Source: a virus. From it: 51,474 bases of DNA. This document shows positions 1 to 51,474 of the stretch, one piece after another. Numbering within the stretch: the stretch's first letter is position 1; each line of letters starts with the position of its first letter. Location: the IMG/VR virus record IMGVR_UViG_3300024344_000022, positions 1 through 51,474 of that record, one strand, 5' to 3'. The notes beneath the pieces were generated by a model that saw nothing but the letters and a program-made list of their open reading frames with translations, ran no database searches and was not told where the DNA came from. The position numbers and the translations under genes are program-made.

Positions 1-127
1 CTAAAAATCCAGAACTGTTTCGGTAGTAAATATCGCCAGTGGCATCACTTCCTACTGCAAGTCCATAATTAGTTAAAATCATGTCATCAGCAGACTCGTC
101 AAAAAGCACCGATGATCCAGATGTTGC
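1..127. repeat. 127-nt exact direct repeat, left copy
   Basis: Bases 1-127 are identical to 35482-35608. The first mismatch is C at 128 against G at 35609. It lies within the fibre gene of both modules. The length equals a common largest k-mer in metagenome assembly, so this is likely an assembly-graph vertex marking where a circular genome closes on itself. Confidence 0.95.
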
Positions 128-1765
128 CCCAAAAAACTTTACGTCATGTCCGGTATCGTCTACACCGACTGTCACCGTGCTATCAATCTGGACAGCAGCA
201 TTTACATCAAGTCCAACGTCAAACTTAATTGCCTCACTGCTGTTGGTTGTGACAAATGTCATGTAAGCATTGTCAGCTTCTTCAAAAACCAAAGAAGTGG
301 CACTGTTATCAAGCATTTTAACAGAAGACGCAGCACTAAAACGCAACGCTCCATCTGCTCCGGCAGAAAGCGTAAGATCACCTGCTATGTCTACCGCTCC
401 GCTGAAATCACCTGTAGCTGCATCAACTTCACCGGATAATGTTAAGTTGCCTACACCTGTAACATTATTACTATCGTCTATAATAACGGAGCTTGCCTGT
501 AAAGTTCCTCCACCTGTTCCATTGGCGCGTGGCACTGCGTTGTCCGTAGACCCTACTGAGCCACCTATATCTCCACCGGACGATGCTGCCCATGACGGAA
601 TACCCGAATCAAGCGTTAAGACATTGCCGTTTGACCCAGCCGCTAAACGTGCGAGAAATCCGCTTGAATTGCGATAATAGATATCACCCGTAGCGTCCGA
701 TCCTACAGCTAATCCGAAATTGGTAAAAATCACATCATCGGCAGATTCATCAATCAACACACTCGATCCGCTTGTAGCACCAAAGAACTTGACATCGTAG
801 CCCGTATCATCAACCCCAACGGTGATCGTTCCGTCTATCTGCATGGCAGCATCTATGTCCATAGCAGCGTTTATATCGAGTGCCTTGTCAAACTTAACAG
901 CTTCGGAACTGTTAGTGGTAACAAAAGTCATATAGGCATTATCGGCCTCTTCTATGACCAATGAAGCTGAATTGTTGTCAAGAATCTTTATTGAGCTTGC
1001 AGCAGAAAAACGTAATGCTCCATCTGCACCAGCCGACAAAGTTAAATCGCCAGAGATGTCTGCATTGCCGTTTACGTCCAGTGAGCCAAAATCACCTTCA
1101 CCAGCTACGGTGATACCAGCGGCTCCATCTAATACGGTTAGTCCTACCGCATCTCCGTTGTCTGTAAACTTTAAATCTTTGCCGTTAGTTATAACTTTAA
1201 CTGTGACATCACCTGAGTTGCTCTCTGTTATGCTTAAAACGGACGATCCCGCATCTTTAAAGGTAAACACGCCAGTATGAGCATCGAGCGTTAGAGCGTC
1301 ACCTGAGTCGAGAACAATAGGGTTACCGGCTAACGTAGCACCTGTAGTTCCATCGTGTGTAATCGTAAAGTCAGAGCCTGCACCTAACGACAATACAGCA
1401 GAATCGCTTAACAATTTCAGATCATCACCGATGATTGCGTCCAGTGCTACAGATAATCCACCGTCCGTTTGTAACGCCCCATCGGTTGTTGACGTTGCAT
1501 TCGTTGTATTGTCTGTTTTGAGCAACCCTGATACGGTTAGGTTGTTCAGTTGGTTCGATGCAGACGTATCGTCGAGGTCACGGCTTGAATCCACAACTAA
1601 CGCTTTCGATGCCGTAACCTGCCCGGCTGTTACACCTAAGTTAGAAGCATCTAAACCGCCATTTATGGCTGACGAAGTTAGTAAATTGTCGAACTCGTTA
1701 TTGAGTTGTGCAGCAGTTAAAACTGCACCTGATGCAAATGTATGTACTCTGGATACAGAACCCAT
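1..1765 (-). CDS. Tail fibre, N-terminal 588 codons (copy A, cut by window edge)
   Basis: This is the amino-terminal part of a large fibre or spike protein; its carboxyl end lies beyond base 1. The start is the ATG at 1765-1763, three bases after the stop of the 977-aa gene upstream. The protein begins MGSVSRVHTF and matches the complete fibre at 34601-37468 almost residue for residue, including the repeated blocks built on DLTLSAGADGALRFSAASS. The first 127 bases of the window are identical to 35482-35608, and differences begin at base 128. By analogy with the complete copy, the missing end should carry an S74 intramolecular chaperone domain. The role in host-surface binding is inferred from architecture and gene order. 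Confidence 0.85.
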   Translation of the reverse strand, partial: MGSVSRVHTFASGAVLTAAQLNNEFDNLLTSSAINGGLDASNLGVTAGQVTASKALVVDSSRDLDDTSASNQLNNLTVSGLLKTDNTTNATSTTDGALQTDGGLSVALDAIIGDDLKLLSDSAVLSLGAGSDFTITHDGTTGATLAGNPIVLDSGDALTLDAHTGVFTFKDAGSSVLSITESNSGDVTVKVITNGKDLKFTDNGDAVGLTVLDGAAGITVAGEGDFGSLDVNGNADISGDLTLSAGADGALRFSAASSIKILDNNSASLVIEEADNAYMTFVTTNSSEAVKFDKALDINAAMDIDAAMQIDGTITVGVDDTGYDVKFFGATSGSSVLIDESADDVIFTNFGLAVGSDATGDIYYRNSSGFLARLAAGSNGNVLTLDSGIPSWAASSGGDIGGSVGSTDNAVPRANGTGGGTLQASSVIIDDSNNVTGVGNLTLSGEVDAATGDFSGAVDIAGDLTLSAGADGALRFSAASSVKMLDNSATSLVFEEADNAYMTFVTTNSSEAIKFDVGLDVNAAVQIDSTVTVGVDDTGHDVKFFGATSGSSVLFDESADDMILTNYGLAVGSDATGDIYYRNSSGFL

Positions 1766-1768
1766 TAT

Positions 1769-4702
1769 CTACCTCTGTGTCTGTCCTAATGTGGAAAGTA
1801 AATTTCTTCGTTCCTGGGCCTCTTCGCCCTGTTCTTCTGCTCTTGCAGTTATTGCACCGCCTTGCAATATTGTTCTCATCAAAGATTGGCGATCTGGAGG
1901 CATTTGCTCTAAAGCACTTTCAAGCTGTTTTGCATCTTCATGTGCTTTAAAAACATCGTTATCGGTTAAATCTTTTCGCTTTTTGCCTGTAACCTTACTT
2001 GCCCAAGCACTTGCCTCCGTCCAAGCATCAAGCCCTCTGCGTTTGGCTTCTGCAAGACCTTCCGCTCCCATTTTTGTGTAATTATTAAGAACCTTACGAC
2101 CCTCTGGAGAATAAGCCCTGATTAATAACTGGCTTCCATATTTTGGAGAAAATACAGCAAGAGCAGGGAAAAACTCTACCAATGTCACCATAACAGCCAA
2201 AGGATGCGTAAGACCACCAGCGGCTGTTCTGGACAACTGACTTATCTCACCCCTTGGAGCCAAACCGGTAGCAAGTGTTGGCCGAAGATTTGCCCCTAAG
2301 ACCTGAGAAATCATTTCTGGCCTGTTGGTAACTTCTGATAACTCAGCTAAGGTTTCAAACGCTAATCCTGTATCGTCATCAAAGGCATTTAAAACAGACC
2401 GCAACACCTCGCGTTCTTTGCCAGGCTGTTTTAATATTGTTTCAAAGACAGGCGAACCATCTTCAACAACAGCTTTTCCTTCTTCATCTACTACAATCCT
2501 TCGCCTACTGTCAGGAGTTTTAATACGCAAATCATCACTAAGCCTTTTCATAAAATCTTGAAAGTCCATATGCTCACGCATTGCAAGGCTGTAATCGCCT
2601 AATTCAATAGTTGGAAATTCTCCAGTATCGGCATCTCCATAAAACTCTTTTAATATATTCTTTTCATTAGCAGCCCAACTCTCAACCTTGTCAGGATCAA
2701 TAAAAGCAAACTCTCCCTCAAGGCGTTCAATGTCTCTTAACTTTTCCTGTTCGAGGATATCGTCATACTTACCGGCCTTATCTCCTTTTGTAACTTTTGA
2801 CCTGGAGAACTTTTTAACAAATGCATCTCTTCCTTGTCTTATAATATCAAATAGTTCTTGCTCAGGAATATTATAAGTTTCTGGATTACTGTAAAATTCA
2901 ACTGCATCATCGCCCTTTTTATAGATAGGTAACCCTTCTCTCATTTGCTGAGATCTTGCAGCAGGGAAGTTTTTAGTGTAATAGTCGTTCAAGAACATGT
3001 CAGCATCAAAACCGCCTGCCCCTAACTCGCCAAACACATCTAATGATTCTAAAATATCTCTTCTAATCTGAGGATCTTTATAGCCTGCTTCTATATCTCT
3101 TTGTAGTCCCTTTTTTACCTTTTGCTTACGAAGCCCCATAACATGAGCATTCATCGTTATAGGGTCATCAGCAACTTTACCTATATAGTCACGGGTATAA
3201 GCATATATATCATCTAAAACCCTTGTAGCGTTAGTTGTAGGGCCATCTTTGCCATACCGTAGATCACCTACTAACTGTTTAAACTTATCAAGCTGTTCAA
3301 GGGTTATAAACCCATCATTAAACCTTGGGTCATACAAGCTTTCTAATGCGTTAACCACTCCCTTTTGCCCTGTCTCTCCAAAGAAGGGCCGAAACTCAGG
3401 AATAACTTGACCAAGCATGTTTTCTTTAAATTGAAAATCGTTTTTTATTAAATTCTGCAAGCCATTTCTAAAATCTTGAACCCCCACTGTAATTTTATCC
3501 ATGTGGAGAAGCTTGCGTCTTTCATCTTGTATTTTTGTTTGGTTTTTCTTGTATTCCTGTACAGCATCAGTAATGTTTGAGGCCAGTTTACGAGAAACAA
3601 TAGCATCTCCGCTAACCTTGCGTCCATTTACAACTTCATCACCTTGACGTATAGCCTTAAGGACAACGCCTGTTTGCTTTGAATCATTTGTGGCTGTATC
3701 AACAACCTTACGCACCAACCTTTCGGGAAGGTTCCAGGTAAAAGACAAAGTATTAAACAACAAGCCTTCCAAAGTTCCTCTCAAAGAACCTTTTTCTCCT
3801 ACAGTTTTTTCAATTTGTTCTTGCGTTTTTTCAACAGCTTTTTCTTTAAAGCCTTTTATCTTGTCTAATCCCGTTTTAGGAAGACTTGAATATTTTTCTT
3901 TTATTTCTCGCAACCGAGTTCCATAAGGCGAGTCTTCTAATAGAGAATTTAATCTATCAACTTTGTCTTTAGTAAAGTTTTTAATAGGGGCCATTACAGG
4001 ACGAGCTACTCTACGCGCACCGGCTCCAACTATCTTCCCTGCACCTTTAGCTGTTGCCTTGCCTGCCCTAAAACCAAGAGAAGGTAAAGCTAAGGTAGGA
4101 TCTAATCTTTGCGCAGCACTACCAACACGTTCTGCTTTTTCAGCAAACCCTTTTGTTTTGCCTGCCTTAGATAGGGCTTTGGCTCCCACAGAAGCACCTT
4201 TTGCTCCTACCGCAGTGCCACCAGCCAACATACTTAATATATCTAATGGTCGTTCTTGTATTCCTCTCCCGGTAAACTCGTATTCACCATCTTTTTTATC
4301 AAAACCAACGGCTCCGGCAAGCCCTTCGCCTAACTGTTCAGCCATTTGAATGTTTTTAGGACTAAACTGAGTCCCTAAAGCCAACTCAGCACCTCCAGCG
4401 ACCCCTCTCCCAAGTGCTTCTGCGGTATCAAGAGGATTCATAACAGCTGTAGCTAAATCTTCTACTATTGCACCAGCACTTGAAGGGATATTACCCAACG
4501 TCTTTAATACATTAAACCCTTCTTCTGGGTCATAAGCAAAAGTAGCTCGATCTTCTTCTTCTGCTACATTGACGCTGTATTTATCGCCATATTTTTCTGA
4601 GAATTGCAATCCCAACGATTCACTGTTTCGGTCTGCATATTCTGGCTTGGCCTTTTTTATTGCCTCACCAAGCTGAATGTATGTGTCAAATTTATATGCC
4701 AT
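1769..4702 (-). CDS. Large internal virion protein (copy A, 977 aa)
   Basis: A 977-residue protein encoded between the fibre and a 535-aa structural gene, joined to the latter by a TAATG stop-start overlap at 4702. The N-terminal third is rich in Ala, Gly and Lys, with candidate amphipathic or membrane-active stretches around residues 160-250. The middle is charged and helical, and a hydrophobic stretch lies near residues 840-880. The right-hand module has a 681-aa protein in the same place with weak similarity, chiefly near the end (EISQLSR against EISQIGR, then VFSPK against LFSPR). The genes are therefore allelic but very diverged. The position fits an ejected or internal core protein as in other podoviruses; no catalytic motif is visible. 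Base composition is more AT-rich than the capsid genes. Confidence 0.7.
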   Translation of the reverse strand: MAYKFDTYIQLGEAIKKAKPEYADRNSESLGLQFSEKYGDKYSVNVAEEEDRATFAYDPEEGFNVLKTLGNIPSSAGAIVEDLATAVMNPLDTAEALGRGVAGGAELALGTQFSPKNIQMAEQLGEGLAGAVGFDKKDGEYEFTGRGIQERPLDILSMLAGGTAVGAKGASVGAKALSKAGKTKGFAEKAERVGSAAQRLDPTLALPSLGFRAGKATAKGAGKIVGAGARRVARPVMAPIKNFTKDKVDRLNSLLEDSPYGTRLREIKEKYSSLPKTGLDKIKGFKEKAVEKTQEQIEKTVGEKGSLRGTLEGLLFNTLSFTWNLPERLVRKVVDTATNDSKQTGVVLKAIRQGDEVVNGRKVSGDAIVSRKLASNITDAVQEYKKNQTKIQDERRKLLHMDKITVGVQDFRNGLQNLIKNDFQFKENMLGQVIPEFRPFFGETGQKGVVNALESLYDPRFNDGFITLEQLDKFKQLVGDLRYGKDGPTTNATRVLDDIYAYTRDYIGKVADDPITMNAHVMGLRKQKVKKGLQRDIEAGYKDPQIRRDILESLDVFGELGAGGFDADMFLNDYYTKNFPAARSQQMREGLPIYKKGDDAVEFYSNPETYNIPEQELFDIIRQGRDAFVKKFSRSKVTKGDKAGKYDDILEQEKLRDIERLEGEFAFIDPDKVESWAANEKNILKEFYGDADTGEFPTIELGDYSLAMREHMDFQDFMKRLSDDLRIKTPDSRRRIVVDEEGKAVVEDGSPVFETILKQPGKEREVLRSVLNAFDDDTGLAFETLAELSEVTNRPEMISQVLGANLRPTLATGLAPRGEISQLSRTAAGGLTHPLAVMVTLVEFFPALAVFSPKYGSQLLIRAYSPEGRKVLNNYTKMGAEGLAEAKRRGLDAWTEASAWASKVTGKKRKDLTDNDVFKAHEDAKQLESALEQMPPDRQSLMRTILQGGAITARAEEQGEEAQERRNLLSTLGQTQR

Positions 4703-6309
4703 TATTCATCCAATGATATTTCATCGTTTGCAAGAGCCGTTGAAAAGTCAGTAGCACTGTCTATAGGAGAGCCAATCAATTGCTCAAAATAACCAAACAC
4801 CCTGTTGCGATATCTAGGATCTATTAACCCTTGTCCTGGCTGATCTTCTGTCCCTATATAAGCGTTAACTTGATCCATTGCGGCTTTTTGTTTTGCGTTA
4901 TGAACTTTTTCTATAAGATCAAACATTTCTCTTACAGTTGATTGAGCAAATATACCACCTTGGCTTGTCATTCTTTCATAAGGAGATTGAAGTAGTTTTT
5001 CAAATAATCCTTGAGACTCTTTAACCATATTAGCATCTTCCACCCTAACGGTAGCAGGGTCAAAGAATCGTTGATACTGTTGGAAGATAGCTGCATTTTC
5101 TATTGGCCCAGGATCTTTTTGAAATTTCTCAAAAACAACCTTAGCATTATCATATAAGGCTTTGCCCCCACTTTTCGGATCTAAATAACCACCTTCAACA
5201 TTTAACTGTGTGGCCTTATTTAAAGAATCCACGCTTTTTTGAATTTCTCCATAGTCAGCCCCAGATGCTTCGGCTAACGCTACTTTAGCTTCCTCCATAG
5301 CAACTTCAAAATCTTTTTCCATGCCTTCTCTTGCAATTTTCAGCTTTTCATCTGTTTGACCCAAGGTACGTTCTTCCACGTCTTTTGCTCTGCGTCGAGT
5401 CATTTCATCTGAAGCCACCTTACCGCCTCCGGCAATAGCCTTACCTAACGTATCAAGCGAAAGGAAACCGCCTGTATCGGCCCTCTCTTCAGCGACCCCT
5501 GGAGTACGACCTGTTAATGCCCCAATAAGGTTAGCTCTTGCCATACGCTCTTCTGTGGCCTTGTCAGCCTTCCGTTGTGCCTTGCCTTGAGCTACGTTGC
5601 TAAGTAGTCCACCACCCAATTGAGCAATCTGAGCCGCTACTTCTGGGTTGTTTTTAATTAACTGGCCTATCTTACCAAAAAAAGAAGATGATTCTTTTGG
5701 CTCTACTGTTGTTGTTGAAGCAGAAGGCTTTGGAGTAACAGCTTTTTTTTCTTCAACTTCAGGTACATCAAAGTTTTTTCTCATTTCATCTGTTACAACA
5801 ACAGGAGGTATTTCCTCTTTAATAGGTGGAGGTGTCGGCATAAGCTCTTCTCTGCGCTTATCTCGATTTACCTGATCATCTTCTGAGCCTAAGCCAAGAA
5901 TAATTCTTTCTTTGTCTTCGCCTGTAATATCACCGCCCATGTCTTTAGCGGTAATAAAACTACCCAAAGATTTTTTATCCTTAGTGTATGGATCTTTTGT
6001 AACGTCTAAATTTCCAGTTAATATAGAAAACAAAGGATCTGTTGGTTTAGTATCGACTGTTATAAGAGGCGATCCAAGACCATCCCTTCCTTGCAATAAC
6101 ACACTTTGAGCAGCCTCATCAAATTCTTCTTCAGAAGCTCCTTCCATACCTGGAGGAGTTTTTACGTTTAAATTCACCCCTGTCATATTCTTGTCCGGTG
6201 CAGGCAAGCCCAGTTTTAGACGTTCTTCTTCTAATCGCCTTTTAAATTGTTCTTCAGTTTCGCCCGGCATCATTTTAATTGGTGGCATACTGCCTAATAA
6301 TTCACTCAT
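4702..6309 (-). CDS. Internal virion protein (copy A, 535 aa)
   Basis: A 535-residue acidic protein of unknown function in the virion operon. The first 190 residues are low-complexity and rich in Glu, Asp, Lys and Pro, suggesting disorder. From about residue 215 it shares a strongly conserved block with the 507-aa protein at 39513-41036 (the AQIAQLGGG, RMARANLIGALTGRTP and LDTLGKAI motifs), followed by a long helical region and an acidic end. It is coupled to the next gene by TAATG. The conserved glycine-rich block and position suggest a core or ejection protein, but no enzyme motif is seen. Like its 977-aa neighbour it is more AT-rich than the capsid genes. Confidence 0.65.
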   Translation of the reverse strand: MSELLGSMPPIKMMPGETEEQFKRRLEEERLKLGLPAPDKNMTGVNLNVKTPPGMEGASEEEFDEAAQSVLLQGRDGLGSPLITVDTKPTDPLFSILTGNLDVTKDPYTKDKKSLGSFITAKDMGGDITGEDKERIILGLGSEDDQVNRDKRREELMPTPPPIKEEIPPVVVTDEMRKNFDVPEVEEKKAVTPKPSASTTTVEPKESSSFFGKIGQLIKNNPEVAAQIAQLGGGLLSNVAQGKAQRKADKATEERMARANLIGALTGRTPGVAEERADTGGFLSLDTLGKAIAGGGKVASDEMTRRRAKDVEERTLGQTDEKLKIAREGMEKDFEVAMEEAKVALAEASGADYGEIQKSVDSLNKATQLNVEGGYLDPKSGGKALYDNAKVVFEKFQKDPGPIENAAIFQQYQRFFDPATVRVEDANMVKESQGLFEKLLQSPYERMTSQGGIFAQSTVREMFDLIEKVHNAKQKAAMDQVNAYIGTEDQPGQGLIDPRYRNRVFGYFEQLIGSPIDSATDFSTALANDEISLDE

Positions 6310-6329
6310 TGATTTTTCCTATTCTCTCG

Positions 6330-6695
6330 TTATCCACCAAACATCGGCCTACCCCCTACAGGGGTTCCAAATTTCATACTTTGTTCCATAGCAGCCCTTG
6401 CAGCGTCACTCATTCCACCCATTCCACCCGTAGCTGGTTGTCCAATTTTACCAACCAAATCGCTTATAAGTTTTTGAGTGATCGGATCGCCTAACAATTT
6501 TTGCCCAATTCCAGGCTGTGATGCCTGTTGTGGTGCTGAAGGCTGGGCTTGCGGATTAAACGACTGTATCATTTTATCCTGTTTCGCCTGTTCCTCCATG
6601 CGTTTCTGATCGCGTTTGGCTTGCTGATTTGCCATCAACCCCTGCGCTGCACTTAACCCCATTGAGGCTACCATTGGTGCTGTAAAAAATGCCAT
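6330..6695 (-). CDS. Small virion-associated protein (copy A, 121 aa)
   Basis: A 121-residue protein starting with a short hydrophobic segment (MAFFTAPMVASMGLSAAQGLM), followed by a basic, Gln-rich helix with repeated QQAKRDQKRMEEQAKQDK-type residues. It then has a Pro/Gln-rich linker and a conserved PITQKLISDL motif. The 95-aa gene at 41052-41339 is its counterpart (AKRDQQRMEQQAKQDKLIQ) and lacks the Gly/Met-rich tail. It sits between two internal virion protein genes. The function is unknown; a membrane-active peptide or core component is possible. Confidence 0.6.
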   Translation of the reverse strand: MAFFTAPMVASMGLSAAQGLMANQQAKRDQKRMEEQAKQDKMIQSFNPQAQPSAPQQASQPGIGQKLLGDPITQKLISDLVGKIGQPATGGMGGMSDAARAAMEQSMKFGTPVGGRPMFGG

Positions 6696-6706
6696 TTTAT
6701 GCCTTT

Positions 6707-9121
6707 CTATGTACGTTCAAATTCGTCAGTAACAGCATTGTAATTACCAACCGTTTGCCCTGATGAGGCATTTATCAATTTTCTTTTGCCATTTTTATCA
6801 ACAAATATTCTTAATTGACCTGACCCTAAATCTGGATTGTTTTCTAAGAAACGATTAACAGATTGACGTTCTCTATTTTCTTCGTCTCCAAGATTTCCTC
6901 TTGTGCCTGTTACTTCTCCTCCGGCAACATTTATTACTGATCCAGTTCCTCCTCCAGCCGCTACACCATCTTCATCGCCACCTCTATCACTGAAATCTGT
7001 TCCTGTACGTAATGCCTCTCGTATTAATTCTACAGATTCTGGATCAAAAGATTGTATGTTTTGCGTTAGACCTTCTAATAATTGTGGCGTTCCTGGCTTA
7101 TCTCTTAATTCTTGACCAGCAAGAATAGCACCAATCAAGTCCATATCAGCTTGTCTTCCAGCCAATGTTGAATCATCGCCTAACATTCCGGTCAAGCCGG
7201 CTCTACGCAGTTCAGCTTCCAATGTTGGATCGTCTTCAAACTCACCCGTCAAACCAGCGCGTGTGGCATCACGTCTTAATGCAGCCGTATCCAGTTCACT
7301 CTCCAATGCTCTTGCTTGCTGAGTCTCTACTGGAGCCATGTTCGCTGCACCTGTATCAAACAGTCCGGTCTGACCGGCTTCAGCTATTCTACGCTGTAGG
7401 TCTTCGGTCTGTAATCCGCTACCTGTGGTTTCACCCGTTAGCGTTTGCCGACCATCAATCTCACCAAACAACTGCGATTCTAACTGCTGACCAGCTAATG
7501 TTTTCTGACCATCATCTCCAAACTCGCCAGTTAAGGCAGCGTCTGCACGTTCCTGACCCCTACTTAACGCATCAAGTTCTGCGCTCTGTCTTTTTGCAGC
7601 CATTGTTTCATCGCGTTCAAATATTCCAGTTTGACCGGCTCTGGCAATGTCACGATTCAACGCTTGCGTTAGGGTGTCCTGTTGAGATCGAGTTTCCTGT
7701 AGACCCATACCGCGCTGGCCTAAATCAAAACCCTGAGCATCACGTAAGTCCTGTTGTCTGCGTTGTGCAGCCTGAGCTTCGAGTGCTAAACGGTTACGTT
7801 CATCGCCTTCACCCATTCTCGCTAAAGCGGCCGCTGTATCGCCTCCACCTCGCAACACACCATATCGACCCAACTGCTCGACCAAAGCCTTACGCGCTTC
7901 GTTCTGTCTGAATTGCTGATCGGCTAATTGTGAGGCCATAATCGGATCGTCTGTTCCACCGATTCGATCCATGTATTGCTGACGTAGTGCATCTTCTAGC
8001 GTATCAGCCATTGGTGCAGCTTCCGGTTCAACCACATTCTGCATAGCTGCCATATCTGCACCGGCATCTGGATTGTAAGGCGAAGGTTCAGTAGCATCAG
8101 CAGTTAGCTTTTTAACAAAATCTGCATCACTTAAAGGATTTTCTGTAAGCGCAGTTGCTTTAGTGGTTAAGTCTTTAACAAAATCTGGATCACCTAAAGG
8201 ATTTTCTGTAAGCGGTTGATTTGACCGTTCTTCTGCTAAGTCTTTAACGAACTCTGGATTACTTAAAGGGTTAGTCTCGGTTCTAACAGGCTCAGTTGCT
8301 TTAGCAGTTAAGTCTTGAACATACTCTGGGTTACTTAGAGGATTAGTATCAGGCGTAACTGGCGCAGTTGCTTTAGTAGTTAGGTCTTGAACGAACTCTG
8401 TATTACTTAAAGGGTTAGTTTCAGTTGTAACTGGCGCAGTTGCATCGGCAGTCAGCTTTTCAACAAAATCTGAATCACTTAAAGGGTTCGTTTCAGTTCT
8501 AACCGGTTCGGTTGCTTTAGTAGTTAAGTCTCGAACGAACTCTGTATTACTTAAAGGGTTCGTTTCAGTTCTAACCGGCTCAGTTGCTTTGGTAGTTAGG
8601 TCTCGAACAAACTCTGTATTACTTAAAGGGTTAGTCTCAGTAGCTGGCGGCTTTGAGCGTTCTTCTGTCATTGCCCGAACCGTTGATACATTACTTAAAG
8701 GGTTACTGTCAGTTGTAACTGGCTTAGTAGCTTTAGTAGTTAAGTCTTGAACAAACTTTGTATTACTTAAAGGGTTAGTCTCAGTAGCTGGCGGTCTACC
8801 AAAGTTCGGATTGCTTGTCGGGTTTGTCGTAGTTGCCGTAAGGTTACCGGGTGGTGGTGGAGGTGGTGGCATGGCTGGTGGTGTATTAGCACCCTGACTT
8901 GGAGTCGCTGTCGTTGTTGACGTATCTACGCCTCCTACGTTTCCTCCGACACCCGGAGCCATATTTGCGGCTTGGTTATTTGCACCGAATCCACTGCCGG
9001 TAGCACCTCCTTGTATGGCAGCAACTAATGGATCAACGCCTGTGTTCATTTGGTCATAGCCAACCGCGTTACCTTTTTTAGGCTTCTTGCCTAACATCAT
9101 CTCGTTATAGCTTACCGCCAT
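6707..9121 (-). CDS. Repeat-rich internal virion protein (copy A, 804 aa)
   Basis: An 804-residue protein with three parts. Residues 1-100 are Gly/Pro/Thr-rich and include a polyproline run. Residues about 105-345 contain eleven tandem units that start NPLS or NPTS and continue with a phrase such as FVRDLTTKATEPV. The remaining two thirds are helical and Gln/Arg/Ala-rich, with LTGEF or LTGML repeats spaced by acidic residues. The helical part is nearly identical to that of the 806-aa protein at 41351-43771, while the tandem region differs in unit type and number. It overlaps the nozzle gene upstream by TAATG at 9121. A structural or ejected core protein is likely; length changes in the repeats could tune dimensions or flexibility. 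Confidence 0.7.
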   Translation of the reverse strand: MAVSYNEMMLGKKPKKGNAVGYDQMNTGVDPLVAAIQGGATGSGFGANNQAANMAPGVGGNVGGVDTSTTTATPSQGANTPPAMPPPPPPPGNLTATTTNPTSNPNFGRPPATETNPLSNTKFVQDLTTKATKPVTTDSNPLSNVSTVRAMTEERSKPPATETNPLSNTEFVRDLTTKATEPVRTETNPLSNTEFVRDLTTKATEPVRTETNPLSDSDFVEKLTADATAPVTTETNPLSNTEFVQDLTTKATAPVTPDTNPLSNPEYVQDLTAKATEPVRTETNPLSNPEFVKDLAEERSNQPLTENPLGDPDFVKDLTTKATALTENPLSDADFVKKLTADATEPSPYNPDAGADMAAMQNVVEPEAAPMADTLEDALRQQYMDRIGGTDDPIMASQLADQQFRQNEARKALVEQLGRYGVLRGGGDTAAALARMGEGDERNRLALEAQAAQRRQQDLRDAQGFDLGQRGMGLQETRSQQDTLTQALNRDIARAGQTGIFERDETMAAKRQSAELDALSRGQERADAALTGEFGDDGQKTLAGQQLESQLFGEIDGRQTLTGETTGSGLQTEDLQRRIAEAGQTGLFDTGAANMAPVETQQARALESELDTAALRRDATRAGLTGEFEDDPTLEAELRRAGLTGMLGDDSTLAGRQADMDLIGAILAGQELRDKPGTPQLLEGLTQNIQSFDPESVELIREALRTGTDFSDRGGDEDGVAAGGGTGSVINVAGGEVTGTRGNLGDEENRERQSVNRFLENNPDLGSGQLRIFVDKNGKRKLINASSGQTVGNYNAVTDEFERT
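8080..8810 (-). repeat. In-frame tandem repeats, about 24 codons per unit (copy A)
   Basis: Eleven imperfect units inside the 804-aa gene, each opening with Asn-Pro-(Leu/Thr)-(Ser/Gly). Most are about 24 codons long; the first (promoter-proximal) unit is of the short 15-16 codon type that dominates the other module. Neighbouring units near 8280-8640 are almost identical at DNA level, which points to recent slippage or unequal recombination. Confidence 0.85.
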
Positions 9122-10623
9122 TATTCTATACCCGTGTTGCGTTCGCGTGTATTTCCAATAGGCTTGTATTGAAGATTTGTGCGACGAACTGTGAAAGGTT
9201 CATTTAAATTAAAATTGGAAAAACGAAGCATGGTTCGTGGATCGTAACCAGATAAATCTGAGTCCTGAGTTAATGCCGATACATCCGACTCTAATAATGA
9301 AGAATCCAAAACAAACGAACTATCCAGCAAACTGGCCACATTGCCCATTGTGATGGTTTCTGTGTTGGAAACAATACCGGCAGCAATTTGCGAAATACTA
9401 AGATCAAACGCCCCTTTGTTGTCAAACAATGTCCTGTTATACAGCCAGCGACATGATACTGCATCACCCCGAGGGGCAATGGAGGCCGTTTCAAAATACG
9501 CTTCAATAGCAGCTCCATCATCGTTTGTTCCACTGTCATGTTTATTAATCCGACCAGCAAAATCACCAGCATGTGGTAGGTCATCAATTAACGCTACACT
9601 ATCTCTTTCAAATCCACTATAGGGGCCAAACCAAGCATTCAAACGATATGAATATACAACCACACTATTCATTCTTGTCTGAGTGCTATCACCATAAGGC
9701 AAGAAGAACCAAACCTGTTCTTGTGCCGGATAATACAATGCAAACGAATAAGGCAATCGAGCTTTGTTTAGGTTCGGCCAATATCTATCGTCGAGCGCAA
9801 AGCTAACCTTTTCAACAGATGCACCACCTGACCATTGATATATGCCATCGTCTCTTACAAACAGCTGACGCTCACCAGGAACGGTAACAATGCTTTTCCC
9901 TGCAATCGTTCCACGTTGTGTGCGTTGTTGTTGCTGAAACGGTATGGTCGCATTACCTGTAGGCGTAAGTGTGTGTATGCCCTGCTCTGTGTGAATAGAT
10001 AAATAGTTTTGAAATGGGCGTAACCCCGTAATGTCATAACCTAATGAGAAAAAACTTAACGAACCCCAAGTTTCTATATCACCTGCATCGCTTCTCCATA
10101 TGCGATCTGCGGCTCCGTTTATGTTACCAACCCATGCCCTGTTTTCCCAAAAGGCTACCCACTTGGGTTTGGTGAACCGAGAGCTATCGTCGAGCGTTGC
10201 AGCGTTTGATGTTCCACCCGTCCATTTGATGCCGTCTGTGTCCTGACCGTTTACCGCAATCAATGTGCTACCGGCCAACACCCAATCCCACGTATAGTCA
10301 TCACCGGCCGTTATAGTCACACTGCCTGTTCGGTCTGTTGCTGTTCCACCCGTAACGTCAAAAAATTTATTGCCTGCAAAGGCAAACACTTTTTCTGTTC
10401 CAGCCAACACCACCTGACCACAAGCAGTTACTGTAGCACCGCTGTTCATTGCGGAACTGTTAAACTTTGCAAATCCATTTCGCTTTGACACTTCGCCAGC
10501 CAACCCTATGGTGCAATTTTCCATTTCAAACAAGCCGTCTGGTGGCATATCTTCAGCCGGTAAGCTGTAGTTTACCCCACTTCTCCAAGGGCCAAGGCGT
10601 AACGATTCGGCTGCAATCGGCAT
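9121..10623 (-). CDS. Tail nozzle / tubular-B-like protein (copy A, 500 aa)
   Basis: A 500-residue, beta-rich protein whose repeated Gly/Trp/Asp-containing strands (WVLAGSTLIAVNGQD, WENRAWVGN, GIYQWSGGASVE) are typical of beta-propeller tail nozzles such as T7 gp12. It lies directly after the 232-aa adaptor gene and is coupled at both ends by one-base-shared stop-start overlaps (10623 and 9121). The copy at 43771-45270 is close to identical over its whole length. It would close the short tail and contact the fibres. No signal peptide or catalytic motif is visible. Assignment rests on fold-like pattern and gene order rather than a diagnostic motif. Confidence 0.7.
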   Translation of the reverse strand: MPIAAESLRLGPWRSGVNYSLPAEDMPPDGLFEMENCTIGLAGEVSKRNGFAKFNSSAMNSGATVTACGQVVLAGTEKVFAFAGNKFFDVTGGTATDRTGSVTITAGDDYTWDWVLAGSTLIAVNGQDTDGIKWTGGTSNAATLDDSSRFTKPKWVAFWENRAWVGNINGAADRIWRSDAGDIETWGSLSFFSLGYDITGLRPFQNYLSIHTEQGIHTLTPTGNATIPFQQQQRTQRGTIAGKSIVTVPGERQLFVRDDGIYQWSGGASVEKVSFALDDRYWPNLNKARLPYSFALYYPAQEQVWFFLPYGDSTQTRMNSVVVYSYRLNAWFGPYSGFERDSVALIDDLPHAGDFAGRINKHDSGTNDDGAAIEAYFETASIAPRGDAVSCRWLYNRTLFDNKGAFDLSISQIAAGIVSNTETITMGNVASLLDSSFVLDSSLLESDVSALTQDSDLSGYDPRTMLRFSNFNLNEPFTVRRTNLQYKPIGNTRERNTGIE

Positions 10624-11321
10624 TATCCTATACTTCCTTCTGTGGGCTGAAAACTAAACTTACCAGAAATATGATCGTCTGACCTACGCATTCTGTATGA
10701 CCTGTTTCCTTGCACATTAAAGTTTTGCCGACCTGCTATTGCAATAACTCGTTCCATTTCTTGCTTGTCCGACAATGCACCCTGATCGTCACCTTTTTCT
10801 TGTTTATATAAAGCAGAAATGCCATGTATAAGTGCCGGCTGACATACAGGTGCTACATATGGATTTATAGAGTCGCTATCTTCAGATTCAGTAAACGTGG
10901 GTATAGAAGAATAATATCTATAGGCAATAGTATCTGTGCCGTCTGGCTCTGGATACAGCGTAACTTCGATGTTACCGCTTGCATCTACGCCATCAATAGA
11001 AACCCATCGAGGGTCACCATTTATAGAAGCATCAGGGTCAGCCGCATCAATATCCTGAGTAGACATGATGAGCATAACATGGTCTTCAGTAACATTACGA
11101 AATGAAAGAGGAGCTACTACGTCACTGGCCAACGAATACGTGCGAGTGCCGTTGGTTGTGCTAAAAGTAGAAGATTTAAACAGCCAGTTCCATTTTTCAC
11201 GCGAGGCTATGTCCTGAGTGACTAAGTTTAAATAGTCACGCGCCCCGTCTTTAAATGTGGAACTACCTGTATTCAGACCAACCCTTCTAAGGGCAATCTG
11301 AATGATCTGCAAATTTGTCAT
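10623..11321 (-). CDS. Tail adaptor / tubular-A-like protein (copy A, 232 aa)
   Basis: A 232-residue protein beginning MTNLQIIQIALRRVGL, followed by a conserved aromatic stretch REKWNWLF. This pattern of an N-terminal helix bundle, a Trp-rich turn and a beta region (LASDVVAPLSF, IEVTLYPEPDG) is seen in head-to-tail adaptors of podoviruses (T7 gp11 / P22 gp4-like). It is followed immediately by the nozzle gene. The homologue at 45270-45968 has the same length and over 90 percent visible identity. It should form the ring between portal and tail nozzle. A direct role is inferred from size, order and sequence character. Confidence 0.7.
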   Translation of the reverse strand: MTNLQIIQIALRRVGLNTGSSTFKDGARDYLNLVTQDIASREKWNWLFKSSTFSTTNGTRTYSLASDVVAPLSFRNVTEDHVMLIMSTQDIDAADPDASINGDPRWVSIDGVDASGNIEVTLYPEPDGTDTIAYRYYSSIPTFTESEDSDSINPYVAPVCQPALIHGISALYKQEKGDDQGALSDKQEMERVIAIAGRQNFNVQGNRSYRMRRSDDHISGKFSFQPTEGSIG

Positions 11322-11330
11322 TCGCTAACT

Positions 11331-11558
11331 CTATATTAGGTTAGCCCAGGAACCGCCTTCGTAGCCTTGAAACTTGTTGTCCGTAGAATTGTAAATAAGC
11401 ATTCCGTTAACAGCGGTGAGTGCGTTCCGTTCCGTTGTCGTAAGACTTGGAAGAGTAAACGACTCAGCCGCTTTAACGGTATCTGCTTCTACAGCCCCAA
11501 TCAACGCAGAATCTCCAAAAAATGAAGCTGCATTGACTTGTCCAAAAGTTTCTGACAT
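11331..11558 (-). CDS. Small virion protein with fibre-tip-like motif (copy A, 75 aa)
   Basis: A 75-residue protein. Its second half carries LTTTERNAL, NGMLIYNSTDNKFQGYE and a final Trp-Ala-Asn-Leu-Ile, a motif common at the ends of phage fibre and decoration proteins. The start ATG at 11558 sits next to the stop of the 139-aa gene upstream. The copy at 45976-46203 is the same length and differs mainly around residues 29-37. It is probably a small surface or fibre-base component; no more precise function can be assigned. Confidence 0.65.
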   Translation of the reverse strand: MSETFGQVNAASFFGDSALIGAVEADTVKAAESFTLPSLTTTERNALTAVNGMLIYNSTDNKFQGYEGGSWANLI

Positions 11559-11978
11559 CTACTGATGTGCCGTAGCCGCTAACTGATCGAGATCGTATTC
11601 AGACAAGTTATCGCCATTATTGTCCAACCAGCGTTCTGTCCATATACGAACGGCTTCTTCACCACGCTCTTTAATGCGCGATGGAGGGTCAGGCACAAAG
11701 CCAGGTTCGTGAGTGACCTCACCAACAGCACGAACATGATTTCGCACTTGGCTGTTGGTAATTGGTGATTTGCGCTGACGAGTGTGCGTCTTGTCCAAGT
11801 CTAACGCCTTACGAATTGCATTTTTAGTCTCATCACTTCCCTTGAGTATAAGGTCAGCAATTTGATCTGGCGTAACACTGGCTGTTGGAGCTTCAACAGG
11901 TGTAGTGGACGTTACTTCTGCGATCTCATCAGGCAGGGTATGCTCTTGCTGTTTTTGCGGAGCCATACGTTTTGCCAT
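11559..11978 (-). CDS. Hypothetical virion-operon protein (copy A, 139 aa)
   Basis: The ATG at 11978 (MAKRMAPQ) is preferred to an in-frame GTG at 12032, because the homologue at 46204-46626 starts at exactly the equivalent MAKRM and a purine-rich AAAGAAAG stretch lies upstream. The protein has a disordered N-terminus, then TPDQIADLILKGSDE, a basic RQRKSPITNSQVRNH segment and an acidic end (DNNGDNLSEYDLDQ). It lies between the decoration-protein and small virion genes. The function is unknown; a head-completion or assembly role is possible from position only. Confidence 0.6.
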   Translation of the reverse strand: MAKRMAPQKQQEHTLPDEIAEVTSTTPVEAPTASVTPDQIADLILKGSDETKNAIRKALDLDKTHTRQRKSPITNSQVRNHVRAVGEVTHEPGFVPDPPSRIKERGEEAVRIWTERWLDNNGDNLSEYDLDQLAATAHQ

Positions 11979-12047
11979 TGTTTTCTGCTTTCTTTTGTAA
12001 AAACGTGCAGCAGTAGTTTTACCCACTGCCACACGAAAAATTAAAGG

Positions 12048-12794
12048 TTACGGCAAATTCTGCAATACTACACCAGCGTAACCTGTAGTGTCTGGAGCAT
12101 ATGCAGCATAACCAACCAATGGTTCTGTTTCTGCATCTTTAGCATGAACTGCGCCAGTTACACCATCACTTAAGGTAAGGTTGTTACCAGCGGCAATGGT
12201 TCCATCTGCTAAGACAGTAGCAACACCGCGAGTCTGCACCCACCCGTAATAATTTACAGTAAACGATATTGGAGTAACACCGCAAACCACATAATCTGTG
12301 GCACTTGCACCAATAAGGTTATTCCATAAACCACCTGTAACGGCCACGTCAGTAGCAGTAGTTACAGCCACTTTTAAGCCGTCATACAAAGTAAATGTAA
12401 CTGCATTTGAACTTGCAGCAGTGCTTGACTTAATACGATACTGAAAACCTTCACCAGCATCATCGGTGGTATGAAGATAGCCACCAGCATACTGATTTAG
12501 CGTAGCCGATCCAACAGTACCCGAATCGGTGTATGTAACTTCAGTAGCACCAGCCGCTGCTGCCGTTAGCTTGTTATCGCTCTCAACAATAGCTGACACT
12601 GAAAGGTCTTGCGAAGTAAGCAATCCCTGTGCAGTAGCTGTGCTGAAATACGCATAACGAAACACACGACCATCAGACAACTCTAACTTTTCACCAACTC
12701 TATGTTTTGGCGTAGACGACTCTTCGTAGATGCTCTGACCGCCATCTCCTCCGATTCGATCCAACCCATAGTTGGCGTTTTGTATTGTACTCAT
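12048..12794 (-). CDS. Probable head decoration protein (copy A, 248 aa)
   Basis: A 248-residue, Ala/Thr/Gly-rich beta protein directly downstream of the major capsid gene. This is the usual place for a capsid decoration or stabilising protein. Recognisable features are GEKLELSDGRVFRYAYF near residue 35, the central GGYLHTTDDAGEG motif and a C-terminal AKDAETEPLVGYA. A strong ribosome-binding site (AAAGGAG) precedes the ATG. The homologue at 46712-47500 is 262 aa, with most differences in the first 30 residues. Assignment is by position and composition. Confidence 0.6.
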   Translation of the reverse strand: MSTIQNANYGLDRIGGDGGQSIYEESSTPKHRVGEKLELSDGRVFRYAYFSTATAQGLLTSQDLSVSAIVESDNKLTAAAAGATEVTYTDSGTVGSATLNQYAGGYLHTTDDAGEGFQYRIKSSTAASSNAVTFTLYDGLKVAVTTATDVAVTGGLWNNLIGASATDYVVCGVTPISFTVNYYGWVQTRGVATVLADGTIAAGNNLTLSDGVTGAVHAKDAETEPLVGYAAYAPDTTGYAGVVLQNLP

Positions 12795-12862
12795 TGTTCA
12801 TTCTCCTTTGTCCTTTTCTTCGGACTCGAAAGGCTCATTGGCTTGAACCTTGGAATTAACTA

Positions 12863-13849
12863 TTAACTGATACCAGTAATAACACCCTGGCGTCTACGGT
12901 TGTTCGTAACTACTTGCAGGCCAACAGTTATGAAGGCCACCTTAGCCAACTGGTTTGAATTTTCGCGGAATGGAGTCTTGCTAAAATTCATACCTGACTG
13001 CATGTGCATCTTCAAGTAATTGGTATTGAAGAAATACATACGACCCGATCCGCAGTCACGGTCATACTGCACCGGAATACCACGGAACGATGGCAAACGA
13101 CCATCTACGCCTGGTGAATCGTTACCCGAAAGACGCTGATAACCAGTGCCTTCAAATATCTCTTCAAACGAAGCATAAATAGAATTTGTGGTAAATATGT
13201 TTGTAGGCTGTTCATTGCCTTCGGACGTTGCATTCCAAAGGTTAGCCATACGAATCATACCTTCATAAAAGTTTGTTCCGGTAATCGTCTTAAATGACGT
13301 ATCGCCAGAAGCATCTTCCGTCTTGTTCTTCCACCACGTATTGCCAGCTACCGTAATACCACCCAACGTAGTTGGAGTCGTTCCCGGTGCGTCAGCAATG
13401 ATGTCTTGGAATCCTAACGGAGCCTTACCTGTCTGTGCAGAATACAACGAAGAGTTAATCTGATCGCGCAAGGTCAACATACTCTGACGAGTCTTGGCCT
13501 CTAATAGCGACATTGCTGCTTCGCGTTTGCGGTTTTCTTGCTCTTCGGTAAAGTTAATCGTAATAGGCACTGCGGCGTATCTAAACGGATAAAAAGCGGC
13601 CGTGATACCATCTACCGCATCTGTATTTAGCACGTCATAGCCCGAGAAATATTGCGCTGAGTTACCAGCATACAAAATATCTGCCTGTATTTCTTTGCCA
13701 CCATTATCGGTGACTAATGCTCCACCGGAGCGAAACATGTCTAAAGTTGGGTATGCGTCAAAAAAGTTATCGGTCAACTCTTTGCGTTTGGCCCGCATCG
13801 TAAGCGTCCAAGCCGCATCCCAGCTTTCTGAAGTTGTTGTTGCTGCCAT
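12863..13849 (-). CDS. Major capsid protein (copy A, 328 aa)
   Basis: A 328-residue protein between the scaffold and decoration genes. Features consistent with an HK97-fold capsid protein are a helical N-arm (residues 10-40), the FTEEQENRKREA spine-like helix near residue 100, and a C-terminal domain with IPVQYDRDCGSGRMYFFN and a final basic segment RRRQGVITGIS. The copy at 47568-48554 is about 95 percent identical by eye, and this is one of the most conserved genes between the modules. It is followed by a 68-nt gap before the decoration gene. Fold-level identity is inferred from size, order and pattern. Confidence 0.8.
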   Translation of the reverse strand: MAATTTSESWDAAWTLTMRAKRKELTDNFFDAYPTLDMFRSGGALVTDNGGKEIQADILYAGNSAQYFSGYDVLNTDAVDGITAAFYPFRYAAVPITINFTEEQENRKREAAMSLLEAKTRQSMLTLRDQINSSLYSAQTGKAPLGFQDIIADAPGTTPTTLGGITVAGNTWWKNKTEDASGDTSFKTITGTNFYEGMIRMANLWNATSEGNEQPTNIFTTNSIYASFEEIFEGTGYQRLSGNDSPGVDGRLPSFRGIPVQYDRDCGSGRMYFFNTNYLKMHMQSGMNFSKTPFRENSNQLAKVAFITVGLQVVTNNRRRQGVITGIS

Positions 13850-13862
13850 TTTCTATTTGTCC

Positions 13863-14732
13863 TTATTCAAAACCCAATTTGGAAAGACCCGACAATACAT
13901 CGGAGTCGCTAAGTGGGCCGTCTCCTTCCGTTGCATCAACACCTTGCGTACCACGAACAGACCTTTTTGAGGACTTTCGTGCGGAATTATTAGCTCCACG
14001 CAGATCAGACGCTTTTTGAGCGGTAATGCCTGCATGTAACTCATACGCCTCACGAACTGTATACGGACTTCCTGTAACAGGGTTAGTAATCTTTGTAGTA
14101 GCAACAATCTGATCGGTATAAGCGTCCAGATCACCACCATAAGCCTGCCTTGCTTCACCTACTTGGTTGGCTATATACGCAGTTTGCTGACCTTGCACAT
14201 AATTATTGGCCGTAGACAGCTGTTGTTGTAACTGCTGAACTTGACTGTTCAAGTTATTAACAACATTTCCTACCCTATGCTGAATAATCTGCTCAACGGC
14301 ATCTACGCCTCGAGCTTCATCTTCAGATAAGTTTGCCCTCATTGCATCTACAGGATCTACTTGTTGCTGTTGGGGTGTAACAAGGTTTTGCACCCTATTA
14401 GCCCATTCGCCCTGTTGCGCTTCAATCTGCCTGCGCTGTTCTGCAAGATCCTGTTGAGTCCTGGTAAACTGTGCCTGCATGTTTTTTGCAAGCGGAACTA
14501 ACGGCTGATACTGCTCCGGCACATCGTCTGCTGAACCACGCAACCAATCATGCCTTTGTGGGTCAAAATCTGACTGTGCATCAGAGTGTCCAGAGCTTTC
14601 TGACTGTGCCGAATCAAGGGTGTCATCTGTAAACAGTTCAAGAGAAGATTCTGTTGACTGATCCTGAGATGATCCTACATCGGGTGACGAGTCTTCCGCA
14701 CCGGAGTCCAAAGCGAGTACTGATTCAGACAT
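13863..14732 (-). CDS. Scaffold protein (copy A, 289 aa)
   Basis: A 289-residue protein immediately upstream of the capsid gene. It has an acidic Ser/Asp/Glu-rich N-terminus (residues 1-60), a central Gln-rich coiled coil (residues about 80-185, with runs such as LNSQVQQLQQQL) and a basic patch (SARKSSKRSVRGTQG) before a short helical tail LSGLSKLGFE. This build of acidic start, coiled-coil centre and basic capsid-binding end is standard for podovirus scaffolds. The copy at 48568-49437 has the same length and the same terminal motif. Confidence 0.75.
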   Translation of the reverse strand: MSESVLALDSGAEDSSPDVGSSQDQSTESSLELFTDDTLDSAQSESSGHSDAQSDFDPQRHDWLRGSADDVPEQYQPLVPLAKNMQAQFTRTQQDLAEQRRQIEAQQGEWANRVQNLVTPQQQQVDPVDAMRANLSEDEARGVDAVEQIIQHRVGNVVNNLNSQVQQLQQQLSTANNYVQGQQTAYIANQVGEARQAYGGDLDAYTDQIVATTKITNPVTGSPYTVREAYELHAGITAQKASDLRGANNSARKSSKRSVRGTQGVDATEGDGPLSDSDVLSGLSKLGFE

Positions 14733-14735
14733 TTA

Positions 14736-15134
14736 CTAATCTCCTTCGTTATATTTCTTCTTTGCCAGAGCCACTGCTTCTTCGGGTGTGTTACCAAACG
14801 AAGGAGTAGGGGTGTCTGACGAAGCAGAGTTTGCTACATCAGAGGTTATGTGACATCGAGAACCGCCAACTGCATCGGCACTTTCTCTCACGTTGTACTT
14901 TTTTAACAGTTCTTGTTTATGACTGTACGACTCTACAACCTGACCAAAGCCTGCATGAAACTTACCATACATATTGCTGTGTGAGTTATGGATGAAGTTG
15001 CTCTTTATAAACAACATGTTAGCATCTTTTTCACACTGGTCGCATTTGATCTTACGTTTAATATTATTAGAATCGTTTTGTATGTCAAGCTGACGATGTC
15101 CGTCTTCGCATTCGTAATCGTGAAATACCAGCAT
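14736..15134 (-). CDS. FmdB-like zinc-ribbon protein (copy A, 132 aa)
   Basis: A 132-residue protein starting MLVFHDYECEDGHRQ, with a second cysteine pair KCDQCEKDA about 25 residues later. Cys9 plus the Cys-x-x-Cys pair resemble one half of the FmdB-type zinc ribbons found in phage head modules. The remainder has a conserved SNFIHNSHSNMYGKF segment. It lies between scaffold and portal, as in many marine podovirus-like genomes. The copy at 49438-49839 is nearly identical. Metal binding is likely; the biological role is unknown. Confidence 0.6.
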   Translation of the reverse strand: MLVFHDYECEDGHRQLDIQNDSNNIKRKIKCDQCEKDANMLFIKSNFIHNSHSNMYGKFHAGFGQVVESYSHKQELLKKYNVRESADAVGGSRCHITSDVANSASSDTPTPSFGNTPEEAVALAKKKYNEGD

Positions 15135-15862
15135 TATTGACCTGTAGGCGGTTTATACATTTTTCTATCTGAATAAAATTGTTGGCGTGGATTTTGTTTT
15201 TTTATTTTTTTCATGAGTTGTGAAATATCATAGTCTGGAGATGCCATATTTTTTAACGCTTGTTTTTTAACTTCACTATATATTTGTTTTCCTGTCATTT
15301 GGTCATCAGGAAAATAATCGTCTGGTCTAATATCGTTTTCTTTCATTGCGCGTTCGGTGTGTATCCGCGCAATTAATTCTTTGTTTTTTTGTATAGTTTC
15401 TGGCGAAGTAGGTATAGCTTCTTTTGGTAATATGTTTCTCTCTTTTAAAGAGGCCGTGTCTTGACGAGTATACGTTATTCCTGATTTTGGATCAGTATAG
15501 TAAGCCTCTGGAGAAACACCTTCGCCTTTGCGTATTTGTTCATCAGATAAATCAATGCCTCTTATATTTAAATCATCATAAATTCCTGTTCTTAGTCGAT
15601 TTCCCGATTCAACCATCCCTGATCCTGTTGTTGCCATTGGATCAGATTGTCCAAAAGCCTGTCGCTCAATGCCTTCATACTCAGGATTTGGCACTAACTC
15701 TCTAAATTGTCCTCCATACTTTAACGCACTTTCATCTGTGTTTTTAGTAAGCCAATCAGGAATAGGCTTATCTCTGTAATGTATACGTGTGCCTTTAGAC
15801 TTTTGTTCTTTTGGCAAAGCCCCTCTAAGCTTTCTGCCAGCATCTTTTAGTGCGCCTAACAT
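15134..15862 (-). CDS. Hypothetical protein present only in copy A (242 aa)
   Basis: A 242-residue, lysine-rich, hydrophilic protein I do not recognise. It has no membrane segment and no catalytic motif. It is inserted exactly between the zinc-ribbon and portal genes: in the other module these two genes abut at 49839 with a shared stop-start, and here both junctions (15134 and 15862) keep a similar one-base overlap. The gene is visibly more AT-rich than its neighbours and has many AAA/TTT codons. It looks like a recently acquired cargo gene (moron) or a lost gene in the other strain. Some residues (PDWLTKNTDESALKYGG) recall small linker-type phage proteins, but no assignment is possible. Confidence 0.6.
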   Translation of the reverse strand: MLGALKDAGRKLRGALPKEQKSKGTRIHYRDKPIPDWLTKNTDESALKYGGQFRELVPNPEYEGIERQAFGQSDPMATTGSGMVESGNRLRTGIYDDLNIRGIDLSDEQIRKGEGVSPEAYYTDPKSGITYTRQDTASLKERNILPKEAIPTSPETIQKNKELIARIHTERAMKENDIRPDDYFPDDQMTGKQIYSEVKKQALKNMASPDYDISQLMKKIKKQNPRQQFYSDRKMYKPPTGQ

Positions 15863-17904
15863 TATCCTTGACCCGGTGCATTCTGTATAGCCTGAGAAAC
15901 TTCTTGAGCTTGGCTACGTACAAGTGACGTAATATTACCTTCCGCTACTCCGGCATTACTACCACCACCGCCACCAGCTTGAGGTGCTTGACCTTGAGCC
16001 ATTTGGTTCAGCATTTGCTGATGTTGCTGGATATGGTTTTGCACTACACCCATAACCTGCTGTTGTTGCTGTGGAAGTAATTGTTGAAACTGTGGAAGTT
16101 GTTGTATTTGCTGATGATACTGTATATGCAACTGATGATCTTCAAAAGGCGTAACCCCAGGATCACCGCCATTAATAAGATAGGCTACGTTTTCTAACTG
16201 AGCCGCTTTTACTGCATCGCCGTCTTCAGCGTTACCCAGATATTTGTCAGGGTCTTGCACACGGAAAGAAGCCAATAAACCTTTAATGGCTTCAATGCGG
16301 TTTATTTCTGGCAAGTTAATTGTCATGTTAAAAAGCTGTAGTGCATCCTGACGTTCAAGCTGTTCCGTCAACGGCTGCATACTACCAGCCTGTATTTCTA
16401 TTTTGTATCGTATCCGCAAAAGGTCTGCCGTAACTGCTTCAAAAACAGGATCTTCCGTGTCTTGAGCTACGTTAACCAAAAACTCATCAGGCAAATATCT
16501 TTCATCAGCCATCATACGCAATGAGTTACGAACAATAGACCGATACGCATCGGCTACACGCAACTGCATCCACTCGCGGTTTACTTGTGCAAAGCTTGCA
16601 GACAAACTTGCCTGTGTTGCCGTAACTCTTGGGCCACCCATTGCCATCTGCGATACGTTTAGACTTTGCTCTTCATAACTTTGTGCATCCGACTCTAAAC
16701 CCAACTGATCTGGTGGAGGGTTACCAAAGTTCATTTCACGCATACTGGTATTGGGATCTTCTACCCATATGATCTCACCGTCACGACCGTTTTCTAACGT
16801 ATCGCCAATGTCCTGATTTGCTTCACGTTCTCTTCGAGAAGCTAAAACTACACGTTGGAAACGCTTTAACAGATCGGCTCTGCGTGATACAGACTCTACT
16901 ATAAGTGACTGTGTATCCTCAACATACGCCATTGGAGGTTCGCCATAAAACGAACGTTCGGTCTGATCAAACCGCAGTGCGTGGTATGGAAAACCACCAT
17001 CCATCAGGTATCCACCGGCAGGCTCAAACTCGCCTGTCATCATTTGTTCGCCAGTAAAAGGATCAGTCTCTGTAATTGGTTTCATTGCCAAAAACGGATG
17101 ATCTACTTCTTCAATAGGTTCATCCAATCCTTCGGCAAACGTAATACGCTTTTTATGCAGACGGTCATGCACTTCATACAAACAAACCATCTGACCCTGT
17201 TTAGAATGCTGCACCGCATTGTATTCATCGCTATGCTCAGAGTCTTGCATATCGTATATAAACGAATCAGCCTGATCTTCATCTGACATCGCTTTTATCT
17301 GCCGTCTGTTTTTAAACCTGTCATCCTCTTTAACAAACTCTAAAGGAACCATCATTTTTTCAATGATATACCGTGCGCCTGACAATTTGTGCGGAGGAGT
17401 AAGCGGATCAATGTATATATTAAAAGGCGAAACTCGATGTACGTAAGGAAAATCGTTTTCCTGAGCATCGTTAATAGTATACGGTGCAACAATATCGTCA
17501 TCACCCGGAGGGTTATATCCAAACTTTAACCAACCTACACTACAAAACAGCGCATCAAAAATAACCTGCTGCACTTCTCTTTTGGCATTCATCTGTTCTA
17601 ATGTAGCATTAGCCACACGTTCCAGTATTTCAGCCGCAAAGTCTCTACCAGGTTCCTCAACTTTAAAAAAAACATGAGGATAATTAAAAGAAACACTGGC
17701 TATGATCTGACGGGCGAGTGGATACATACGGGATATTTTAACAATCTTATCCTCGTCAAGGTTTGGAACGTCAAAATCAAGCTCATATGTCTTGAGAAGC
17801 CTACGCCACGTTTTGTGGCGCGTCTTCATGTATTTTCGACCGTCCTCTATAGCTCCACGCCAGTATTCGATCTGTCTTTCTTTCAAACTATTTGCCTTTG
17901 CCAC
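15862..17904 (-). CDS. Portal protein (copy A, 680 aa)
   Basis: A 680-residue portal. The N-terminus contains a basic helical region (RHKTWRRLLKTYEL), then conserved phrases typical of long podovirus portals: PLARQIIASVSFNYP, SVGWLKFGYNP and HRVSPFNIYIDP. There is a long helical barrel-type C-terminus that is Gln-rich (residues about 600-640), followed by a Gly linker. The start is GTG at 17904-17902, since the frame reads GTG-GCA-AAG and no ATG is available. It overlaps the 39-aa gene upstream by 17 nt. The copy at the right end is 5-prime truncated. It would form the dodecameric DNA channel and bind terminase. Confidence 0.85.
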   Translation of the reverse strand: MAKANSLKERQIEYWRGAIEDGRKYMKTRHKTWRRLLKTYELDFDVPNLDEDKIVKISRMYPLARQIIASVSFNYPHVFFKVEEPGRDFAAEILERVANATLEQMNAKREVQQVIFDALFCSVGWLKFGYNPPGDDDIVAPYTINDAQENDFPYVHRVSPFNIYIDPLTPPHKLSGARYIIEKMMVPLEFVKEDDRFKNRRQIKAMSDEDQADSFIYDMQDSEHSDEYNAVQHSKQGQMVCLYEVHDRLHKKRITFAEGLDEPIEEVDHPFLAMKPITETDPFTGEQMMTGEFEPAGGYLMDGGFPYHALRFDQTERSFYGEPPMAYVEDTQSLIVESVSRRADLLKRFQRVVLASRREREANQDIGDTLENGRDGEIIWVEDPNTSMREMNFGNPPPDQLGLESDAQSYEEQSLNVSQMAMGGPRVTATQASLSASFAQVNREWMQLRVADAYRSIVRNSLRMMADERYLPDEFLVNVAQDTEDPVFEAVTADLLRIRYKIEIQAGSMQPLTEQLERQDALQLFNMTINLPEINRIEAIKGLLASFRVQDPDKYLGNAEDGDAVKAAQLENVAYLINGGDPGVTPFEDHQLHIQYHQQIQQLPQFQQLLPQQQQQVMGVVQNHIQQHQQMLNQMAQGQAPQAGGGGGSNAGVAEGNITSLVRSQAQEVSQAIQNAPGQG

Positions 17905-18007
17905 CCTTTTTAAGGTTGTCTGACCCAGCAGCTTTTGGCGTTACACGAGTACCTTTTTTGCCACGGTTTGGCTTAGTCGTTGTTGGCGTACCGTTAAAAC
18001 CTTGCAT
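17888..18007 (-). CDS. 39-aa basic protein between terminase and portal
   Basis: A short gene with start ATG at 18007, a strong ribosome-binding site (AAGGAGA about 7 nt upstream) and stop TAG at 17888. The product begins MQGFNGTPTTTKPNRGKKG and is rich in Lys, Gly and Thr. It has no hydrophobic segment and is probably disordered. It fits the 118-nt space between the large terminase (ends 18023) and portal (starts 17904), overlapping the portal start by 17 nt. The good ribosome-binding site and tight fit argue for a real gene. The function is unknown. Confidence 0.6.
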   Translation of the reverse strand: MQGFNGTPTTTKPNRGKKGTRVTPKAAGSDNLKKGGKGK

Positions 18008-18022
18008 ATTTTTATCTCCTTG

Positions 18023-19402
18023 TTATGCTGAAGCGTATCGTCCTTTGCGAACACCCCAACCTTGTTCCATCATATCAATAACTTCTTGTCCGGTTCCTTC
18101 GTAAGGTCTTTCTTCTTCTGGTTTATGCGGTTTATACACATGCATCATCGCATAACGTAATTCATCTGCTGCGTGGTCTTCTGCGTGAGTGTCTAAATCC
18201 TCTGGATTCTTAGAGCTTCTTGGCAAGGCCGGCATCGTCCTGACCAAAGCATCGTTCCATCCATTAAAGCAATAAAAGCGTTCTTTTATCAACGCATCGT
18301 TGACCACTCTCCATCCAGTAATACGGTCATTGTTCGCTCTTGTCAAGTACAATCCTCGCTCGGCAAACACATCCGCAGGCGAATGGTTGATCACTTCACT
18401 TAACCTTCTTTTAACAAACATACTTGGATCGCAATACGTTGCCTGTGGATAACGACCGCCCGTAAACGGACAACTTTCTATCATTTTTACTATATTATCG
18501 GCATGTTGCGAAGCCGTAGCGTTTGCTTGGTAATACTCACTAATGCGATAGATATTCCCATCATAGTCCACAGTGTATAGACCATAAGACGTTGGAGCAG
18601 CTTCGCCATAATCCATCCCTCCAAACAAAGGCCAATGGTCAGGTATCTCAAAACTGTTCACAAGTACTTGTTTTTCATGCCAGTTAGTAAAATACTGACC
18701 TACAAAACTATCCCAATCGCCCTCTAACCATGCTTTAACCAGTTGTTCATCGCCTACACCTTCTAACCGTTTAATATATCCAGGATCTCGATCCAGCAAT
18801 ATTTTGTTGTCTGTCACCAAACTGCGAATATACATACGGTTCATACCGTCATCGCCTTCAATAACAGAAGACTCTTCTCCGGCATCAATGTAATAATCTT
18901 TTACGTTGTTATGGTTTGGGCCACCGGGGTTGCCCGATGCACGTATACGTTTTGTCGGAACCTCCGCAGCACCTGTACGTAAACAAGCCTTTAGCTTATG
19001 ATACGCTTTCATGTCGTTCCAGCTTGTAAGCTCATCCCATCCAATCCAAGTATACTGCTGACCTTGAAAATGGTCTGCATCCGCTTCGTTTTCTAAGTGT
19101 CGGAGCTTTAAATTGGAGCCATTTTTAAATATCCACTGGTGTGTACCCACCTTATATTCCGCATCAGGGTATGCAGCACGAAAAATCTGGCGAGAACGGT
19201 CAATAATCTCGTCCAACTCAGGGTAAGTGCGCCTAATCAGCACCCCTTTCCAATGTTCACCGTAGGTATCTACGTCCGAAAGGAAGTCTCCAAGCAAAAA
19301 TTCTGACTTTCCACCACCACGCGCACCGCCAAAAAACAATTCATCAACAAAAGATGCTCGAATTGCTTTTTCTTGCGGTCCAGGTTGCGGCATCCAAGTC
19401 AT
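18023..19402 (-). CDS. terL: Terminase large subunit (459 aa)
   Basis: A 459-residue DNA-packaging motor. Residues 25-33 (GGARGGGKS) are the Walker A loop and residues about 118-124 (TWIGWDE) the Walker B motif with its catalytic Glu. RASGNPGGPNH near residue 155 fits motif C. The nuclease half begins around residue 245 (FGGMDYGE), with further acidic residues in TYCDPS and in HAEDHAADELRYA at the end. The length and motifs fit the Terminase_6/17-like group. The start ATG at 19402 overlaps the preceding 52-aa gene as ATGA. Only this copy of the gene is in the window, because the second module ends inside its portal. Confidence 0.93.
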   Translation of the reverse strand: MTWMPQPGPQEKAIRASFVDELFFGGARGGGKSEFLLGDFLSDVDTYGEHWKGVLIRRTYPELDEIIDRSRQIFRAAYPDAEYKVGTHQWIFKNGSNLKLRHLENEADADHFQGQQYTWIGWDELTSWNDMKAYHKLKACLRTGAAEVPTKRIRASGNPGGPNHNNVKDYYIDAGEESSVIEGDDGMNRMYIRSLVTDNKILLDRDPGYIKRLEGVGDEQLVKAWLEGDWDSFVGQYFTNWHEKQVLVNSFEIPDHWPLFGGMDYGEAAPTSYGLYTVDYDGNIYRISEYYQANATASQHADNIVKMIESCPFTGGRYPQATYCDPSMFVKRRLSEVINHSPADVFAERGLYLTRANNDRITGWRVVNDALIKERFYCFNGWNDALVRTMPALPRSSKNPEDLDTHAEDHAADELRYAMMHVYKPHKPEEERPYEGTGQEVIDMMEQGWGVRKGRYASA

Positions 19403-19557
19403 TTGGCTTTAACCTTGATCTTTTTAGGTTTTGCAACCGGAACACTACGCCAATCTTTGTTTTCTCGGTGCAAACTACCCCAATTATGCACAATTTTAGC
19501 TACTCTACTGTCTGTAGGGTATATTTTGGGTTGATATGCTTGTTCTTCAAGTTTCAT
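19399..19557 (-). CDS. 52-aa basic protein between terminase subunits
   Basis: A small open frame starting MKLEEQAYQPKIYPTD at 19557 and ending with a Lys-rich tail (KPKKIKVKAK). Its stop overlaps the large-terminase start as ATGA, and its start overlaps the end of the small-terminase gene by 11 nt. It therefore fills the 144-nt gap between them completely. The SRVAKIVHNWGSLHRENKDWRS centre looks like a folded helix pair. Function unknown; an accessory of packaging is possible from position. Confidence 0.6.
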   Translation of the reverse strand: MKLEEQAYQPKIYPTDSRVAKIVHNWGSLHRENKDWRSVPVAKPKKIKVKAK

Positions 19558-20014
19558 CAGAAGTTTCCACTGTGTATGTTGTTTCTACCGCTTGATCCAT
19601 CTTGTTATTCTGTTTTAACCACTCATCGTAACTTTCAGCCCTTGGAGGCACATTCAATCCCTTAACCTCAACGGTATGCTCAACCTGTATGCGGTGATCA
19701 CCTACTTCTTCACGTAACTCCTTTAAAACCTTTAACTTAAGTGCTACTCGCCTGTCTTCAATCTTATGATACAACTCCTCTAAAGCTAACACCCTGTTTT
19801 TACGCCAAGCTAAAGGCACATCGTCAAAATTAGACCGATCCCGTTCAATCTCTTTCTTTAACGCTTTGTCAAATTCTGCATTCTTACGCCAGCGATAAAT
19901 CGTACCCCGATCCACTTCAAGCGTTTTAGCCACCTTGTCGTTTGCCCTGGAAGGATTCCACCTATCCAACACAATCAACTGCACTGCCTGTTGCTGTAAA
20001 TCACTTAATGCCAT
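19547..20014 (-). CDS. terS: Terminase small subunit (155 aa)
   Basis: A DNA-recognition subunit of packaging. It has an N-terminal helix-turn-helix (residues about 24-45: NDKVAKTLEVDRGTIYRWRK) and a charged coiled-coil centre with ALEELYHKIEDRRVALKLKV. The C-terminus is flexible. The ATG at 20014 is chosen over 20026 because GGAG lies 6 nt before it and it forms a TGATG overlap with the peptidase stop. It precedes terL in the same operon with a 52-aa gene between. The HTH-plus-coiled-coil design and position support the call; sequence is more variable in this family than in terL. Confidence 0.8.
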   Translation of the reverse strand: MALSDLQQQAVQLIVLDRWNPSRANDKVAKTLEVDRGTIYRWRKNAEFDKALKKEIERDRSNFDDVPLAWRKNRVLALEELYHKIEDRRVALKLKVLKELREEVGDHRIQVEHTVEVKGLNVPPRAESYDEWLKQNNKMDQAVETTYTVETSDET

Positions 20015-20439
20015 CAGTAACTCCATAACGCAGGGCGAGGAACATGAAAATTATCGTCCACACCTACCGTATCCAAATGTAAAAACCGCCTCGATCCACT
20101 TTGCTGCACCCCAATACCCGTAAAACCTAACTTTATAGCAGCAAAAAGCACCTGATAGGCAAACCCACGCTCACATGCTACATCTACCGCCTTACCCGTA
20201 GTATGCGACCCGGCAGGCTTATCATCCGCTATCTTAGCCGCTTCAATCGAATGATCCATAGACCTATAACCCGAAGTAATCGTCAACGGTTTACCTACCG
20301 CCTCACGTAACTTTTGTAACTTATCCATAAACTCATCGTCCAACCGACACATACCCGTTTGGGAACAACGCATCTCTGCATGGGAAAAGTTAGGCCAGCG
20401 ATCTTCCGGCCACTCACTTTCTTTGTATTCTCTTATCAT
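20014..20439 (-). CDS. M15-family peptidase, probable endolysin (141 aa)
   Basis: A 141-residue peptidase of the M15A type. The signature ITSGYRS (residues about 54-60), SHTTGKAVDVA (about 78-88) and FLHLD (about 119-123) supply the metal-binding His, Asp and His. Such enzymes cut peptidoglycan cross-bridges, so this is the most likely lysis enzyme. It has no signal peptide and would need a holin (candidates at 33704-34601). It is the first gene of the leftward late operon and overlaps terS by TGATG. Placement next to terS rather than with the holins is compatible with circular mapping. Confidence 0.85.
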   Translation of the reverse strand: MIREYKESEWPEDRWPNFSHAEMRCSQTGMCRLDDEFMDKLQKLREAVGKPLTITSGYRSMDHSIEAAKIADDKPAGSHTTGKAVDVACERGFAYQVLFAAIKLGFTGIGVQQSGSRRFLHLDTVGVDDNFHVPRPALWSY

Positions 20440-20484
20440 AACCGTAAATGTATTAAAAACAAAAATCTACGCAAGATAAAAAAA

Positions 20485-20513
20485 ATAACACAGCAAAAAC
20501 GTGGGATTCACAA
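20485..20513 (-). promoter_or_regulatory. Candidate promoter of the leftward late operon
   Basis: On the minus strand, TTGTGA (20513-20508) and TGTTAT (20490-20485) are separated by 17 nt, 45 nt upstream of the peptidase start. The -10 match is only 4 of 6. It is the best sigma70-like pair I find before the first gene of the virion operon. Confidence 0.35.
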
Positions 20514-20525
20514 AAATAAAACTCG

Positions 20526-20554
20526 TTGACAAATAAAAACCCACCCCCTATCTT
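20526..20554 (+). promoter_or_regulatory. Strong sigma70-like promoter before the structured region
   Basis: TTGACA at 20526-20531 and TATCTT at 20549-20554 with a 17-nt spacer, pointing rightward. A transcript would start near 20561 and run into a 500-nt stretch without a credible gene. The early promoter at 23173-23201 uses the same TATCTT -10 box and spacing. Part of the spacer (20540-20549) is also one arm of a 10-bp perfect helix, so both cannot serve the same transcript in full. Confidence 0.6.
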
Positions 20555-21065
20555 CCAACACACTTCGGATCAGTAGAGGACGAGTGTAGCATCGCTACCC
20601 CACTGGCTCTACAGACCGTGATACAGTCGCTACCAGGGGGTGGGTCAACAGCGACAAACCTTGGGTGAAAGCAGGGAGAGGTGACCTACGGTTCGGTGTA
20701 GAATCGACAAGTAGCCTGCAAACCGAAATGACACACCGCTCTTTCGGCAGCTATACGAGGAACTCAACGTGACGGTCAAAGTCATCTCGAGGGAAAAAGC
20801 GTAAGACAGGAGAGAGGCTAACAACCTCCTCCGTCTACAGCTAACACACATAAACCACAGGCAAAACTACCTGGGGTAAGACACCGGTGTAACTTCCAAA
20901 GAATCTAACGTTCAAGTCAAATAGCCAAACAGTAGTACAACATTCCGCAAAATGATCAGAAACAGGGGCACGTATGGCTGAGTATATACGGGTTCGTTTT
21001 CTTTTTAGGGGCCGGCATGGTGCTTCGCAAATCGTCGAGGGCAATCCAGGAAAAGCAGCAATCTA
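20540..21065 (+). ncRNA. Candidate large structured non-coding RNA (about 500 nt)
   Basis: No frame here gives a plausible protein; the minus-strand frames at 20645-21044 lack ribosome-binding sites and have odd composition. Complementary segments are long and nested. CCCACCCCCT (20540-20549) pairs perfectly with AGGGGGTGGG (20635-20644). Inside it, GTAGAG (20573-20578) pairs with CTCTAC (20607-20612), and inside that AGTGTAGC (20583-20590) pairs with GCTA (20594-20597) and CACT (20601-20604). A 12-bp helix with two single-A bulges joins 20804-20817 to 20825-20836 around loop CTAACAA. A shorter hairpin is CAGG/CCTG near 20868-20883. The region is clearly less AT-rich than what follows at 21065. 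It recalls large phage RNAs such as GOLLD or ROOL in size and setting, but I cannot match it to either. A packaging site or origin is an alternative. Confidence 0.55.
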
Positions 21066-21383
21066 GAATTTATTTTTATTTTTATTTTTACAAAAAAAAG
21101 GTTTCATAGTTTTAGTTATAAACCAAAAGCAAAAACCAAAAGATATTTTTTTGCTTATTAATGACCAAGGTAATTGACAATATGTGTGCGATAGATTTCT
21201 AAGCATAATATGATATTGGGAAAATCGATTGTATTGTGTTGTGCGTTCCTGATTCCACATAGCACAAAAAAGAAACAACACACCAACACCAACACCAACA
21301 CAACACCTGACGTTTATCCGAATAGTTGCACAGTCTCATATCAACTATGACCTCTTAGGTGTCTTAACTTGCCAATTAGGCAC
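21066..21383. other. AT-rich intergenic stretch without a gene
   Basis: Begins with ATTTTT-type repeats at 21068-21090 and an A8 run near 21090. GGTTT and AAACC around 21100-21117 could form a weak hairpin read leftward into a T8 run. Three perfect CCAACA units lie at 21283-21300, flanked by partial ones. No credible coding frame or RNA gene is visible. Confidence 0.5.
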
Positions 21384-21425
21384 AAAAAAACACCTTAGAA
21401 ACTGTCCAAGCTTTCCAAGGTGTTT
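21384..21425 (-). terminator. Rho-independent terminator of the short leftward operon
   Basis: Read on the minus strand, AAACACCTT (21425-21417) and AAGGTGTTT (21396-21388) form a perfect 9-bp stem, followed directly by a run of T to 21384. It lies about 90 nt after the stop of the gp88-like gene. Confidence 0.8.
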
Positions 21426-21515
21426 AACTGTCTAAACTGTGTTGTAGTAGTCGCTAGTCTCTTATAAGATACATGACACTACAAGCAACAAATAAGAGCG
21501 TTATAAAGTCATCCA

Positions 21516-22313
21516 TTATTGACCTAGTCTTTCCATAGTTTCACAATCCCATACGCCTTGCATTGAAAACGTTACATGATAATTAGGAAACGCTAGACCA
21601 TCATCATATCTATCATTGCTCATCATGGCTAATGCATACCATGGCATCTTTGAGTAGTCGTAGAATTGAATATTTGGATGTCTTTCAAATAGTGTCTTTG
21701 TATCTATTCGCATTTTATCCCATCTAACGTCTGATAGACCATTTAGACGTGCATACGCTTGGATATGTCTATTCTCTTTTATTGATCGTTTACTAGCTCT
21801 CTTGGTCAAGTTTGCTAGCTCTCTGTCAATTTGTAATAAGAATAATTCTTTGTATTTCAACATAAACTTTGTACGATTAAATCTGGCCAATTGTGACTGA
21901 CTAAAAACATTCATTCCAGTTTTTGACAAACAACTTTTATGGCATGGCGCGCTAGCATCATACTTACCTTTAACGGACAGTCCGACAATCACGTTATCTT
22001 CTCTGTATGTTCCATCTGGCAAATAGCAATCATTGCTCCGTAGGTCAGTTTTAACACCATTAATTATTTCTTTACCCCACATACGGGAACCTACAAACGT
22101 ATCAGGTTCACCATTAAAAATAACAGCAACATTAATTCCAGACTTTAACATTTGAATAGCTTCTGTTTTGTTGCAAACTTGGTCCGCTTTACAACATAAA
22201 TTTTTTAGTCCAGATTCATCATACGGAGCTAGTTGAAGTATCACAGATTCAGCGATCTCACTATCTTTATTAAGCTTGTTATTTCCCGACATTTTAGTAA
22301 GTAAATTTTTCAT
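21516..22313 (-). CDS. gp88-like protein (265 aa)
   Basis: A 265-residue protein resembling the phage gp88 / DUF7227-type family I know from mycobacteriophages and many metagenomic phages. Its features are LAPYDESG followed by a CC-x5-C cluster near residues 39-46, a second CHKSC cluster near 123-127, and QLARFNRTKFMLKY. The C-terminal half has AYARLNGLSDVRWD and HPNIQFYDYSKMP, which in relatives form the conserved core. The clustered cysteines suggest metal or iron-sulfur binding. The biochemical activity of the family is not established to my knowledge. It is last in a leftward operon and its start is one base after the stop of the 45-aa gene (TAAATG). Confidence 0.65.
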   Translation of the reverse strand: MKNLLTKMSGNNKLNKDSEIAESVILQLAPYDESGLKNLCCKADQVCNKTEAIQMLKSGINVAVIFNGEPDTFVGSRMWGKEIINGVKTDLRSNDCYLPDGTYREDNVIVGLSVKGKYDASAPCHKSCLSKTGMNVFSQSQLARFNRTKFMLKYKELFLLQIDRELANLTKRASKRSIKENRHIQAYARLNGLSDVRWDKMRIDTKTLFERHPNIQFYDYSKMPWYALAMMSNDRYDDGLAFPNYHVTFSMQGVWDCETMERLGQ

Positions 22314-22451
22314 TTATGCCACCACCATTCCAACATGCCTATGCAACATATTTAGTTTGTATTTTCTTTCCATATCTTCAACAAATTTTTTCTTTTCTTC
22401 TTCTTTTTTAATCTGTTCAATTTTTCTTTTTAAAACGTTTTTGCGATTCAT
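22314..22451 (-). CDS. 45-aa charged coiled-coil protein
   Basis: Starts at 22451 (MNRKNVLKRKIEQIKKEEEK), preceded by an AGGAGC ribosome-binding site, and stops directly before the gp88-like start. The first 30 residues are a Lys/Glu helix, probably a coiled coil, and the end is hydrophobic (HVGMVVA). The translation-coupled position supports a real gene. Function unknown. Confidence 0.5.
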   Translation of the reverse strand: MNRKNVLKRKIEQIKKEEEKKKFVEDMERKYKLNMLHRHVGMVVA

Positions 22452-22454
22452 TTT

Positions 22455-22538
22455 TTACGCTCCTATGAAGTAATAAATTGTGAGAGAAACTACGCTAATA
22501 ATGATCATCAAATAATCGGCTAAATTATTTTTATCCAT
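22455..22538 (-). CDS. 27-aa membrane microprotein
   Basis: An open frame from ATG 22538 to TAA 22455 encoding MDKNNLADYLMIIISVVSLT followed by IYYFIGA, a single hydrophobic helix of about 17 residues. It overlaps the end of the 116-aa gene by 8 nt, and its last codons contain the ribosome-binding site of the 45-aa gene. No strong site of its own is seen, so translation would be coupled. Modest confidence because it is very short. Confidence 0.4.
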   Translation of the reverse strand: MDKNNLADYLMIIISVVSLTIYYFIGA

Positions 22539-22881
22539 GGTAAGTAATTGTTCCATTATTTAACCTTTTATAAACTGGTTTTAGGTTCCATCGTTTGGCA
22601 AATTCTTTGACGTTTTTGGCTTGTACTGAGTTCCACATAAGTAAAATGTAATCATCGTTTAGGTTAGGATTTTTATAAAATTCGTTCAACAAATAATCGA
22701 CTACAGATTCAACATTGTCTAAGTCTAAATAGTCAATGTCTAATGATGAATGTTCAAATGTACAATAGTCAGCGTAAAAACTTATATCATCATATTCTAC
22801 TTCATCCAAACTCAACTCTGTATATACATCTGGCGCGTTATTTTTCGCATCATCAATCAGTTCTTTAAATAATGTTGTCAT
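22531..22881 (-). CDS. Hypothetical acidic protein (116 aa)
   Basis: A 116-residue protein, the first gene of the leftward operon, with a perfect AGGAGG site before ATG 22881. It is very acidic in its first two thirds (DEVEYDDISFYADYC and DIDYLDLDNVESVVDYLL) and basic at the end (KEFAKRWNLKPVYKRL). I do not recognise a family. Acidic small proteins transcribed early opposite the main early operon can be DNA mimics or inhibitors, but nothing specific supports that here. Confidence 0.6.
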   Translation of the reverse strand: MTTLFKELIDDAKNNAPDVYTELSLDEVEYDDISFYADYCTFEHSSLDIDYLDLDNVESVVDYLLNEFYKNPNLNDDYILLMWNSVQAKNVKEFAKRWNLKPVYKRLNNGTITYHG

Positions 22882-22927
22882 GTTACTTGCCTCCTAGATA
22901 ATGAATGAATAAAAATAGTATGTATAT

Positions 22928-22955
22928 AATATAGTCATGTTAGAATATCTAACAA
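22928..22955 (-). promoter_or_regulatory. Candidate leftward promoter
   Basis: On the minus strand, TTGTTA (22955-22950) and TATATT (22933-22928) with a 16-nt spacer, in AT-rich DNA about 47 nt before the first leftward gene. The dyad at 22939-22953 covers its -35 box and spacer. Confidence 0.45.
22939..22953. promoter_or_regulatory. Operator-like dyad GTTAGA-ATA-TCTAAC
   Basis: Perfect 6-bp inverted half-sites separated by 3 nt, lying between the -35 and -10 boxes of the leftward promoter. A dimeric repressor binding here would block leftward transcription. The Xre-type (28735) or MerR-type (30902) proteins of this phage are the obvious candidates. Confidence 0.45.
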
Positions 22956-23078
22956 GTATAATCTTATCGTTTAAATTCCTATCAATTTATTTATGAAAAA
23001 ATTTTTTATGCTACAAGCTGCCGAATTTTTATTCAGCTGTCCACCTAGTTTCAATCTATATACATAGCACGAAACCAT

Positions 23079-23159
23079 TTTGATTATTCGTTTTGATTGC
23101 AATTTGATTAACCGATTTGATTATCGATTTGATTGGTGATTTTGATTGCAATTTGATTG
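23079..23159 (+). repeat. Array of seven phased TTTGATTR repeats
   Basis: Seven copies of TTTGATT followed by A or G, with the G residues at 23082, 23095, 23106, 23119, 23131, 23144 and 23155, so steps are 11-13 nt, about one helical turn. All are in the same orientation. TTTTGATTGCAATTTGATT occurs twice (23091-23109, 23140-23158). The array ends 14 nt before the -35 box of the rightward promoter, and an eighth copy lies at 23212-23219. Binding sites for a regulator, replication iterons or recombinase arm sites are all possible. Confidence 0.75.
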
Positions 23160-23172
23160 CGAAATTATGGCC

Positions 23173-23201
23173 TTGATAAACATGTTCGATTTCCGTATCT
23201 T
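23173..23201 (+). promoter_or_regulatory. Rightward early promoter
   Basis: TTGATA at 23173-23178 and TATCTT at 23196-23201 with a 17-nt spacer. A transcript would begin near 23208, about 50 nt before the first early gene. The seven-repeat array lies immediately upstream. A short CCGTA/TACGG dyad (23193-23206) overlaps the -10 box. Confidence 0.6.
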
Positions 23202-23256
23202 TACGGAGTAATTTGATTAGAGTTACACACAACCATTTAACCAGATTCGAGGGCAT

Positions 23257-23463
23257 ATGAAGACCACATTAAAGATGATGAAGTTGATGATCAAGTTAGC
23301 AAAACTAATCTCAGGAGATCGTATAGATCAGGTGGTACTATTCGATGAGGTGCAACCATTAGCGTACGACATCCTACACGATATGGCAGGGACTGACAGT
23401 AGCCGACATCAGTTACTTGCAAAAGAATTGCCTTGGGTATTCAAACTTACCAAGGCACAGTAA
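23257..23463 (+). CDS. Hypothetical early protein (68 aa)
   Basis: First gene of the rightward early operon: 68 residues, basic and helical at the start (MKTTLKMMKLMIKLAKLI), then a mixed globular part ending KELPWVFKLTKAQ. GAGG lies 5 nt before the ATG. Its stop is directly followed by the ATG of the next gene. No family is recognised. Confidence 0.6.
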   Translation: MKTTLKMMKLMIKLAKLISGDRIDQVVLFDEVQPLAYDILHDMAGTDSSRHQLLAKELPWVFKLTKAQ

Positions 23464-23748
23464 ATGAATTACAAAATTAAAATAGTAGTGGATGAAATGT
23501 GTGAGGTCGGGACTACCGCAAGGAAGGTCACATACGATACAGTTGTAACTTTGAAAAAACAGGATGGATTAGATCGCCAGATATACACCATCGAAACCGA
23601 ATCGTCTGACGGTCTGGGGCATGTGGGTGAAATTGTCTATAGAGGTTTTTCAAAACCTAATTCAGTATCGATAGAAAATCTTGCACAATTATATATTGAA
23701 AACAATTTGGTCGAAAATAGTTTCGACAATTTTCTCTACAACCATTAG
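23464..23748 (+). CDS. Hypothetical early protein (94 aa)
   Basis: A 94-residue protein starting directly after the previous stop (TAAATG). Pattern suggests a small beta-rich domain in the first 65 residues (KIKIVVDEMCEV, TYDTVVTLKKQ) and a helical end (ENLAQLYIENNLVENSF). No catalytic motif or membrane segment. Co-transcribed with its neighbours; function unknown. Confidence 0.6.
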   Translation: MNYKIKIVVDEMCEVGTTARKVTYDTVVTLKKQDGLDRQIYTIETESSDGLGHVGEIVYRGFSKPNSVSIENLAQLYIENNLVENSFDNFLYNH

Positions 23749-23766
23749 TCACATAGGAGACATAAA

Positions 23767-24252
23767 ATGGATAAGAAAACGATAGATAAAATGGCAGTTG
23801 AGATTGAGAAAACCATCAAGGATGTATTGGAAGAAAAGTTCGGTGTGCAGGTCGATCAATTGCGTTGCAGACATTCCGAATCCCATGCCAAATGGTCTTT
23901 TGAAACCACCGTAACAAATGGCGATCAACTACCACACGAATTGCATCCAGACTTCATCAATTTGAAGTATTACAATTGGCAATGGGCAGGTGCAAAATTC
24001 ACCTTAAAAAATCTTGATTATGAGATCGTTGGCTATCGCACTCGCAATCGCAAAAAACCAATCTTGATGAAGGCCAATGGCGGTGACTATAAAAGTAGCC
24101 CACATGGCGTAGAGGCCATACTGAAGCAAGCACAGAATGTCCAGTTGATAGACGAGGAAACAGCACGTAGTTGGGGTGATTTTGATCAGATGGAAAGACT
24201 TCGTGAACAGGGAAAATCAGAGAGGGAATTTGAAGCAACATTTAACTACTAA
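23767..24252 (+). CDS. Hypothetical early protein (161 aa)
   Basis: A 161-residue hydrophilic protein with a good AGGAG site 8 nt before ATG 23767. It has a helical N-terminus (KMAVEIEKTIKDVLEEKFG), a central Trp-rich stretch (YYNWQWAGAKF), a basic YRTRNRKKPILMK segment and an acidic C-terminus. The mix of Trp and basic residues would suit nucleic-acid binding, but no known domain is recognised. Confidence 0.6.
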   Translation: MDKKTIDKMAVEIEKTIKDVLEEKFGVQVDQLRCRHSESHAKWSFETTVTNGDQLPHELHPDFINLKYYNWQWAGAKFTLKNLDYEIVGYRTRNRKKPILMKANGGDYKSSPHGVEAILKQAQNVQLIDEETARSWGDFDQMERLREQGKSEREFEATFNY

Positions 24253-24280
24253 TCATCCATCAATCTATAGGAGATTAAAA

Positions 24281-24448
24281 ATGGTAGACAAGAAATTCGC
24301 AGACGCATTTAAAGCAAAATTGCAACAGGAAACAGGTGCAAGTCAGGAGTGGATGGACAAACATTTGATCGTGGATTTTGGCTCGCTAACTGACGATGAG
24401 TCAGACGATCAGGATGAGACTAAAACCGAAACAGATACATCTAAATAG
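24281..24448 (+). CDS. Small acidic early protein (55 aa)
   Basis: The ATG at 24281 is chosen over upstream in-frame starts because AGGAG lies 8 nt before it and the upstream part would overlap the 161-aa gene. The first 32 residues are a mixed helix (KKFADAFKAKLQQETG). The last 20 are almost all Asp, Glu, Thr and Ser. A perfect terminator follows. Function unknown. Confidence 0.55.
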   Translation: MVDKKFADAFKAKLQQETGASQEWMDKHLIVDFGSLTDDESDDQDETKTETDTSK

Positions 24449-24458
24449 GAACCCTACC

Positions 24459-24496
24459 TACCATCTCATGTCTACGGACATGGGGTGGTATTTTTT
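24459..24496 (+). terminator. Strong rho-independent terminator with UACG tetraloop
   Basis: A 14-bp stem (24459-24472 with 24477-24490, two G-U pairs, no bulge) is closed by C-UACG-G, a very stable UNCG loop, and followed by six T. It lies between the 55-aa and 107-aa genes, so it should separate the first early genes from those downstream. Confidence 0.9.
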
Positions 24497-24510
24497 ATTG
24501 GAGAAAACAA

Positions 24511-24834
24511 ATGGCAAATGTTGACATGCATCACAGGCTATATAGATACATGAAAGAGCAAAAAATTGATAAAACGAATTGGTGGTATTCTGGCGGGAAT
24601 TTGCAAGATATAAATCTCTGTGTTATGGACGGGAAGGACATCACAGACGAGTATAATTACGATAATGATTTTTATCTTGATCCGATTGTAGACATGATAC
24701 AACAGATGTTCTTGGAGAAATACAGAGGCACCGACAACAGGGGTGAGATTAGTGTTAGTGTGTATCGGGATATAGCAAGCGATGCTTTAGGTAAAAACGC
24801 AATCATAGTTTCTATAACAAGGGTAATGGAATAA
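24511..24834 (+). CDS. Hypothetical early protein (107 aa)
   Basis: A 107-residue protein with a GGAG site 8 nt before ATG 24511, just behind the terminator. It has an N-terminal His/Arg/Tyr-rich segment (MHHRLYRYMKEQKID), an acidic aromatic middle (TDEYNYDNDFYLDPIVD) and a possible beta edge strand at the end (AIIVSITRVM). Its stop abuts the next ATG. No family is recognised. Confidence 0.55.
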   Translation: MANVDMHHRLYRYMKEQKIDKTNWWYSGGNLQDINLCVMDGKDITDEYNYDNDFYLDPIVDMIQQMFLEKYRGTDNRGEISVSVYRDIASDALGKNAIIVSITRVME

Positions 24835-25032
24835 ATGCCGAAATCAATTACGATTAAAATCAAAAAGGATACCCCAGAGAGTACGATAGAGTATTTGACT
24901 GAGCTTAAAAAATTGATAGAAGGTGATAAAACCGATCCGATTGCATTAGCTCGCTGTGGAGCGTTAGACCATAATGAAATCTGGTATTCATTAAAGGAAT
25001 ATTACGGAACGTCTGAATTTAACTACGGATAG
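24835..25032 (+). CDS. Hypothetical early protein (65 aa)
   Basis: A 65-residue protein starting directly after the previous stop (TAAATG). It has a basic strand (SITIKIKKD), a helix (ESTIEYLTELKKLIEG) and an aromatic C-terminus. The start MPKSITIKI recalls small beta-alpha domains, but no assignment is possible. Confidence 0.55.
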   Translation: MPKSITIKIKKDTPESTIEYLTELKKLIEGDKTDPIALARCGALDHNEIWYSLKEYYGTSEFNYG

Positions 25033-25043
25033 GAGATATAAAA

Positions 25044-25337
25044 ATGAATCAGCTTAGAAGAGATTACGCAAATGTCGGTTTAATTCAGAATAAGCATTTT
25101 TTTAACAGTGCTACTCCAGATTGGAAGATTGAGATGGAGTTAAAAAATGACACGGATGAGTATCTACTATCATTCGCCAGAAGCCTTCGATTTGAAACAT
25201 TCCATGAGGCATCCAACAGTAGCTATGCTCTTGATCTTGGCCTACCTAAAGGTAACAAAAACAGACAGTGGGCTGAAGAGGCGAGACAAGAGTTGGATGA
25301 TTTTATTGAAAAATATGGAGAGAAAAAAAATGATTAG
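25044..25337 (+). CDS. Hypothetical early protein (97 aa)
   Basis: A 97-residue protein with an AGGAG site 7 nt before ATG 25044. It contains a positively charged start, an acidic middle and a Lys/Glu helical end. The last 8 nt overlap the next gene. No known motif is recognised. Confidence 0.5.
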   Translation: MNQLRRDYANVGLIQNKHFFNSATPDWKIEMELKNDTDEYLLSFARSLRFETFHEASNSSYALDLGLPKGNKNRQWAEEARQELDDFIEKYGEKKND

Positions 25338-25614
25338 GATGACTAAAAAACGCAGACTTTTAGCCCAACATTGTCTTGATCTCCAGAGTCGCAAAAGCCA
25401 TCCAGACGGACGCTGTGACAATGGTGGTCGTTGGTATCCTGATAGCCAATTTGATTGCTGCATAGGCATCCGTGAACCATCCAGAGCCTACCCATGGAGT
25501 ATGATGGCTCATTGTCGAACCGTAGACCATGTAGCACACCAACACAAGATTGAACCGCAGATTTTACGCAAGTTAGTCAATAGACTAAAAAAGGAGATCG
25601 CTTTTAATGAGTAA
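25330..25614 (+). CDS. Cys/His-rich early protein (94 aa)
   Basis: The ATG at 25330 is used because an in-frame upstream start would lie deep in the previous gene. The product has Cys in QHCLD, GRCDN, FDCCIG and AHCRT plus several His, a pattern that suggests zinc binding. The C-terminus is a basic helix (RKLVNRLKKEIAF). It overlaps the methyltransferase start by 8 nt and may be translated with it. No named family is recognised. Confidence 0.55.
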   Translation: MIRMTKKRRLLAQHCLDLQSRKSHPDGRCDNGGRWYPDSQFDCCIGIREPSRAYPWSMMAHCRTVDHVAHQHKIEPQILRKLVNRLKKEIAFNE

Positions 25615-26848
25615 AATTTACTACAATGAGATTGAACCGTTCGCCTGTTTTTGGTTGGAGAATCTTATGAGGGATGGATTCATTGCTGAGGGTCAAATTG
25701 ATAACAGGTCGATCAGAGATATTCAGCCCGAAGATTTAGAAGGATATACTCAGTGTCATTTTTTCGCAGGGATTGGCGTATGGTCGTATGCACTACGACA
25801 GGCAGGGTGGTCAGACGATAGGCCAATCTGGACGGGATCGTGTCCGTGCCAACCATTTTCACAAGCAGGTTTACACAAAGGAGATACAGATGACAGACAC
25901 TTATGGCCAGACTTCCACCGCCTCATCAAAGAGTGCAGACCTTCAACGATCACTGGAGAAATGGTTAGTGGCAAAGGTGGATTCCAATTCATCGATTTGC
26001 TACAAACAAACTTGGAGGAGGAAAACTACTCCACAACAGCGGTCGGTCTTGGAGCACACAGCGCAGGCACCACGCACTCCCAAGGGTTCCACAAAAGACA
26101 ACGACTCTACTGGGTCGCTGAAGACTTGGGCGACTCCGCTGAGGTCGGACGGGGGCGGTGGGCCAAGGAATGTGGAGATTATAAATGGAAGAGCGGTGAG
26201 AGTGTCCAAGGAAACGGGAATGCAATTCGGAATCAATCTGGCAGACGAGTCGAAACTGACAGTGGGATCTTGGATAACCCCAACGACCAAAGGATACGAA
26301 GTGGGAGAGAGCTTTTGGAAGGAGGCCAAGCGACAGATACAGAGGGGCAAGCCATGCCTACTGGCTCAAGTGTCAACGTCAGTGTGGCCAACACCAACAG
26401 CGTCCGACAAAAAAGTCTCAAGGAGAACGACAACCGACAAACAAAAGTGGATGAATCCAAACGATCCACAGCACACAGCACACACGATGTTGGATGTAGC
26501 GACTCTATCAGTCTGGCCGACACCCACAGCCAGAGATCACAAGGATTCGGGCAAAAATCTGAGCAACAGCAACACACGGAGGGACGGCAAAACGAGATTG
26601 GACACGGTTCCACGGATCGCCAACATAGCGGATCAGACCATCAGAATGACTCAGGATGGAATTACGATCTCATCTGGTGTAGAGATCAAAAGTGGCGTCC
26701 AGTTGAATGTGGAACATTCCCGATGGCTGATGCAGTTACCAACAGGATACATATCCTCAAGGCTCTTGGAAACGCCATTCCAGCGGATACGGCAAAAATC
26801 TTCATAGAGAGCTACATGGAGTCTGTGGTCGATAGATACGGTGATTAA
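25607..26848 (+). CDS. DNA (cytosine-5) methyltransferase (413 aa)
   Basis: A C5-cytosine methyltransferase transferring a methyl group from S-adenosylmethionine. Residues 51-68 (HFFAGIGVWSYALRQAGW) are motif I, and GSCPCQPFSQAG with Cys81 is catalytic motif IV. GEMV at 117-120 stands for the ENV motif VI with its Glu kept, and KRQRLYWVA (163-171) is motif VIII. The C-terminal part has KWRPVECGTFP and GNAIP (388-392), matching motifs IX-X. Residues about 175-350 are low-complexity and hydrophilic, with LDNPNDQR, VANTNSVRQ and LADTHSQR phrases. This is the stretch where a second gene lies in another frame. It may protect phage DNA against restriction or mark it for regulation; no partner endonuclease is seen. 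Confidence 0.88.
   Translation: MSKIYYNEIEPFACFWLENLMRDGFIAEGQIDNRSIRDIQPEDLEGYTQCHFFAGIGVWSYALRQAGWSDDRPIWTGSCPCQPFSQAGLHKGDTDDRHLWPDFHRLIKECRPSTITGEMVSGKGGFQFIDLLQTNLEEENYSTTAVGLGAHSAGTTHSQGFHKRQRLYWVAEDLGDSAEVGRGRWAKECGDYKWKSGESVQGNGNAIRNQSGRRVETDSGILDNPNDQRIRSGRELLEGGQATDTEGQAMPTGSSVNVSVANTNSVRQKSLKENDNRQTKVDESKRSTAHSTHDVGCSDSISLADTHSQRSQGFGQKSEQQQHTEGRQNEIGHGSTDRQHSGSDHQNDSGWNYDLIWCRDQKWRPVECGTFPMADAVTNRIHILKALGNAIPADTAKIFIESYMESVVDRYGD
25890..26807 (+). CDS. Nested overlapping gene: WPTPTARD-type phage protein (305 aa)
   Basis: This frame lies wholly inside the methyltransferase gene, shifted by one base (+2 relative phase). Its ATG at 25890 has an ideal AAAGGAG (25877-25883) 6 nt upstream. 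The product starts MTDTYGQTSTASSKSADLQ. It then has repeated WATPLRSD, WITPTT, WPTPTASD and WPTPTARDHKDSG phrases, and ends with LNVEHSRWLMQLPTGY. I recognise this pattern from proteins annotated near phage C5-methyltransferases (TPTARDxKD plus SRWLMGxPxxW). Those hallmarks are too specific for a chance frame. The WPTPTARD phrase is read from the same DNA as LADTHSQR of the methyltransferase. Function is unknown; a link to methylation is suggested by co-occurrence only. Confidence 0.75.
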   Translation: MTDTYGQTSTASSKSADLQRSLEKWLVAKVDSNSSICYKQTWRRKTTPQQRSVLEHTAQAPRTPKGSTKDNDSTGSLKTWATPLRSDGGGGPRNVEIINGRAVRVSKETGMQFGINLADESKLTVGSWITPTTKGYEVGESFWKEAKRQIQRGKPCLLAQVSTSVWPTPTASDKKVSRRTTTDKQKWMNPNDPQHTAHTMLDVATLSVWPTPTARDHKDSGKNLSNSNTRRDGKTRLDTVPRIANIADQTIRMTQDGITISSGVEIKSGVQLNVEHSRWLMQLPTGYISSRLLETPFQRIRQKSS

Positions 26849-26857
26849 TAGCACAAA

Positions 26858-26904
26858 ACGGGGCGGTTAACGACTCTGAGCGTTCATGGTTGTCTCCGTC
26901 CCGT
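26858..26904 (+). other. Intergenic stem-loop
   Basis: ACGGGGCGG (26858-26866) pairs with CCGTCCCGT (26896-26904), nine pairs with one G-U, and AACG/CGTT can pair inside. No T-run follows, so it is not a clear terminator; it could stabilise or punctuate the early message after the methyltransferase. Confidence 0.45.
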
Positions 26905-26955
26905 GTATCTGTATGCAAAATGAAACCTCAAGAACCCTAAATGGAGAAAGCAGCA

Positions 26956-27384
26956 ATGGTTAATAGAATTATTAAGGATATCGATTTTGGTGGTGAAGAT
27001 GACAGTGAAGATGATTACGAAGGTAAGTATAATGACGATGACATCTTGCAAGTTAACGAAGAGAAAATGTCTCTGATGATAGGGGCATACGATGTAGCGT
27101 ATCATATGCTCAAATATGCAAGACCTTTCGTTGAAAAAATTTGCTCATTCAACGATGAAATATTGGATGAAATGCAAGACACATTAGACGCTTTTATGTA
27201 TTGCACCGCCAACAAAAATGAGGAGGATGTAAGCTATTGGGATGTCGTAAAAAGTGAGAACGATCAACAGTTTCGGAGTGTTAAAGATAAAGATATGTCT
27301 ATTGCAGTTACTAAGTTCCTACAGCTTTTTGAAAAAGTAAAAGGTATCGACCTCGATGCTGACAAAAAAGGAGATAGCGAATGA
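26956..27384 (+). CDS. Hypothetical acidic protein (142 aa)
   Basis: The ATG at 26956 is preferred to one at 26941, because GGAG (26943-26946) precedes it whereas no ribosome-binding site precedes 26941. The N-terminus is extremely acidic (GGEDDSEDDYEGKYNDDD), followed by a helical domain with KMSLMIGAYDVAYHML and LDEMQDTLDAFMYC. Its stop overlaps the integrase start as ATGA. No family is recognised. An acidic start next to a recombinase would suit a DNA-mimic or directionality role, but this is speculation. Confidence 0.55.
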   Translation: MVNRIIKDIDFGGEDDSEDDYEGKYNDDDILQVNEEKMSLMIGAYDVAYHMLKYARPFVEKICSFNDEILDEMQDTLDAFMYCTANKNEEDVSYWDVVKSENDQQFRSVKDKDMSIAVTKFLQLFEKVKGIDLDADKKGDSE

Positions 27385-28310
27385 GTTTGATTGCATTACA
27401 GCATCCAATACAAGACGAGCTAAAAAGTTTTTTGGATTCGATTGCATCGGAAAATAAAAGTAGCTCAACACGGACTGCCTACCAAACTGATTTGGAGCAG
27501 TTTTTTGAAACCAAAATAATTACTCAGGATCAAGTCAAATCGATTACGATGGAGGATGTAGAAACCTATCGAAACGATTTGATTAGCCAAGGTCGAAAGT
27601 CAACAACAGTCAATCGGAAGCTTACTTCTTTGCGTAAATTTTTTAAGCGTTTGATTGCAAAAGGCATTGTCGATGTCAACCCTGCGGATACAGCTGTAGT
27701 GAAATCGATGAAGGTTGAGCCGTCTGTCATGGGCAAATCGATTAGCCGTGAAGACATAGAAAAAATGATTGAGTGCAGCCTGGAAAACAAAAATCGGTTA
27801 AAGTCAGCCAGAGATTATGCAATGCTTTTGATTATGGTTTATTGCGGACTAAGAAGGGCTGAAGTAGCCAACATGCGATGGATCGATTTGATTGTCGAAG
27901 ACGGCTATAATGTATTGCGATTGCCCAAAACAAAATCTCAGGTCGAACAGTTTGTGAAGATTCCTAAGAGGGGTTACAATGCACTCAGGAATCTGGAATT
28001 AGCCTACAGTAACTTCTATGATGTCCCAACAATAGATGGATACATCTTCACCTCAATGTCGAAACATCAGAACTTTGGAAGGCAACTGTCAGTGAATTCG
28101 ATTAGGCGTATCGTCATGGGCTATGGCAAACAGATAGGCATTTCGATTACGCCTCATATGTTCCGGCATTCATGTTGCACGTTGGCGATTGAGGGTGGAG
28201 CAAAGCCTCATCAGGTCCAAGCACATCTACGCCACAAGGATATTAAAACGACCATGCTCTATTACGATGCTAAAGATAAGTTAACCGATAATGCATCTGA
28301 TTATATTTAA
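27381..28310 (+). CDS. int: Tyrosine recombinase / integrase (309 aa)
   Basis: A XerC/D-like tyrosine recombinase. The N-terminal SAM-like core-binding domain spans about residues 10-100 (STRTAYQTDLEQFF, then TVNRKLTSLRKFFKRL). The catalytic domain has YCGLRRAEVANMRW with Arg158, a Lys in PKTKSQ near 184, PHMFRHSCCTLA with His259 and Arg262, LRHKD with His285, and the nucleophile Tyr in MLYYDA (294 or 295). All catalytic positions are present, so it should be active. It could integrate a temperate phage or resolve multimers. It overlaps the preceding gene by ATGA. Eight in-frame TTTGATTR words lie between 27386 and 28759, five of them in this gene. Confidence 0.92.
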   Translation: MSLIALQHPIQDELKSFLDSIASENKSSSTRTAYQTDLEQFFETKIITQDQVKSITMEDVETYRNDLISQGRKSTTVNRKLTSLRKFFKRLIAKGIVDVNPADTAVVKSMKVEPSVMGKSISREDIEKMIECSLENKNRLKSARDYAMLLIMVYCGLRRAEVANMRWIDLIVEDGYNVLRLPKTKSQVEQFVKIPKRGYNALRNLELAYSNFYDVPTIDGYIFTSMSKHQNFGRQLSVNSIRRIVMGYGKQIGISITPHMFRHSCCTLAIEGGAKPHQVQAHLRHKDIKTTMLYYDAKDKLTDNASDYI

Positions 28311-28325
28311 GAAAGGATTTTGATT

Positions 28326-28745
28326 ATGGAGAGTTGCTACGGGCATAGGTCATGGAATGCATACAATGTGCATTACTGGATGGCCGAAGCTCATTGGTGG
28401 CACAGCAAAAAGAATAAATTAGTTTCTGATTTACTACGTGATTTGATTGAAAAGTCGATTGCGGATCAGGAAGGATTGAACAACGAAATGAACAACCCTC
28501 CTTGGGAATCTATATCTCGTTGTGCGATTCGTGAGATAGTTGAGGAGATTTATGAAAACCCATTAGAATATTTCCCAAAAAAGACTACACCTGAAGGTGG
28601 AGTGTTTAACAGGCTTTCAATAGAATCTGGTTTAAAAGATCGTGTTGATTATCTCGCTAAAGAATATTGCTACTCACACCCAGTGGATGATTTTGTTTAC
28701 ACTACACAGGTTTTTAAAATAGAGGACGTTTACAATGAAGGATAA
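28326..28745 (+). CDS. Hypothetical protein after integrase (139 aa)
   Basis: The ATG at 28326 (MESCYGHRSWNAYNVHYWM) is preferred to a TTG 6 nt earlier; AAGGA lies 9 nt upstream. The protein is rich in Trp, His and Tyr at its start and has helical segments (LVSDLLRDLIEKSI, EIVEEIYENPLEYF). It overlaps the Xre regulator start by 11 nt. No family is recognised. Position after the recombinase could suit an accessory factor. Confidence 0.55.
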   Translation: MESCYGHRSWNAYNVHYWMAEAHWWHSKKNKLVSDLLRDLIEKSIADQEGLNNEMNNPPWESISRCAIREIVEEIYENPLEYFPKKTTPEGGVFNRLSIESGLKDRVDYLAKEYCYSHPVDDFVYTTQVFKIEDVYNEG

Positions 28746-29037
28746 GGCTTTTTTGATTGCAAAATTACGTGTTGAATTAGGATTAAACCAAGCTGAATTT
28801 GCAAAGCAATTAGGTATAACCCGTTCGCATCTAAGTGCCGTGGAATCAGGTTTAGTTCCCGCATCTAAAATGATTATCCGACACGTAGAAACAGCACGGA
28901 ACTACAAGGAATTGATTGATATTTGCCTTGAAATGTTAGATAAAGAAATATCAAAAGACGGCAGCATTCATCCAAAAAGTATTTGCAAGAAATTGGAAAA
29001 TTTCATAGTTTCATTAGATCCTCCTATGGATGAGTAA
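28735..29037 (+). CDS. Xre/Cro-type HTH regulator (100 aa)
   Basis: A 100-residue protein whose residues about 8-55 form a helix-turn-helix of the Xre/Cro type (KLRVELGLNQAEFAKQLGI followed by TRSHLSAVESG). The remaining half is a helical, possibly dimerising domain. It is followed by a strong terminator, so it closes the integrase operon. A role as repressor at the 22939-22953 dyad or the repeat array is plausible but not shown. Confidence 0.85.
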   Translation: MKDKAFLIAKLRVELGLNQAEFAKQLGITRSHLSAVESGLVPASKMIIRHVETARNYKELIDICLEMLDKEISKDGSIHPKSICKKLENFIVSLDPPMDE

Positions 29038-29045
29038 AATGGTTG

Positions 29046-29087
29046 ACGGTCAGCAGGGTTCGAGACACTCTGTTGGCCGTTTTTTTC
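29046..29087 (+). terminator. Rho-independent terminator after the Xre gene
   Basis: An 11-bp stem (29046-29056 with 29070-29080, two G-U pairs) with a 13-nt loop is followed by seven T. It begins 9 nt after the stop of the regulator gene. Confidence 0.88.
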
Positions 29088-29103
29088 TGGAGAGTAAATT
29101 AAA

Positions 29104-29202
29104 TTGAAACTTGACGATTACCAACAATGGATAATTTTAGTCGCACTCATGTATGTTTTGACAGCCCTTTTAATCCCATTCCTTAAGGAGATAGTAAGAT
29201 GA
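29104..29202 (+). CDS. 32-aa membrane microprotein
   Basis: Starts with TTG at 29104 behind GGAGAG (9 nt) and reads MKLDDYQQWIILVALMYVLT then ALLIPFLKEIVR. One hydrophobic helix of about 17 residues is flanked by an acidic start and a basic end. Its stop overlaps the next gene as ATGA, and its last codons contain that gene's AAGGAG site. The unusual start codon keeps confidence moderate. Confidence 0.5.
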   Translation: MKLDDYQQWIILVALMYVLTALLIPFLKEIVR

Positions 29203-29690
29203 GCGAATCACCCACAATGGAGTATCCACCCACCATCAAATGGGTTCCTGGAATCAAAGAAATTACCCATGGAGAAGATGCAAAAGGTAAGCCACAACTA
29301 CTGTTGCCGGACAATCAGTATATCAGTGTCCATTTTCCTTGGGGCGATTTCCAAGAGCTAAATAATCAATGGGGCGTAAGCTACAAATTCAACGTCAATA
29401 TTGATAATCAAAGATATACGATGTTCGCGGATAAAAAATTATATCAGGCTATTTTTGATTACGGCATCCGTGAAAACCAAACCATTCAGATCAAACGAAC
29501 GATGACCGATTTTGAGAAAAATGGTGAGGCACGTAAGTACAAAACTTATGACCTAATACCTCCAGAGGGTGAACAGAAGCCGTCAAGTGAGCCTGTATCA
29601 CCATCGGAAAAAGCTAACCAAGCAGAGCAGTCCAGAGACAGCTTCTTGCAGGCAGAGGAGTCTGAGGACATGTTTGGAGGTGACCTATAA
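29199..29690 (+). CDS. Possible ssDNA-binding protein (163 aa)
   Basis: A 163-residue protein with a beta-rich N-terminal 120 residues (ISVHFPWGDF, YKFNVNIDNQRYTMFA, NQTIQIKRTM) compatible with an OB fold. A Pro/Ser/Glu linker follows, and an acidic end ESEDMFGGDL that resembles the protein-binding tip of SSBs. It overlaps the next gene, whose tail ends in PMDLPF. The two may form a pair. Assignment is by architecture, not by a diagnostic motif. Confidence 0.5.
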   Translation: MSESPTMEYPPTIKWVPGIKEITHGEDAKGKPQLLLPDNQYISVHFPWGDFQELNNQWGVSYKFNVNIDNQRYTMFADKKLYQAIFDYGIRENQTIQIKRTMTDFEKNGEARKYKTYDLIPPEGEQKPSSEPVSPSEKANQAEQSRDSFLQAEESEDMFGGDL

Positions 29691-30202
29691 TGGATCTCAA
29701 AGAACGTGAGAAGATTCCAACATTGGGATTTAAAGCCGGAGTCCCTGCCGATTTAACGATCATCCATGTAGGCTCATGGCCTTGGGTCGTAGGGGCAAAC
29801 GATACCCAATACAAATTCCACCCAGATAAACATGTGCAGGTTCTCACGCAACTGCGGAACGAGAGCCTGCGGGAAGGCGATACGATTGGCGTTACGGCGA
29901 ATTTGACAGACGATAAGAAAGTTGTTTTTGATTGTCGAATCGTGGCTCGGTATTCTCCTCCAGAAGGCAGTGAAGCCCATGTCCATTGGATGTTTGAGGC
30001 TATTTCATTACATCAACAAAGGTGTATGAACACGACCATATTGAATGTTAAAAAAGCTTGTGAGGCAAATGGATTATCTTTTGAGATTACGCCAGAACTA
30101 CTACCTGCTATCCTATCGTCTGCCACTGGTTTAGCGATTGAGTCACACAAGCGTTTTAACTGCACCGCATTCCACAGCGACCCAATGGATCTGCCATTCT
30201 GA
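29690..30202 (+). CDS. SSB-like protein with acidic tip (170 aa)
   Basis: A 170-residue protein that opens with a small beta-rich domain (PADLTIIHVGSWPWVVG, DTIGVTANLTDDKKVVFDC). It continues with a helical middle and ends DPMDLPF, which closely resembles the acidic DDDIPF-type tip by which bacterial SSBs recruit repair enzymes. It sits directly before RusA, with which it overlaps as TGATG, a setting that suits recombination. The fold is inferred; the tip is seen directly. Confidence 0.5.
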   Translation: MDLKEREKIPTLGFKAGVPADLTIIHVGSWPWVVGANDTQYKFHPDKHVQVLTQLRNESLREGDTIGVTANLTDDKKVVFDCRIVARYSPPEGSEAHVHWMFEAISLHQQRCMNTTILNVKKACEANGLSFEITPELLPAILSSATGLAIESHKRFNCTAFHSDPMDLPF

Positions 30203-30576
30203 TGCAGAAATTGATTGTCAAAGGTGATCTTCCATCGCTTAATCAAGTGATTGCTGCCTCTAAAAAACATTGGTCGCACTACGCCAAAGAGAAGAAAAAG
30301 TGGACAAACACGGTCTATGCGGAAGCTCTGTCGCAGAAGCTTAAGCCTGTCTCAGGGCCGGTGTGGATTCGATGCGAACACTACTTAAAAAATAGACGGG
30401 TCGATCCCGACAATAAAGCGATTGGTCTAAAATATGTTCTCGACGGCTTACAGGTCGCAGGGGTTTTACCAGAGGACAACATGGATTGGATCATTGGCTT
30501 TATCCACACATTCGAGATAGACAAAAATAACCCAAGATTGGAGGTGTATCTACAACCAGAACCAGAAGGCATATAA
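30202..30576 (+). CDS. rusA: RusA-type Holliday junction resolvase (124 aa)
   Basis: A 124-residue protein with the RusA pattern: GDLPSLNQ near the start, a Lys-rich helix, then RRVDPDNKAIGLKYVLDGL (residues about 65-83) with Asp68 and Asp70 and, about 20 residues on, PEDN with Asp92. These acidic residues bind the catalytic metal. Such enzymes resolve branched DNA, which would help packaging and recombination. The length matches the family. Confidence 0.85.
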   Translation: MQKLIVKGDLPSLNQVIAASKKHWSHYAKEKKKWTNTVYAEALSQKLKPVSGPVWIRCEHYLKNRRVDPDNKAIGLKYVLDGLQVAGVLPEDNMDWIIGFIHTFEIDKNNPRLEVYLQPEPEGI

Positions 30577-30628
30577 TTTTTCTGGCTGTTGAGGTGTGGG
30601 AAGGCATCTCAGGGGGCGGTCAGGAATA

Positions 30629-30660
30629 GGGTAGGTCATTGACACCACAGTGGCCTACCC
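30629..30660 (+). other. Intergenic stem-loop
   Basis: GGGTAGGTCA (30629-30638) pairs with TGGCCTACCC (30651-30660), ten pairs with one G-U and a 12-nt loop. No T-run follows. It lies in the 117-nt gap between rusA and the next early gene. Confidence 0.55.
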
Positions 30661-30693
30661 ACACTTCTACTCACTTAACCATAGGAGAAGCAA

Positions 30694-30909
30694 ATGTTAG
30701 AAATAGAAACAGATATCACGATCACCGTTAATGCTACAGGCGTGGAGGCCGGAGAAGATTTATCACCTACGGAAACCGACCCAGGTTCCAGTAGAGGTGC
30801 GGATAACATCAAAGTTTTTTTCGGTAAAATTGACATCACCTCAGAAATTTATCCTCACCACATGACATCCATTGAAAACCTCTTACAGGACGAGATATAC
30901 GATGCATAA
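30694..30909 (+). CDS. Hypothetical protein (71 aa)
   Basis: A 71-residue acidic protein with an AGGAG site before ATG 30694. It opens with a beta-like stretch (IETDITITVNATGVEAG), then a disordered acidic part and a second strand (IKVFFGKIDIT). It overlaps the MerR-type gene by 8 nt. No family is recognised. Confidence 0.55.
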   Translation: MLEIETDITITVNATGVEAGEDLSPTETDPGSSRGADNIKVFFGKIDITSEIYPHHMTSIENLLQDEIYDA

Positions 30910-31333
30910 ATTACCCATATTGATGACAAAAGAAGTTTCTAAAATGTTTAATATTCCAATGCGTACGATTAAGTATTACACAGAATTAGGTCTTGTCAAC
31001 TTAGCGAACCATAACCCAGGCATTGGGAACAGTAGGCGATACAGCATCCATAATATGATAAACATTTTACTCGCATTTAGATTGGATAATTTGGGAGTAA
31101 AACCGCCAGTGCTTGCACTTAAAGCAGAGCAACTTAATTTAGGCATCTCTAAATATTTGGAGAATCCAAAAACCGCCTCTCGCTATATGTCTATCTGGAT
31201 CACATCGGATATGGAGACAAAAGTATCGTGGCACACCAGCACAAATTTTCCTTACTCTGCGTCTATTTTGATGGATTTAGCAAGTTTACATCACGAAGTT
31301 GAAAGAACACTTTCAGCGAGTATGGTGACATGA
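30902..31333 (+). CDS. MerR-type DNA-binding protein (143 aa)
   Basis: The ATG at 30902 (MHKLPILMTKEVSKMF) is chosen because an upstream in-frame start would lie inside the 71-aa gene. Residues about 8-75 match a MerR winged helix-turn-helix: TKEVSKMFNIPMRTIKYYTE, then GLVNL and a SRRYSIHNMINILLAFRL wing region. The C-terminal half has no clear effector domain. It may regulate early genes or the lysis-lysogeny choice. It overlaps the next gene as ATGA. Confidence 0.75.
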   Translation: MHKLPILMTKEVSKMFNIPMRTIKYYTELGLVNLANHNPGIGNSRRYSIHNMINILLAFRLDNLGVKPPVLALKAEQLNLGISKYLENPKTASRYMSIWITSDMETKVSWHTSTNFPYSASILMDLASLHHEVERTLSASMVT

Positions 31334-32061
31334 TAGGACATGCGGACACATATGACGAGGCGGTAGCTTTGATTAATAAATTAGAGCTACCTTCCGGCAC
31401 GAAGATGGCAATGAAGAAGGACATTAAATACGGTTGGACTTGGGCTGCCATGAACCCAGGATTGCTCCGTAACAAAAAGAAAGATTTACCTCGATTTACG
31501 CTACAAACCCTAAACGATGATTACATCCATATAAGCAACCAGTGTCTACAGGAGATGGCCAACCATGCCAGAGGACGAGTACGGTCAACCGATAAAAGAA
31601 TTAAAGATTATAAAAGAGGAACCTCCAAAAATCTCGCACCTGCTCAAATTGCACAAAATGTTTCCCGAGGACATCCCAGACGATCCCAGAGAGAGCAATA
31701 TGACTATGCTCTGGGCTTGCAAAAGTATTTCGAGGATGCTGGATATGGGCGAACCGAGGTCATCACCCAAGATACAATCGTTACTGAGTTTGATCGACTT
31801 GGAGCTACACTGGATGCGGAGAAACAAACAAGAGATCGAGCAGAAGCTGAAAAACAGACCAGAGGTAGCGATACGATACGAGAAACGGGGCAAAGCTCCG
31901 ATAGAGTTGCCGACATCAGTATATCAGAGACTGAGAGACGTGGGCCTGAGCTACAATCACGACACTCAGTTGTGGTCAGGTTGGCAAACGGACGAGATGG
32001 TTATTACCGCAAACGAATTACTATCCACGCAGGGAAGGCTGTTTTAGATGGTGACTTATGA
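31330..32061 (+). CDS. Hypothetical protein overlapping another frame (243 aa)
   Basis: A 243-residue frame coupled to the MerR gene by ATGA. The first 80 residues look natural (MIGHADTYDEAVALINKLEL, then KDIKYGWTWAAMNPGLL). From about residue 80 it is dominated by Arg, Thr, Ser and Glu and shares its DNA with the frame at 31565-32047. Either the last 160 codons are a by-product that happens to stay open, or two genes overlap. A frameshift joining the first 80 codons to the other frame is the third option. Function unknown. Confidence 0.5.
   Translation: MIGHADTYDEAVALINKLELPSGTKMAMKKDIKYGWTWAAMNPGLLRNKKKDLPRFTLQTLNDDYIHISNQCLQEMANHARGRVRSTDKRIKDYKRGTSKNLAPAQIAQNVSRGHPRRSQREQYDYALGLQKYFEDAGYGRTEVITQDTIVTEFDRLGATLDAEKQTRDRAEAEKQTRGSDTIRETGQSSDRVADISISETERRGPELQSRHSVVVRLANGRDGYYRKRITIHAGKAVLDGDL
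31565..32047 (+). CDS. Hypothetical protein in overlapping frame (160 aa)
   Basis: Starts at ATG 31565 (MPEDEYGQPIKELKIIKEE) with GGAG 10 nt upstream, and overlaps the 243-aa frame throughout. The sequence has a natural balance of hydrophobic and charged residues (MTMLWACKSISRMLDMG, LLSLIDLELHWMRRNK), and its codons look like those of neighbouring genes. I regard this as the better supported of the two frames in this interval. Function unknown. Confidence 0.6.
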   Translation: MPEDEYGQPIKELKIIKEEPPKISHLLKLHKMFPEDIPDDPRESNMTMLWACKSISRMLDMGEPRSSPKIQSLLSLIDLELHWMRRNKQEIEQKLKNRPEVAIRYEKRGKAPIELPTSVYQRLRDVGLSYNHDTQLWSGWQTDEMVITANELLSTQGRLF

Positions 32062-32429
32062 AAAACCGAAAACACGGATGGAAAGACAAGACAAACGGTT
32101 ACCGGTCCTGGCGATACCGATGGAATATAGGTGCTGTCCACGATGCGGATCAGATTGAATGGCGTAACGGCAAACCCGTAGCTGTATTAGAGCTAACCAC
32201 GAACCCTACGATGAATGAACATGTGCAGAAAGCGGTCAGGCATAGGCTCTGGACGCAGTTCTCAGGCAGGTCATTACGCAAGGTAGCCAAGGCATTAAAC
32301 GTCCCGTTTTACATTGTGCTGTTCACCCACGACCTAAAGGATTTTGCTATATGCAACTTAAAAAGCGAGGAAAGCGAATGGCTCGATATGGGAAAAGAGG
32401 ATTACAGGCGGTGGCTATCCTCTTTTTGA
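32058..32429 (+). CDS. Hypothetical protein, weak nuclease-fold resemblance (123 aa)
   Basis: A 123-residue protein starting MKNRKHGWKDKTNGYRSWRY. The segment HDADQIEWRNGKPVAVLELT resembles the acidic core of PD-(D/E)XK nucleases (Asp, then a strand with Glu), but the usual Lys after the Glu is absent, so activity is doubtful. A helical part with HRLWTQFSGRSLRKVAKAL follows. Its end contains the start of the 39-aa gene in another frame. Confidence 0.5.
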   Translation: MKNRKHGWKDKTNGYRSWRYRWNIGAVHDADQIEWRNGKPVAVLELTTNPTMNEHVQKAVRHRLWTQFSGRSLRKVAKALNVPFYIVLFTHDLKDFAICNLKSEESEWLDMGKEDYRRWLSSF

Positions 32430-32497
32430 TCGTGGTAGGTAAAAAAACCTATGACAGGTTTACCCGTTTTGATTATGAGGAGCCTTTAGGATTATGA
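32378..32497 (+). CDS. 39-aa membrane microprotein
   Basis: Starts at ATG 32378 inside the previous gene's end, with GAGGAAA about 6 nt upstream, and ends at TGA 32495-32497 overlapping the SWIM gene start as ATGA. It reads MARYGKRGLQ, then a hydrophobic helix AVAILFLIVV, then a charged tail with TYDRFTRFDYEEP. It bridges the 64-nt gap between the two larger genes. Confidence 0.5.
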   Translation: MARYGKRGLQAVAILFLIVVGKKTYDRFTRFDYEEPLGL

Positions 32498-32691
32498 TAA
32501 AATTTATTATTGCAAGCCAGACCAACCCTGACGAGCCATATGAGGTGTGGGCTAAAAGGATGGACGATGGCTTTGTAGCATGGCAATGTCAATGCAAAGG
32601 CCATAAATATAAAGGCACTTGCAGGCATGTGTTGCTAGCTCAAGAATGTGTTGAGGATGGATTACGAGAAATGATACGAGTCGAAAATTAA
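32494..32691 (+). CDS. SWIM-type zinc-finger protein (65 aa)
   Basis: A 65-residue protein whose centre WQCQCKGHKYKGTCRHVLLA fits the SWIM motif Cys-x-Cys ... Cys-x-His. SWIM domains bind DNA or protein partners. AGGAG lies before its start, which is coupled to the preceding microprotein. It is the last gene of the rightward region and faces the leftward operon. Confidence 0.7.
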   Translation: MIKFIIASQTNPDEPYEVWAKRMDDGFVAWQCQCKGHKYKGTCRHVLLAQECVEDGLREMIRVEN

Positions 32692-32700
32692 GGTAGAGGC

Positions 32701-32759
32701 CGTGACAGGCGTGACCTCTCACCCATGAAAAGAATCACAATATAATAAAGCCCGTCACG
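32701..32759. other. Dyad between convergent operons
   Basis: CGTGAC-A-GGC (32701-32710) and GCC-C-GTCACG (32750-32759) can pair over nine of ten positions around a 39-nt loop. It lies exactly where rightward and leftward transcription meet. No long T-run is present on either side, so a terminator role is uncertain. Confidence 0.35.
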
Positions 32760-32773
32760 ACACTTCGATTACC

Positions 32774-32944
32774 TTACTTGCTATGAGCGTCTACATATGC
32801 TTGTCCAAGCACATACGCTGATGCTACCAGTGCGATAGGCCATGTCACCTCTACGGCACCGGTCCCGGCTGCTGCTCCGATTGCAGCGGTTACGCCTAAT
32901 TTACGACTACCGAGTTTTTCTTTTAAATCATTAAGAAATTTCAT
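32774..32944 (-). CDS. Small membrane protein (56 aa)
   Basis: The ATG at 32944 (MKFLNDLKEKLGSRKLG) is used because AAGGAG stands 9 nt before it; an ATG two codons upstream would be too close to that site. The rest is Ala/Gly/Val-rich with one or two weak membrane helices (VTAAIGAAAGTGAVEV, WPIALVASAYVLGQAYV). Small proteins of this make-up in phage lysis regions often act as holins, so that is a possibility. It is the last gene of the leftward group. Confidence 0.55.
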   Translation of the reverse strand: MKFLNDLKEKLGSRKLGVTAAIGAAAGTGAVEVTWPIALVASAYVLGQAYVDAHSK

Positions 32945-33131
32945 TGTCATCTTCTCCTTCTGAATCATCTGCACTGGAAAGCCCTATAAGCTCTTCTAAT
33001 GCGGTTATAGCACCCGATTGACGCTGTATGAGTGCTGTGAGTTCCTGCACACGGGTTTGGGCTTCCTGTAGCCCCTGTAGGGCTTCTTGTCGATTGCCCT
33101 TTACTTCTTCAAGTTTGTTTTCTACGGACAT
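32931..33131 (-). CDS. Coiled-coil protein (66 aa)
   Basis: A 66-residue protein with a heptad-like helix over residues 3-50 (KLEEVKGNRQEALQGLQEAQ, VQELTALIQRQSG) and an acidic tail (SADDSEGEDDNEIS). AAAGG precedes ATG 33131. It overlaps the small membrane protein gene by 14 nt. A lysis-accessory role is possible from position; it has no signal peptide or lipobox, so it is not a typical spanin. Confidence 0.55.
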   Translation of the reverse strand: MSVENKLEEVKGNRQEALQGLQEAQTRVQELTALIQRQSGAITALEELIGLSSADDSEGEDDNEIS

Positions 33132-33148
33132 TTGTTACCTTTCATGGG

Positions 33149-33301
33149 TTATTTGCGTTTCTTGGCCGTCTTAGCCGACTGCTTAAATGCCTTCGCCGTA
33201 GGCGCACCTTTAGCACCTGGTTTACGCATTTTTTCTCCACTGCCTTTAGCTATCCTTTTTCGCTTGGCGTGGATATTAGCATACAATCCTTTTTTAGCCA
33301 T
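33149..33301 (-). CDS. Conserved small basic phage protein (50 aa)
   Basis: Starts at ATG 33301 and reads MAKKGLYANIHAKRKRIAKG, then continues with SGEKMRKPGAKGAPTAKAF and a Lys-rich end. I recognise this as a short protein seen repeatedly in phage genomes from aquatic metagenomes; its function is unknown to me. With about 40 percent Lys/Arg it probably binds nucleic acid or sits in the virion. It fills the gap between the 66-aa and 95-aa genes. Confidence 0.75.
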   Translation of the reverse strand: MAKKGLYANIHAKRKRIAKGSGEKMRKPGAKGAPTAKAFKQSAKTAKKRK

Positions 33302-33304
33302 ATC

Positions 33305-33592
33305 TCACCATTTTGTCTTGTGGCTCCAATAACGAGCCGACATTTTAGATGGTTTACTGTCTTGGGCATTGTGTCTGGCGTAATAGGATTTCTTACGTGC
33401 TTTTTCTTTTGCCGTCTTTGGATTGCTTCCGGCCCCTTTTACACCCTGTTGACCGAATCTGATTGTCTTTGTTTGACCTCCGCTTTTTGCGACAACCACA
33501 TGACTCTTGGTTTTGTGATTCGGAGTCCTCTTGGGTTTGTTGTACGCGCTTACCCCTGCTCTTGCAAGTTTGGGGTCTTTTTTCTGTGTCAT
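33305..33592 (-). CDS. Conserved basic phage protein (95 aa)
   Basis: A 95-residue, very basic protein starting MTQKKDPKLARAGVSAYNKP, with the conserved TPNHKTKSHVVVAKSG, IRFGQQGVKGAG and KMSARYWSHKTKW segments. I know close relatives from many environmental phages as proteins of unknown function. The TAATG overlap with the preceding 33-aa gene shows translational coupling. A nucleic-acid or packaging role is plausible from charge. Confidence 0.75.
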   Translation of the reverse strand: MTQKKDPKLARAGVSAYNKPKRTPNHKTKSHVVVAKSGGQTKTIRFGQQGVKGAGSNPKTAKEKARKKSYYARHNAQDSKPSKMSARYWSHKTKW

Positions 33593-33693
33593 TACTTACC
33601 TCGCTTTTTTGGCTTTGCTTTCTTCTTAGCTTTAGCGGCAGCTTTGACACCTTTTGCAGTATACGGAAACTTCTTTCCTTTAACCATCGGCAT
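33592..33693 (-). CDS. Conserved 33-aa basic phage protein
   Basis: Starts at ATG 33693 with a perfect GAGGAGG site and reads MPMVKGKKFPYTAKGVKAAA, then a Lys/Ala tail. I recognise the MPMVKGKKFPYTxKG start from many environmental phages; function unknown. The stop overlaps the 95-aa start as TAATG. Confidence 0.7.
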   Translation of the reverse strand: MPMVKGKKFPYTAKGVKAAAKAKKKAKPKKRGK

Positions 33694-33703
33694 ATGAGCC
33701 TCC

Positions 33704-34090
33704 TCATTTAGGTTTACCTAAGTCTAATTTATCAAGTTGTCGCTCAATTCGCAATGAGCCTAATTCATTGTTTGCTACACTCAACAATGTGCCACCTATT
33801 ATAGCCCCTTCCTCATCTGTTTCGTAAACATAAAACGTAGTGGTCGTAATAGCCGTCTTGCTGATCCTTGCAGGTCTACGTTCACCGCCTACCTGTATCC
33901 AACATGTTTGGTTCTCGTCATATTTACTGCCAAAAAATACCGCACATCCGGCCAGTATATTTTCTATGCTGTTCTTTAAAAACAATAAAGCAAAACCAAC
34001 TACGAACAACCAACTGTATTGCTCTACCAGTAGTCCAATGCCAGAGCTTTCAGAAAATCTTTGTAACGCTTCTGCGGCTTCTGTTTCCAT
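33704..34090 (-). CDS. Membrane protein, holin candidate (128 aa)
   Basis: A 128-residue protein with a hydrophobic segment at residues about 24-52 (YSWLFVVGFALLFLKNSI, ENILAGCAVFF), followed by a beta-type soluble part (QTCWIQVGGERRPARISK, TTTTFYVYE). The layout of one or two membrane helices plus a small beta domain resembles the core of a MscS-type channel. In this position it could be a holin or pore-forming partner of the M15 peptidase. Not proven. Confidence 0.5.
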   Translation of the reverse strand: METEAAEALQRFSESSGIGLLVEQYSWLFVVGFALLFLKNSIENILAGCAVFFGSKYDENQTCWIQVGGERRPARISKTAITTTTFYVYETDEEGAIIGGTLLSVANNELGSLRIERQLDKLDLGKPK

Positions 34091-34179
34091 TTTTTATTTA
34101 AGCGTTGTTTTGGGCTACGCCTATCCTTTAGCTTTTTACGGTGTATCAACCGCTCAAGCCAACTCCAAAAGCGGTTCAT
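34024..34179 (-). CDS. Small basic protein (51 aa)
   Basis: Starts at ATG 34179 in a TAATG overlap with the 140-aa gene, AAGG 3-7 nt before, and reads MNRFWSWLERLIHRKKLKDR, then more Lys/Arg. It overlaps the start of the 128-aa gene by 67 nt in another frame, which is more than usual and lowers confidence. An amphipathic, Trp-containing basic helix could associate with membranes. Confidence 0.4.
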   Translation of the reverse strand: MNRFWSWLERLIHRKKLKDRRSPKQRLNKKWKQKPQKRYKDFLKALALDYW

Positions 34180-34601
34180 TAACCTTGATGTAACGCTTTC
34201 CATACTGAACCATAAATTACTGTAGTTAAAAACATTAACAAGCCAAAAACCTGGTCGTGTTCCCAAAAACTTTCCCAGTTGTAACCTCCAGGAAAGCCTG
34301 CATGGTCCCAATATAAGTAGGCAATAGAAACGGTAGTCCCTGCTGCTCCAGACCACATGCCTGACTTCTGAGCAGCTTTAGCAAGCTCTTCGCGCTTAGT
34401 CATAGTAACTAAGTTTCTTGAAATACGCTTATTAGTAGCTTTTAAGTCATCTCTGTCATGTTTAAATTCCTTAGCAATAACATTTTCATTTGCCACCTGT
34501 TGGCGTAAATGAGTAATCTCTTTTACCGCCTCGACGTATAGCCTTCTTTGACGCTCTGCGGAAGGTATCTGTTCTGGAGGTGGATATTTATTCGGACTCA
34601 T
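34179..34601 (-). CDS. Coiled-coil membrane protein, holin candidate (140 aa)
   Basis: A 140-residue protein with a coiled-coil helix at residues about 15-75 (ERQRRLYVEAVKEITHLRQQ, DDLKATNKRISRN). Two hydrophobic segments follow (about 82-98, SGAAGTTVSIAYLYW; about 117-135, VFGLLMFLTTVIYGSVW), and a short basic end. It lies directly after the fibre gene in the leftward operon. Two membrane helices and position fit a holin; the long helix could instead bind a lysis partner. Confidence 0.5.
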   Translation of the reverse strand: MSPNKYPPPEQIPSAERQRRLYVEAVKEITHLRQQVANENVIAKEFKHDRDDLKATNKRISRNLVTMTKREELAKAAQKSGMWSGAAGTTVSIAYLYWDHAGFPGGYNWESFWEHDQVFGLLMFLTTVIYGSVWKALHQG

Positions 34602-37468
34602 TACGCCTCGAGTGCTGTTATACGTGCTTTTGCAGAATCTAATTCTGCTTTAAGTTCTTTAACTGCATTAACCAATGCCCATTTAATTTCGCCACCGTCA
34701 AATGTTCTAAGATCCGTAGTTTCGTTTGCATCACTATCATTAATTTTGGCAGAAAAATGAGAAACCGTATTCGGAAAAACCTGCTCAACTTCTTGAGCTA
34801 CAAGGCCAACATAGGTTTTGCCATCAGCGTTGGTTTTTCCTTTACCGTTATATTGGTAATTAACTGGCCTTACGTTTGAGTTGCATAGCTCATCAAGACC
34901 AAGTGTATATTCGCTTACTACTGTTTTTAAACGTGAATCTGATGTCGCTGCCCAATCTCCACCCGATGGCTTTTTAGGTGTAGACGTTCCTACATTAAAT
35001 GCACTGCCACCAGTGGCATAAAAATCAGCATTACCATCAGAATCCCAATATGCAAGCGTAGTCCATGTGATAGTTCCGTCGGCTGATCCTGACGCTGCGC
35101 CATACCATGTGTGCGTTCCAGATTGTTGCCGATAGCGTGACGCATTGCCATTGCCGATATATTTATAAGCTGCCGAATCGTAATAAACATTTGACCACCA
35201 TTCAGAATTAGTAGCATGTCCATCCTCGCCACCGATAAACATTTTGTCGCTTTGGACACCTGTGAAGGTCGTATCGAAACTTGCGGCTGCTCCATCGGTG
35301 GAAAGAATTTTGTCATCGTATCGAAGGTTTGCTTCGCCGGCTATTGCGTTAGCACCCGTCACGGTTGGAATGGTTGTGGCCGTCGAGCCTGTTAATGTTG
35401 CGCCAGCACTAACCGCTGACCACTCCGGAATAGAAGAACCTTGTTTTAAGAAATGTCCGTTTGTGCCAGCACCCAGCCGTGCTAAAAATCCAGAACTGTT
35501 TCGGTAGTAAATATCGCCAGTGGCATCACTTCCTACTGCAAGTCCATAATTAGTTAAAATCATGTCATCAGCAGACTCGTCAAAAAGCACCGATGATCCA
35601 GATGTTGCGCCAAAAAACTTTACGTCATGTCCGGTGTCGTCTACCCCAACCGTCACCGTGCTATCAATCTGAACAGCAGCATTTACGTCAAGCCCAACGT
35701 CAAACTTGATCGCTTCACTACTGTTAGTCGTAACAAATGTCATGTAGGCATTATCAGCTTCTTCAACGACTAATGACGTTGCGCTGTTATCCAGGATTTT
35801 AATTGAGCTTGCTGCCGAGAATCGTAATGCACCGTCAGCACCGGCAGATAGCGTAAGATCGCCAGATATGTCCACATCTGCATCTACATCCATGGAGGCG
35901 TTTATATCTAACGACTTATCAAACTTAATAGCCTCACTACTGTTGGTGGTAACAAATGTCATGTAAGCATTGTCAGCTTCTTCAAAAACCAAAGAAGTGG
36001 CACTGTTATCAAGTATCTTAATTGAGCTTGCAGCACTAAAACGCAACGCTCCATCTGCTCCAGCAGAAAGCGTAAGATCACCTGCTATGTCTACCGCTCC
36101 AGAAAAGTCACCCGTAGCTGCATCGACCTCACCGGATAGTGTCAGGTTGCCCACACCTGTAACATTACTGGAGTCGTCTACGGCCACTGCACTATTAGCC
36201 TGTACAGTGCTTCCACCAGTTCCGTTCGCAGTAATTATTATATTGTCGGTGCTTCCAGTACTGCCAGTTATGTCGCCACCGGACGCAGCAGCCCAAGAAG
36301 GAATGCCCGAATCTAGCGTTAATACATGGCCGTTTGACCCAGCCGCTAAACGTGCGAGGTATCCACTTGAGTTGCGGTAGTATACGTCGCCTGTAGCGTC
36401 CGATCCTACAGCTAATCCGAAATTGGTAAAAATTACATCATCGGCAGATTCATCAATCAGCACACTTGATCCGCTTGTAGCTCCAAAAAACTTGACATCG
36501 TAACCGGTATCATCGACTCCAACCGTGATCGTTCCGTCTATCTGCATAGCTGCATCTATGTCCATAGCAGCGTTTATATCGAGTGCCTTGTCAAACTTTA
36601 CAGCCTCAGAACTGTTGGTCGTGACAAAGGTCATATAGGCATTATCGGCCTCTTCTACTACCAGTGAGGCTGCACTGTTGTCGAGAATTTTAATTGAGCT
36701 TGCGGCTGAAAAACGTAATGCTCCATCTGCCCCAGCCGACAACGTGAGATCGCCAGATATGTCTGCATTGCCGTTTACGTCTAATGAGCCAAAGTCACCT
36801 TCACCGGCTACCGTAATACCAGCGGCTCCATCTAATACGGTTAGTCCTACCGCATCGCCGTTGTCCGTAAACTTTAAATCTTTACCGTTAGTTATCAGCT
36901 TAATTGTGACATCGCCTGAGTTGCCTTCTGTGATGCTTAAAACAGAAGATCCGGCATCTTTAAAGGTGAACACGCCAGTATGTGCATCGAGCGTTAGAGC
37001 GTCTCCTGAGTCGATAACAATAGGGTTACCGGCTAACGTAGCGCCTGTAGTTCCATCGTGTGTAATCGTAAAATCAGAGCCAGCACCTAACGACAATACA
37101 GCCGAATCGCTTAACAGTTTCAGATCGTCACCGATGATCGCGTCCAGTGCTACAGATAATCCACCGTCCGTTTGTAACGCCCCATCGGTTGTTGATGTAG
37201 CATTCGTTGTATTGTCTGTTTTAAGCAACCCTGATACGGTTAGGTTGTTCACCTGGTTTGATGCAGACGTATCGTCGAGGTCACGGCTTGAATCGACAAC
37301 CAGTGCTTTTGATGCCGAAACGACTCCGGCGGTAACCCCTAGATTCGTCGCATCCAAGCCTCCATTGACCGCGCTACTGGTCAGAAGGTTATCGAACTCG
37401 TTATTGAGTTGCGCCGCTGTTAAAACCGCGCCTGATGAAAATGTATGTACCCTTGATACAGTACCCAT
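34601..37468 (-). CDS. Tail fibre with S74 chaperone domain (955 aa)
   Basis: A full-length fibre. Residues 1-60 form the attachment part (MGSVSRVHTFSSGAVLTAAQ). Residues about 100-690 are Ser/Asp/Gly-rich beta repeats, with at least three near-identical copies of a block containing DGALRFSAASSIKILDNSA and YMTFVTTNSSEA. A region with TGSTATTIPTV and a Trp/Tyr-rich part follow. From residue 843, SDSRLK then YVGLVAQEVEQVFP are the hallmarks of an S74 intramolecular chaperone; Ser843 and Lys848 fit the self-cleaving Ser/Lys pair. This domain helps trimer folding and is cut off. The last 20 residues are a coiled coil. It should bind the host surface. Confidence 0.88.
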   Translation of the reverse strand: MGTVSRVHTFSSGAVLTAAQLNNEFDNLLTSSAVNGGLDATNLGVTAGVVSASKALVVDSSRDLDDTSASNQVNNLTVSGLLKTDNTTNATSTTDGALQTDGGLSVALDAIIGDDLKLLSDSAVLSLGAGSDFTITHDGTTGATLAGNPIVIDSGDALTLDAHTGVFTFKDAGSSVLSITEGNSGDVTIKLITNGKDLKFTDNGDAVGLTVLDGAAGITVAGEGDFGSLDVNGNADISGDLTLSAGADGALRFSAASSIKILDNSAASLVVEEADNAYMTFVTTNSSEAVKFDKALDINAAMDIDAAMQIDGTITVGVDDTGYDVKFFGATSGSSVLIDESADDVIFTNFGLAVGSDATGDVYYRNSSGYLARLAAGSNGHVLTLDSGIPSWAAASGGDITGSTGSTDNIIITANGTGGSTVQANSAVAVDDSSNVTGVGNLTLSGEVDAATGDFSGAVDIAGDLTLSAGADGALRFSAASSIKILDNSATSLVFEEADNAYMTFVTTNSSEAIKFDKSLDINASMDVDADVDISGDLTLSAGADGALRFSAASSIKILDNSATSLVVEEADNAYMTFVTTNSSEAIKFDVGLDVNAAVQIDSTVTVGVDDTGHDVKFFGATSGSSVLFDESADDMILTNYGLAVGSDATGDIYYRNSSGFLARLGAGTNGHFLKQGSSIPEWSAVSAGATLTGSTATTIPTVTGANAIAGEANLRYDDKILSTDGAAASFDTTFTGVQSDKMFIGGEDGHATNSEWWSNVYYDSAAYKYIGNGNASRYRQQSGTHTWYGAASGSADGTITWTTLAYWDSDGNADFYATGGSAFNVGTSTPKKPSGGDWAATSDSRLKTVVSEYTLGLDELCNSNVRPVNYQYNGKGKTNADGKTYVGLVAQEVEQVFPNTVSHFSAKINDSDANETTDLRTFDGGEIKWALVNAVKELKAELDSAKARITALEA
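35482..35608. repeat. 127-nt exact direct repeat, right copy
   Basis: Identical to bases 1-127. It lies within the complete fibre gene at the point where the left copy is cut. Upstream of it (toward 34601) there is no left-hand counterpart in the window. Confidence 0.95.
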
Positions 37469-39513
37469 TAGTTTTGCCCTTTTTCTAAGTCTTCGATCAT
37501 TTGTGCCAACTCTGCATCTTCATTAAGGCGCTCTATTAACTGACCCAATGTTACCCCTTCAAGTGCAACTTTATTTATACCCGTCTTTTTACCAATTGCC
37601 TGTACTTGTTTTACGAGATTACGAGCCGTACGAGTTGCATCTTCTAATCTCATGCCACCTTCAACTAAGCGTGGCACAATCGCACCAATAGCGCGTGGAC
37701 TAAACAGAAGGATGGCCGGCGTTGAAAATACTGTAGTAGCAATTCCAGTTCCGAAACGTGTTATATTATCTGCAATGTTTCGTCCTATTTGTGATATTTC
37801 AGATTTTACAACAAGACCGCTACCGAAAAGAGGATTAAACGCTGAACCTACCAACGAGGCTATCAAGTCTCCGCTTCCACCGGACTCTCTGGCAACACGC
37901 TCAAATTGATCAAGGTTAAGTAGCTCGTCCGGGCTGTCTGCAAGCGCAGACGCTAAACTGCCATAAGCATTTTTTCCGGTCTTAAGGTCTGCAACTTCAA
38001 CTGCTTTTCTTGGGTCAATGCTGAACACTTCATCGGCTGCATCCAACACCTTCATTTTGTCAGCATAACTACGCATCAACTCGCCGTGTGCGCCCTCTGT
38101 GGCTTGGTTTAATTTTTCAGCAATTTGGTCGTGAACCCTTGTCAGATAGCGCTTCGCACTACGCGCCTTATCGTCGTAGGCAATGTTATTTATTTCATCT
38201 TTTAACTGCTTCTTCAGTGCGTCTAAATACTGCACATCCATAACCTTTACTTCTTTAACCATTTTAGGAACAAACTGTGCAGGTGCTTTATATACCAGTT
38301 CTTCTGATTCAACTATTTTGTCAATATATTTTTCGCCTTCAAGATTTATTATTTTATTTAAAATTCCATCAATCTTCTTTTGTGTTTCTTCTGCTATTTT
38401 AGTTTTACCGTATGGAAAATCTATGGTTGCTTTACTTACCCCAAGATCATCTACTGCACCAACATTTACTGTTGCACCTGACCCGTCTAACGCTCTGGTA
38501 ACAATGTTCCGTAAGTCTGTTAGTATTACTTCATTGTTTTTTCCAAGAGGTTGATCGTATAGGCCATTATCCTTCATCATCTGTTGAGCAGCCTCGTAAT
38601 CTTTATTTGCCTGTTCTCTTATCTTCTTATGATCTTTTATGTATTTATCTACAACACGCAATCGACCCGTTGTCTTGTCTTTTCTAAAGTCACGTATTAC
38701 GTTGCCTTTACCTTCGCCTACATAGCGTCGCAATCTTTCTAAAGCAGTCTGACTTGTGCCGGTAGTAAACCCAAGAACACTATCAAAAACTTGCCCAAAC
38801 GCATCTCTTAGACGCGGTTTAGTTTTAGTCGCTGCACCGGTATCTTCGGCCATTGACGCTACCTTCTCACCGGCTTTAGAAACCTTACCCCTTACGCCTC
38901 TGTATAATGCGCCTGTTCCTTTTGCCGCAGCCGTTACCGGATCAATAACGTCGGCTGCCTTACCAAGCGTCGATAACAATTTAGATGCTCTTGGAGCAGT
39001 TCTTGCTAACGCTGCACCACCGCCTGTAAGCGGCAATGTTGCCAATGATGCAAGGTTGACTAAAGATCGAACTGGACGCTCTTCTACGTTTTTTATTTCC
39101 TCACCAAACTGACCGGCCATTTGGCGCACCATTTCAGCACGACGCGGATCACGCGGTTCATACAGCGAACCAAGCACTTTCTCTCCGGCTATATCAGCAG
39201 TTCCTTCGAGCGCCATTCCTATACCCGAAACAGCCTGACCCGGATCACTTATCACTTCACCAAGCGCACTAAACTCTTCGCCGGCTGTTTCCATAATATC
39301 ACCGGGTATTTTTTGAGCCGTTCGACCCAAGCGAGCTAAGAAACTTTGATCTTTGCCCCCTAACAGCTTTTCCATCCTCGCCAATTCTGCATCTGAAAAC
39401 TGTTGTGACTCGACGCGGTCTTCTGCAAGCGGAACTTGCTGCTCTTGTTCCTCTGGCTGACTGTCGCCTAACAACAGCGCCATGCGCCGACGTTGTTTTT
39501 CATTATATGCCAT
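37468..39513 (-). CDS. Large internal virion protein (copy B, 681 aa)
   Basis: A 681-residue counterpart of the 977-aa protein of the left module, about 300 residues shorter and only weakly similar. The start MAYNEKQRRRMALLLGDSQP is followed by a region of Ala/Gly-rich helices (LVNLASLATLPLTGGGAALA), a long charged helical middle and a hydrophobic stretch near 570-610 (GIATTVFSTPAILLF). It overlaps its neighbours at both ends by one base (37468 and 39513). Position and composition fit an ejected core protein. It shows that this locus is exchanged or evolves fast between related phages. Confidence 0.7.
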   Translation of the reverse strand: MAYNEKQRRRMALLLGDSQPEEQEQQVPLAEDRVESQQFSDAELARMEKLLGGKDQSFLARLGRTAQKIPGDIMETAGEEFSALGEVISDPGQAVSGIGMALEGTADIAGEKVLGSLYEPRDPRRAEMVRQMAGQFGEEIKNVEERPVRSLVNLASLATLPLTGGGAALARTAPRASKLLSTLGKAADVIDPVTAAAKGTGALYRGVRGKVSKAGEKVASMAEDTGAATKTKPRLRDAFGQVFDSVLGFTTGTSQTALERLRRYVGEGKGNVIRDFRKDKTTGRLRVVDKYIKDHKKIREQANKDYEAAQQMMKDNGLYDQPLGKNNEVILTDLRNIVTRALDGSGATVNVGAVDDLGVSKATIDFPYGKTKIAEETQKKIDGILNKIINLEGEKYIDKIVESEELVYKAPAQFVPKMVKEVKVMDVQYLDALKKQLKDEINNIAYDDKARSAKRYLTRVHDQIAEKLNQATEGAHGELMRSYADKMKVLDAADEVFSIDPRKAVEVADLKTGKNAYGSLASALADSPDELLNLDQFERVARESGGSGDLIASLVGSAFNPLFGSGLVVKSEISQIGRNIADNITRFGTGIATTVFSTPAILLFSPRAIGAIVPRLVEGGMRLEDATRTARNLVKQVQAIGKKTGINKVALEGVTLGQLIERLNEDAELAQMIEDLEKGQN

Positions 39514-41036
39514 CAGCCTCGTCCTATAGCTTTTTTCAGTTTAGGATTGTTATTTACTGCTGATTGAACTTCGGTATCATCTGGATTTGCCATAGCGCGA
39601 CGTAATAAATCTCGTTCATCTGGAGTCAAATCTTTACCTTGCATTGCAACTTGTGCTTCTGTTGGTTCTGTTTCTGTTTCTTGCCCTTCAGCTTCATCAA
39701 AAACAATCTGATCGTATAATGAACTTGTTGGATTTATACCTTCATTAATTGCGTTGACCCGTAATGATAAAATTTCACGAAGACGTTTTAATTTTTGTAT
39801 TCCATACGCTTGTGTATCTCTTGGTATTCGTATGTCAGGCACTACCGATTCTGCCATCTGTTGCTCTTTAGCCGACACGTTTGCACCGCCGCCATTTATA
39901 ATACGTGCAACCTCTGCAACAATAAGCGCTCTTGAATCGGTATATTGTTGCGCCTCTGGGTTATAAGTAGTTCCAACTATACCAAAATTAGTAGCAAGAC
40001 CACCCAACATTCTTCTCCAGCTAATGGAATCACCTTCTTCTAACTTTTGATAATTTTCTAAGTTGTCTAAAAAGGAATCAACTACATCTACAGATCCTTT
40101 CATTATTGCAGCCTTGTTTTTTAAGGCTGTTGCTCCTTTTAATCCACCTTGCTCAATATTTGCCCAACCCTGCTCTAATTTTTCTTCGCTTTCCTTACGA
40201 TCTAATCTGTCTTGCTCTCTTTGATACTCTGTTTCCTCTTCAGCAATACCTCGGTCGTATTCTAACTGTTCTTGTGCTTCACGACGGCCTATCTCATCTT
40301 GCGCTAAAGCACCACCACCTTTAATGGCTTTGCCTAACGTGTCCAGTGAAAACAAACCACCGGTATCTGCACGTTCAGCGGCAACTTGCGGTGTGCGACC
40401 CGTAAGTGCGCCAATCAAGTTGGCTCTTGCCATCCGATCCTGAGTTGTGGCATCTGCACGTCTTTGCGCCTTATCTTGAGCCATTCCGCTTATTAATCCA
40501 CCGCCTAACTGAGCAATTTGTGCAAACAGTTCCGGGTTACTTTTTACCATGCCACCCAATCGACCTAATAGTCCTTGTTTTTCCTCTTGTTCCTCTTCGT
40601 CTGGCGCATCTCCTTCTACCACCGTTTCCTCTATTACATATGGGTTGTCTTGTGTACCCTTACCTGACGGCTCATACGGACTTTTCACATCTTCCGGTGG
40701 CAATTCGGGTTCAGCAAACTGTTCTGTTGATGCGATCCTGTTAAGATCCAATTCACCGGTTGGTTGCGACAAAGCATCCGCAGACCGCTCTTGTGCTATG
40801 CCTTCAAGTCGGCCCATTCTTGCTTGCTTTGCTGCATCTTTCATTCTATCCGAAACCTGATCTAAGCCACCCCCTGTTTGTAATGGAGTAGCAGTCTGTT
40901 GGTTTAACGGCGTACGGTTGGCCATCATCAGCCTTCTTCTTCGCTCACGCTCTTCCGGTGTAAGCGTAGGATCTTCCTGATCCGGCCCTCTGTTCAACAT
41001 GCCGCCTAACGCACCTAAAATGTTTCTAATAGCCAT
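39513..41036 (-). CDS. Internal virion protein (copy B, 507 aa)
   Basis: A 507-residue counterpart of the 535-aa protein. The N-terminus is different in sequence but similarly disordered (LTPEERERRRRLMMANR, then acidic). The block with AQIAQLGGGLISG, RMARANLIGALTGRTP and LDTLGKAIKGGG is shared. The C-terminal half differs again and has a DNYQKLEEGDSISWRRMLGG-like helical part and ISAKEQQMAE-type motifs. A conserved core in variable surroundings suggests that the core mediates assembly. Function not known. Confidence 0.65.
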   Translation of the reverse strand: MAIRNILGALGGMLNRGPDQEDPTLTPEERERRRRLMMANRTPLNQQTATPLQTGGGLDQVSDRMKDAAKQARMGRLEGIAQERSADALSQPTGELDLNRIASTEQFAEPELPPEDVKSPYEPSGKGTQDNPYVIEETVVEGDAPDEEEQEEKQGLLGRLGGMVKSNPELFAQIAQLGGGLISGMAQDKAQRRADATTQDRMARANLIGALTGRTPQVAAERADTGGLFSLDTLGKAIKGGGALAQDEIGRREAQEQLEYDRGIAEEETEYQREQDRLDRKESEEKLEQGWANIEQGGLKGATALKNKAAIMKGSVDVVDSFLDNLENYQKLEEGDSISWRRMLGGLATNFGIVGTTYNPEAQQYTDSRALIVAEVARIINGGGANVSAKEQQMAESVVPDIRIPRDTQAYGIQKLKRLREILSLRVNAINEGINPTSSLYDQIVFDEAEGQETETEPTEAQVAMQGKDLTPDERDLLRRAMANPDDTEVQSAVNNNPKLKKAIGRG

Positions 41037-41051
41037 TATGTTTTCCTGTTT

Positions 41052-41339
41052 TTACTGTCCAAAAGCCAGTTTGCCGCCAAATAATTTTTTACTTTGTGAC
41101 AAATCACTTAACAGGCTTTTAGTTATTGGGTCATTCAACAGTGTTTGCCCGATACCCTGCTGCGCGGCCTGTTGTGGCGCTGTAGGCTGGGCTTGCGGAT
41201 TAAACGACTGTATCAGCTTATCCTGTTTTGCCTGTTGTTCCATGCGTTGCTGATCGCGTTTGGCTTGCTGTTTACCTACCAAACCTTGCGCTAAACTTAA
41301 CCCGGCCGGTATTGCATACGGTGCTAATGCTCCAAACAT
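41052..41339 (-). CDS. Small virion-associated protein (copy B, 95 aa)
   Basis: The 95-residue counterpart of the 121-aa protein, starting MFGALAPYAIPAGLSLAQGL, then the conserved AKRDQQRMEQQAKQDKLIQ helix and PITKSLLSDLSQS. It ends before the Gly/Met-rich tail of copy A and has a different first ten residues. Same place in the operon; function unknown. Confidence 0.6.
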   Translation of the reverse strand: MFGALAPYAIPAGLSLAQGLVGKQQAKRDQQRMEQQAKQDKLIQSFNPQAQPTAPQQAAQQGIGQTLLNDPITKSLLSDLSQSKKLFGGKLAFGQ

Positions 41340-41350
41340 TTTATGCTCCT

Positions 41351-43771
41351 TTATTGCGGATCTACTTCGTCAATTCGTGGCCCTGTTCTATCTTTACTTC
41401 CACCATACGAACCACCTATTTTTACAAACTTTTGTGATTTTTTGTCAAACTTACCTCTAAAGGACTTTGCACTTGGCCCAGATCCTACAACCCATTCTGC
41501 AATAAGGTCTCCTTTACTGTCTCGCGCTGTTCTAAAACCCCTTGCTGTTGCAGGGTCATAATCGAAATCTTCTCTGTTTATAAATGAATCCATTGCCGCA
41601 TCTATTGTTTCATTGCCTGTTGAAGGTACGGTGATACCATCAGGGGTTGACGTTGGCACTGAAGTTCCAGTTTCAACCCGTGCGGTGTCCGTTTGCGCGG
41701 CTGCACCTCTACGAATCTGTTCAATAGATTCCGGCGTGAAACTCTGTAAGTTTTGTGCTAAACCACTTACTAAGTCTTCTGTTCCAGCCATATCATCTAC
41801 TTCTCTTGCTGCTAAAATACTGCCAATCAAGTCCATATCAGCTTGTCTTCCAGCCAATGTTGGATCATCGCCTAACATTCCGGTCAAGCCGGCTCTACGT
41901 AGTTCAGCTTCCAATGTTTGATCGTCTTCAAACTCACCCGTCAAACCGGCGCGTGTGGCATCACGTCTTAATGCAGCCGTATCCAGTTCACTCTCCAATG
42001 CTCTGGCTTGCTGAGTCTGTACTGGAGCCATGTTCGCTGCACCTGTATCAAACAGTCCGGTCTGACCGGCTTCAGCTATTCTGCGTTGTAAGTCTTGCGT
42101 GTCTAATCCGCTTTGTGTGGTTTCACCCGTTAGCGTCTGACGGTCATCGACCTCACCAAACAACTGCGATTCTAACTGTTGACCAGCCAATGTTTTCTGA
42201 TCGTCTAACTCTCCAAACAATTCTGCCTGTTGGCGTTGTGCTTGTAAGGTCTGCTGACCGTCTTCGCCAAACTCACCAGTTAAGGCAGCGTCTGCACGTT
42301 CCTGACCCCTACTTAACGCATCAAGTTCTGCTCTCTGTCTTTTTGCAGCCATTGTTTCATCGCGTTCAAATATTCCAGTTTGACCGGCTCTGGCAATGTC
42401 ACGATTTAACGCTTGCGTTAAAATATCTTGTTGCGTTCGATCTTCTTGTAGACCCATACCTCGCTGGCCTAAATCAAACCCTTGAGCATCACGTAAATCT
42501 TGTTGTCTGCGTTGTGCAGCTTGAGCTTCAAGTGCTAATCGGTTACGCTCATCGCCTTCACCCATTCTCGCTAAAGCGGCCGCTGTATCGCCTCCACCTC
42601 GCAACACACCATATCGACCCAACTGCTCGACCAAAGCCTTACGCGCTTCGTTCTGTCTGAACTGCTGATCGGCTAATTGTGAGGCCATAATCGGATCGTC
42701 TGTTCCACCCACTCTATTCATGTATTGCTGACGTAGTGCATCTTCTAACGTATCAGCCATTGGTGCAGCTTCGGGCGTTACCACATTCTGAGCAGCAGCC
42801 ATATCTGCACCAGCACCTAATGCGTCAGTAGGCGTAGTTGCATCAGCAGCTAAACCTTGAACAAACGATGGATCGCTTATCGGATTCACCGTAGGCGTAG
42901 TTGCATCGGCGGCCAAGCCTTGAACAAACGATGGGTCACTTAAAGGATTTTCTGTAACCGGTTGGCTCATGCGTTCTTCTTCCATTGCTCTAACAGCCAA
43001 CGGATCACTTAATGGATTCTCTGTAACCGGCTGACCAGTAGCTAAGTCAGATACAAAGCCAGGATCGCTAATTGGATTTACCGTAGTTGCTGGAGCTTTG
43101 CCAAAGTTTGGATCGCTTGTCGGGTTAACCGTTGTAGCCGGCGCTCTACCAAAATTTGGATTGCTCGTTGGATTCACCGTTGTTGCTGGTGGCCTTCCAA
43201 AGTTCGGATCGCTCGTAGGGTTTACAGTTGTAGCTGGCGGTTGACTAAAGTTTGGATCGCTTGTCGGGTTGACCGTTGTCGCTGGTGCTTGTCCAAAATT
43301 CGGATCACTTGTTGGGTTTACTGTAGTAGCTGGTGGCTGACCGAAATTAGGGTCGCTCGTCGGGTTTGTCATTGTAGCTGGTTGCGCCACTGGCTGTTGT
43401 TGTTGCGCCATTGTAGGTTGCGGTGCAGATGGTGCTTGCGCTTGTGCCATCGATGGAGCCAATGGTGGTGGTGGAGGCGGTGGCATGGCTGGTGGCGTAG
43501 CTCCACCTTGCGCCTGTTGCATCGTTGGCTGTTGCTGTTGAGGTTGCATTCCACCTTGAGCTTGCGCCATTGACGGCTGTTGATTTTGAGCCTGACTACC
43601 GGCAGCTATTGCACTCACCAACGGATCTTGACCTTGTGCTTGAGCCATTGACGGCTGACCATATGTCTGCGGTTGTTGAACACCAGCACCTTGAGCTTGT
43701 GCCATTGTAGGCTGTTTCTTTTTCTTCTTCTGGCTACCGCCTGTCATCATCTCGTTATAGCTTACCGCCAT
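41351..43771 (-). CDS. Repeat-rich internal virion protein (copy B, 806 aa)
   Basis: An 806-residue counterpart of the 804-aa protein. The first 130 residues carry repeats of PSMAQAQG or PTMAQAQG plus polyproline, absent from copy A. Residues about 135-330 hold ten tandem units, six of 16 residues (NPTSDPNFGQPPATTV type) and four of a longer type (NPLSDPSFVQGLAADATTPT). The helical remainder is nearly identical to copy A, but has one more LTGEF-type unit (an added segment containing QAELFGELDDQKTL). The C-terminal 120 residues differ. Gene ends overlap the nozzle gene by TAATG at 43771. A structural or ejected protein is likely. Confidence 0.7.
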   Translation of the reverse strand: MAVSYNEMMTGGSQKKKKKQPTMAQAQGAGVQQPQTYGQPSMAQAQGQDPLVSAIAAGSQAQNQQPSMAQAQGGMQPQQQQPTMQQAQGGATPPAMPPPPPPPLAPSMAQAQAPSAPQPTMAQQQQPVAQPATMTNPTSDPNFGQPPATTVNPTSDPNFGQAPATTVNPTSDPNFSQPPATTVNPTSDPNFGRPPATTVNPTSNPNFGRAPATTVNPTSDPNFGKAPATTVNPISDPGFVSDLATGQPVTENPLSDPLAVRAMEEERMSQPVTENPLSDPSFVQGLAADATTPTVNPISDPSFVQGLAADATTPTDALGAGADMAAAQNVVTPEAAPMADTLEDALRQQYMNRVGGTDDPIMASQLADQQFRQNEARKALVEQLGRYGVLRGGGDTAAALARMGEGDERNRLALEAQAAQRRQQDLRDAQGFDLGQRGMGLQEDRTQQDILTQALNRDIARAGQTGIFERDETMAAKRQRAELDALSRGQERADAALTGEFGEDGQQTLQAQRQQAELFGELDDQKTLAGQQLESQLFGEVDDRQTLTGETTQSGLDTQDLQRRIAEAGQTGLFDTGAANMAPVQTQQARALESELDTAALRRDATRAGLTGEFEDDQTLEAELRRAGLTGMLGDDPTLAGRQADMDLIGSILAAREVDDMAGTEDLVSGLAQNLQSFTPESIEQIRRGAAAQTDTARVETGTSVPTSTPDGITVPSTGNETIDAAMDSFINREDFDYDPATARGFRTARDSKGDLIAEWVVGSGPSAKSFRGKFDKKSQKFVKIGGSYGGSKDRTGPRIDEVDPQ
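42850..43375 (-). repeat. In-frame tandem repeats, 16-codon and longer units (copy B)
   Basis: Ten units opening with Asn-Pro-(Thr/Leu/Ile)-Ser-(Asp/Asn)-Pro. The six short units (43080-43370) are 48 nt apart and differ by few bases; the four longer ones lie at 42850-43080. The DNA pattern is coding and regular, so it is not a CRISPR array. Confidence 0.85.
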
Positions 43772-45270
43772 TATTCTATACCCGTGTTGCGTTCGCGTGT
43801 ATTTCCAATAGGCTTGTATTGGAGGTTTGCACGTCGAACAGTAAATGGTTCATCTAAGTTGAAGTTGGAAAAGCGCAGCATAGTTCGTGGATCGTAACCA
43901 AATAAATCCGAATCCTGAGTTAGTGCAGATACGTCCGACTCTAATAATGACGAGTCCAAAACAAACGAACTGTCCAGCAGACTACCTACGTTACCCATTG
44001 TGATAGTTTCTGTGTTGGAAACAATACCGGCAGCAATCTGCGATATACTGAGATCAAACGCTCCAGTATTATCAAACAGCGTCCGGTTATACAGCCAGCG
44101 ACATGATACTGCATCACCGCGTGGAGCTATTGAGGCCGTTTCAAAATAAGCCTTGATAGCACTTCCATCGTCGTTCGTTCCGCTATCGTGTTTATTGATG
44201 CGCCCGGCAAAGTCACCGGCATGTGGCAAGTCGTCGATAAGCGCTGCACTGTCACGGGTAAAATTATTATACGGGCCAAACCACGCATTAAGTCGTGCAG
44301 AGTAAATCACCACACTGTTCATTGTCGTTTGCGATGCACCATACGGTAAGAAAAACCAGACTTGTTCCTGTGCAGGGTAATACATAGCAAACGAATACGG
44401 CAAACGAGCTACATTTAGTTCGCTCCAATATCTGTCATCCAGTGCCAAAGAAATCTTCTCAACACTTGCACCGCCTGACCATTGGTAGATGCCATCGTTA
44501 CGCACAAACAACTGACGCTCACCAGGAACCGTAACAATACTTTTGCCGGCTACGGTTCCGCGTTGCGTTCGCTGTTGTTGCTGAAAAGGTATCGTTGCGT
44601 TACCCGTAGGCGTAAGTGTATGAATGCCCTGCTCTGTGTGGATAGATAAATAGTTTTGGAATGGGCGTAACCCGGTAATGTCAAAACCTACGCTGTTAAA
44701 ACTGAGTGAACCCCACGTTTCGATGTCACCGGCATCGCTTCGCCATAAACGATCTGCGGCTCCGTTTATGTTGCCAACCCATGCACGATTTTCCCAAAAG
44801 GTTACCCATTTAGGTTTGGTGAATCGAGAGCTATCGTCGAGTGTTGCTGCGTTGCTCGTTCCACCTGCCCACTTGATACCGTCTGTGTCCTGACCGTTTA
44901 CCGCAATCAATGTGCTACCGGCCAATACCCAATCCCACGTATAGTCATTGCCGGCAGTTATGGTCACGCTACCTGTTCGATCTGTTGCCGTTCCACCTGT
45001 AACATCAAAAAACTTATCACCGCAAAAAGCGAAAACCTTTTCTGTTCCGGCTAATACAACCTGACCACATGCAGTTACCGTAGCACCGCTGTTCATTGCA
45101 CTTGCATTATACTTTGCAAACCCGTTCCGCTTGGCTACCTCACCGGCCAACCCAACCGTGCAGTTTTCCATTTCAAACAGACCGTCCGGTGGCATGTCTT
45201 CAGCCGGTAAGCTGTAGTTTACCCCACTTCTCCAGGGGCCAAGACGTAACGATTCAGCGGTTATCGGCAT
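43771..45270 (-). CDS. Tail nozzle / tubular-B-like protein (copy B, 499 aa)
   Basis: A 499-residue counterpart of the protein at 9121-10623, one residue shorter and nearly identical in the first 190 and last 100 residues. Most differences are near residues 270-350 (RYWSELNVARLPYS, SQTTMNSVVIYSAR). The repeated WxGN and GIYQWSGG strands again suggest a beta-propeller. It is coupled to the adaptor gene by a shared base at 45270. Confidence 0.7.
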   Translation of the reverse strand: MPITAESLRLGPWRSGVNYSLPAEDMPPDGLFEMENCTVGLAGEVAKRNGFAKYNASAMNSGATVTACGQVVLAGTEKVFAFCGDKFFDVTGGTATDRTGSVTITAGNDYTWDWVLAGSTLIAVNGQDTDGIKWAGGTSNAATLDDSSRFTKPKWVTFWENRAWVGNINGAADRLWRSDAGDIETWGSLSFNSVGFDITGLRPFQNYLSIHTEQGIHTLTPTGNATIPFQQQQRTQRGTVAGKSIVTVPGERQLFVRNDGIYQWSGGASVEKISLALDDRYWSELNVARLPYSFAMYYPAQEQVWFFLPYGASQTTMNSVVIYSARLNAWFGPYNNFTRDSAALIDDLPHAGDFAGRINKHDSGTNDDGSAIKAYFETASIAPRGDAVSCRWLYNRTLFDNTGAFDLSISQIAAGIVSNTETITMGNVGSLLDSSFVLDSSLLESDVSALTQDSDLFGYDPRTMLRFSNFNLDEPFTVRRANLQYKPIGNTRERNTGIE

Positions 45271-45968
45271 CAGCTTAACGATCCTTCAGTAGGCGTAAAA
45301 GAAAACTTGTTGCTGTAGCTCTCATCTGCTCTACGCATACGGTATGAACGGTTACCCTGCACGTTCATGTTTTGCCGACCTGCAATAGCAATTACGCGCT
45401 CCATCTCCTGTTTGTCCGACATTGCGCCCTGATCGTCACCTTTCTCTTGCTTATATAATGCAGAGATGCCGTGTATAAGTGCCGGCTGACATACAGGTGC
45501 TACATACGGATTTATGGAGTCGCTATCTTCAGATTCTGTAAACGTGGGTATGGACGAGTAGTAGCGATACGCAATCGTGTCTACGCCGTCCGGCTCCGGA
45601 TACAACGTGACTTCAATGTTACCGCTAGAGTCTACGCCATCAATAGCAACCCATCGCGGATCGCCATTTATACTGGCATCCGGATCAGCCGCATCAATGT
45701 CTTGCGTAGACATGATAAGAATGACGTGATCTTCGGTAGTGTTGCGAAACGACAACGGAGCCACTACGTCACTGGCCAGCGAATACGTACGAGTGCCGTT
45801 TACTGTATTAAAAGTTGAACCTTTGAACAGCCAGTTCCATTTTTCACGCGAAGCTATATCCTGAGTGACCAGATTTAAATAGTCACGCGCCCCGTCTTTA
45901 AATGTCGAACTACCTGTATTCAGACCAACCCTTCTAAGGGCAATCTGAATGATCTGCAAATTTGTCAT
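45270..45968 (-). CDS. Tail adaptor / tubular-A-like protein (copy B, 232 aa)
   Basis: A 232-residue counterpart of the protein at 10623-11321 with the same start MTNLQIIQIALRRVGL and REKWNWLF. Differences are scattered and conservative; the end reads YSNKFSFTPTEGSLS instead of ISGKFSFQPTEGSIG. The DNA at the extreme 5-prime end of the gene is identical to copy A over several dozen bases, unlike the third-position changes elsewhere. Confidence 0.7.
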   Translation of the reverse strand: MTNLQIIQIALRRVGLNTGSSTFKDGARDYLNLVTQDIASREKWNWLFKGSTFNTVNGTRTYSLASDVVAPLSFRNTTEDHVILIMSTQDIDAADPDASINGDPRWVAIDGVDSSGNIEVTLYPEPDGVDTIAYRYYSSIPTFTESEDSDSINPYVAPVCQPALIHGISALYKQEKGDDQGAMSDKQEMERVIAIAGRQNMNVQGNRSYRMRRADESYSNKFSFTPTEGSLS

Positions 45969-45975
45969 GCTAACC

Positions 45976-46203
45976 CTATATCAAGTTAGCCCATGCTCCA
46001 TTTTCATACCCTTGAAACTTGTTGTCCGTAGAGTTGTAGATCAGCATTCCGTTTGCTGCGGTCAGTGCGTTGCGTTCGGTTGTTGTTAAACTTGCAACCG
46101 TTAACGTATCTGACAATTTTACGGTGTCTGCCTCTACTGCTCCAATCAACGCAGAATCGCCAAAGAAACTGGCCGCGTTGACTTGTCCAAAAGTTTCTGA
46201 CAT
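45976..46203 (-). CDS. Small virion protein with fibre-tip-like motif (copy B, 75 aa)
   Basis: Counterpart of the 75-aa protein at 11331-11558. The first 28 and last 35 residues are nearly unchanged, while residues 29-37 read KLSDTLTVA here and KAAESFTLP there. It ends YENGAWANLI. It directly follows the 140-aa gene. Role as in copy A: probably a small surface component. Confidence 0.65.
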   Translation of the reverse strand: MSETFGQVNAASFFGDSALIGAVEADTVKLSDTLTVASLTTTERNALTAANGMLIYNSTDNKFQGYENGAWANLI

Positions 46204-46626
46204 CTATTGATGCGCCGTAGCTGCAATCTGATCTAAATCGTATTCAGACAAGTTGTCGCCGTTGTTGTCCAACCAGCGGTCTTGCCAAATGCGTACGGCT
46301 TCCTCGCCACGATCTTTAATACGCGACGGTGGATCGGGTACGAATCCTGGTGCATGAGTTACTTCTCCAACAGCACGAACATGGTTGCGCACTTGGCTGT
46401 TGGTTACCGGTGACTTGCGCTGACGAGTGTGCGTTTTATCCAGGTCGAGCGCCTTGCGAATTGCGTTTTTTGTTTCATCAGACCCCTTCAAAATGAGGTC
46501 AGCAATTTGATCTGGCGTGACACTGGCTGTCGGTGCTTCAACAGGTGTAGCATCTTGCACTACTTCGGCCAACTGTTCCGGCAGGGTATGCTCTTGCGTT
46601 TTTGCTGTAGGCATACGTTTTGCCAT
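46204..46626 (-). CDS. Hypothetical virion-operon protein (copy B, 140 aa)
   Basis: Starts MAKRMPTAKTQEHTLPEQLA at 46626 with a GAAAGAG site, and fixes the start of its homologue at 11978. The region from TPDQIADLILKG to the acidic end SEYDLDQIAATAHQ is almost unchanged from copy A. Function unknown; the constancy suggests a structural requirement. Confidence 0.6.
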   Translation of the reverse strand: MAKRMPTAKTQEHTLPEQLAEVVQDATPVEAPTASVTPDQIADLILKGSDETKNAIRKALDLDKTHTRQRKSPVTNSQVRNHVRAVGEVTHAPGFVPDPPSRIKDRGEEAVRIWQDRWLDNNGDNLSEYDLDQIAATAHQ

Positions 46627-46711
46627 TTGTAATCTCTTTCGTTAATACGTGCGACGATGGGCTGGAGGTATCACATTGTGAGAACCCACCGCCACACGAA
46701 AAGTGAACTGC

Positions 46712-47500
46712 TTATCTGCTGATACCCTGCAATACAACACCCACATGTCCAGTGGTGTCGGGTGCAAATGTGGCAAAACCGACCAGCGGTTCTGTCTCTG
46801 CATCCTTTGCATGTACCGCACCGGCTACGCCATCAGACAAGGTTAGGTTTTGTCCAATAGCTATGGTTCCATCCGCTAAGATGGTTGATACACCAGCGGT
46901 CTGAATCCAACCGTAATAACCCGACTGCATCACTCGCGCTGTAACGCCAGAAATGACGTAATCAGTTGCTGCGGTTGATGCAACAACTTGGTTATACAGG
47001 TTACCCGTAATCGCAACATCAGTAGCCGTAGTTACTGCGACAACCAGCCCGTCATACAGGGTGAATGTCACCGCGTTGCTACTGGCTGCCGTGTTAGATT
47101 TGATACGGTAGGTGTAACCTTCTGATGCATCGTCTGTAGTATGCAAGTATCCACCGGCATACTGGTTAGCAGTTGCCGACCCTAAAGTTCCGCTATCGGT
47201 CAAAATAACTTCTGTTGCACCGATTGCTGCTGCGGTTGCTTTATTGTCAACTTCTACAACGGCTGTAGCAGATAAATCTTGCGACACCAACACACCGGCT
47301 GCTGTAGCACCGGCAAAACTTCCGTAACGAAATACTCGACCGTCTTCAAACTCACGCTTGGTTCCGATAGGATATTCCTGTGTTGATGACTCTTCGTAGA
47401 TTCCTTGTGGTGATCCACCGGTTGCACCGGCAATCGACCCTAACGAATCTGTTGTTGCATTGTTATAACCTGTTCCCAGGTCTTGCGCTCCACTTGGCAT
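46712..47500 (-). CDS. Probable head decoration protein (copy B, 262 aa)
   Basis: A 262-residue counterpart of the 248-aa protein. The first 30 residues are different and longer (MPSGAQDLGTGYNNATTDSL), after which IYEESST, GRVFRYGSF, GGYLHTTDDASEG and AKDAETEPLVGFA align. AAAGGAG precedes the ATG. Same position behind the capsid gene. Confidence 0.6.
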   Translation of the reverse strand: MPSGAQDLGTGYNNATTDSLGSIAGATGGSPQGIYEESSTQEYPIGTKREFEDGRVFRYGSFAGATAAGVLVSQDLSATAVVEVDNKATAAAIGATEVILTDSGTLGSATANQYAGGYLHTTDDASEGYTYRIKSNTAASSNAVTFTLYDGLVVAVTTATDVAITGNLYNQVVASTAATDYVISGVTARVMQSGYYGWIQTAGVSTILADGTIAIGQNLTLSDGVAGAVHAKDAETEPLVGFATFAPDTTGHVGVVLQGISR

Positions 47501-47567
47501 TTCTATTTCTCCTTTGCCTTTTTGCTCGGCTCAAAAGACGCATTGGCTTGCGTCTTGGAATTGTTTA

Positions 47568-48554
47568 TTAACTGATACCTGTAATTACACCCTGACGACG
47601 ACGATTCGAGGTAACTAGGTTTAAACCCACAGTGATAAAGGCGACCTTCGCCATTTGATTTGCATTTTCGCGGAATGGAGTCTTGCTAAAATTCATACCT
47701 GACTGCATGTGCATCTTCAAGTAATTGGTATTGAAGAAATACATACGACCCGATCCGCAGTCACGGTCATACTGCACCGGAATACCACGAAACGACGGCA
47801 AACGGCCATCTACACCCGGCGAATCGTTACCCGAAAGACGCTGATAACCCGTGCCTTCAAATATCTCTTCAAACTGTGCGTAAATAGAATTTGTCGTGAA
47901 GATATTGGTTGGCTGTTCATTGCCTTCGGATGTTGCATTCCAAAGACTTGCCATCCGCAACATACCTTCGTAAAAGTTTGTTCCGGTAATCGTTCTAAAC
48001 GATGTATCACCAGACGCATCTTCCGTTTTGTTTTTCCACCATGAATTACCGGACACCGTGATACCGCCCAACGTAGTTGGAGTCGTTCCCGGTGCATCAG
48101 CAATAATGTCTTGGAATCCTAACGGAGCCTTACCGGTCTGAGCAGAATACAACGAGGCATTAATCTGATCGCGCAACGTAAGCATGGACTGACGAGTCTT
48201 TGCTTCCAAAAGCGACATAACAGCTTCGCGTTTACGGTTCTCTTGTTCTTCGGTAAAGTTGATCGTAATAGGCACTGCGGCGTACCGGAACGGATAGAAC
48301 GCGGCTGTGATTCCATCGACCGCATCTGTGTTAAGTACGTCATAGCCTGAGAAATATTGCGCTGAGTTACCGGCATACAAAATGTCTGCCTGTATCTCTT
48401 TGCCACCGTTGTCTGTAACTAATGCTCCACCTTTACGAAACATGTCTAAAGTTGGGTATGCGTCAAAGAAGTTATCGGTCAACTCTTTGCGCTTGGCCCG
48501 CATAGTTAAAGTCCACGCGGCATCGAAAACTGAAGTACGTGATGTTGCTGCCAT
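47568..48554 (-). CDS. Major capsid protein (copy B, 328 aa)
   Basis: A 328-residue counterpart of the capsid protein at 12863-13849, same length and about 95 percent identical by eye. The first 12 residues differ most (MAATSRTSVFDAAW against MAATTTSESWDAAW). Stretches of DNA such as the region around 47680-47770 are identical to copy A, whereas neighbouring parts carry many silent changes. This patchiness is a sign of recombination between related phages. Confidence 0.8.
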   Translation of the reverse strand: MAATSRTSVFDAAWTLTMRAKRKELTDNFFDAYPTLDMFRKGGALVTDNGGKEIQADILYAGNSAQYFSGYDVLNTDAVDGITAAFYPFRYAAVPITINFTEEQENRKREAVMSLLEAKTRQSMLTLRDQINASLYSAQTGKAPLGFQDIIADAPGTTPTTLGGITVSGNSWWKNKTEDASGDTSFRTITGTNFYEGMLRMASLWNATSEGNEQPTNIFTTNSIYAQFEEIFEGTGYQRLSGNDSPGVDGRLPSFRGIPVQYDRDCGSGRMYFFNTNYLKMHMQSGMNFSKTPFRENANQMAKVAFITVGLNLVTSNRRRQGVITGIS

Positions 48555-48567
48555 AATCTATTTTTCC

Positions 48568-49437
48568 TTATTCAAAACCCAATTTGGATAACCCTGATAA
48601 AACATCAGAATCTGTTAATGGGCCGTCACTTTCCGTTGCATCAACACCTTGCGTTCCACGCACTGCACGTTTTGAGGACTTACGTGCTGACGTATCGCTG
48701 TTACGCAAATCGGCTGCCTTTTGAGCAGTGATACCTGCGTGTAGCTCATACGCCTCTTTCACCGTATACGGGTTACCCGTCGTCGGGTTAGCGATCTTGG
48801 TCGTAGCAACAATTTGATCGGTATACGCATCTAAATCATTGCCATACGCCTGTCGCGCATCACCCACCTGCGTGGCAATATGCGCGGTCTGCTGACCCTG
48901 CACGTAATTGTTGGCCGTAGCCAACTGTTGCTGTAACTGCTGCACCTGACTGTTCAGATCGTTTACTGCATTGCCTACCCTATGTTTAATGATCTGCTCT
49001 ACGGCATCTACACCGCGAGCTTCATCTTCAGAAAGGTTGGCTCTCATTGCATCAACCGGATCTTGCTGCTGCTGTTGGGGTGTAACGAGGGTTTGCACCC
49101 TGTTGGCCCATTCGCCCTGTTGTGCTTCGATCTGTCGGCGCTGCTCTGCTAAGTCCTGTTGCGTACGCGTGAATTGCGCTTGCATGTTTTTTGCGAGCGG
49201 AACTAACGGCTGATACTGCTCCGGCACATTGTCTGCGTTACCGCGTAACCAATCGTGCCGTTCCGGGTCAAAATCTGACTGTGCATCAGAGTGTCCAGAT
49301 GTTTCCGACGGTGCTTCATTGGGTGTGTCATCTGTGAAAAAATCAAGTGATGATTCAGTTGACTCTTCACTGGATGAACCCTCTGAAGGTGACGTGTCTT
49401 CCGCACCGGAGTCCAAAGCGAGTGCTGATTCGGACAT
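48568..49437 (-). CDS. Scaffold protein (copy B, 289 aa)
   Basis: Counterpart of the 289-aa scaffold at 13863-14732. Acidic start, Gln-rich coiled coil and basic SARKSSKRAVRGTQG segment are all kept. Changes cluster in the acidic N-terminal 60 residues. It precedes the capsid gene as in copy A. Confidence 0.75.
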   Translation of the reverse strand: MSESALALDSGAEDTSPSEGSSSEESTESSLDFFTDDTPNEAPSETSGHSDAQSDFDPERHDWLRGNADNVPEQYQPLVPLAKNMQAQFTRTQQDLAEQRRQIEAQQGEWANRVQTLVTPQQQQQDPVDAMRANLSEDEARGVDAVEQIIKHRVGNAVNDLNSQVQQLQQQLATANNYVQGQQTAHIATQVGDARQAYGNDLDAYTDQIVATTKIANPTTGNPYTVKEAYELHAGITAQKAADLRNSDTSARKSSKRAVRGTQGVDATESDGPLTDSDVLSGLSKLGFE

Positions 49438-49839
49438 CTAATCTGCTCCTTCGTTAAATCTCTTCTCTGCCAGAGCCACTGCTTCTTCGGGTGTGTTACC
49501 AAAAGAAGGCGTTGGGGTATCTGTTGGAGTTGAGTCTGTTACATTGGAGTTTATATGACATCGAGAACCACCAACTGCATCGGCACTCTCTGTCACGTTG
49601 TATTTTTTTAACAATTCCTGTTTATGGCTGTAGCTCTCTACCACTTCACCAAAGCCAGCGTGAAACTTGCCATACATATTGCTGTGTGAGTTATGTATGA
49701 AGTTGCTCTTGATAAACAACATGGCTGCACGTTTGTCGCACTGGTCGCATTTAATCGTGCGCCTGACTTTGCTTGAGTCGTTGGCTACGTCAATCTGACG
49801 ATGCCCGTCTTCGCATTCGTAATCGTGAAATACCAGCAT
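49438..49839 (-). CDS. FmdB-like zinc-ribbon protein (copy B, 133 aa)
   Basis: Counterpart of the protein at 14736-15134, with YECEDGHRQ and KCDQCDKRA cysteines kept. The middle SNFIHNSHSNMYGKFHAGFG is identical. Here its start codon at 49839 touches the portal stop directly; in copy A a 242-aa gene is inserted between the two. Confidence 0.6.
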   Translation of the reverse strand: MLVFHDYECEDGHRQIDVANDSSKVRRTIKCDQCDKRAAMLFIKSNFIHNSHSNMYGKFHAGFGEVVESYSHKQELLKKYNVTESADAVGGSRCHINSNVTDSTPTDTPTPSFGNTPEEAVALAEKRFNEGAD

Positions 49840-51474
49840 TATCCTTGACCCGGTGCGTTCTGTACGGCCTGACTAACTTCTTGTGCCTGACTGCGTACGA
49901 GTGATAAAATGTTTCCTTCTGCTACGCCGGCGTTACTGCCACCTCCACCGGCTGCTTGCGGTGCTTGACCTTGCGCCATCTGGTTTAGCATTTGTTGATG
50001 TTGCTGTATGTGGTTTTGCACCACGCCCATAACCTGTTGCTGTTGTTGTGGCAGTAGTTGCTGGAACTGTGGAAGTTGCTGTATCTGTTGGTGGATTTGT
50101 ATGTGCATCTGGTGATTCTCGTTTGGCGTGACACCCGGATCGCCACCGTTAATCAGGTAGGCTACGTTTTCCAGTTGTGCCGCTTTCAACGTGTCACCGT
50201 CTTCTGCATCACCTAAATATTTATCAGGATCTTGAACACGAAACGATGCCAACAATGACTTGATTGCTTCGATGCGGTTTATTTCTGGCAAGTTAATTGT
50301 CATGTTGAAAAGCTGTAGAGCGTCCTGACGTTCAAGTTGTTCCGTCAACGGCTGCATACTACCGGCTTCGATGTCAATCTTGTAACGTATCCGTAAAATG
50401 TCAGCGGTCACCGCCTCGTATACCGGATCTTCGGTATCTCTTGCTACGTTGACTAAGAAGTCATCGGGTAAATATCTTTCATCGGCCATCATACGTAACG
50501 AGTTGCGAACAACAGCACGGTAGCAATCGGCTACGCGCAACTGCATCCATTCGCGGTTGACCTGAGCAAAACTTGCAGACAAAGAGGCTTGCGTGGCTGT
50601 GACTTTCGGCCCACCGCCCATCGCCATCTGCGATACGTTTAAACTTTGTTCCTCGTAGCTTTGTGCATCCGACTCCAGACCCAACTGATCCGGTGGAGGG
50701 TTGCCAAAGTTCATTTCGCGCATCGAAGTGCTTGGATCTTCCACCCAGATGATCTCACCGTCACGACCGCCTTCTAACGTATCACCAATGTCCTGGTTGG
50801 CTTCGCGTTCACGGCGCGAGGCTAAGACCACGCGCTGGAATCTTTTTAACAAATCGGCTCTGCGTGATACGGATTCGACAATGAGTGACTGCGTGTCCTC
50901 GACATACGCCATTGGCGGTTCGCCGTAAAACGAGCGTTCGGTCTGGTCAAACCGCAGTGCGTGGTATGGAAAGCCACCGTCCATCAGATAGCCACCAGCC
51001 GGTTCAAACTCACCCGTCATACGTTCTTCGCCGGTGAACGGATCGGTTTCTGTAATAGGGTTCATTGCAAGAAACGGATGATCGACTTCTTCAATCGGAT
51101 CGGTGACCCCTTCGGCAAATGTGATGCGCTTTTTGTGCAAGCGGTCATGGATTTCATACAGGCAAACCATCTGACCCTGCTTGGAATGCTGCACCGCGTC
51201 ATACTCGTCAGAATGTTCTGCATCTTGCATGTCATAAATAAAAGCGTCGGCCTGATCGTCATCGGACATCGCCTCTATCTGCCTACGGTTTACAAAACGG
51301 TCATCCTCTTTCACAAACTCTAAAGGCACCATCATCTTTTCGATGATATACCGTGCGCCTGACAATTTGTGCGGAGGACATAACGGATCGACGTAGACGT
51401 TAAACGGCGACACCCGATGCACATACGGAAAGTCGTTTTCCTGAGCATCGTTAATCGTGTATGGTGCAACGATG
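49839..51474 (-). CDS. Portal protein (copy B, 5-prime truncated, about 545 aa)
   Basis: The reading frame is open to the right edge of the window, where it codes for APYTINDAQENDFPYVHR just as in copy A around residues 137-155. The internal ATG at 51422 is therefore not the true start. About 136 codons are missing. The remaining sequence follows copy A closely, including the Gln-rich C-terminal part and the Gly linker before SNAGVAEGNI. It ends in NAPGQG as in copy A. The terminase genes of this second module are not in the window. Confidence 0.85.
   Translation of the reverse strand, partial: IVAPYTINDAQENDFPYVHRVSPFNVYVDPLCPPHKLSGARYIIEKMMVPLEFVKEDDRFVNRRQIEAMSDDDQADAFIYDMQDAEHSDEYDAVQHSKQGQMVCLYEIHDRLHKKRITFAEGVTDPIEEVDHPFLAMNPITETDPFTGEERMTGEFEPAGGYLMDGGFPYHALRFDQTERSFYGEPPMAYVEDTQSLIVESVSRRADLLKRFQRVVLASRREREANQDIGDTLEGGRDGEIIWVEDPSTSMREMNFGNPPPDQLGLESDAQSYEEQSLNVSQMAMGGGPKVTATQASLSASFAQVNREWMQLRVADCYRAVVRNSLRMMADERYLPDDFLVNVARDTEDPVYEAVTADILRIRYKIDIEAGSMQPLTEQLERQDALQLFNMTINLPEINRIEAIKSLLASFRVQDPDKYLGDAEDGDTLKAAQLENVAYLINGGDPGVTPNENHQMHIQIHQQIQQLPQFQQLLPQQQQQVMGVVQNHIQQHQQMLNQMAQGQAPQAAGGGGSNAGVAEGNILSLVRSQAQEVSQAVQNAPGQG

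Follow-up and report, generated by a model that had tools for sequence, protein, structure and literature searches.

The window analysed here, a 51,474-base stretch of DNA from the IMG/VR virus record IMGVR_UViG_3300024344_000022, probably contains a real non-coding RNA gene, as judged from the comparison of related sequences, although not quite the one that was first drawn. A sequence-only reading had proposed that the interval 20540-21065 is one structured RNA with its own promoter. An RNA body at about 20561-20925 is supported, while the interval ends on the right in a distinct DNA element that shows no RNA structure. The case for a structured non-coding RNA that has a promoter of its own comes mainly from the slot that it occupies and from a sister RNA, strongly covarying, that fills this slot in related phages; in the window RNA itself, one pair covaries. 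The RNA belongs to no class in Rfam or in the literature searched, and its type is undescribed. Our explanation, which we put forward tentatively, is that it is a free-standing structured non-coding RNA gene at a phage attachment or dimer-resolution locus, with a regulatory role tied to the state of that site.

The promoter and the RNA body of the window

The stretch is flanked on the left by the genes for an endolysin (20014-20439), TerS and TerL, all leftward, and on the right by a leftward gene for a protein with a GP88 domain (21516-22313), followed by rightward early genes that include a C5-cytosine methylase, a tyrosine recombinase and a RusA-like resolvase. A sensitive DNA search with positions 20440-21100 gave no matches among 50,697 phage records, and the TerL matches among these records were all below 60% identity. 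Relatives were collected by a TerL search of viral contigs (59 loci), a profile search (165 loci, 80 of them kept) and a motif search (15). Near relatives could be aligned across the entire stretch. Forty-one loci that differ in the 200 bases around the conserved motif described below were compared; since some of them are near-identical strains, they do not amount to 41 independent cases.

The promoter noticed in the sequence-only reading, TTGACA-17-TATCTT, is a predicted sigma-70 promoter with an A-rich upstream region (20526-20554, plus strand). It is the only exact match in the window, and no match was found in shuffles. A counterpart, defined as TTGACN or TTGNCA, 16-18 bases and TANNNT, was present upstream of the motif in 34 of the 41 loci, compared to 3.4% in Markov controls and 3/41 on the reverse strand. 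The loci negative for this pattern were L062, L068, L101 (by eye TTGCTT-17-TATCAT), L115, L126, L127 and L133. The distance from the -35 box to the motif ranges from 327 to 701 bases across the loci and is 456 in the window. The promoter points rightward, away from the late operon and toward the recombination-like site, and the start of the transcript is predicted near 20561.

The interval had been described as free of any believable gene and richer in G and C than the sequence after it, and both statements hold. The G+C content is 0.527 at 20550-20849 and 0.337 at 21000-21299. A protein gene in the interval is ruled out, the two internal minus-strand open reading frames being broken within the clade: the frame at 20645-20851 is frameshifted in 2/9 clade sequences (L009, L011), and the frame at 20841-21044 is interrupted in 5/9 (L006, L007, L008, L009, L011).

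The RNA body of the window clade (approximately 20561-20925, plus strand) has a mean column identity of 94% over nine sequences. A 49-pair structure drawn from the window is paired in 98.2% of the cells across the eight distinct sequences of the clade. Forty-two of these pairs are invariant, one has changed on both sides, four have changed on one side (one of them with three unpaired cells) and two depart through unpaired cells. The pair changed on both sides lies in helix P2, formed by GTCGCT and AGCGAC (20626-20631/20650-20655, plus strand), and is U-A in five and C-G in three of the eight distinct sequences. The pairing of these two words had been noted as a possible pseudoknot or switch; it carries the only both-sided change in the clade, and its role as a switch is corrected. 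The rod built of GTAGAG, AGTG and TAGC pairings (20573-20612, plus strand; helices 20573-20578/20607-20612, 20583-20586/20601-20604 and 20587-20590/20594-20597) is present with 100% of cells paired, and the 12-bp helix with two A bulges (20804-20836, plus strand) is present as well. Both are invariant in the eight distinct sequences, so that the comparison speaks neither for nor against them. Two hairpins (20689-20694/20701-20706 and 20723-20728/20742-20747, plus strand) are paired in 97.9% and 100% of cells, with one-sided changes only, and a small hairpin of GTGAC and GTCAT (20769-20785, plus strand) is paired in 82.4% of cells, in a gapped part of the alignment.

The 10-bp helix that had been drawn as closing the structure (20540-20549/20635-20644) is not supported by the comparison. 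It is paired at 10/10 positions in the window only, and the other eight of the nine sequences pair at 7-8 of 10, as counted in a fixed register with a one-base slip outside the scoring. Its 5' arm falls within the promoter spacer and the first base of the -10 box, and because it lies inside the promoter it would not be transcribed from it.

Compensating changes, which had been suggested as a check, give a weak answer in the window clade (1/49 pairs). One double-changed pair was reached by 406/500 shuffles, while the observed covariation score was reached by 11/500; taken alone, the covariation of the window clade is weak. The G-U pairs agree with the plus sense, that is, the sense of the promoter, both here and in the sister RNA. 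The folding energy was at the level of shuffled sequences, with z of 0.13 for 20540-21065 and -0.08 for the predicted transcript. Among 16 representatives, z fell below -2 on the plus strand in just L013, L016, L023 and L096, all of repeat-rich types. The profile of the window clade gives weak matches, in the expected position, to L072 and L088, two contigs of a single type, with E 0.56 among all loci and E 0.008 and 0.0035 in a small set. Overall, the comparison raises the window stretch modestly above chance.

The slot and its two RNA types

A homologous RNA of about 320 nt follows the promoter in three other clades (L018/L064/L067; L086/L089/L090/L091; L101/L062/L068). RNAalifold gave 53 pairs for this sister RNA, 15 of them with both-sided changes; 28 pairs were retained and 25, from weak, local or poorly aligned helices, were dropped. 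Over the three clades the 28 pairs are formed in 280/280 cells and 12 have changed on both sides, while slid versions of the structure are paired in at most 42% of cells. A fourth clade, L176, was found later through the motif and preserves the structure: with it, 305/306 cells are paired, 14/28 pairs have changed on both sides, and slid controls reach at most 45% of paired cells and at most four both-sided pairs. As the structure was derived from three of the four tested clades, the share of paired cells is biased in its favour. On four of five measures none of 500 shuffles matched the observed values; the fifth, further pair types, was not above shuffles (496/500 and 345/500 reached the observed value). 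The compensating changes thus speak clearly in the sister RNA, and they argue that the shape of the RNA is under selection in the four sister clades.

The sister profile reaches the window at the motif only and does not find the L072 RNA, and R1, the covariance model of the sister 5' domain, matched neither the window RNA nor the L072 RNA. A single family for both RNA types is therefore unsupported, and the strong covariation supports the slot, not the window molecule directly. By sequence comparison, what is shown is that two RNA types occupy one slot.

We also noticed that the 12-mer CCGATGTATTAG occurs twice (nt 193 and 280) in the RNA bodies of L086, L089 and L090, which was seen in 0-2 of 200 shuffles. 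The other clades seem to have different words at these two places, not significant by their length, and the longest internal repeats of the other 11 RNA sequences were not rare in shuffles. A few RNA words were searched for complementary partners, and no clear partner emerged.

The conserved DNA element and the recombination-like core

The right part of the original interval is occupied by a conserved element, 20982-21019, with no assigned strand, consisting of GTATATACGGGTTCG (20982-20996) and a TTCGC box about 30 bases further on. Across loci the shared motif reads GTATATNCGGGTTCG, with a deviation at one base in L013 and L101 (2/41), and a TTCGC-like box about 30 bases after it is found in distant relatives too. 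With up to three mismatches allowed, the motif core has one copy in the window; one copy was also found in each of 17/20 records and none in the other three, which rules out a repeated promoter. Thirty representatives gave no consensus RNA structure on either strand, so the motif is read as a DNA element and not as an RNA structure; the last ~85 nt of the interval correspond to this conserved element without consensus RNA pairing. Only L142 and L157, which are contigs already known, scored well among 32 motif matches at new loci. The matches in L165 and L182, within apparent coding sequence, look like chance. Among close relatives homology ends at or soon after the motif (window 20982-21126), and L008 appears as an L007-type left side fused to an L002-like right side.

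Downstream of the motif, at +88 to +148 from its start, an 11-6-11 inverted repeat that fits ATAW-N6-TTNT was found in 31 of 38 scanned loci, with arms complementary at 6-10 of 11 positions (three of the 41 loci were too short for the scan). The best site averaged 7.2 across the 38 loci, compared to 3.5 when the same rule, set after reading the sequences, was applied to base-shuffled copies. We considered a regular spacing between motif and core but make no such claim. The candidate Xer/dif-like core of the window, AGGTTTCATAG-TTTTAG-TTATAAACCAA (21099-21126, no assigned strand), is a weak copy, complementary at 6/11 arm positions, and the scan chose an A/T-rich stretch at +88 in its place; the aligned site in L002, a near relative, scores 9/11. 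No ATAW-N6-TTNT site was found at +88 to +148 in L086, L089, L090, L091, L126 and L133. L086 and L089 carry GGTTCGCATAA-ATCTGG-TTATGTAAACC at +40 from the motif, a sequence that is absent from L090 and L091 and that resembles a host dif. This site and the TTCGC box of the conserved element overlap, so the box might serve as a half-site for a recombinase in the other clades as well. The cores of L031 (+108) and L033 (+110) look like exchanged half-sites, TAGTGC/GGACTA and TAGTCC/GCACTA, the outcome expected from recombination between two sites.

The window also encodes an XerD-like tyrosine recombinase of 309 aa (27381-28310, plus strand). It belongs to the phage-integrase family (PF00589, 3e-26) and matches TIGR02225 XerD at 1.7e-37; since the latter score is below the equivalog cut-off, we do not call it XerD. 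The recombinase is present in 5/15 further records. None was found in the L086/L089 clade, of which four records were scanned, one of them 35,032 bases long, and neither core nor recombinase was found in the 33,402-base record L172. L115, L116, L127, L176 and L178, partial records of 4.6-13.7 kb, have a core and gave no recombinase match, which weighs against a strict linkage of the two. The recombinases of L028, L029 and L037 are 95-97% identical, yet their cores differ.

Eighty-six stretches of genome contigs matched two TerL peptide patterns, but none encoded a relative. Since no integrated copy of the phage was found among them, we infer rather than observe that the locus is an attachment or dimer-resolution region. 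The RNA pattern matched two stretches of genome contigs, L139 and L140 (the latter with E 0.0011, but chosen on those very bases), and both are taken as chance.

How far does this arrangement depend on the RNA itself? Nine of the 41 motif loci have the window-clade body, ten the sister body and L072 a weak window-type match, while 21 have neither, so the frame of promoter and motif reaches further than any recognisable RNA. As the promoter and the motif outlast the RNA body, the main rival is that transcription toward the site matters and the RNA does not, its sequence being replaceable, or acting only as antisense to a late leader. Promoter and motif persist where the middle is repeat-rich and without recognisable RNA: GTAC occurs 7-14 times per 330 nt before the motif in L013, L016, L028, L033, L043 and L096, all among the 21, where about one copy is expected. 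Moreover, the late genes lie on the strand opposite to the promoter and to its left; in this reading a strong promoter would direct transcription against the late operon and across the recombination site. However, the rival has to explain the both-sided compensation among the four sister clades, where the RNA shape would be selected, and no late promoter was demonstrated on the right side. We consider it unlikely, though to be taken seriously.

Functional readings and the nearest known systems

In the free-standing RNA gene that we tentatively prefer, the promoter would read rightward into a folded RNA of about 0.36 kb, which would start near 20561 and end before or within the DNA element, and which may act as a regulatory RNA with its expression tied to the state of the site. 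If the prophage is opened at the core, the RNA gene would become the outermost gene of the element, at its extreme end and transcribed outward. This reading draws on the conserved promoter, the sister covariation, the P2 change, the non-coding character of the stretch, the cores, the recombinase and, in the L086/L089 clade with no recombinase found, the dif-looking site of two contigs; against it stand the folding energy, the ease with which shuffles match one double change, the failure of the sister model to match the window RNA, the 21 loci without a body and the weak core of the window. The link to the core is further opposed by L090, L091 and L172, which show none, and by the post hoc choice of the rule. 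A bolder version, in which the RNA is a working part of Xer-type phage recombination and controls or signals integration, excision or the resolution of dimers, two types without detectable similarity serving in the same slot, seems to us decidedly doubtful.

A precedent for a regulatory RNA tied to such a site exists, because the cer site of ColE1 encodes Rcd. Rcd is an RNA of ~70 nt encoded in this Xer site and made from Pcer in dimers only, and it binds tryptophanase and renders the cell quiescent (PMC5357621). The same text describes VGJphi as a phage with a dif-like attP that uses Xer recombinases (PMC5357621). Rcd resembles the window RNA in being encoded at an Xer-type site, a candidate one in the window, and differs in size, ~70 nt against ~0.36 kb, and in the window the -35 box lies several hundred bases from the motif. 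It may be regarded as the closest working analogy; homology is not claimed, the sequences having been compared through the Rfam scan only. CTXphi likewise has a dif-like attP and uses Xer recombinases. These two phages and, with a candidate site, the present loci have in common a dif-like site on a phage, but in most clades here the recombinase is an XerD-like one of the phage itself and the arms do not look like dif, the dif-looking site being limited to L086 and L089.

ColE1 RNA II is a pre-primer RNA for replication, and the order of promoter, folded RNA and conserved DNA element in the window resembles it. The transcript could accordingly prime a phage or plasmid-like replication at the motif, and the conserved single-copy element, 327-701 bases from the -35 box, would suit this, as would the finding that none of the scanned early proteins matched a family of replication initiators, helicases or polymerases. 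Many of these proteins have no family match at all, so that the absence of an initiator is not established; an antisense promoter of the RNA I type was not detected within the window body at the scan threshold, and the motif is associated with Xer-like sites and not with a known origin. Such a role is distinctly improbable. Still less probable is that the window stretch yields no functional RNA, only conserved DNA sites among helices formed by chance: the energy z near 0 and the single covarying pair would fit, but not the conserved promoter in front, the high non-coding conservation and the covarying sister RNA in the slot. A packaging region, with the motif as a pac- or cos-type site and the RNA as a packaging RNA, is the least probable, since, although TerS and TerL lie directly to the left and the element is conserved and single-copy, the motif is internal in three long relatives, whose contigs open elsewhere (which speaks against cos at the motif), and in relatives whose TerL is 79-90% identical no RNA body can be recognised.

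The sequence-only reading had compared size and setting to GOLLD and ROOL RNAs while placing the RNA in neither class. No Rfam family, GOLLD, ROOL, HEARO and OLE included, reached its cut-off in the window, which speaks against these four identities and bears out that caution, and relaxed scans of four stretches gave just weak, unrelated matches. The likeness to GOLLD and ROOL is that of phage structured RNAs of unknown function. A ROOL measures 659 nt and GOLLD is often above 800 nt (PMC12286853), whereas the window body is smaller; GOLLD and ROOL are often near tRNA genes, and no tRNA was found in the window or in three long relatives. A literature search, from which subscription journals and bioRxiv were absent, found no paper on the window RNA. 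The preferred reading would thus add an RNA of an undescribed type, together with a strongly covarying sister counterpart, to the few structured phage RNAs of unknown function, in a context that can be tested, with a conserved promoter, a DNA element, a candidate Xer-type core and a recombinase in one genome. If the RNA does act on the site, it would constitute an RNA partner for site-specific recombination in phages.

Two minor observations concern the records themselves. The sole Rfam match in 11 relatives is a type II hammerhead ribozyme in L090 (1229-1314, minus strand; 40.3 bits against a cut-off of 37), about 2.6 kb to the right of the motif. Window positions 1-17900 and 34600-51474 are two diverged copies of the late module, with ~80-88% DNA identity over long stretches; together with the circular gene order of the relatives, this suggests either a contig that wraps around and combines two strains or a tandem.

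Follow-up and report, generated by a model that had tools for sequence, protein, structure and literature searches.

Lee, Kam and Shaw are said to have reported in 1995 that the beta polypeptide of the M.EcoHK31I methyltransferase is encoded within alpha, in another reading frame, and that both are needed for activity in vitro. The multispecific enzymes of Bacillus phages hold their recognition domains between motifs VIII and IX. Several such domains stand in tandem in these methyltransferases (SPR, phi3T, SPbeta, H2), which have several targets (PMC8936443). In solved C5-methyltransferases, the small domain consists of the target recognition domain (TRD) and motif IX, and the large domain of motifs I to VIII and part of motif X (PMC5944983); natural and artificial splits between motif VIII and the TRD give halves that complement each other (PMC3404938; PMC5944983). 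In M.EcoHK31I, motifs I to VIII, motif X and a predicted TRD belong to the larger subunit, and motif IX to the smaller one (PMC3404938).

The window, by which we mean the whole 51.5-kb stretch of viral DNA that was analysed, contains a segment of about 1.2 kb in which two proteins are written in two frames. These two ORFs, alpha and beta, overlap by about 900 bp on the same strand. On sequence evidence, and with a probability that we put at roughly 0.85, the segment would encode a single cytosine-C5 DNA methyltransferase in the form of a heterodimer, with alpha as the catalytic part and beta supplying recognition and motif IX, that methylates the phage DNA. The features of the segment are as follows.

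25607..26848, plus strand: ORF alpha (ATG 25607, 413 aa), large-domain polypeptide of a C5-cytosine methyltransferase, with motifs I to VIII, a neutral linker and motif X
25760..25810, plus strand: motif I region of alpha, FFAGIGVWSYALRQAGW (sequence, alignment A2)
25835..25870, plus strand: catalytic motif IV of alpha, GSCPCQPFSQAG (sequence, alignment A2)
25877..25883, plus strand: Shine-Dalgarno-like AAAGGAG of beta, 6 nt before ATG 25890
25890..26807, plus strand: ORF beta (ATG 25890, 305 aa), in the +1 frame within alpha; predicted small-domain or recognition polypeptide
25932..26078, plus strand: N-terminal helix and beta-hairpin of beta, SADLQRSL...AQAPRT, overlapping alpha motifs V to VIII and constrained in both frames
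26096..26119, plus strand: motif VIII of alpha, RQRLYWVA (sequence, alignment A2)
26127..26270, plus strand: beta module 1, WATPLRSDGGGG..., modular repeat
26271..26384, plus strand: beta module 2, WITPTTKGYEVG..., from the pairwise alignment with the relative L002
26385..26513, plus strand: beta module 3, WPTPTASDKKV..., modular repeat
26514..26650 (3' end approximate), plus strand: beta module 4, WPTPTARDHKDSG..., on the same bases as alpha LADTHSQR...
26703..26750, plus strand: motif IX-like segment of beta, LNVEHSRWLMQLPTGY, aligned by hhalign to one-frame actinophage enzymes (E 4.3e-7), with 9 invariant columns in alignment A1
26753..26782, plus strand: motif X of alpha, ILKALGNAIP, with GNA invariant in A2

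Both ORFs and the AAAGGAG 6 nt upstream of beta lie exactly where a sequence-only reading had placed them, and the remark made there that LADTHSQR in alpha (26513-26536) and WPTPTARD in beta (26514-26537) share the same bases, offset by one nucleotide, is correct. That reading had also credited alpha with motifs I, IV, VI, VIII and IX-X. Motifs I, IV (PCQ), VI (GEMV) and VIII are indeed present, as is motif X (LKALGNAIP), and in the family alignment of alpha (A2) the motif I columns, CQPFS, GE and GNA are invariant. Motif IX has to be withdrawn from the list: it is absent from alpha, both in the sequence and in A2, which leaves the motif set of a C5-methyltransferase incomplete on this polypeptide, and the IX-like segment sits instead at the end of beta, on the bases just before alpha motif X. 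The Pfam model PF00145 matches alpha above its cut-off (E 3.5e-10) over residues 75-186 only, that is, motifs I to VIII, and phrog_363 covers alpha from end to end (E 1.3e-56).

Beta matches two PHROGs with the label DNA methyltransferase, phrog_1008 (E 1.4e-22) and phrog_31772 (E 6e-15), and no Pfam or NCBIfam model. When beta is modelled on its own, AlphaFold2 does poorly (mean pLDDT 64.7, pTM 0.24), and in the result the helix-hairpin of residues 11-60, with pLDDT values mostly between 72 and 93, is the sole confident part; this model has no significant match in the PDB. As the sequence profile of beta likewise found no match among solved C5-methyltransferases (PDB) or in Pfam, and motif IX was not detected directly, the motif IX link is made through a group of one-frame actinophage enzymes (L268-L297). 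In these, a single chain carries motifs I to VIII, then LPTP modules, motif IX (EWMMGWPAGW) and motif X. Their motifs I to VIII are matched by the alpha profile (E 1e-18), and their modules and motif IX by the beta profile (hhalign, probability 92.7, E 4.3e-7). AlphaFold2 models the core and motifs IX and X of a one-frame enzyme with confidence, and the model matches M.HhaI and M.HaeIII; in the modules the pLDDT is near 20-30 and the fold is not resolved, and it is from their position that they may be supposed to fold as recognition domains. Profile homology, the layout of solved C5-methyltransferases and the complementing splits together indicate that alpha and beta correspond to the large and the small domain. 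Judged by these alignments, beta is not an unrelated protein, a point that had escaped the sequence-only reading: it matches the recognition and motif IX part that is missing from the same enzyme.

The actinophage genes L268-L297 have an overlap of their own. The 5' half of the one-frame enzyme is overlapped by an ORF in the +1 frame that has at least one LPTP module and lacks motif IX; after motif VIII, the substitutions in this ORF follow a pattern of selection on the +1 frame (.56/.21/.22). Its stop is in most cases a TAG that precedes an in-frame LLPTP module by exactly three codons.

We then ask how general the arrangement is. Loci were sampled from named phages, from viral contigs reached via alpha and, separately, via beta, and from bacterial genomes via beta. 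Of the 265 loci holding both parts, 257 have an alpha ORF that extends to motif X with beta inside it at exactly +1, a count in which rare degenerate loci are under-sampled because the best-80 ranking behind the loci favours good matches. With the exceptions given below, homologues of the two proteins derive from one locus with the same phase, which is the check that the sequence-only reading had proposed. Hosts include Proteobacteria, Planctomycetes, one Bacteroidetes MAG and one Kiritimatiellae MAG, and the record of a Paenibacillus phage annotates both frames, in +1 phase. Exceptions to the phase are the actinophage enzymes L023-L025, which have motifs IX and X in the alpha frame. Among the loci found from beta (L029-L108, L188-L267), the only ones are a fusion and four alphas with one nonsense codon each, beta being intact. 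The fusion is found in Klebsiella michiganensis (L240, 2455-3561), where a frame shift has fused alpha motifs I to VIII with the modules and motif IX of beta in a single frame, and motif X is in another frame. We also looked for beta standing on its own, and rejected this category: every locus found from beta has an alpha, either in the -1 frame or fused.

Several loci present peculiarities. In L039 (2169-2457), a stop interrupts the catalytic motif (PC-stop-PF) of an alpha frame that is otherwise intact, beta being intact as well; a sequencing error, a pseudogene and readthrough are alternative explanations. An apparent intein (CFPAG...VVHN/C) directly precedes the catalytic Cys of alpha motif IV in EBPR siphovirus 2 (L017, 84-2579), and beta starts after it. 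In Edwardsiella phage eiAU (L009, 1607-3031), no stop separates the beta frame from the following gene, whose annotation is that of a second DNA methyltransferase; this may be a natural fusion or a case of translational coupling. The public annotation of ZS04 (L014) and phiKX2 (L018) omits alpha and keeps part of the beta frame only; that of most other locus records has alpha alone.

Beta could be a real dual-coded protein that works independently of alpha, for example as a DNA-binding regulator or an anti-restriction factor. It has a folded N-terminal helix-hairpin of its own in the AlphaFold2 model, and in actinophages a +1 module ORF under selection, without motif IX, coexists with a complete one-frame enzyme, two facts that fit this scenario. 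We nevertheless hold it to be improbable, since beta carries precisely the motif IX that alpha is missing, homology links its modules and motif IX to the C-terminal half that the one-frame enzymes carry in frame, the natural fusion L240 exists, and alpha is always present at the loci found from beta.

Modularity is a property of the beta family as a whole. We counted 480 internal modules, with a median length of 36 aa (interquartile range 32-39), which fall into 214 clusters at 60% identity. Common clusters are not tied to one slot and can have as many as nine different left neighbours; 20 pairs have nearly identical N-terminal parts and differ in module number. The window itself contains a 120-bp module (26258-26377) that is absent from its closest relative, L002, and that is in register for both frames. 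Pseudomonas phages 5399 and Haboob (L011/L019) are another pair with a difference of one module. Modules are therefore shuffled, and their tandem, exchangeable arrangement between motifs VIII and IX, a position read from the one-frame homologues, is that of the multispecific phage C5-methyltransferases. The modules presumably recognize DNA, and each may correspond to one target.

With a +1 overlap, each alpha codon has as its first base the third base of a beta codon. Selection on either protein can therefore be followed by the positions at which substitutions accumulate, which we counted in 89 disjoint pairs of close relatives. Shares at alpha positions 1, 2 and 3 are.20/.17/.64 before beta,.33/.22/.45 in motifs IV to VIII,.57/.25/.18 in the linker and.42/.23/.35 in motif IX (chi-square 1660; first versus third alpha position, p 3e-140). 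It follows from these shares that constraint is on alpha only at the 5' end, on both frames in motifs IV to VIII and in motif IX, and almost only on beta in the linker. The same shift is seen when the window is compared with L002, its nearest relative, with 24/6/10 linker substitutions at the three alpha positions. In the linker, the alpha third-position rate drops to 0.29 of its value before beta, and the first-position rate there (0.351) is about that of silent changes at the 5' end (0.385), so that the linker of alpha is nearly neutral. As a control, in the one-frame actinophage genes, normal frame-0 periodicity is found from the stop of the +1 ORF to motif X.

Because substitutions move from the third position of alpha codons to that of beta codons, where 57% of them fall in the linker, beta behaves as a protein under selection that would be translated. 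Selection on beta is evident at the level of the alignments, and its expression may be surmised from them. The proposal that the loose linker of the enzyme exists because the other frame is constrained is likewise supported, with 57% of linker substitutions at the first and 18% at the third position of alpha codons.

An initiation signal for beta accompanies this pattern. A Shine-Dalgarno sequence of 6 nt or more with a start codon is found in the +1 frame of 35.9% of loci, versus 7.9% in shuffles. These sites cluster at alpha codons 35/36 and 90-92, and ATG 25890 of the window belongs to the second cluster; constraint on beta sets in at alpha codons 80-90, where the sites peak.

The modules might also be made mainly as part of a frameshift fusion, a +1 slip after motif VIII joining the catalytic part to the modules and motif IX. 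That a joined chain is viable can be seen from the one-frame actinophage enzymes and from L240. As the main route, however, such a slip looks quite unlikely, even more so than an independent beta, for the +1 constraint from alpha codons 80-90 on begins well before motif VIII, start sites with a Shine-Dalgarno sequence are enriched in the +1 frame, the N-terminal part of beta is folded with confidence by AlphaFold2, and a single slip would lose motif X.

Finally, both frames are open far beyond expectation. Under synonymous shuffling of alpha codons, the +1 frame of the linker would be open in 75.7 of 226 unique loci, and it is open in 225, counts that are not independent events because the loci are related; homologues thus do not show stops in the second frame at the chance rate. 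In the subset found from alpha it is open in 54 of 54, and just 5 of the 226 loci have a linker without stops in the third frame (+2). Conversely, with shuffles that preserve beta, alpha is expected to be open in only 28 of 225 loci, although an open alpha was in part a criterion for entering the locus set (among the loci found from beta, only five depart from it). In the window alone, the whole +1 overlap is open in 0.14% of the alpha-preserving shuffles (p 0.0014), and the alpha linker in 0.4% of the beta-preserving ones (0.004). Together with the substitution pattern, these nulls uphold the earlier estimate of more than 900 bp of dual coding. A +1 frame that is untranslated, and open through chance, codon bias or shared ancestry, can be set aside with near certainty: related sequences do inherit open frames, and the parts of beta over motifs V to VIII do mirror conserved alpha codons, but the two shuffle nulls and the inverted substitution periodicity of the linker, the latter enough to reject this explanation, the Shine-Dalgarno enrichment, the frame-0 periodicity downstream in the one-frame controls and the conservation of modules that make no sense in alpha all oppose it.

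Under the heterodimer reading, the locus would work as follows. Alpha, in frame 0, would give the large domain, with AdoMet binding, the catalytic PCQ, motif VIII and motif X. Translation of beta would begin in the +1 frame at an internal start of its own, and beta would give the small domain, made up of the N-terminal helix-hairpin, the WPTPTARD-type modules, which would serve for target recognition, and motif IX. Association of the two polypeptides would then yield an active enzyme that methylates the phage DNA, most likely against host restriction. Between motifs VIII and X, the alpha frame would only pass through the beta cassettes, having to avoid stops and keep the frame, and its near neutrality there would be due to its merely crossing them. 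Gain or loss of a whole cassette could change the target sites, with neither frame broken.

A bolder version can be considered, which we regard as somewhat less probable than its negation: the alternative frame would hold a large library of shuffled recognition cassettes, beta would be a specificity subunit that can be exchanged, each of its cassettes having one target, and the alpha frame would be a neutral carrier. Since cassettes sit in both frames in actinophages, one gene would there give two sets of specificities.

Two other features of the window deserve mention. Its structural gene block is present twice (1-20000 and 35480-51474), in copies 82-93% identical and offset by about 34-35.7 kb; rather than one genome with two structural blocks, the window is probably a wrap-around of a genome of some 35 kb in which two strain variants have been joined. 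Two more ORFs on one strand, of 243 and 160 aa, overlap in different frames (31330-32061 and 31565-32047); the 160-aa ORF looks genuine, and the tail of the 243-aa ORF may be spurious.

Long overlaps on the same strand are usually dismissed as spurious in bacteria and their viruses, and gene callers retain one frame. Here, an overlap of about 900 bp recurs in hundreds of phages and prophages, and the hand-over of selection between the frames can be measured, which provides a natural series for the evolution of overlapping genes and for the splitting of a two-domain enzyme into two frames. Many of the phage proteins annotated as methyltransferases may be only half of an enzyme, and this could account for clones that are inactive and for fragments that are mis-annotated. 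Should one module correspond to one target, the cassettes are a testable code for the specificity of phage DNA methylation; if the cassette library is real, we would be dealing with a very large family of dual-coded enzymes, both halves of which are on the same DNA. Searches of the open-access literature, to which most subscription journals do not belong, turned up no account of such an overlap across a whole family.

Among known systems, M.AquI is also a natural two-polypeptide C5-methyltransferase split in the variable region (PMC3404938); its small subunit, however, comprises the distal variable region with motifs IX and X, whereas here motif X is in alpha and both ORFs occupy the same DNA. 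The multispecific enzymes of Bacillus phages are written in one frame as one chain, whereas here the modules are on a second polypeptide in an overlapping frame, and one target per module is presumed. The actinophage LPTP-module enzymes (for example that of WillSterrel, L024, and L268-L297) are homologous to alpha motifs I to VIII and to the beta modules and motif IX; they are single-chain, yet overlapped by a +1 module ORF without motif IX.

The arrangement of M.EcoHK31I and M.EaeI is the nearest, with a large polypeptide for motifs I to VIII and X and a small one with motif IX. A Klebsiella aerogenes plasmid considered as a candidate EaeI-like system turned out to be a phage region with fragmented genes. 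The small ORF lies inside the large one, in another frame, reportedly in M.EcoHK31I and here at +1 in 257 of 265 loci. Going by the description of M.EcoHK31I, its TRD is predicted in alpha, whereas here recognition-type modules are in beta and the alpha linker is near neutral. Beta is also longer here and built of modules; among the ORFs neighbouring alpha and beta in the window, we noted no restriction enzyme; and the arrangement is found in hundreds of phages and prophages. M.EcoHK31I is thus the precedent, and what is new here is the scale, the shuffled cassettes of about 36 aa borne by beta, and the neutral linker that carries them.
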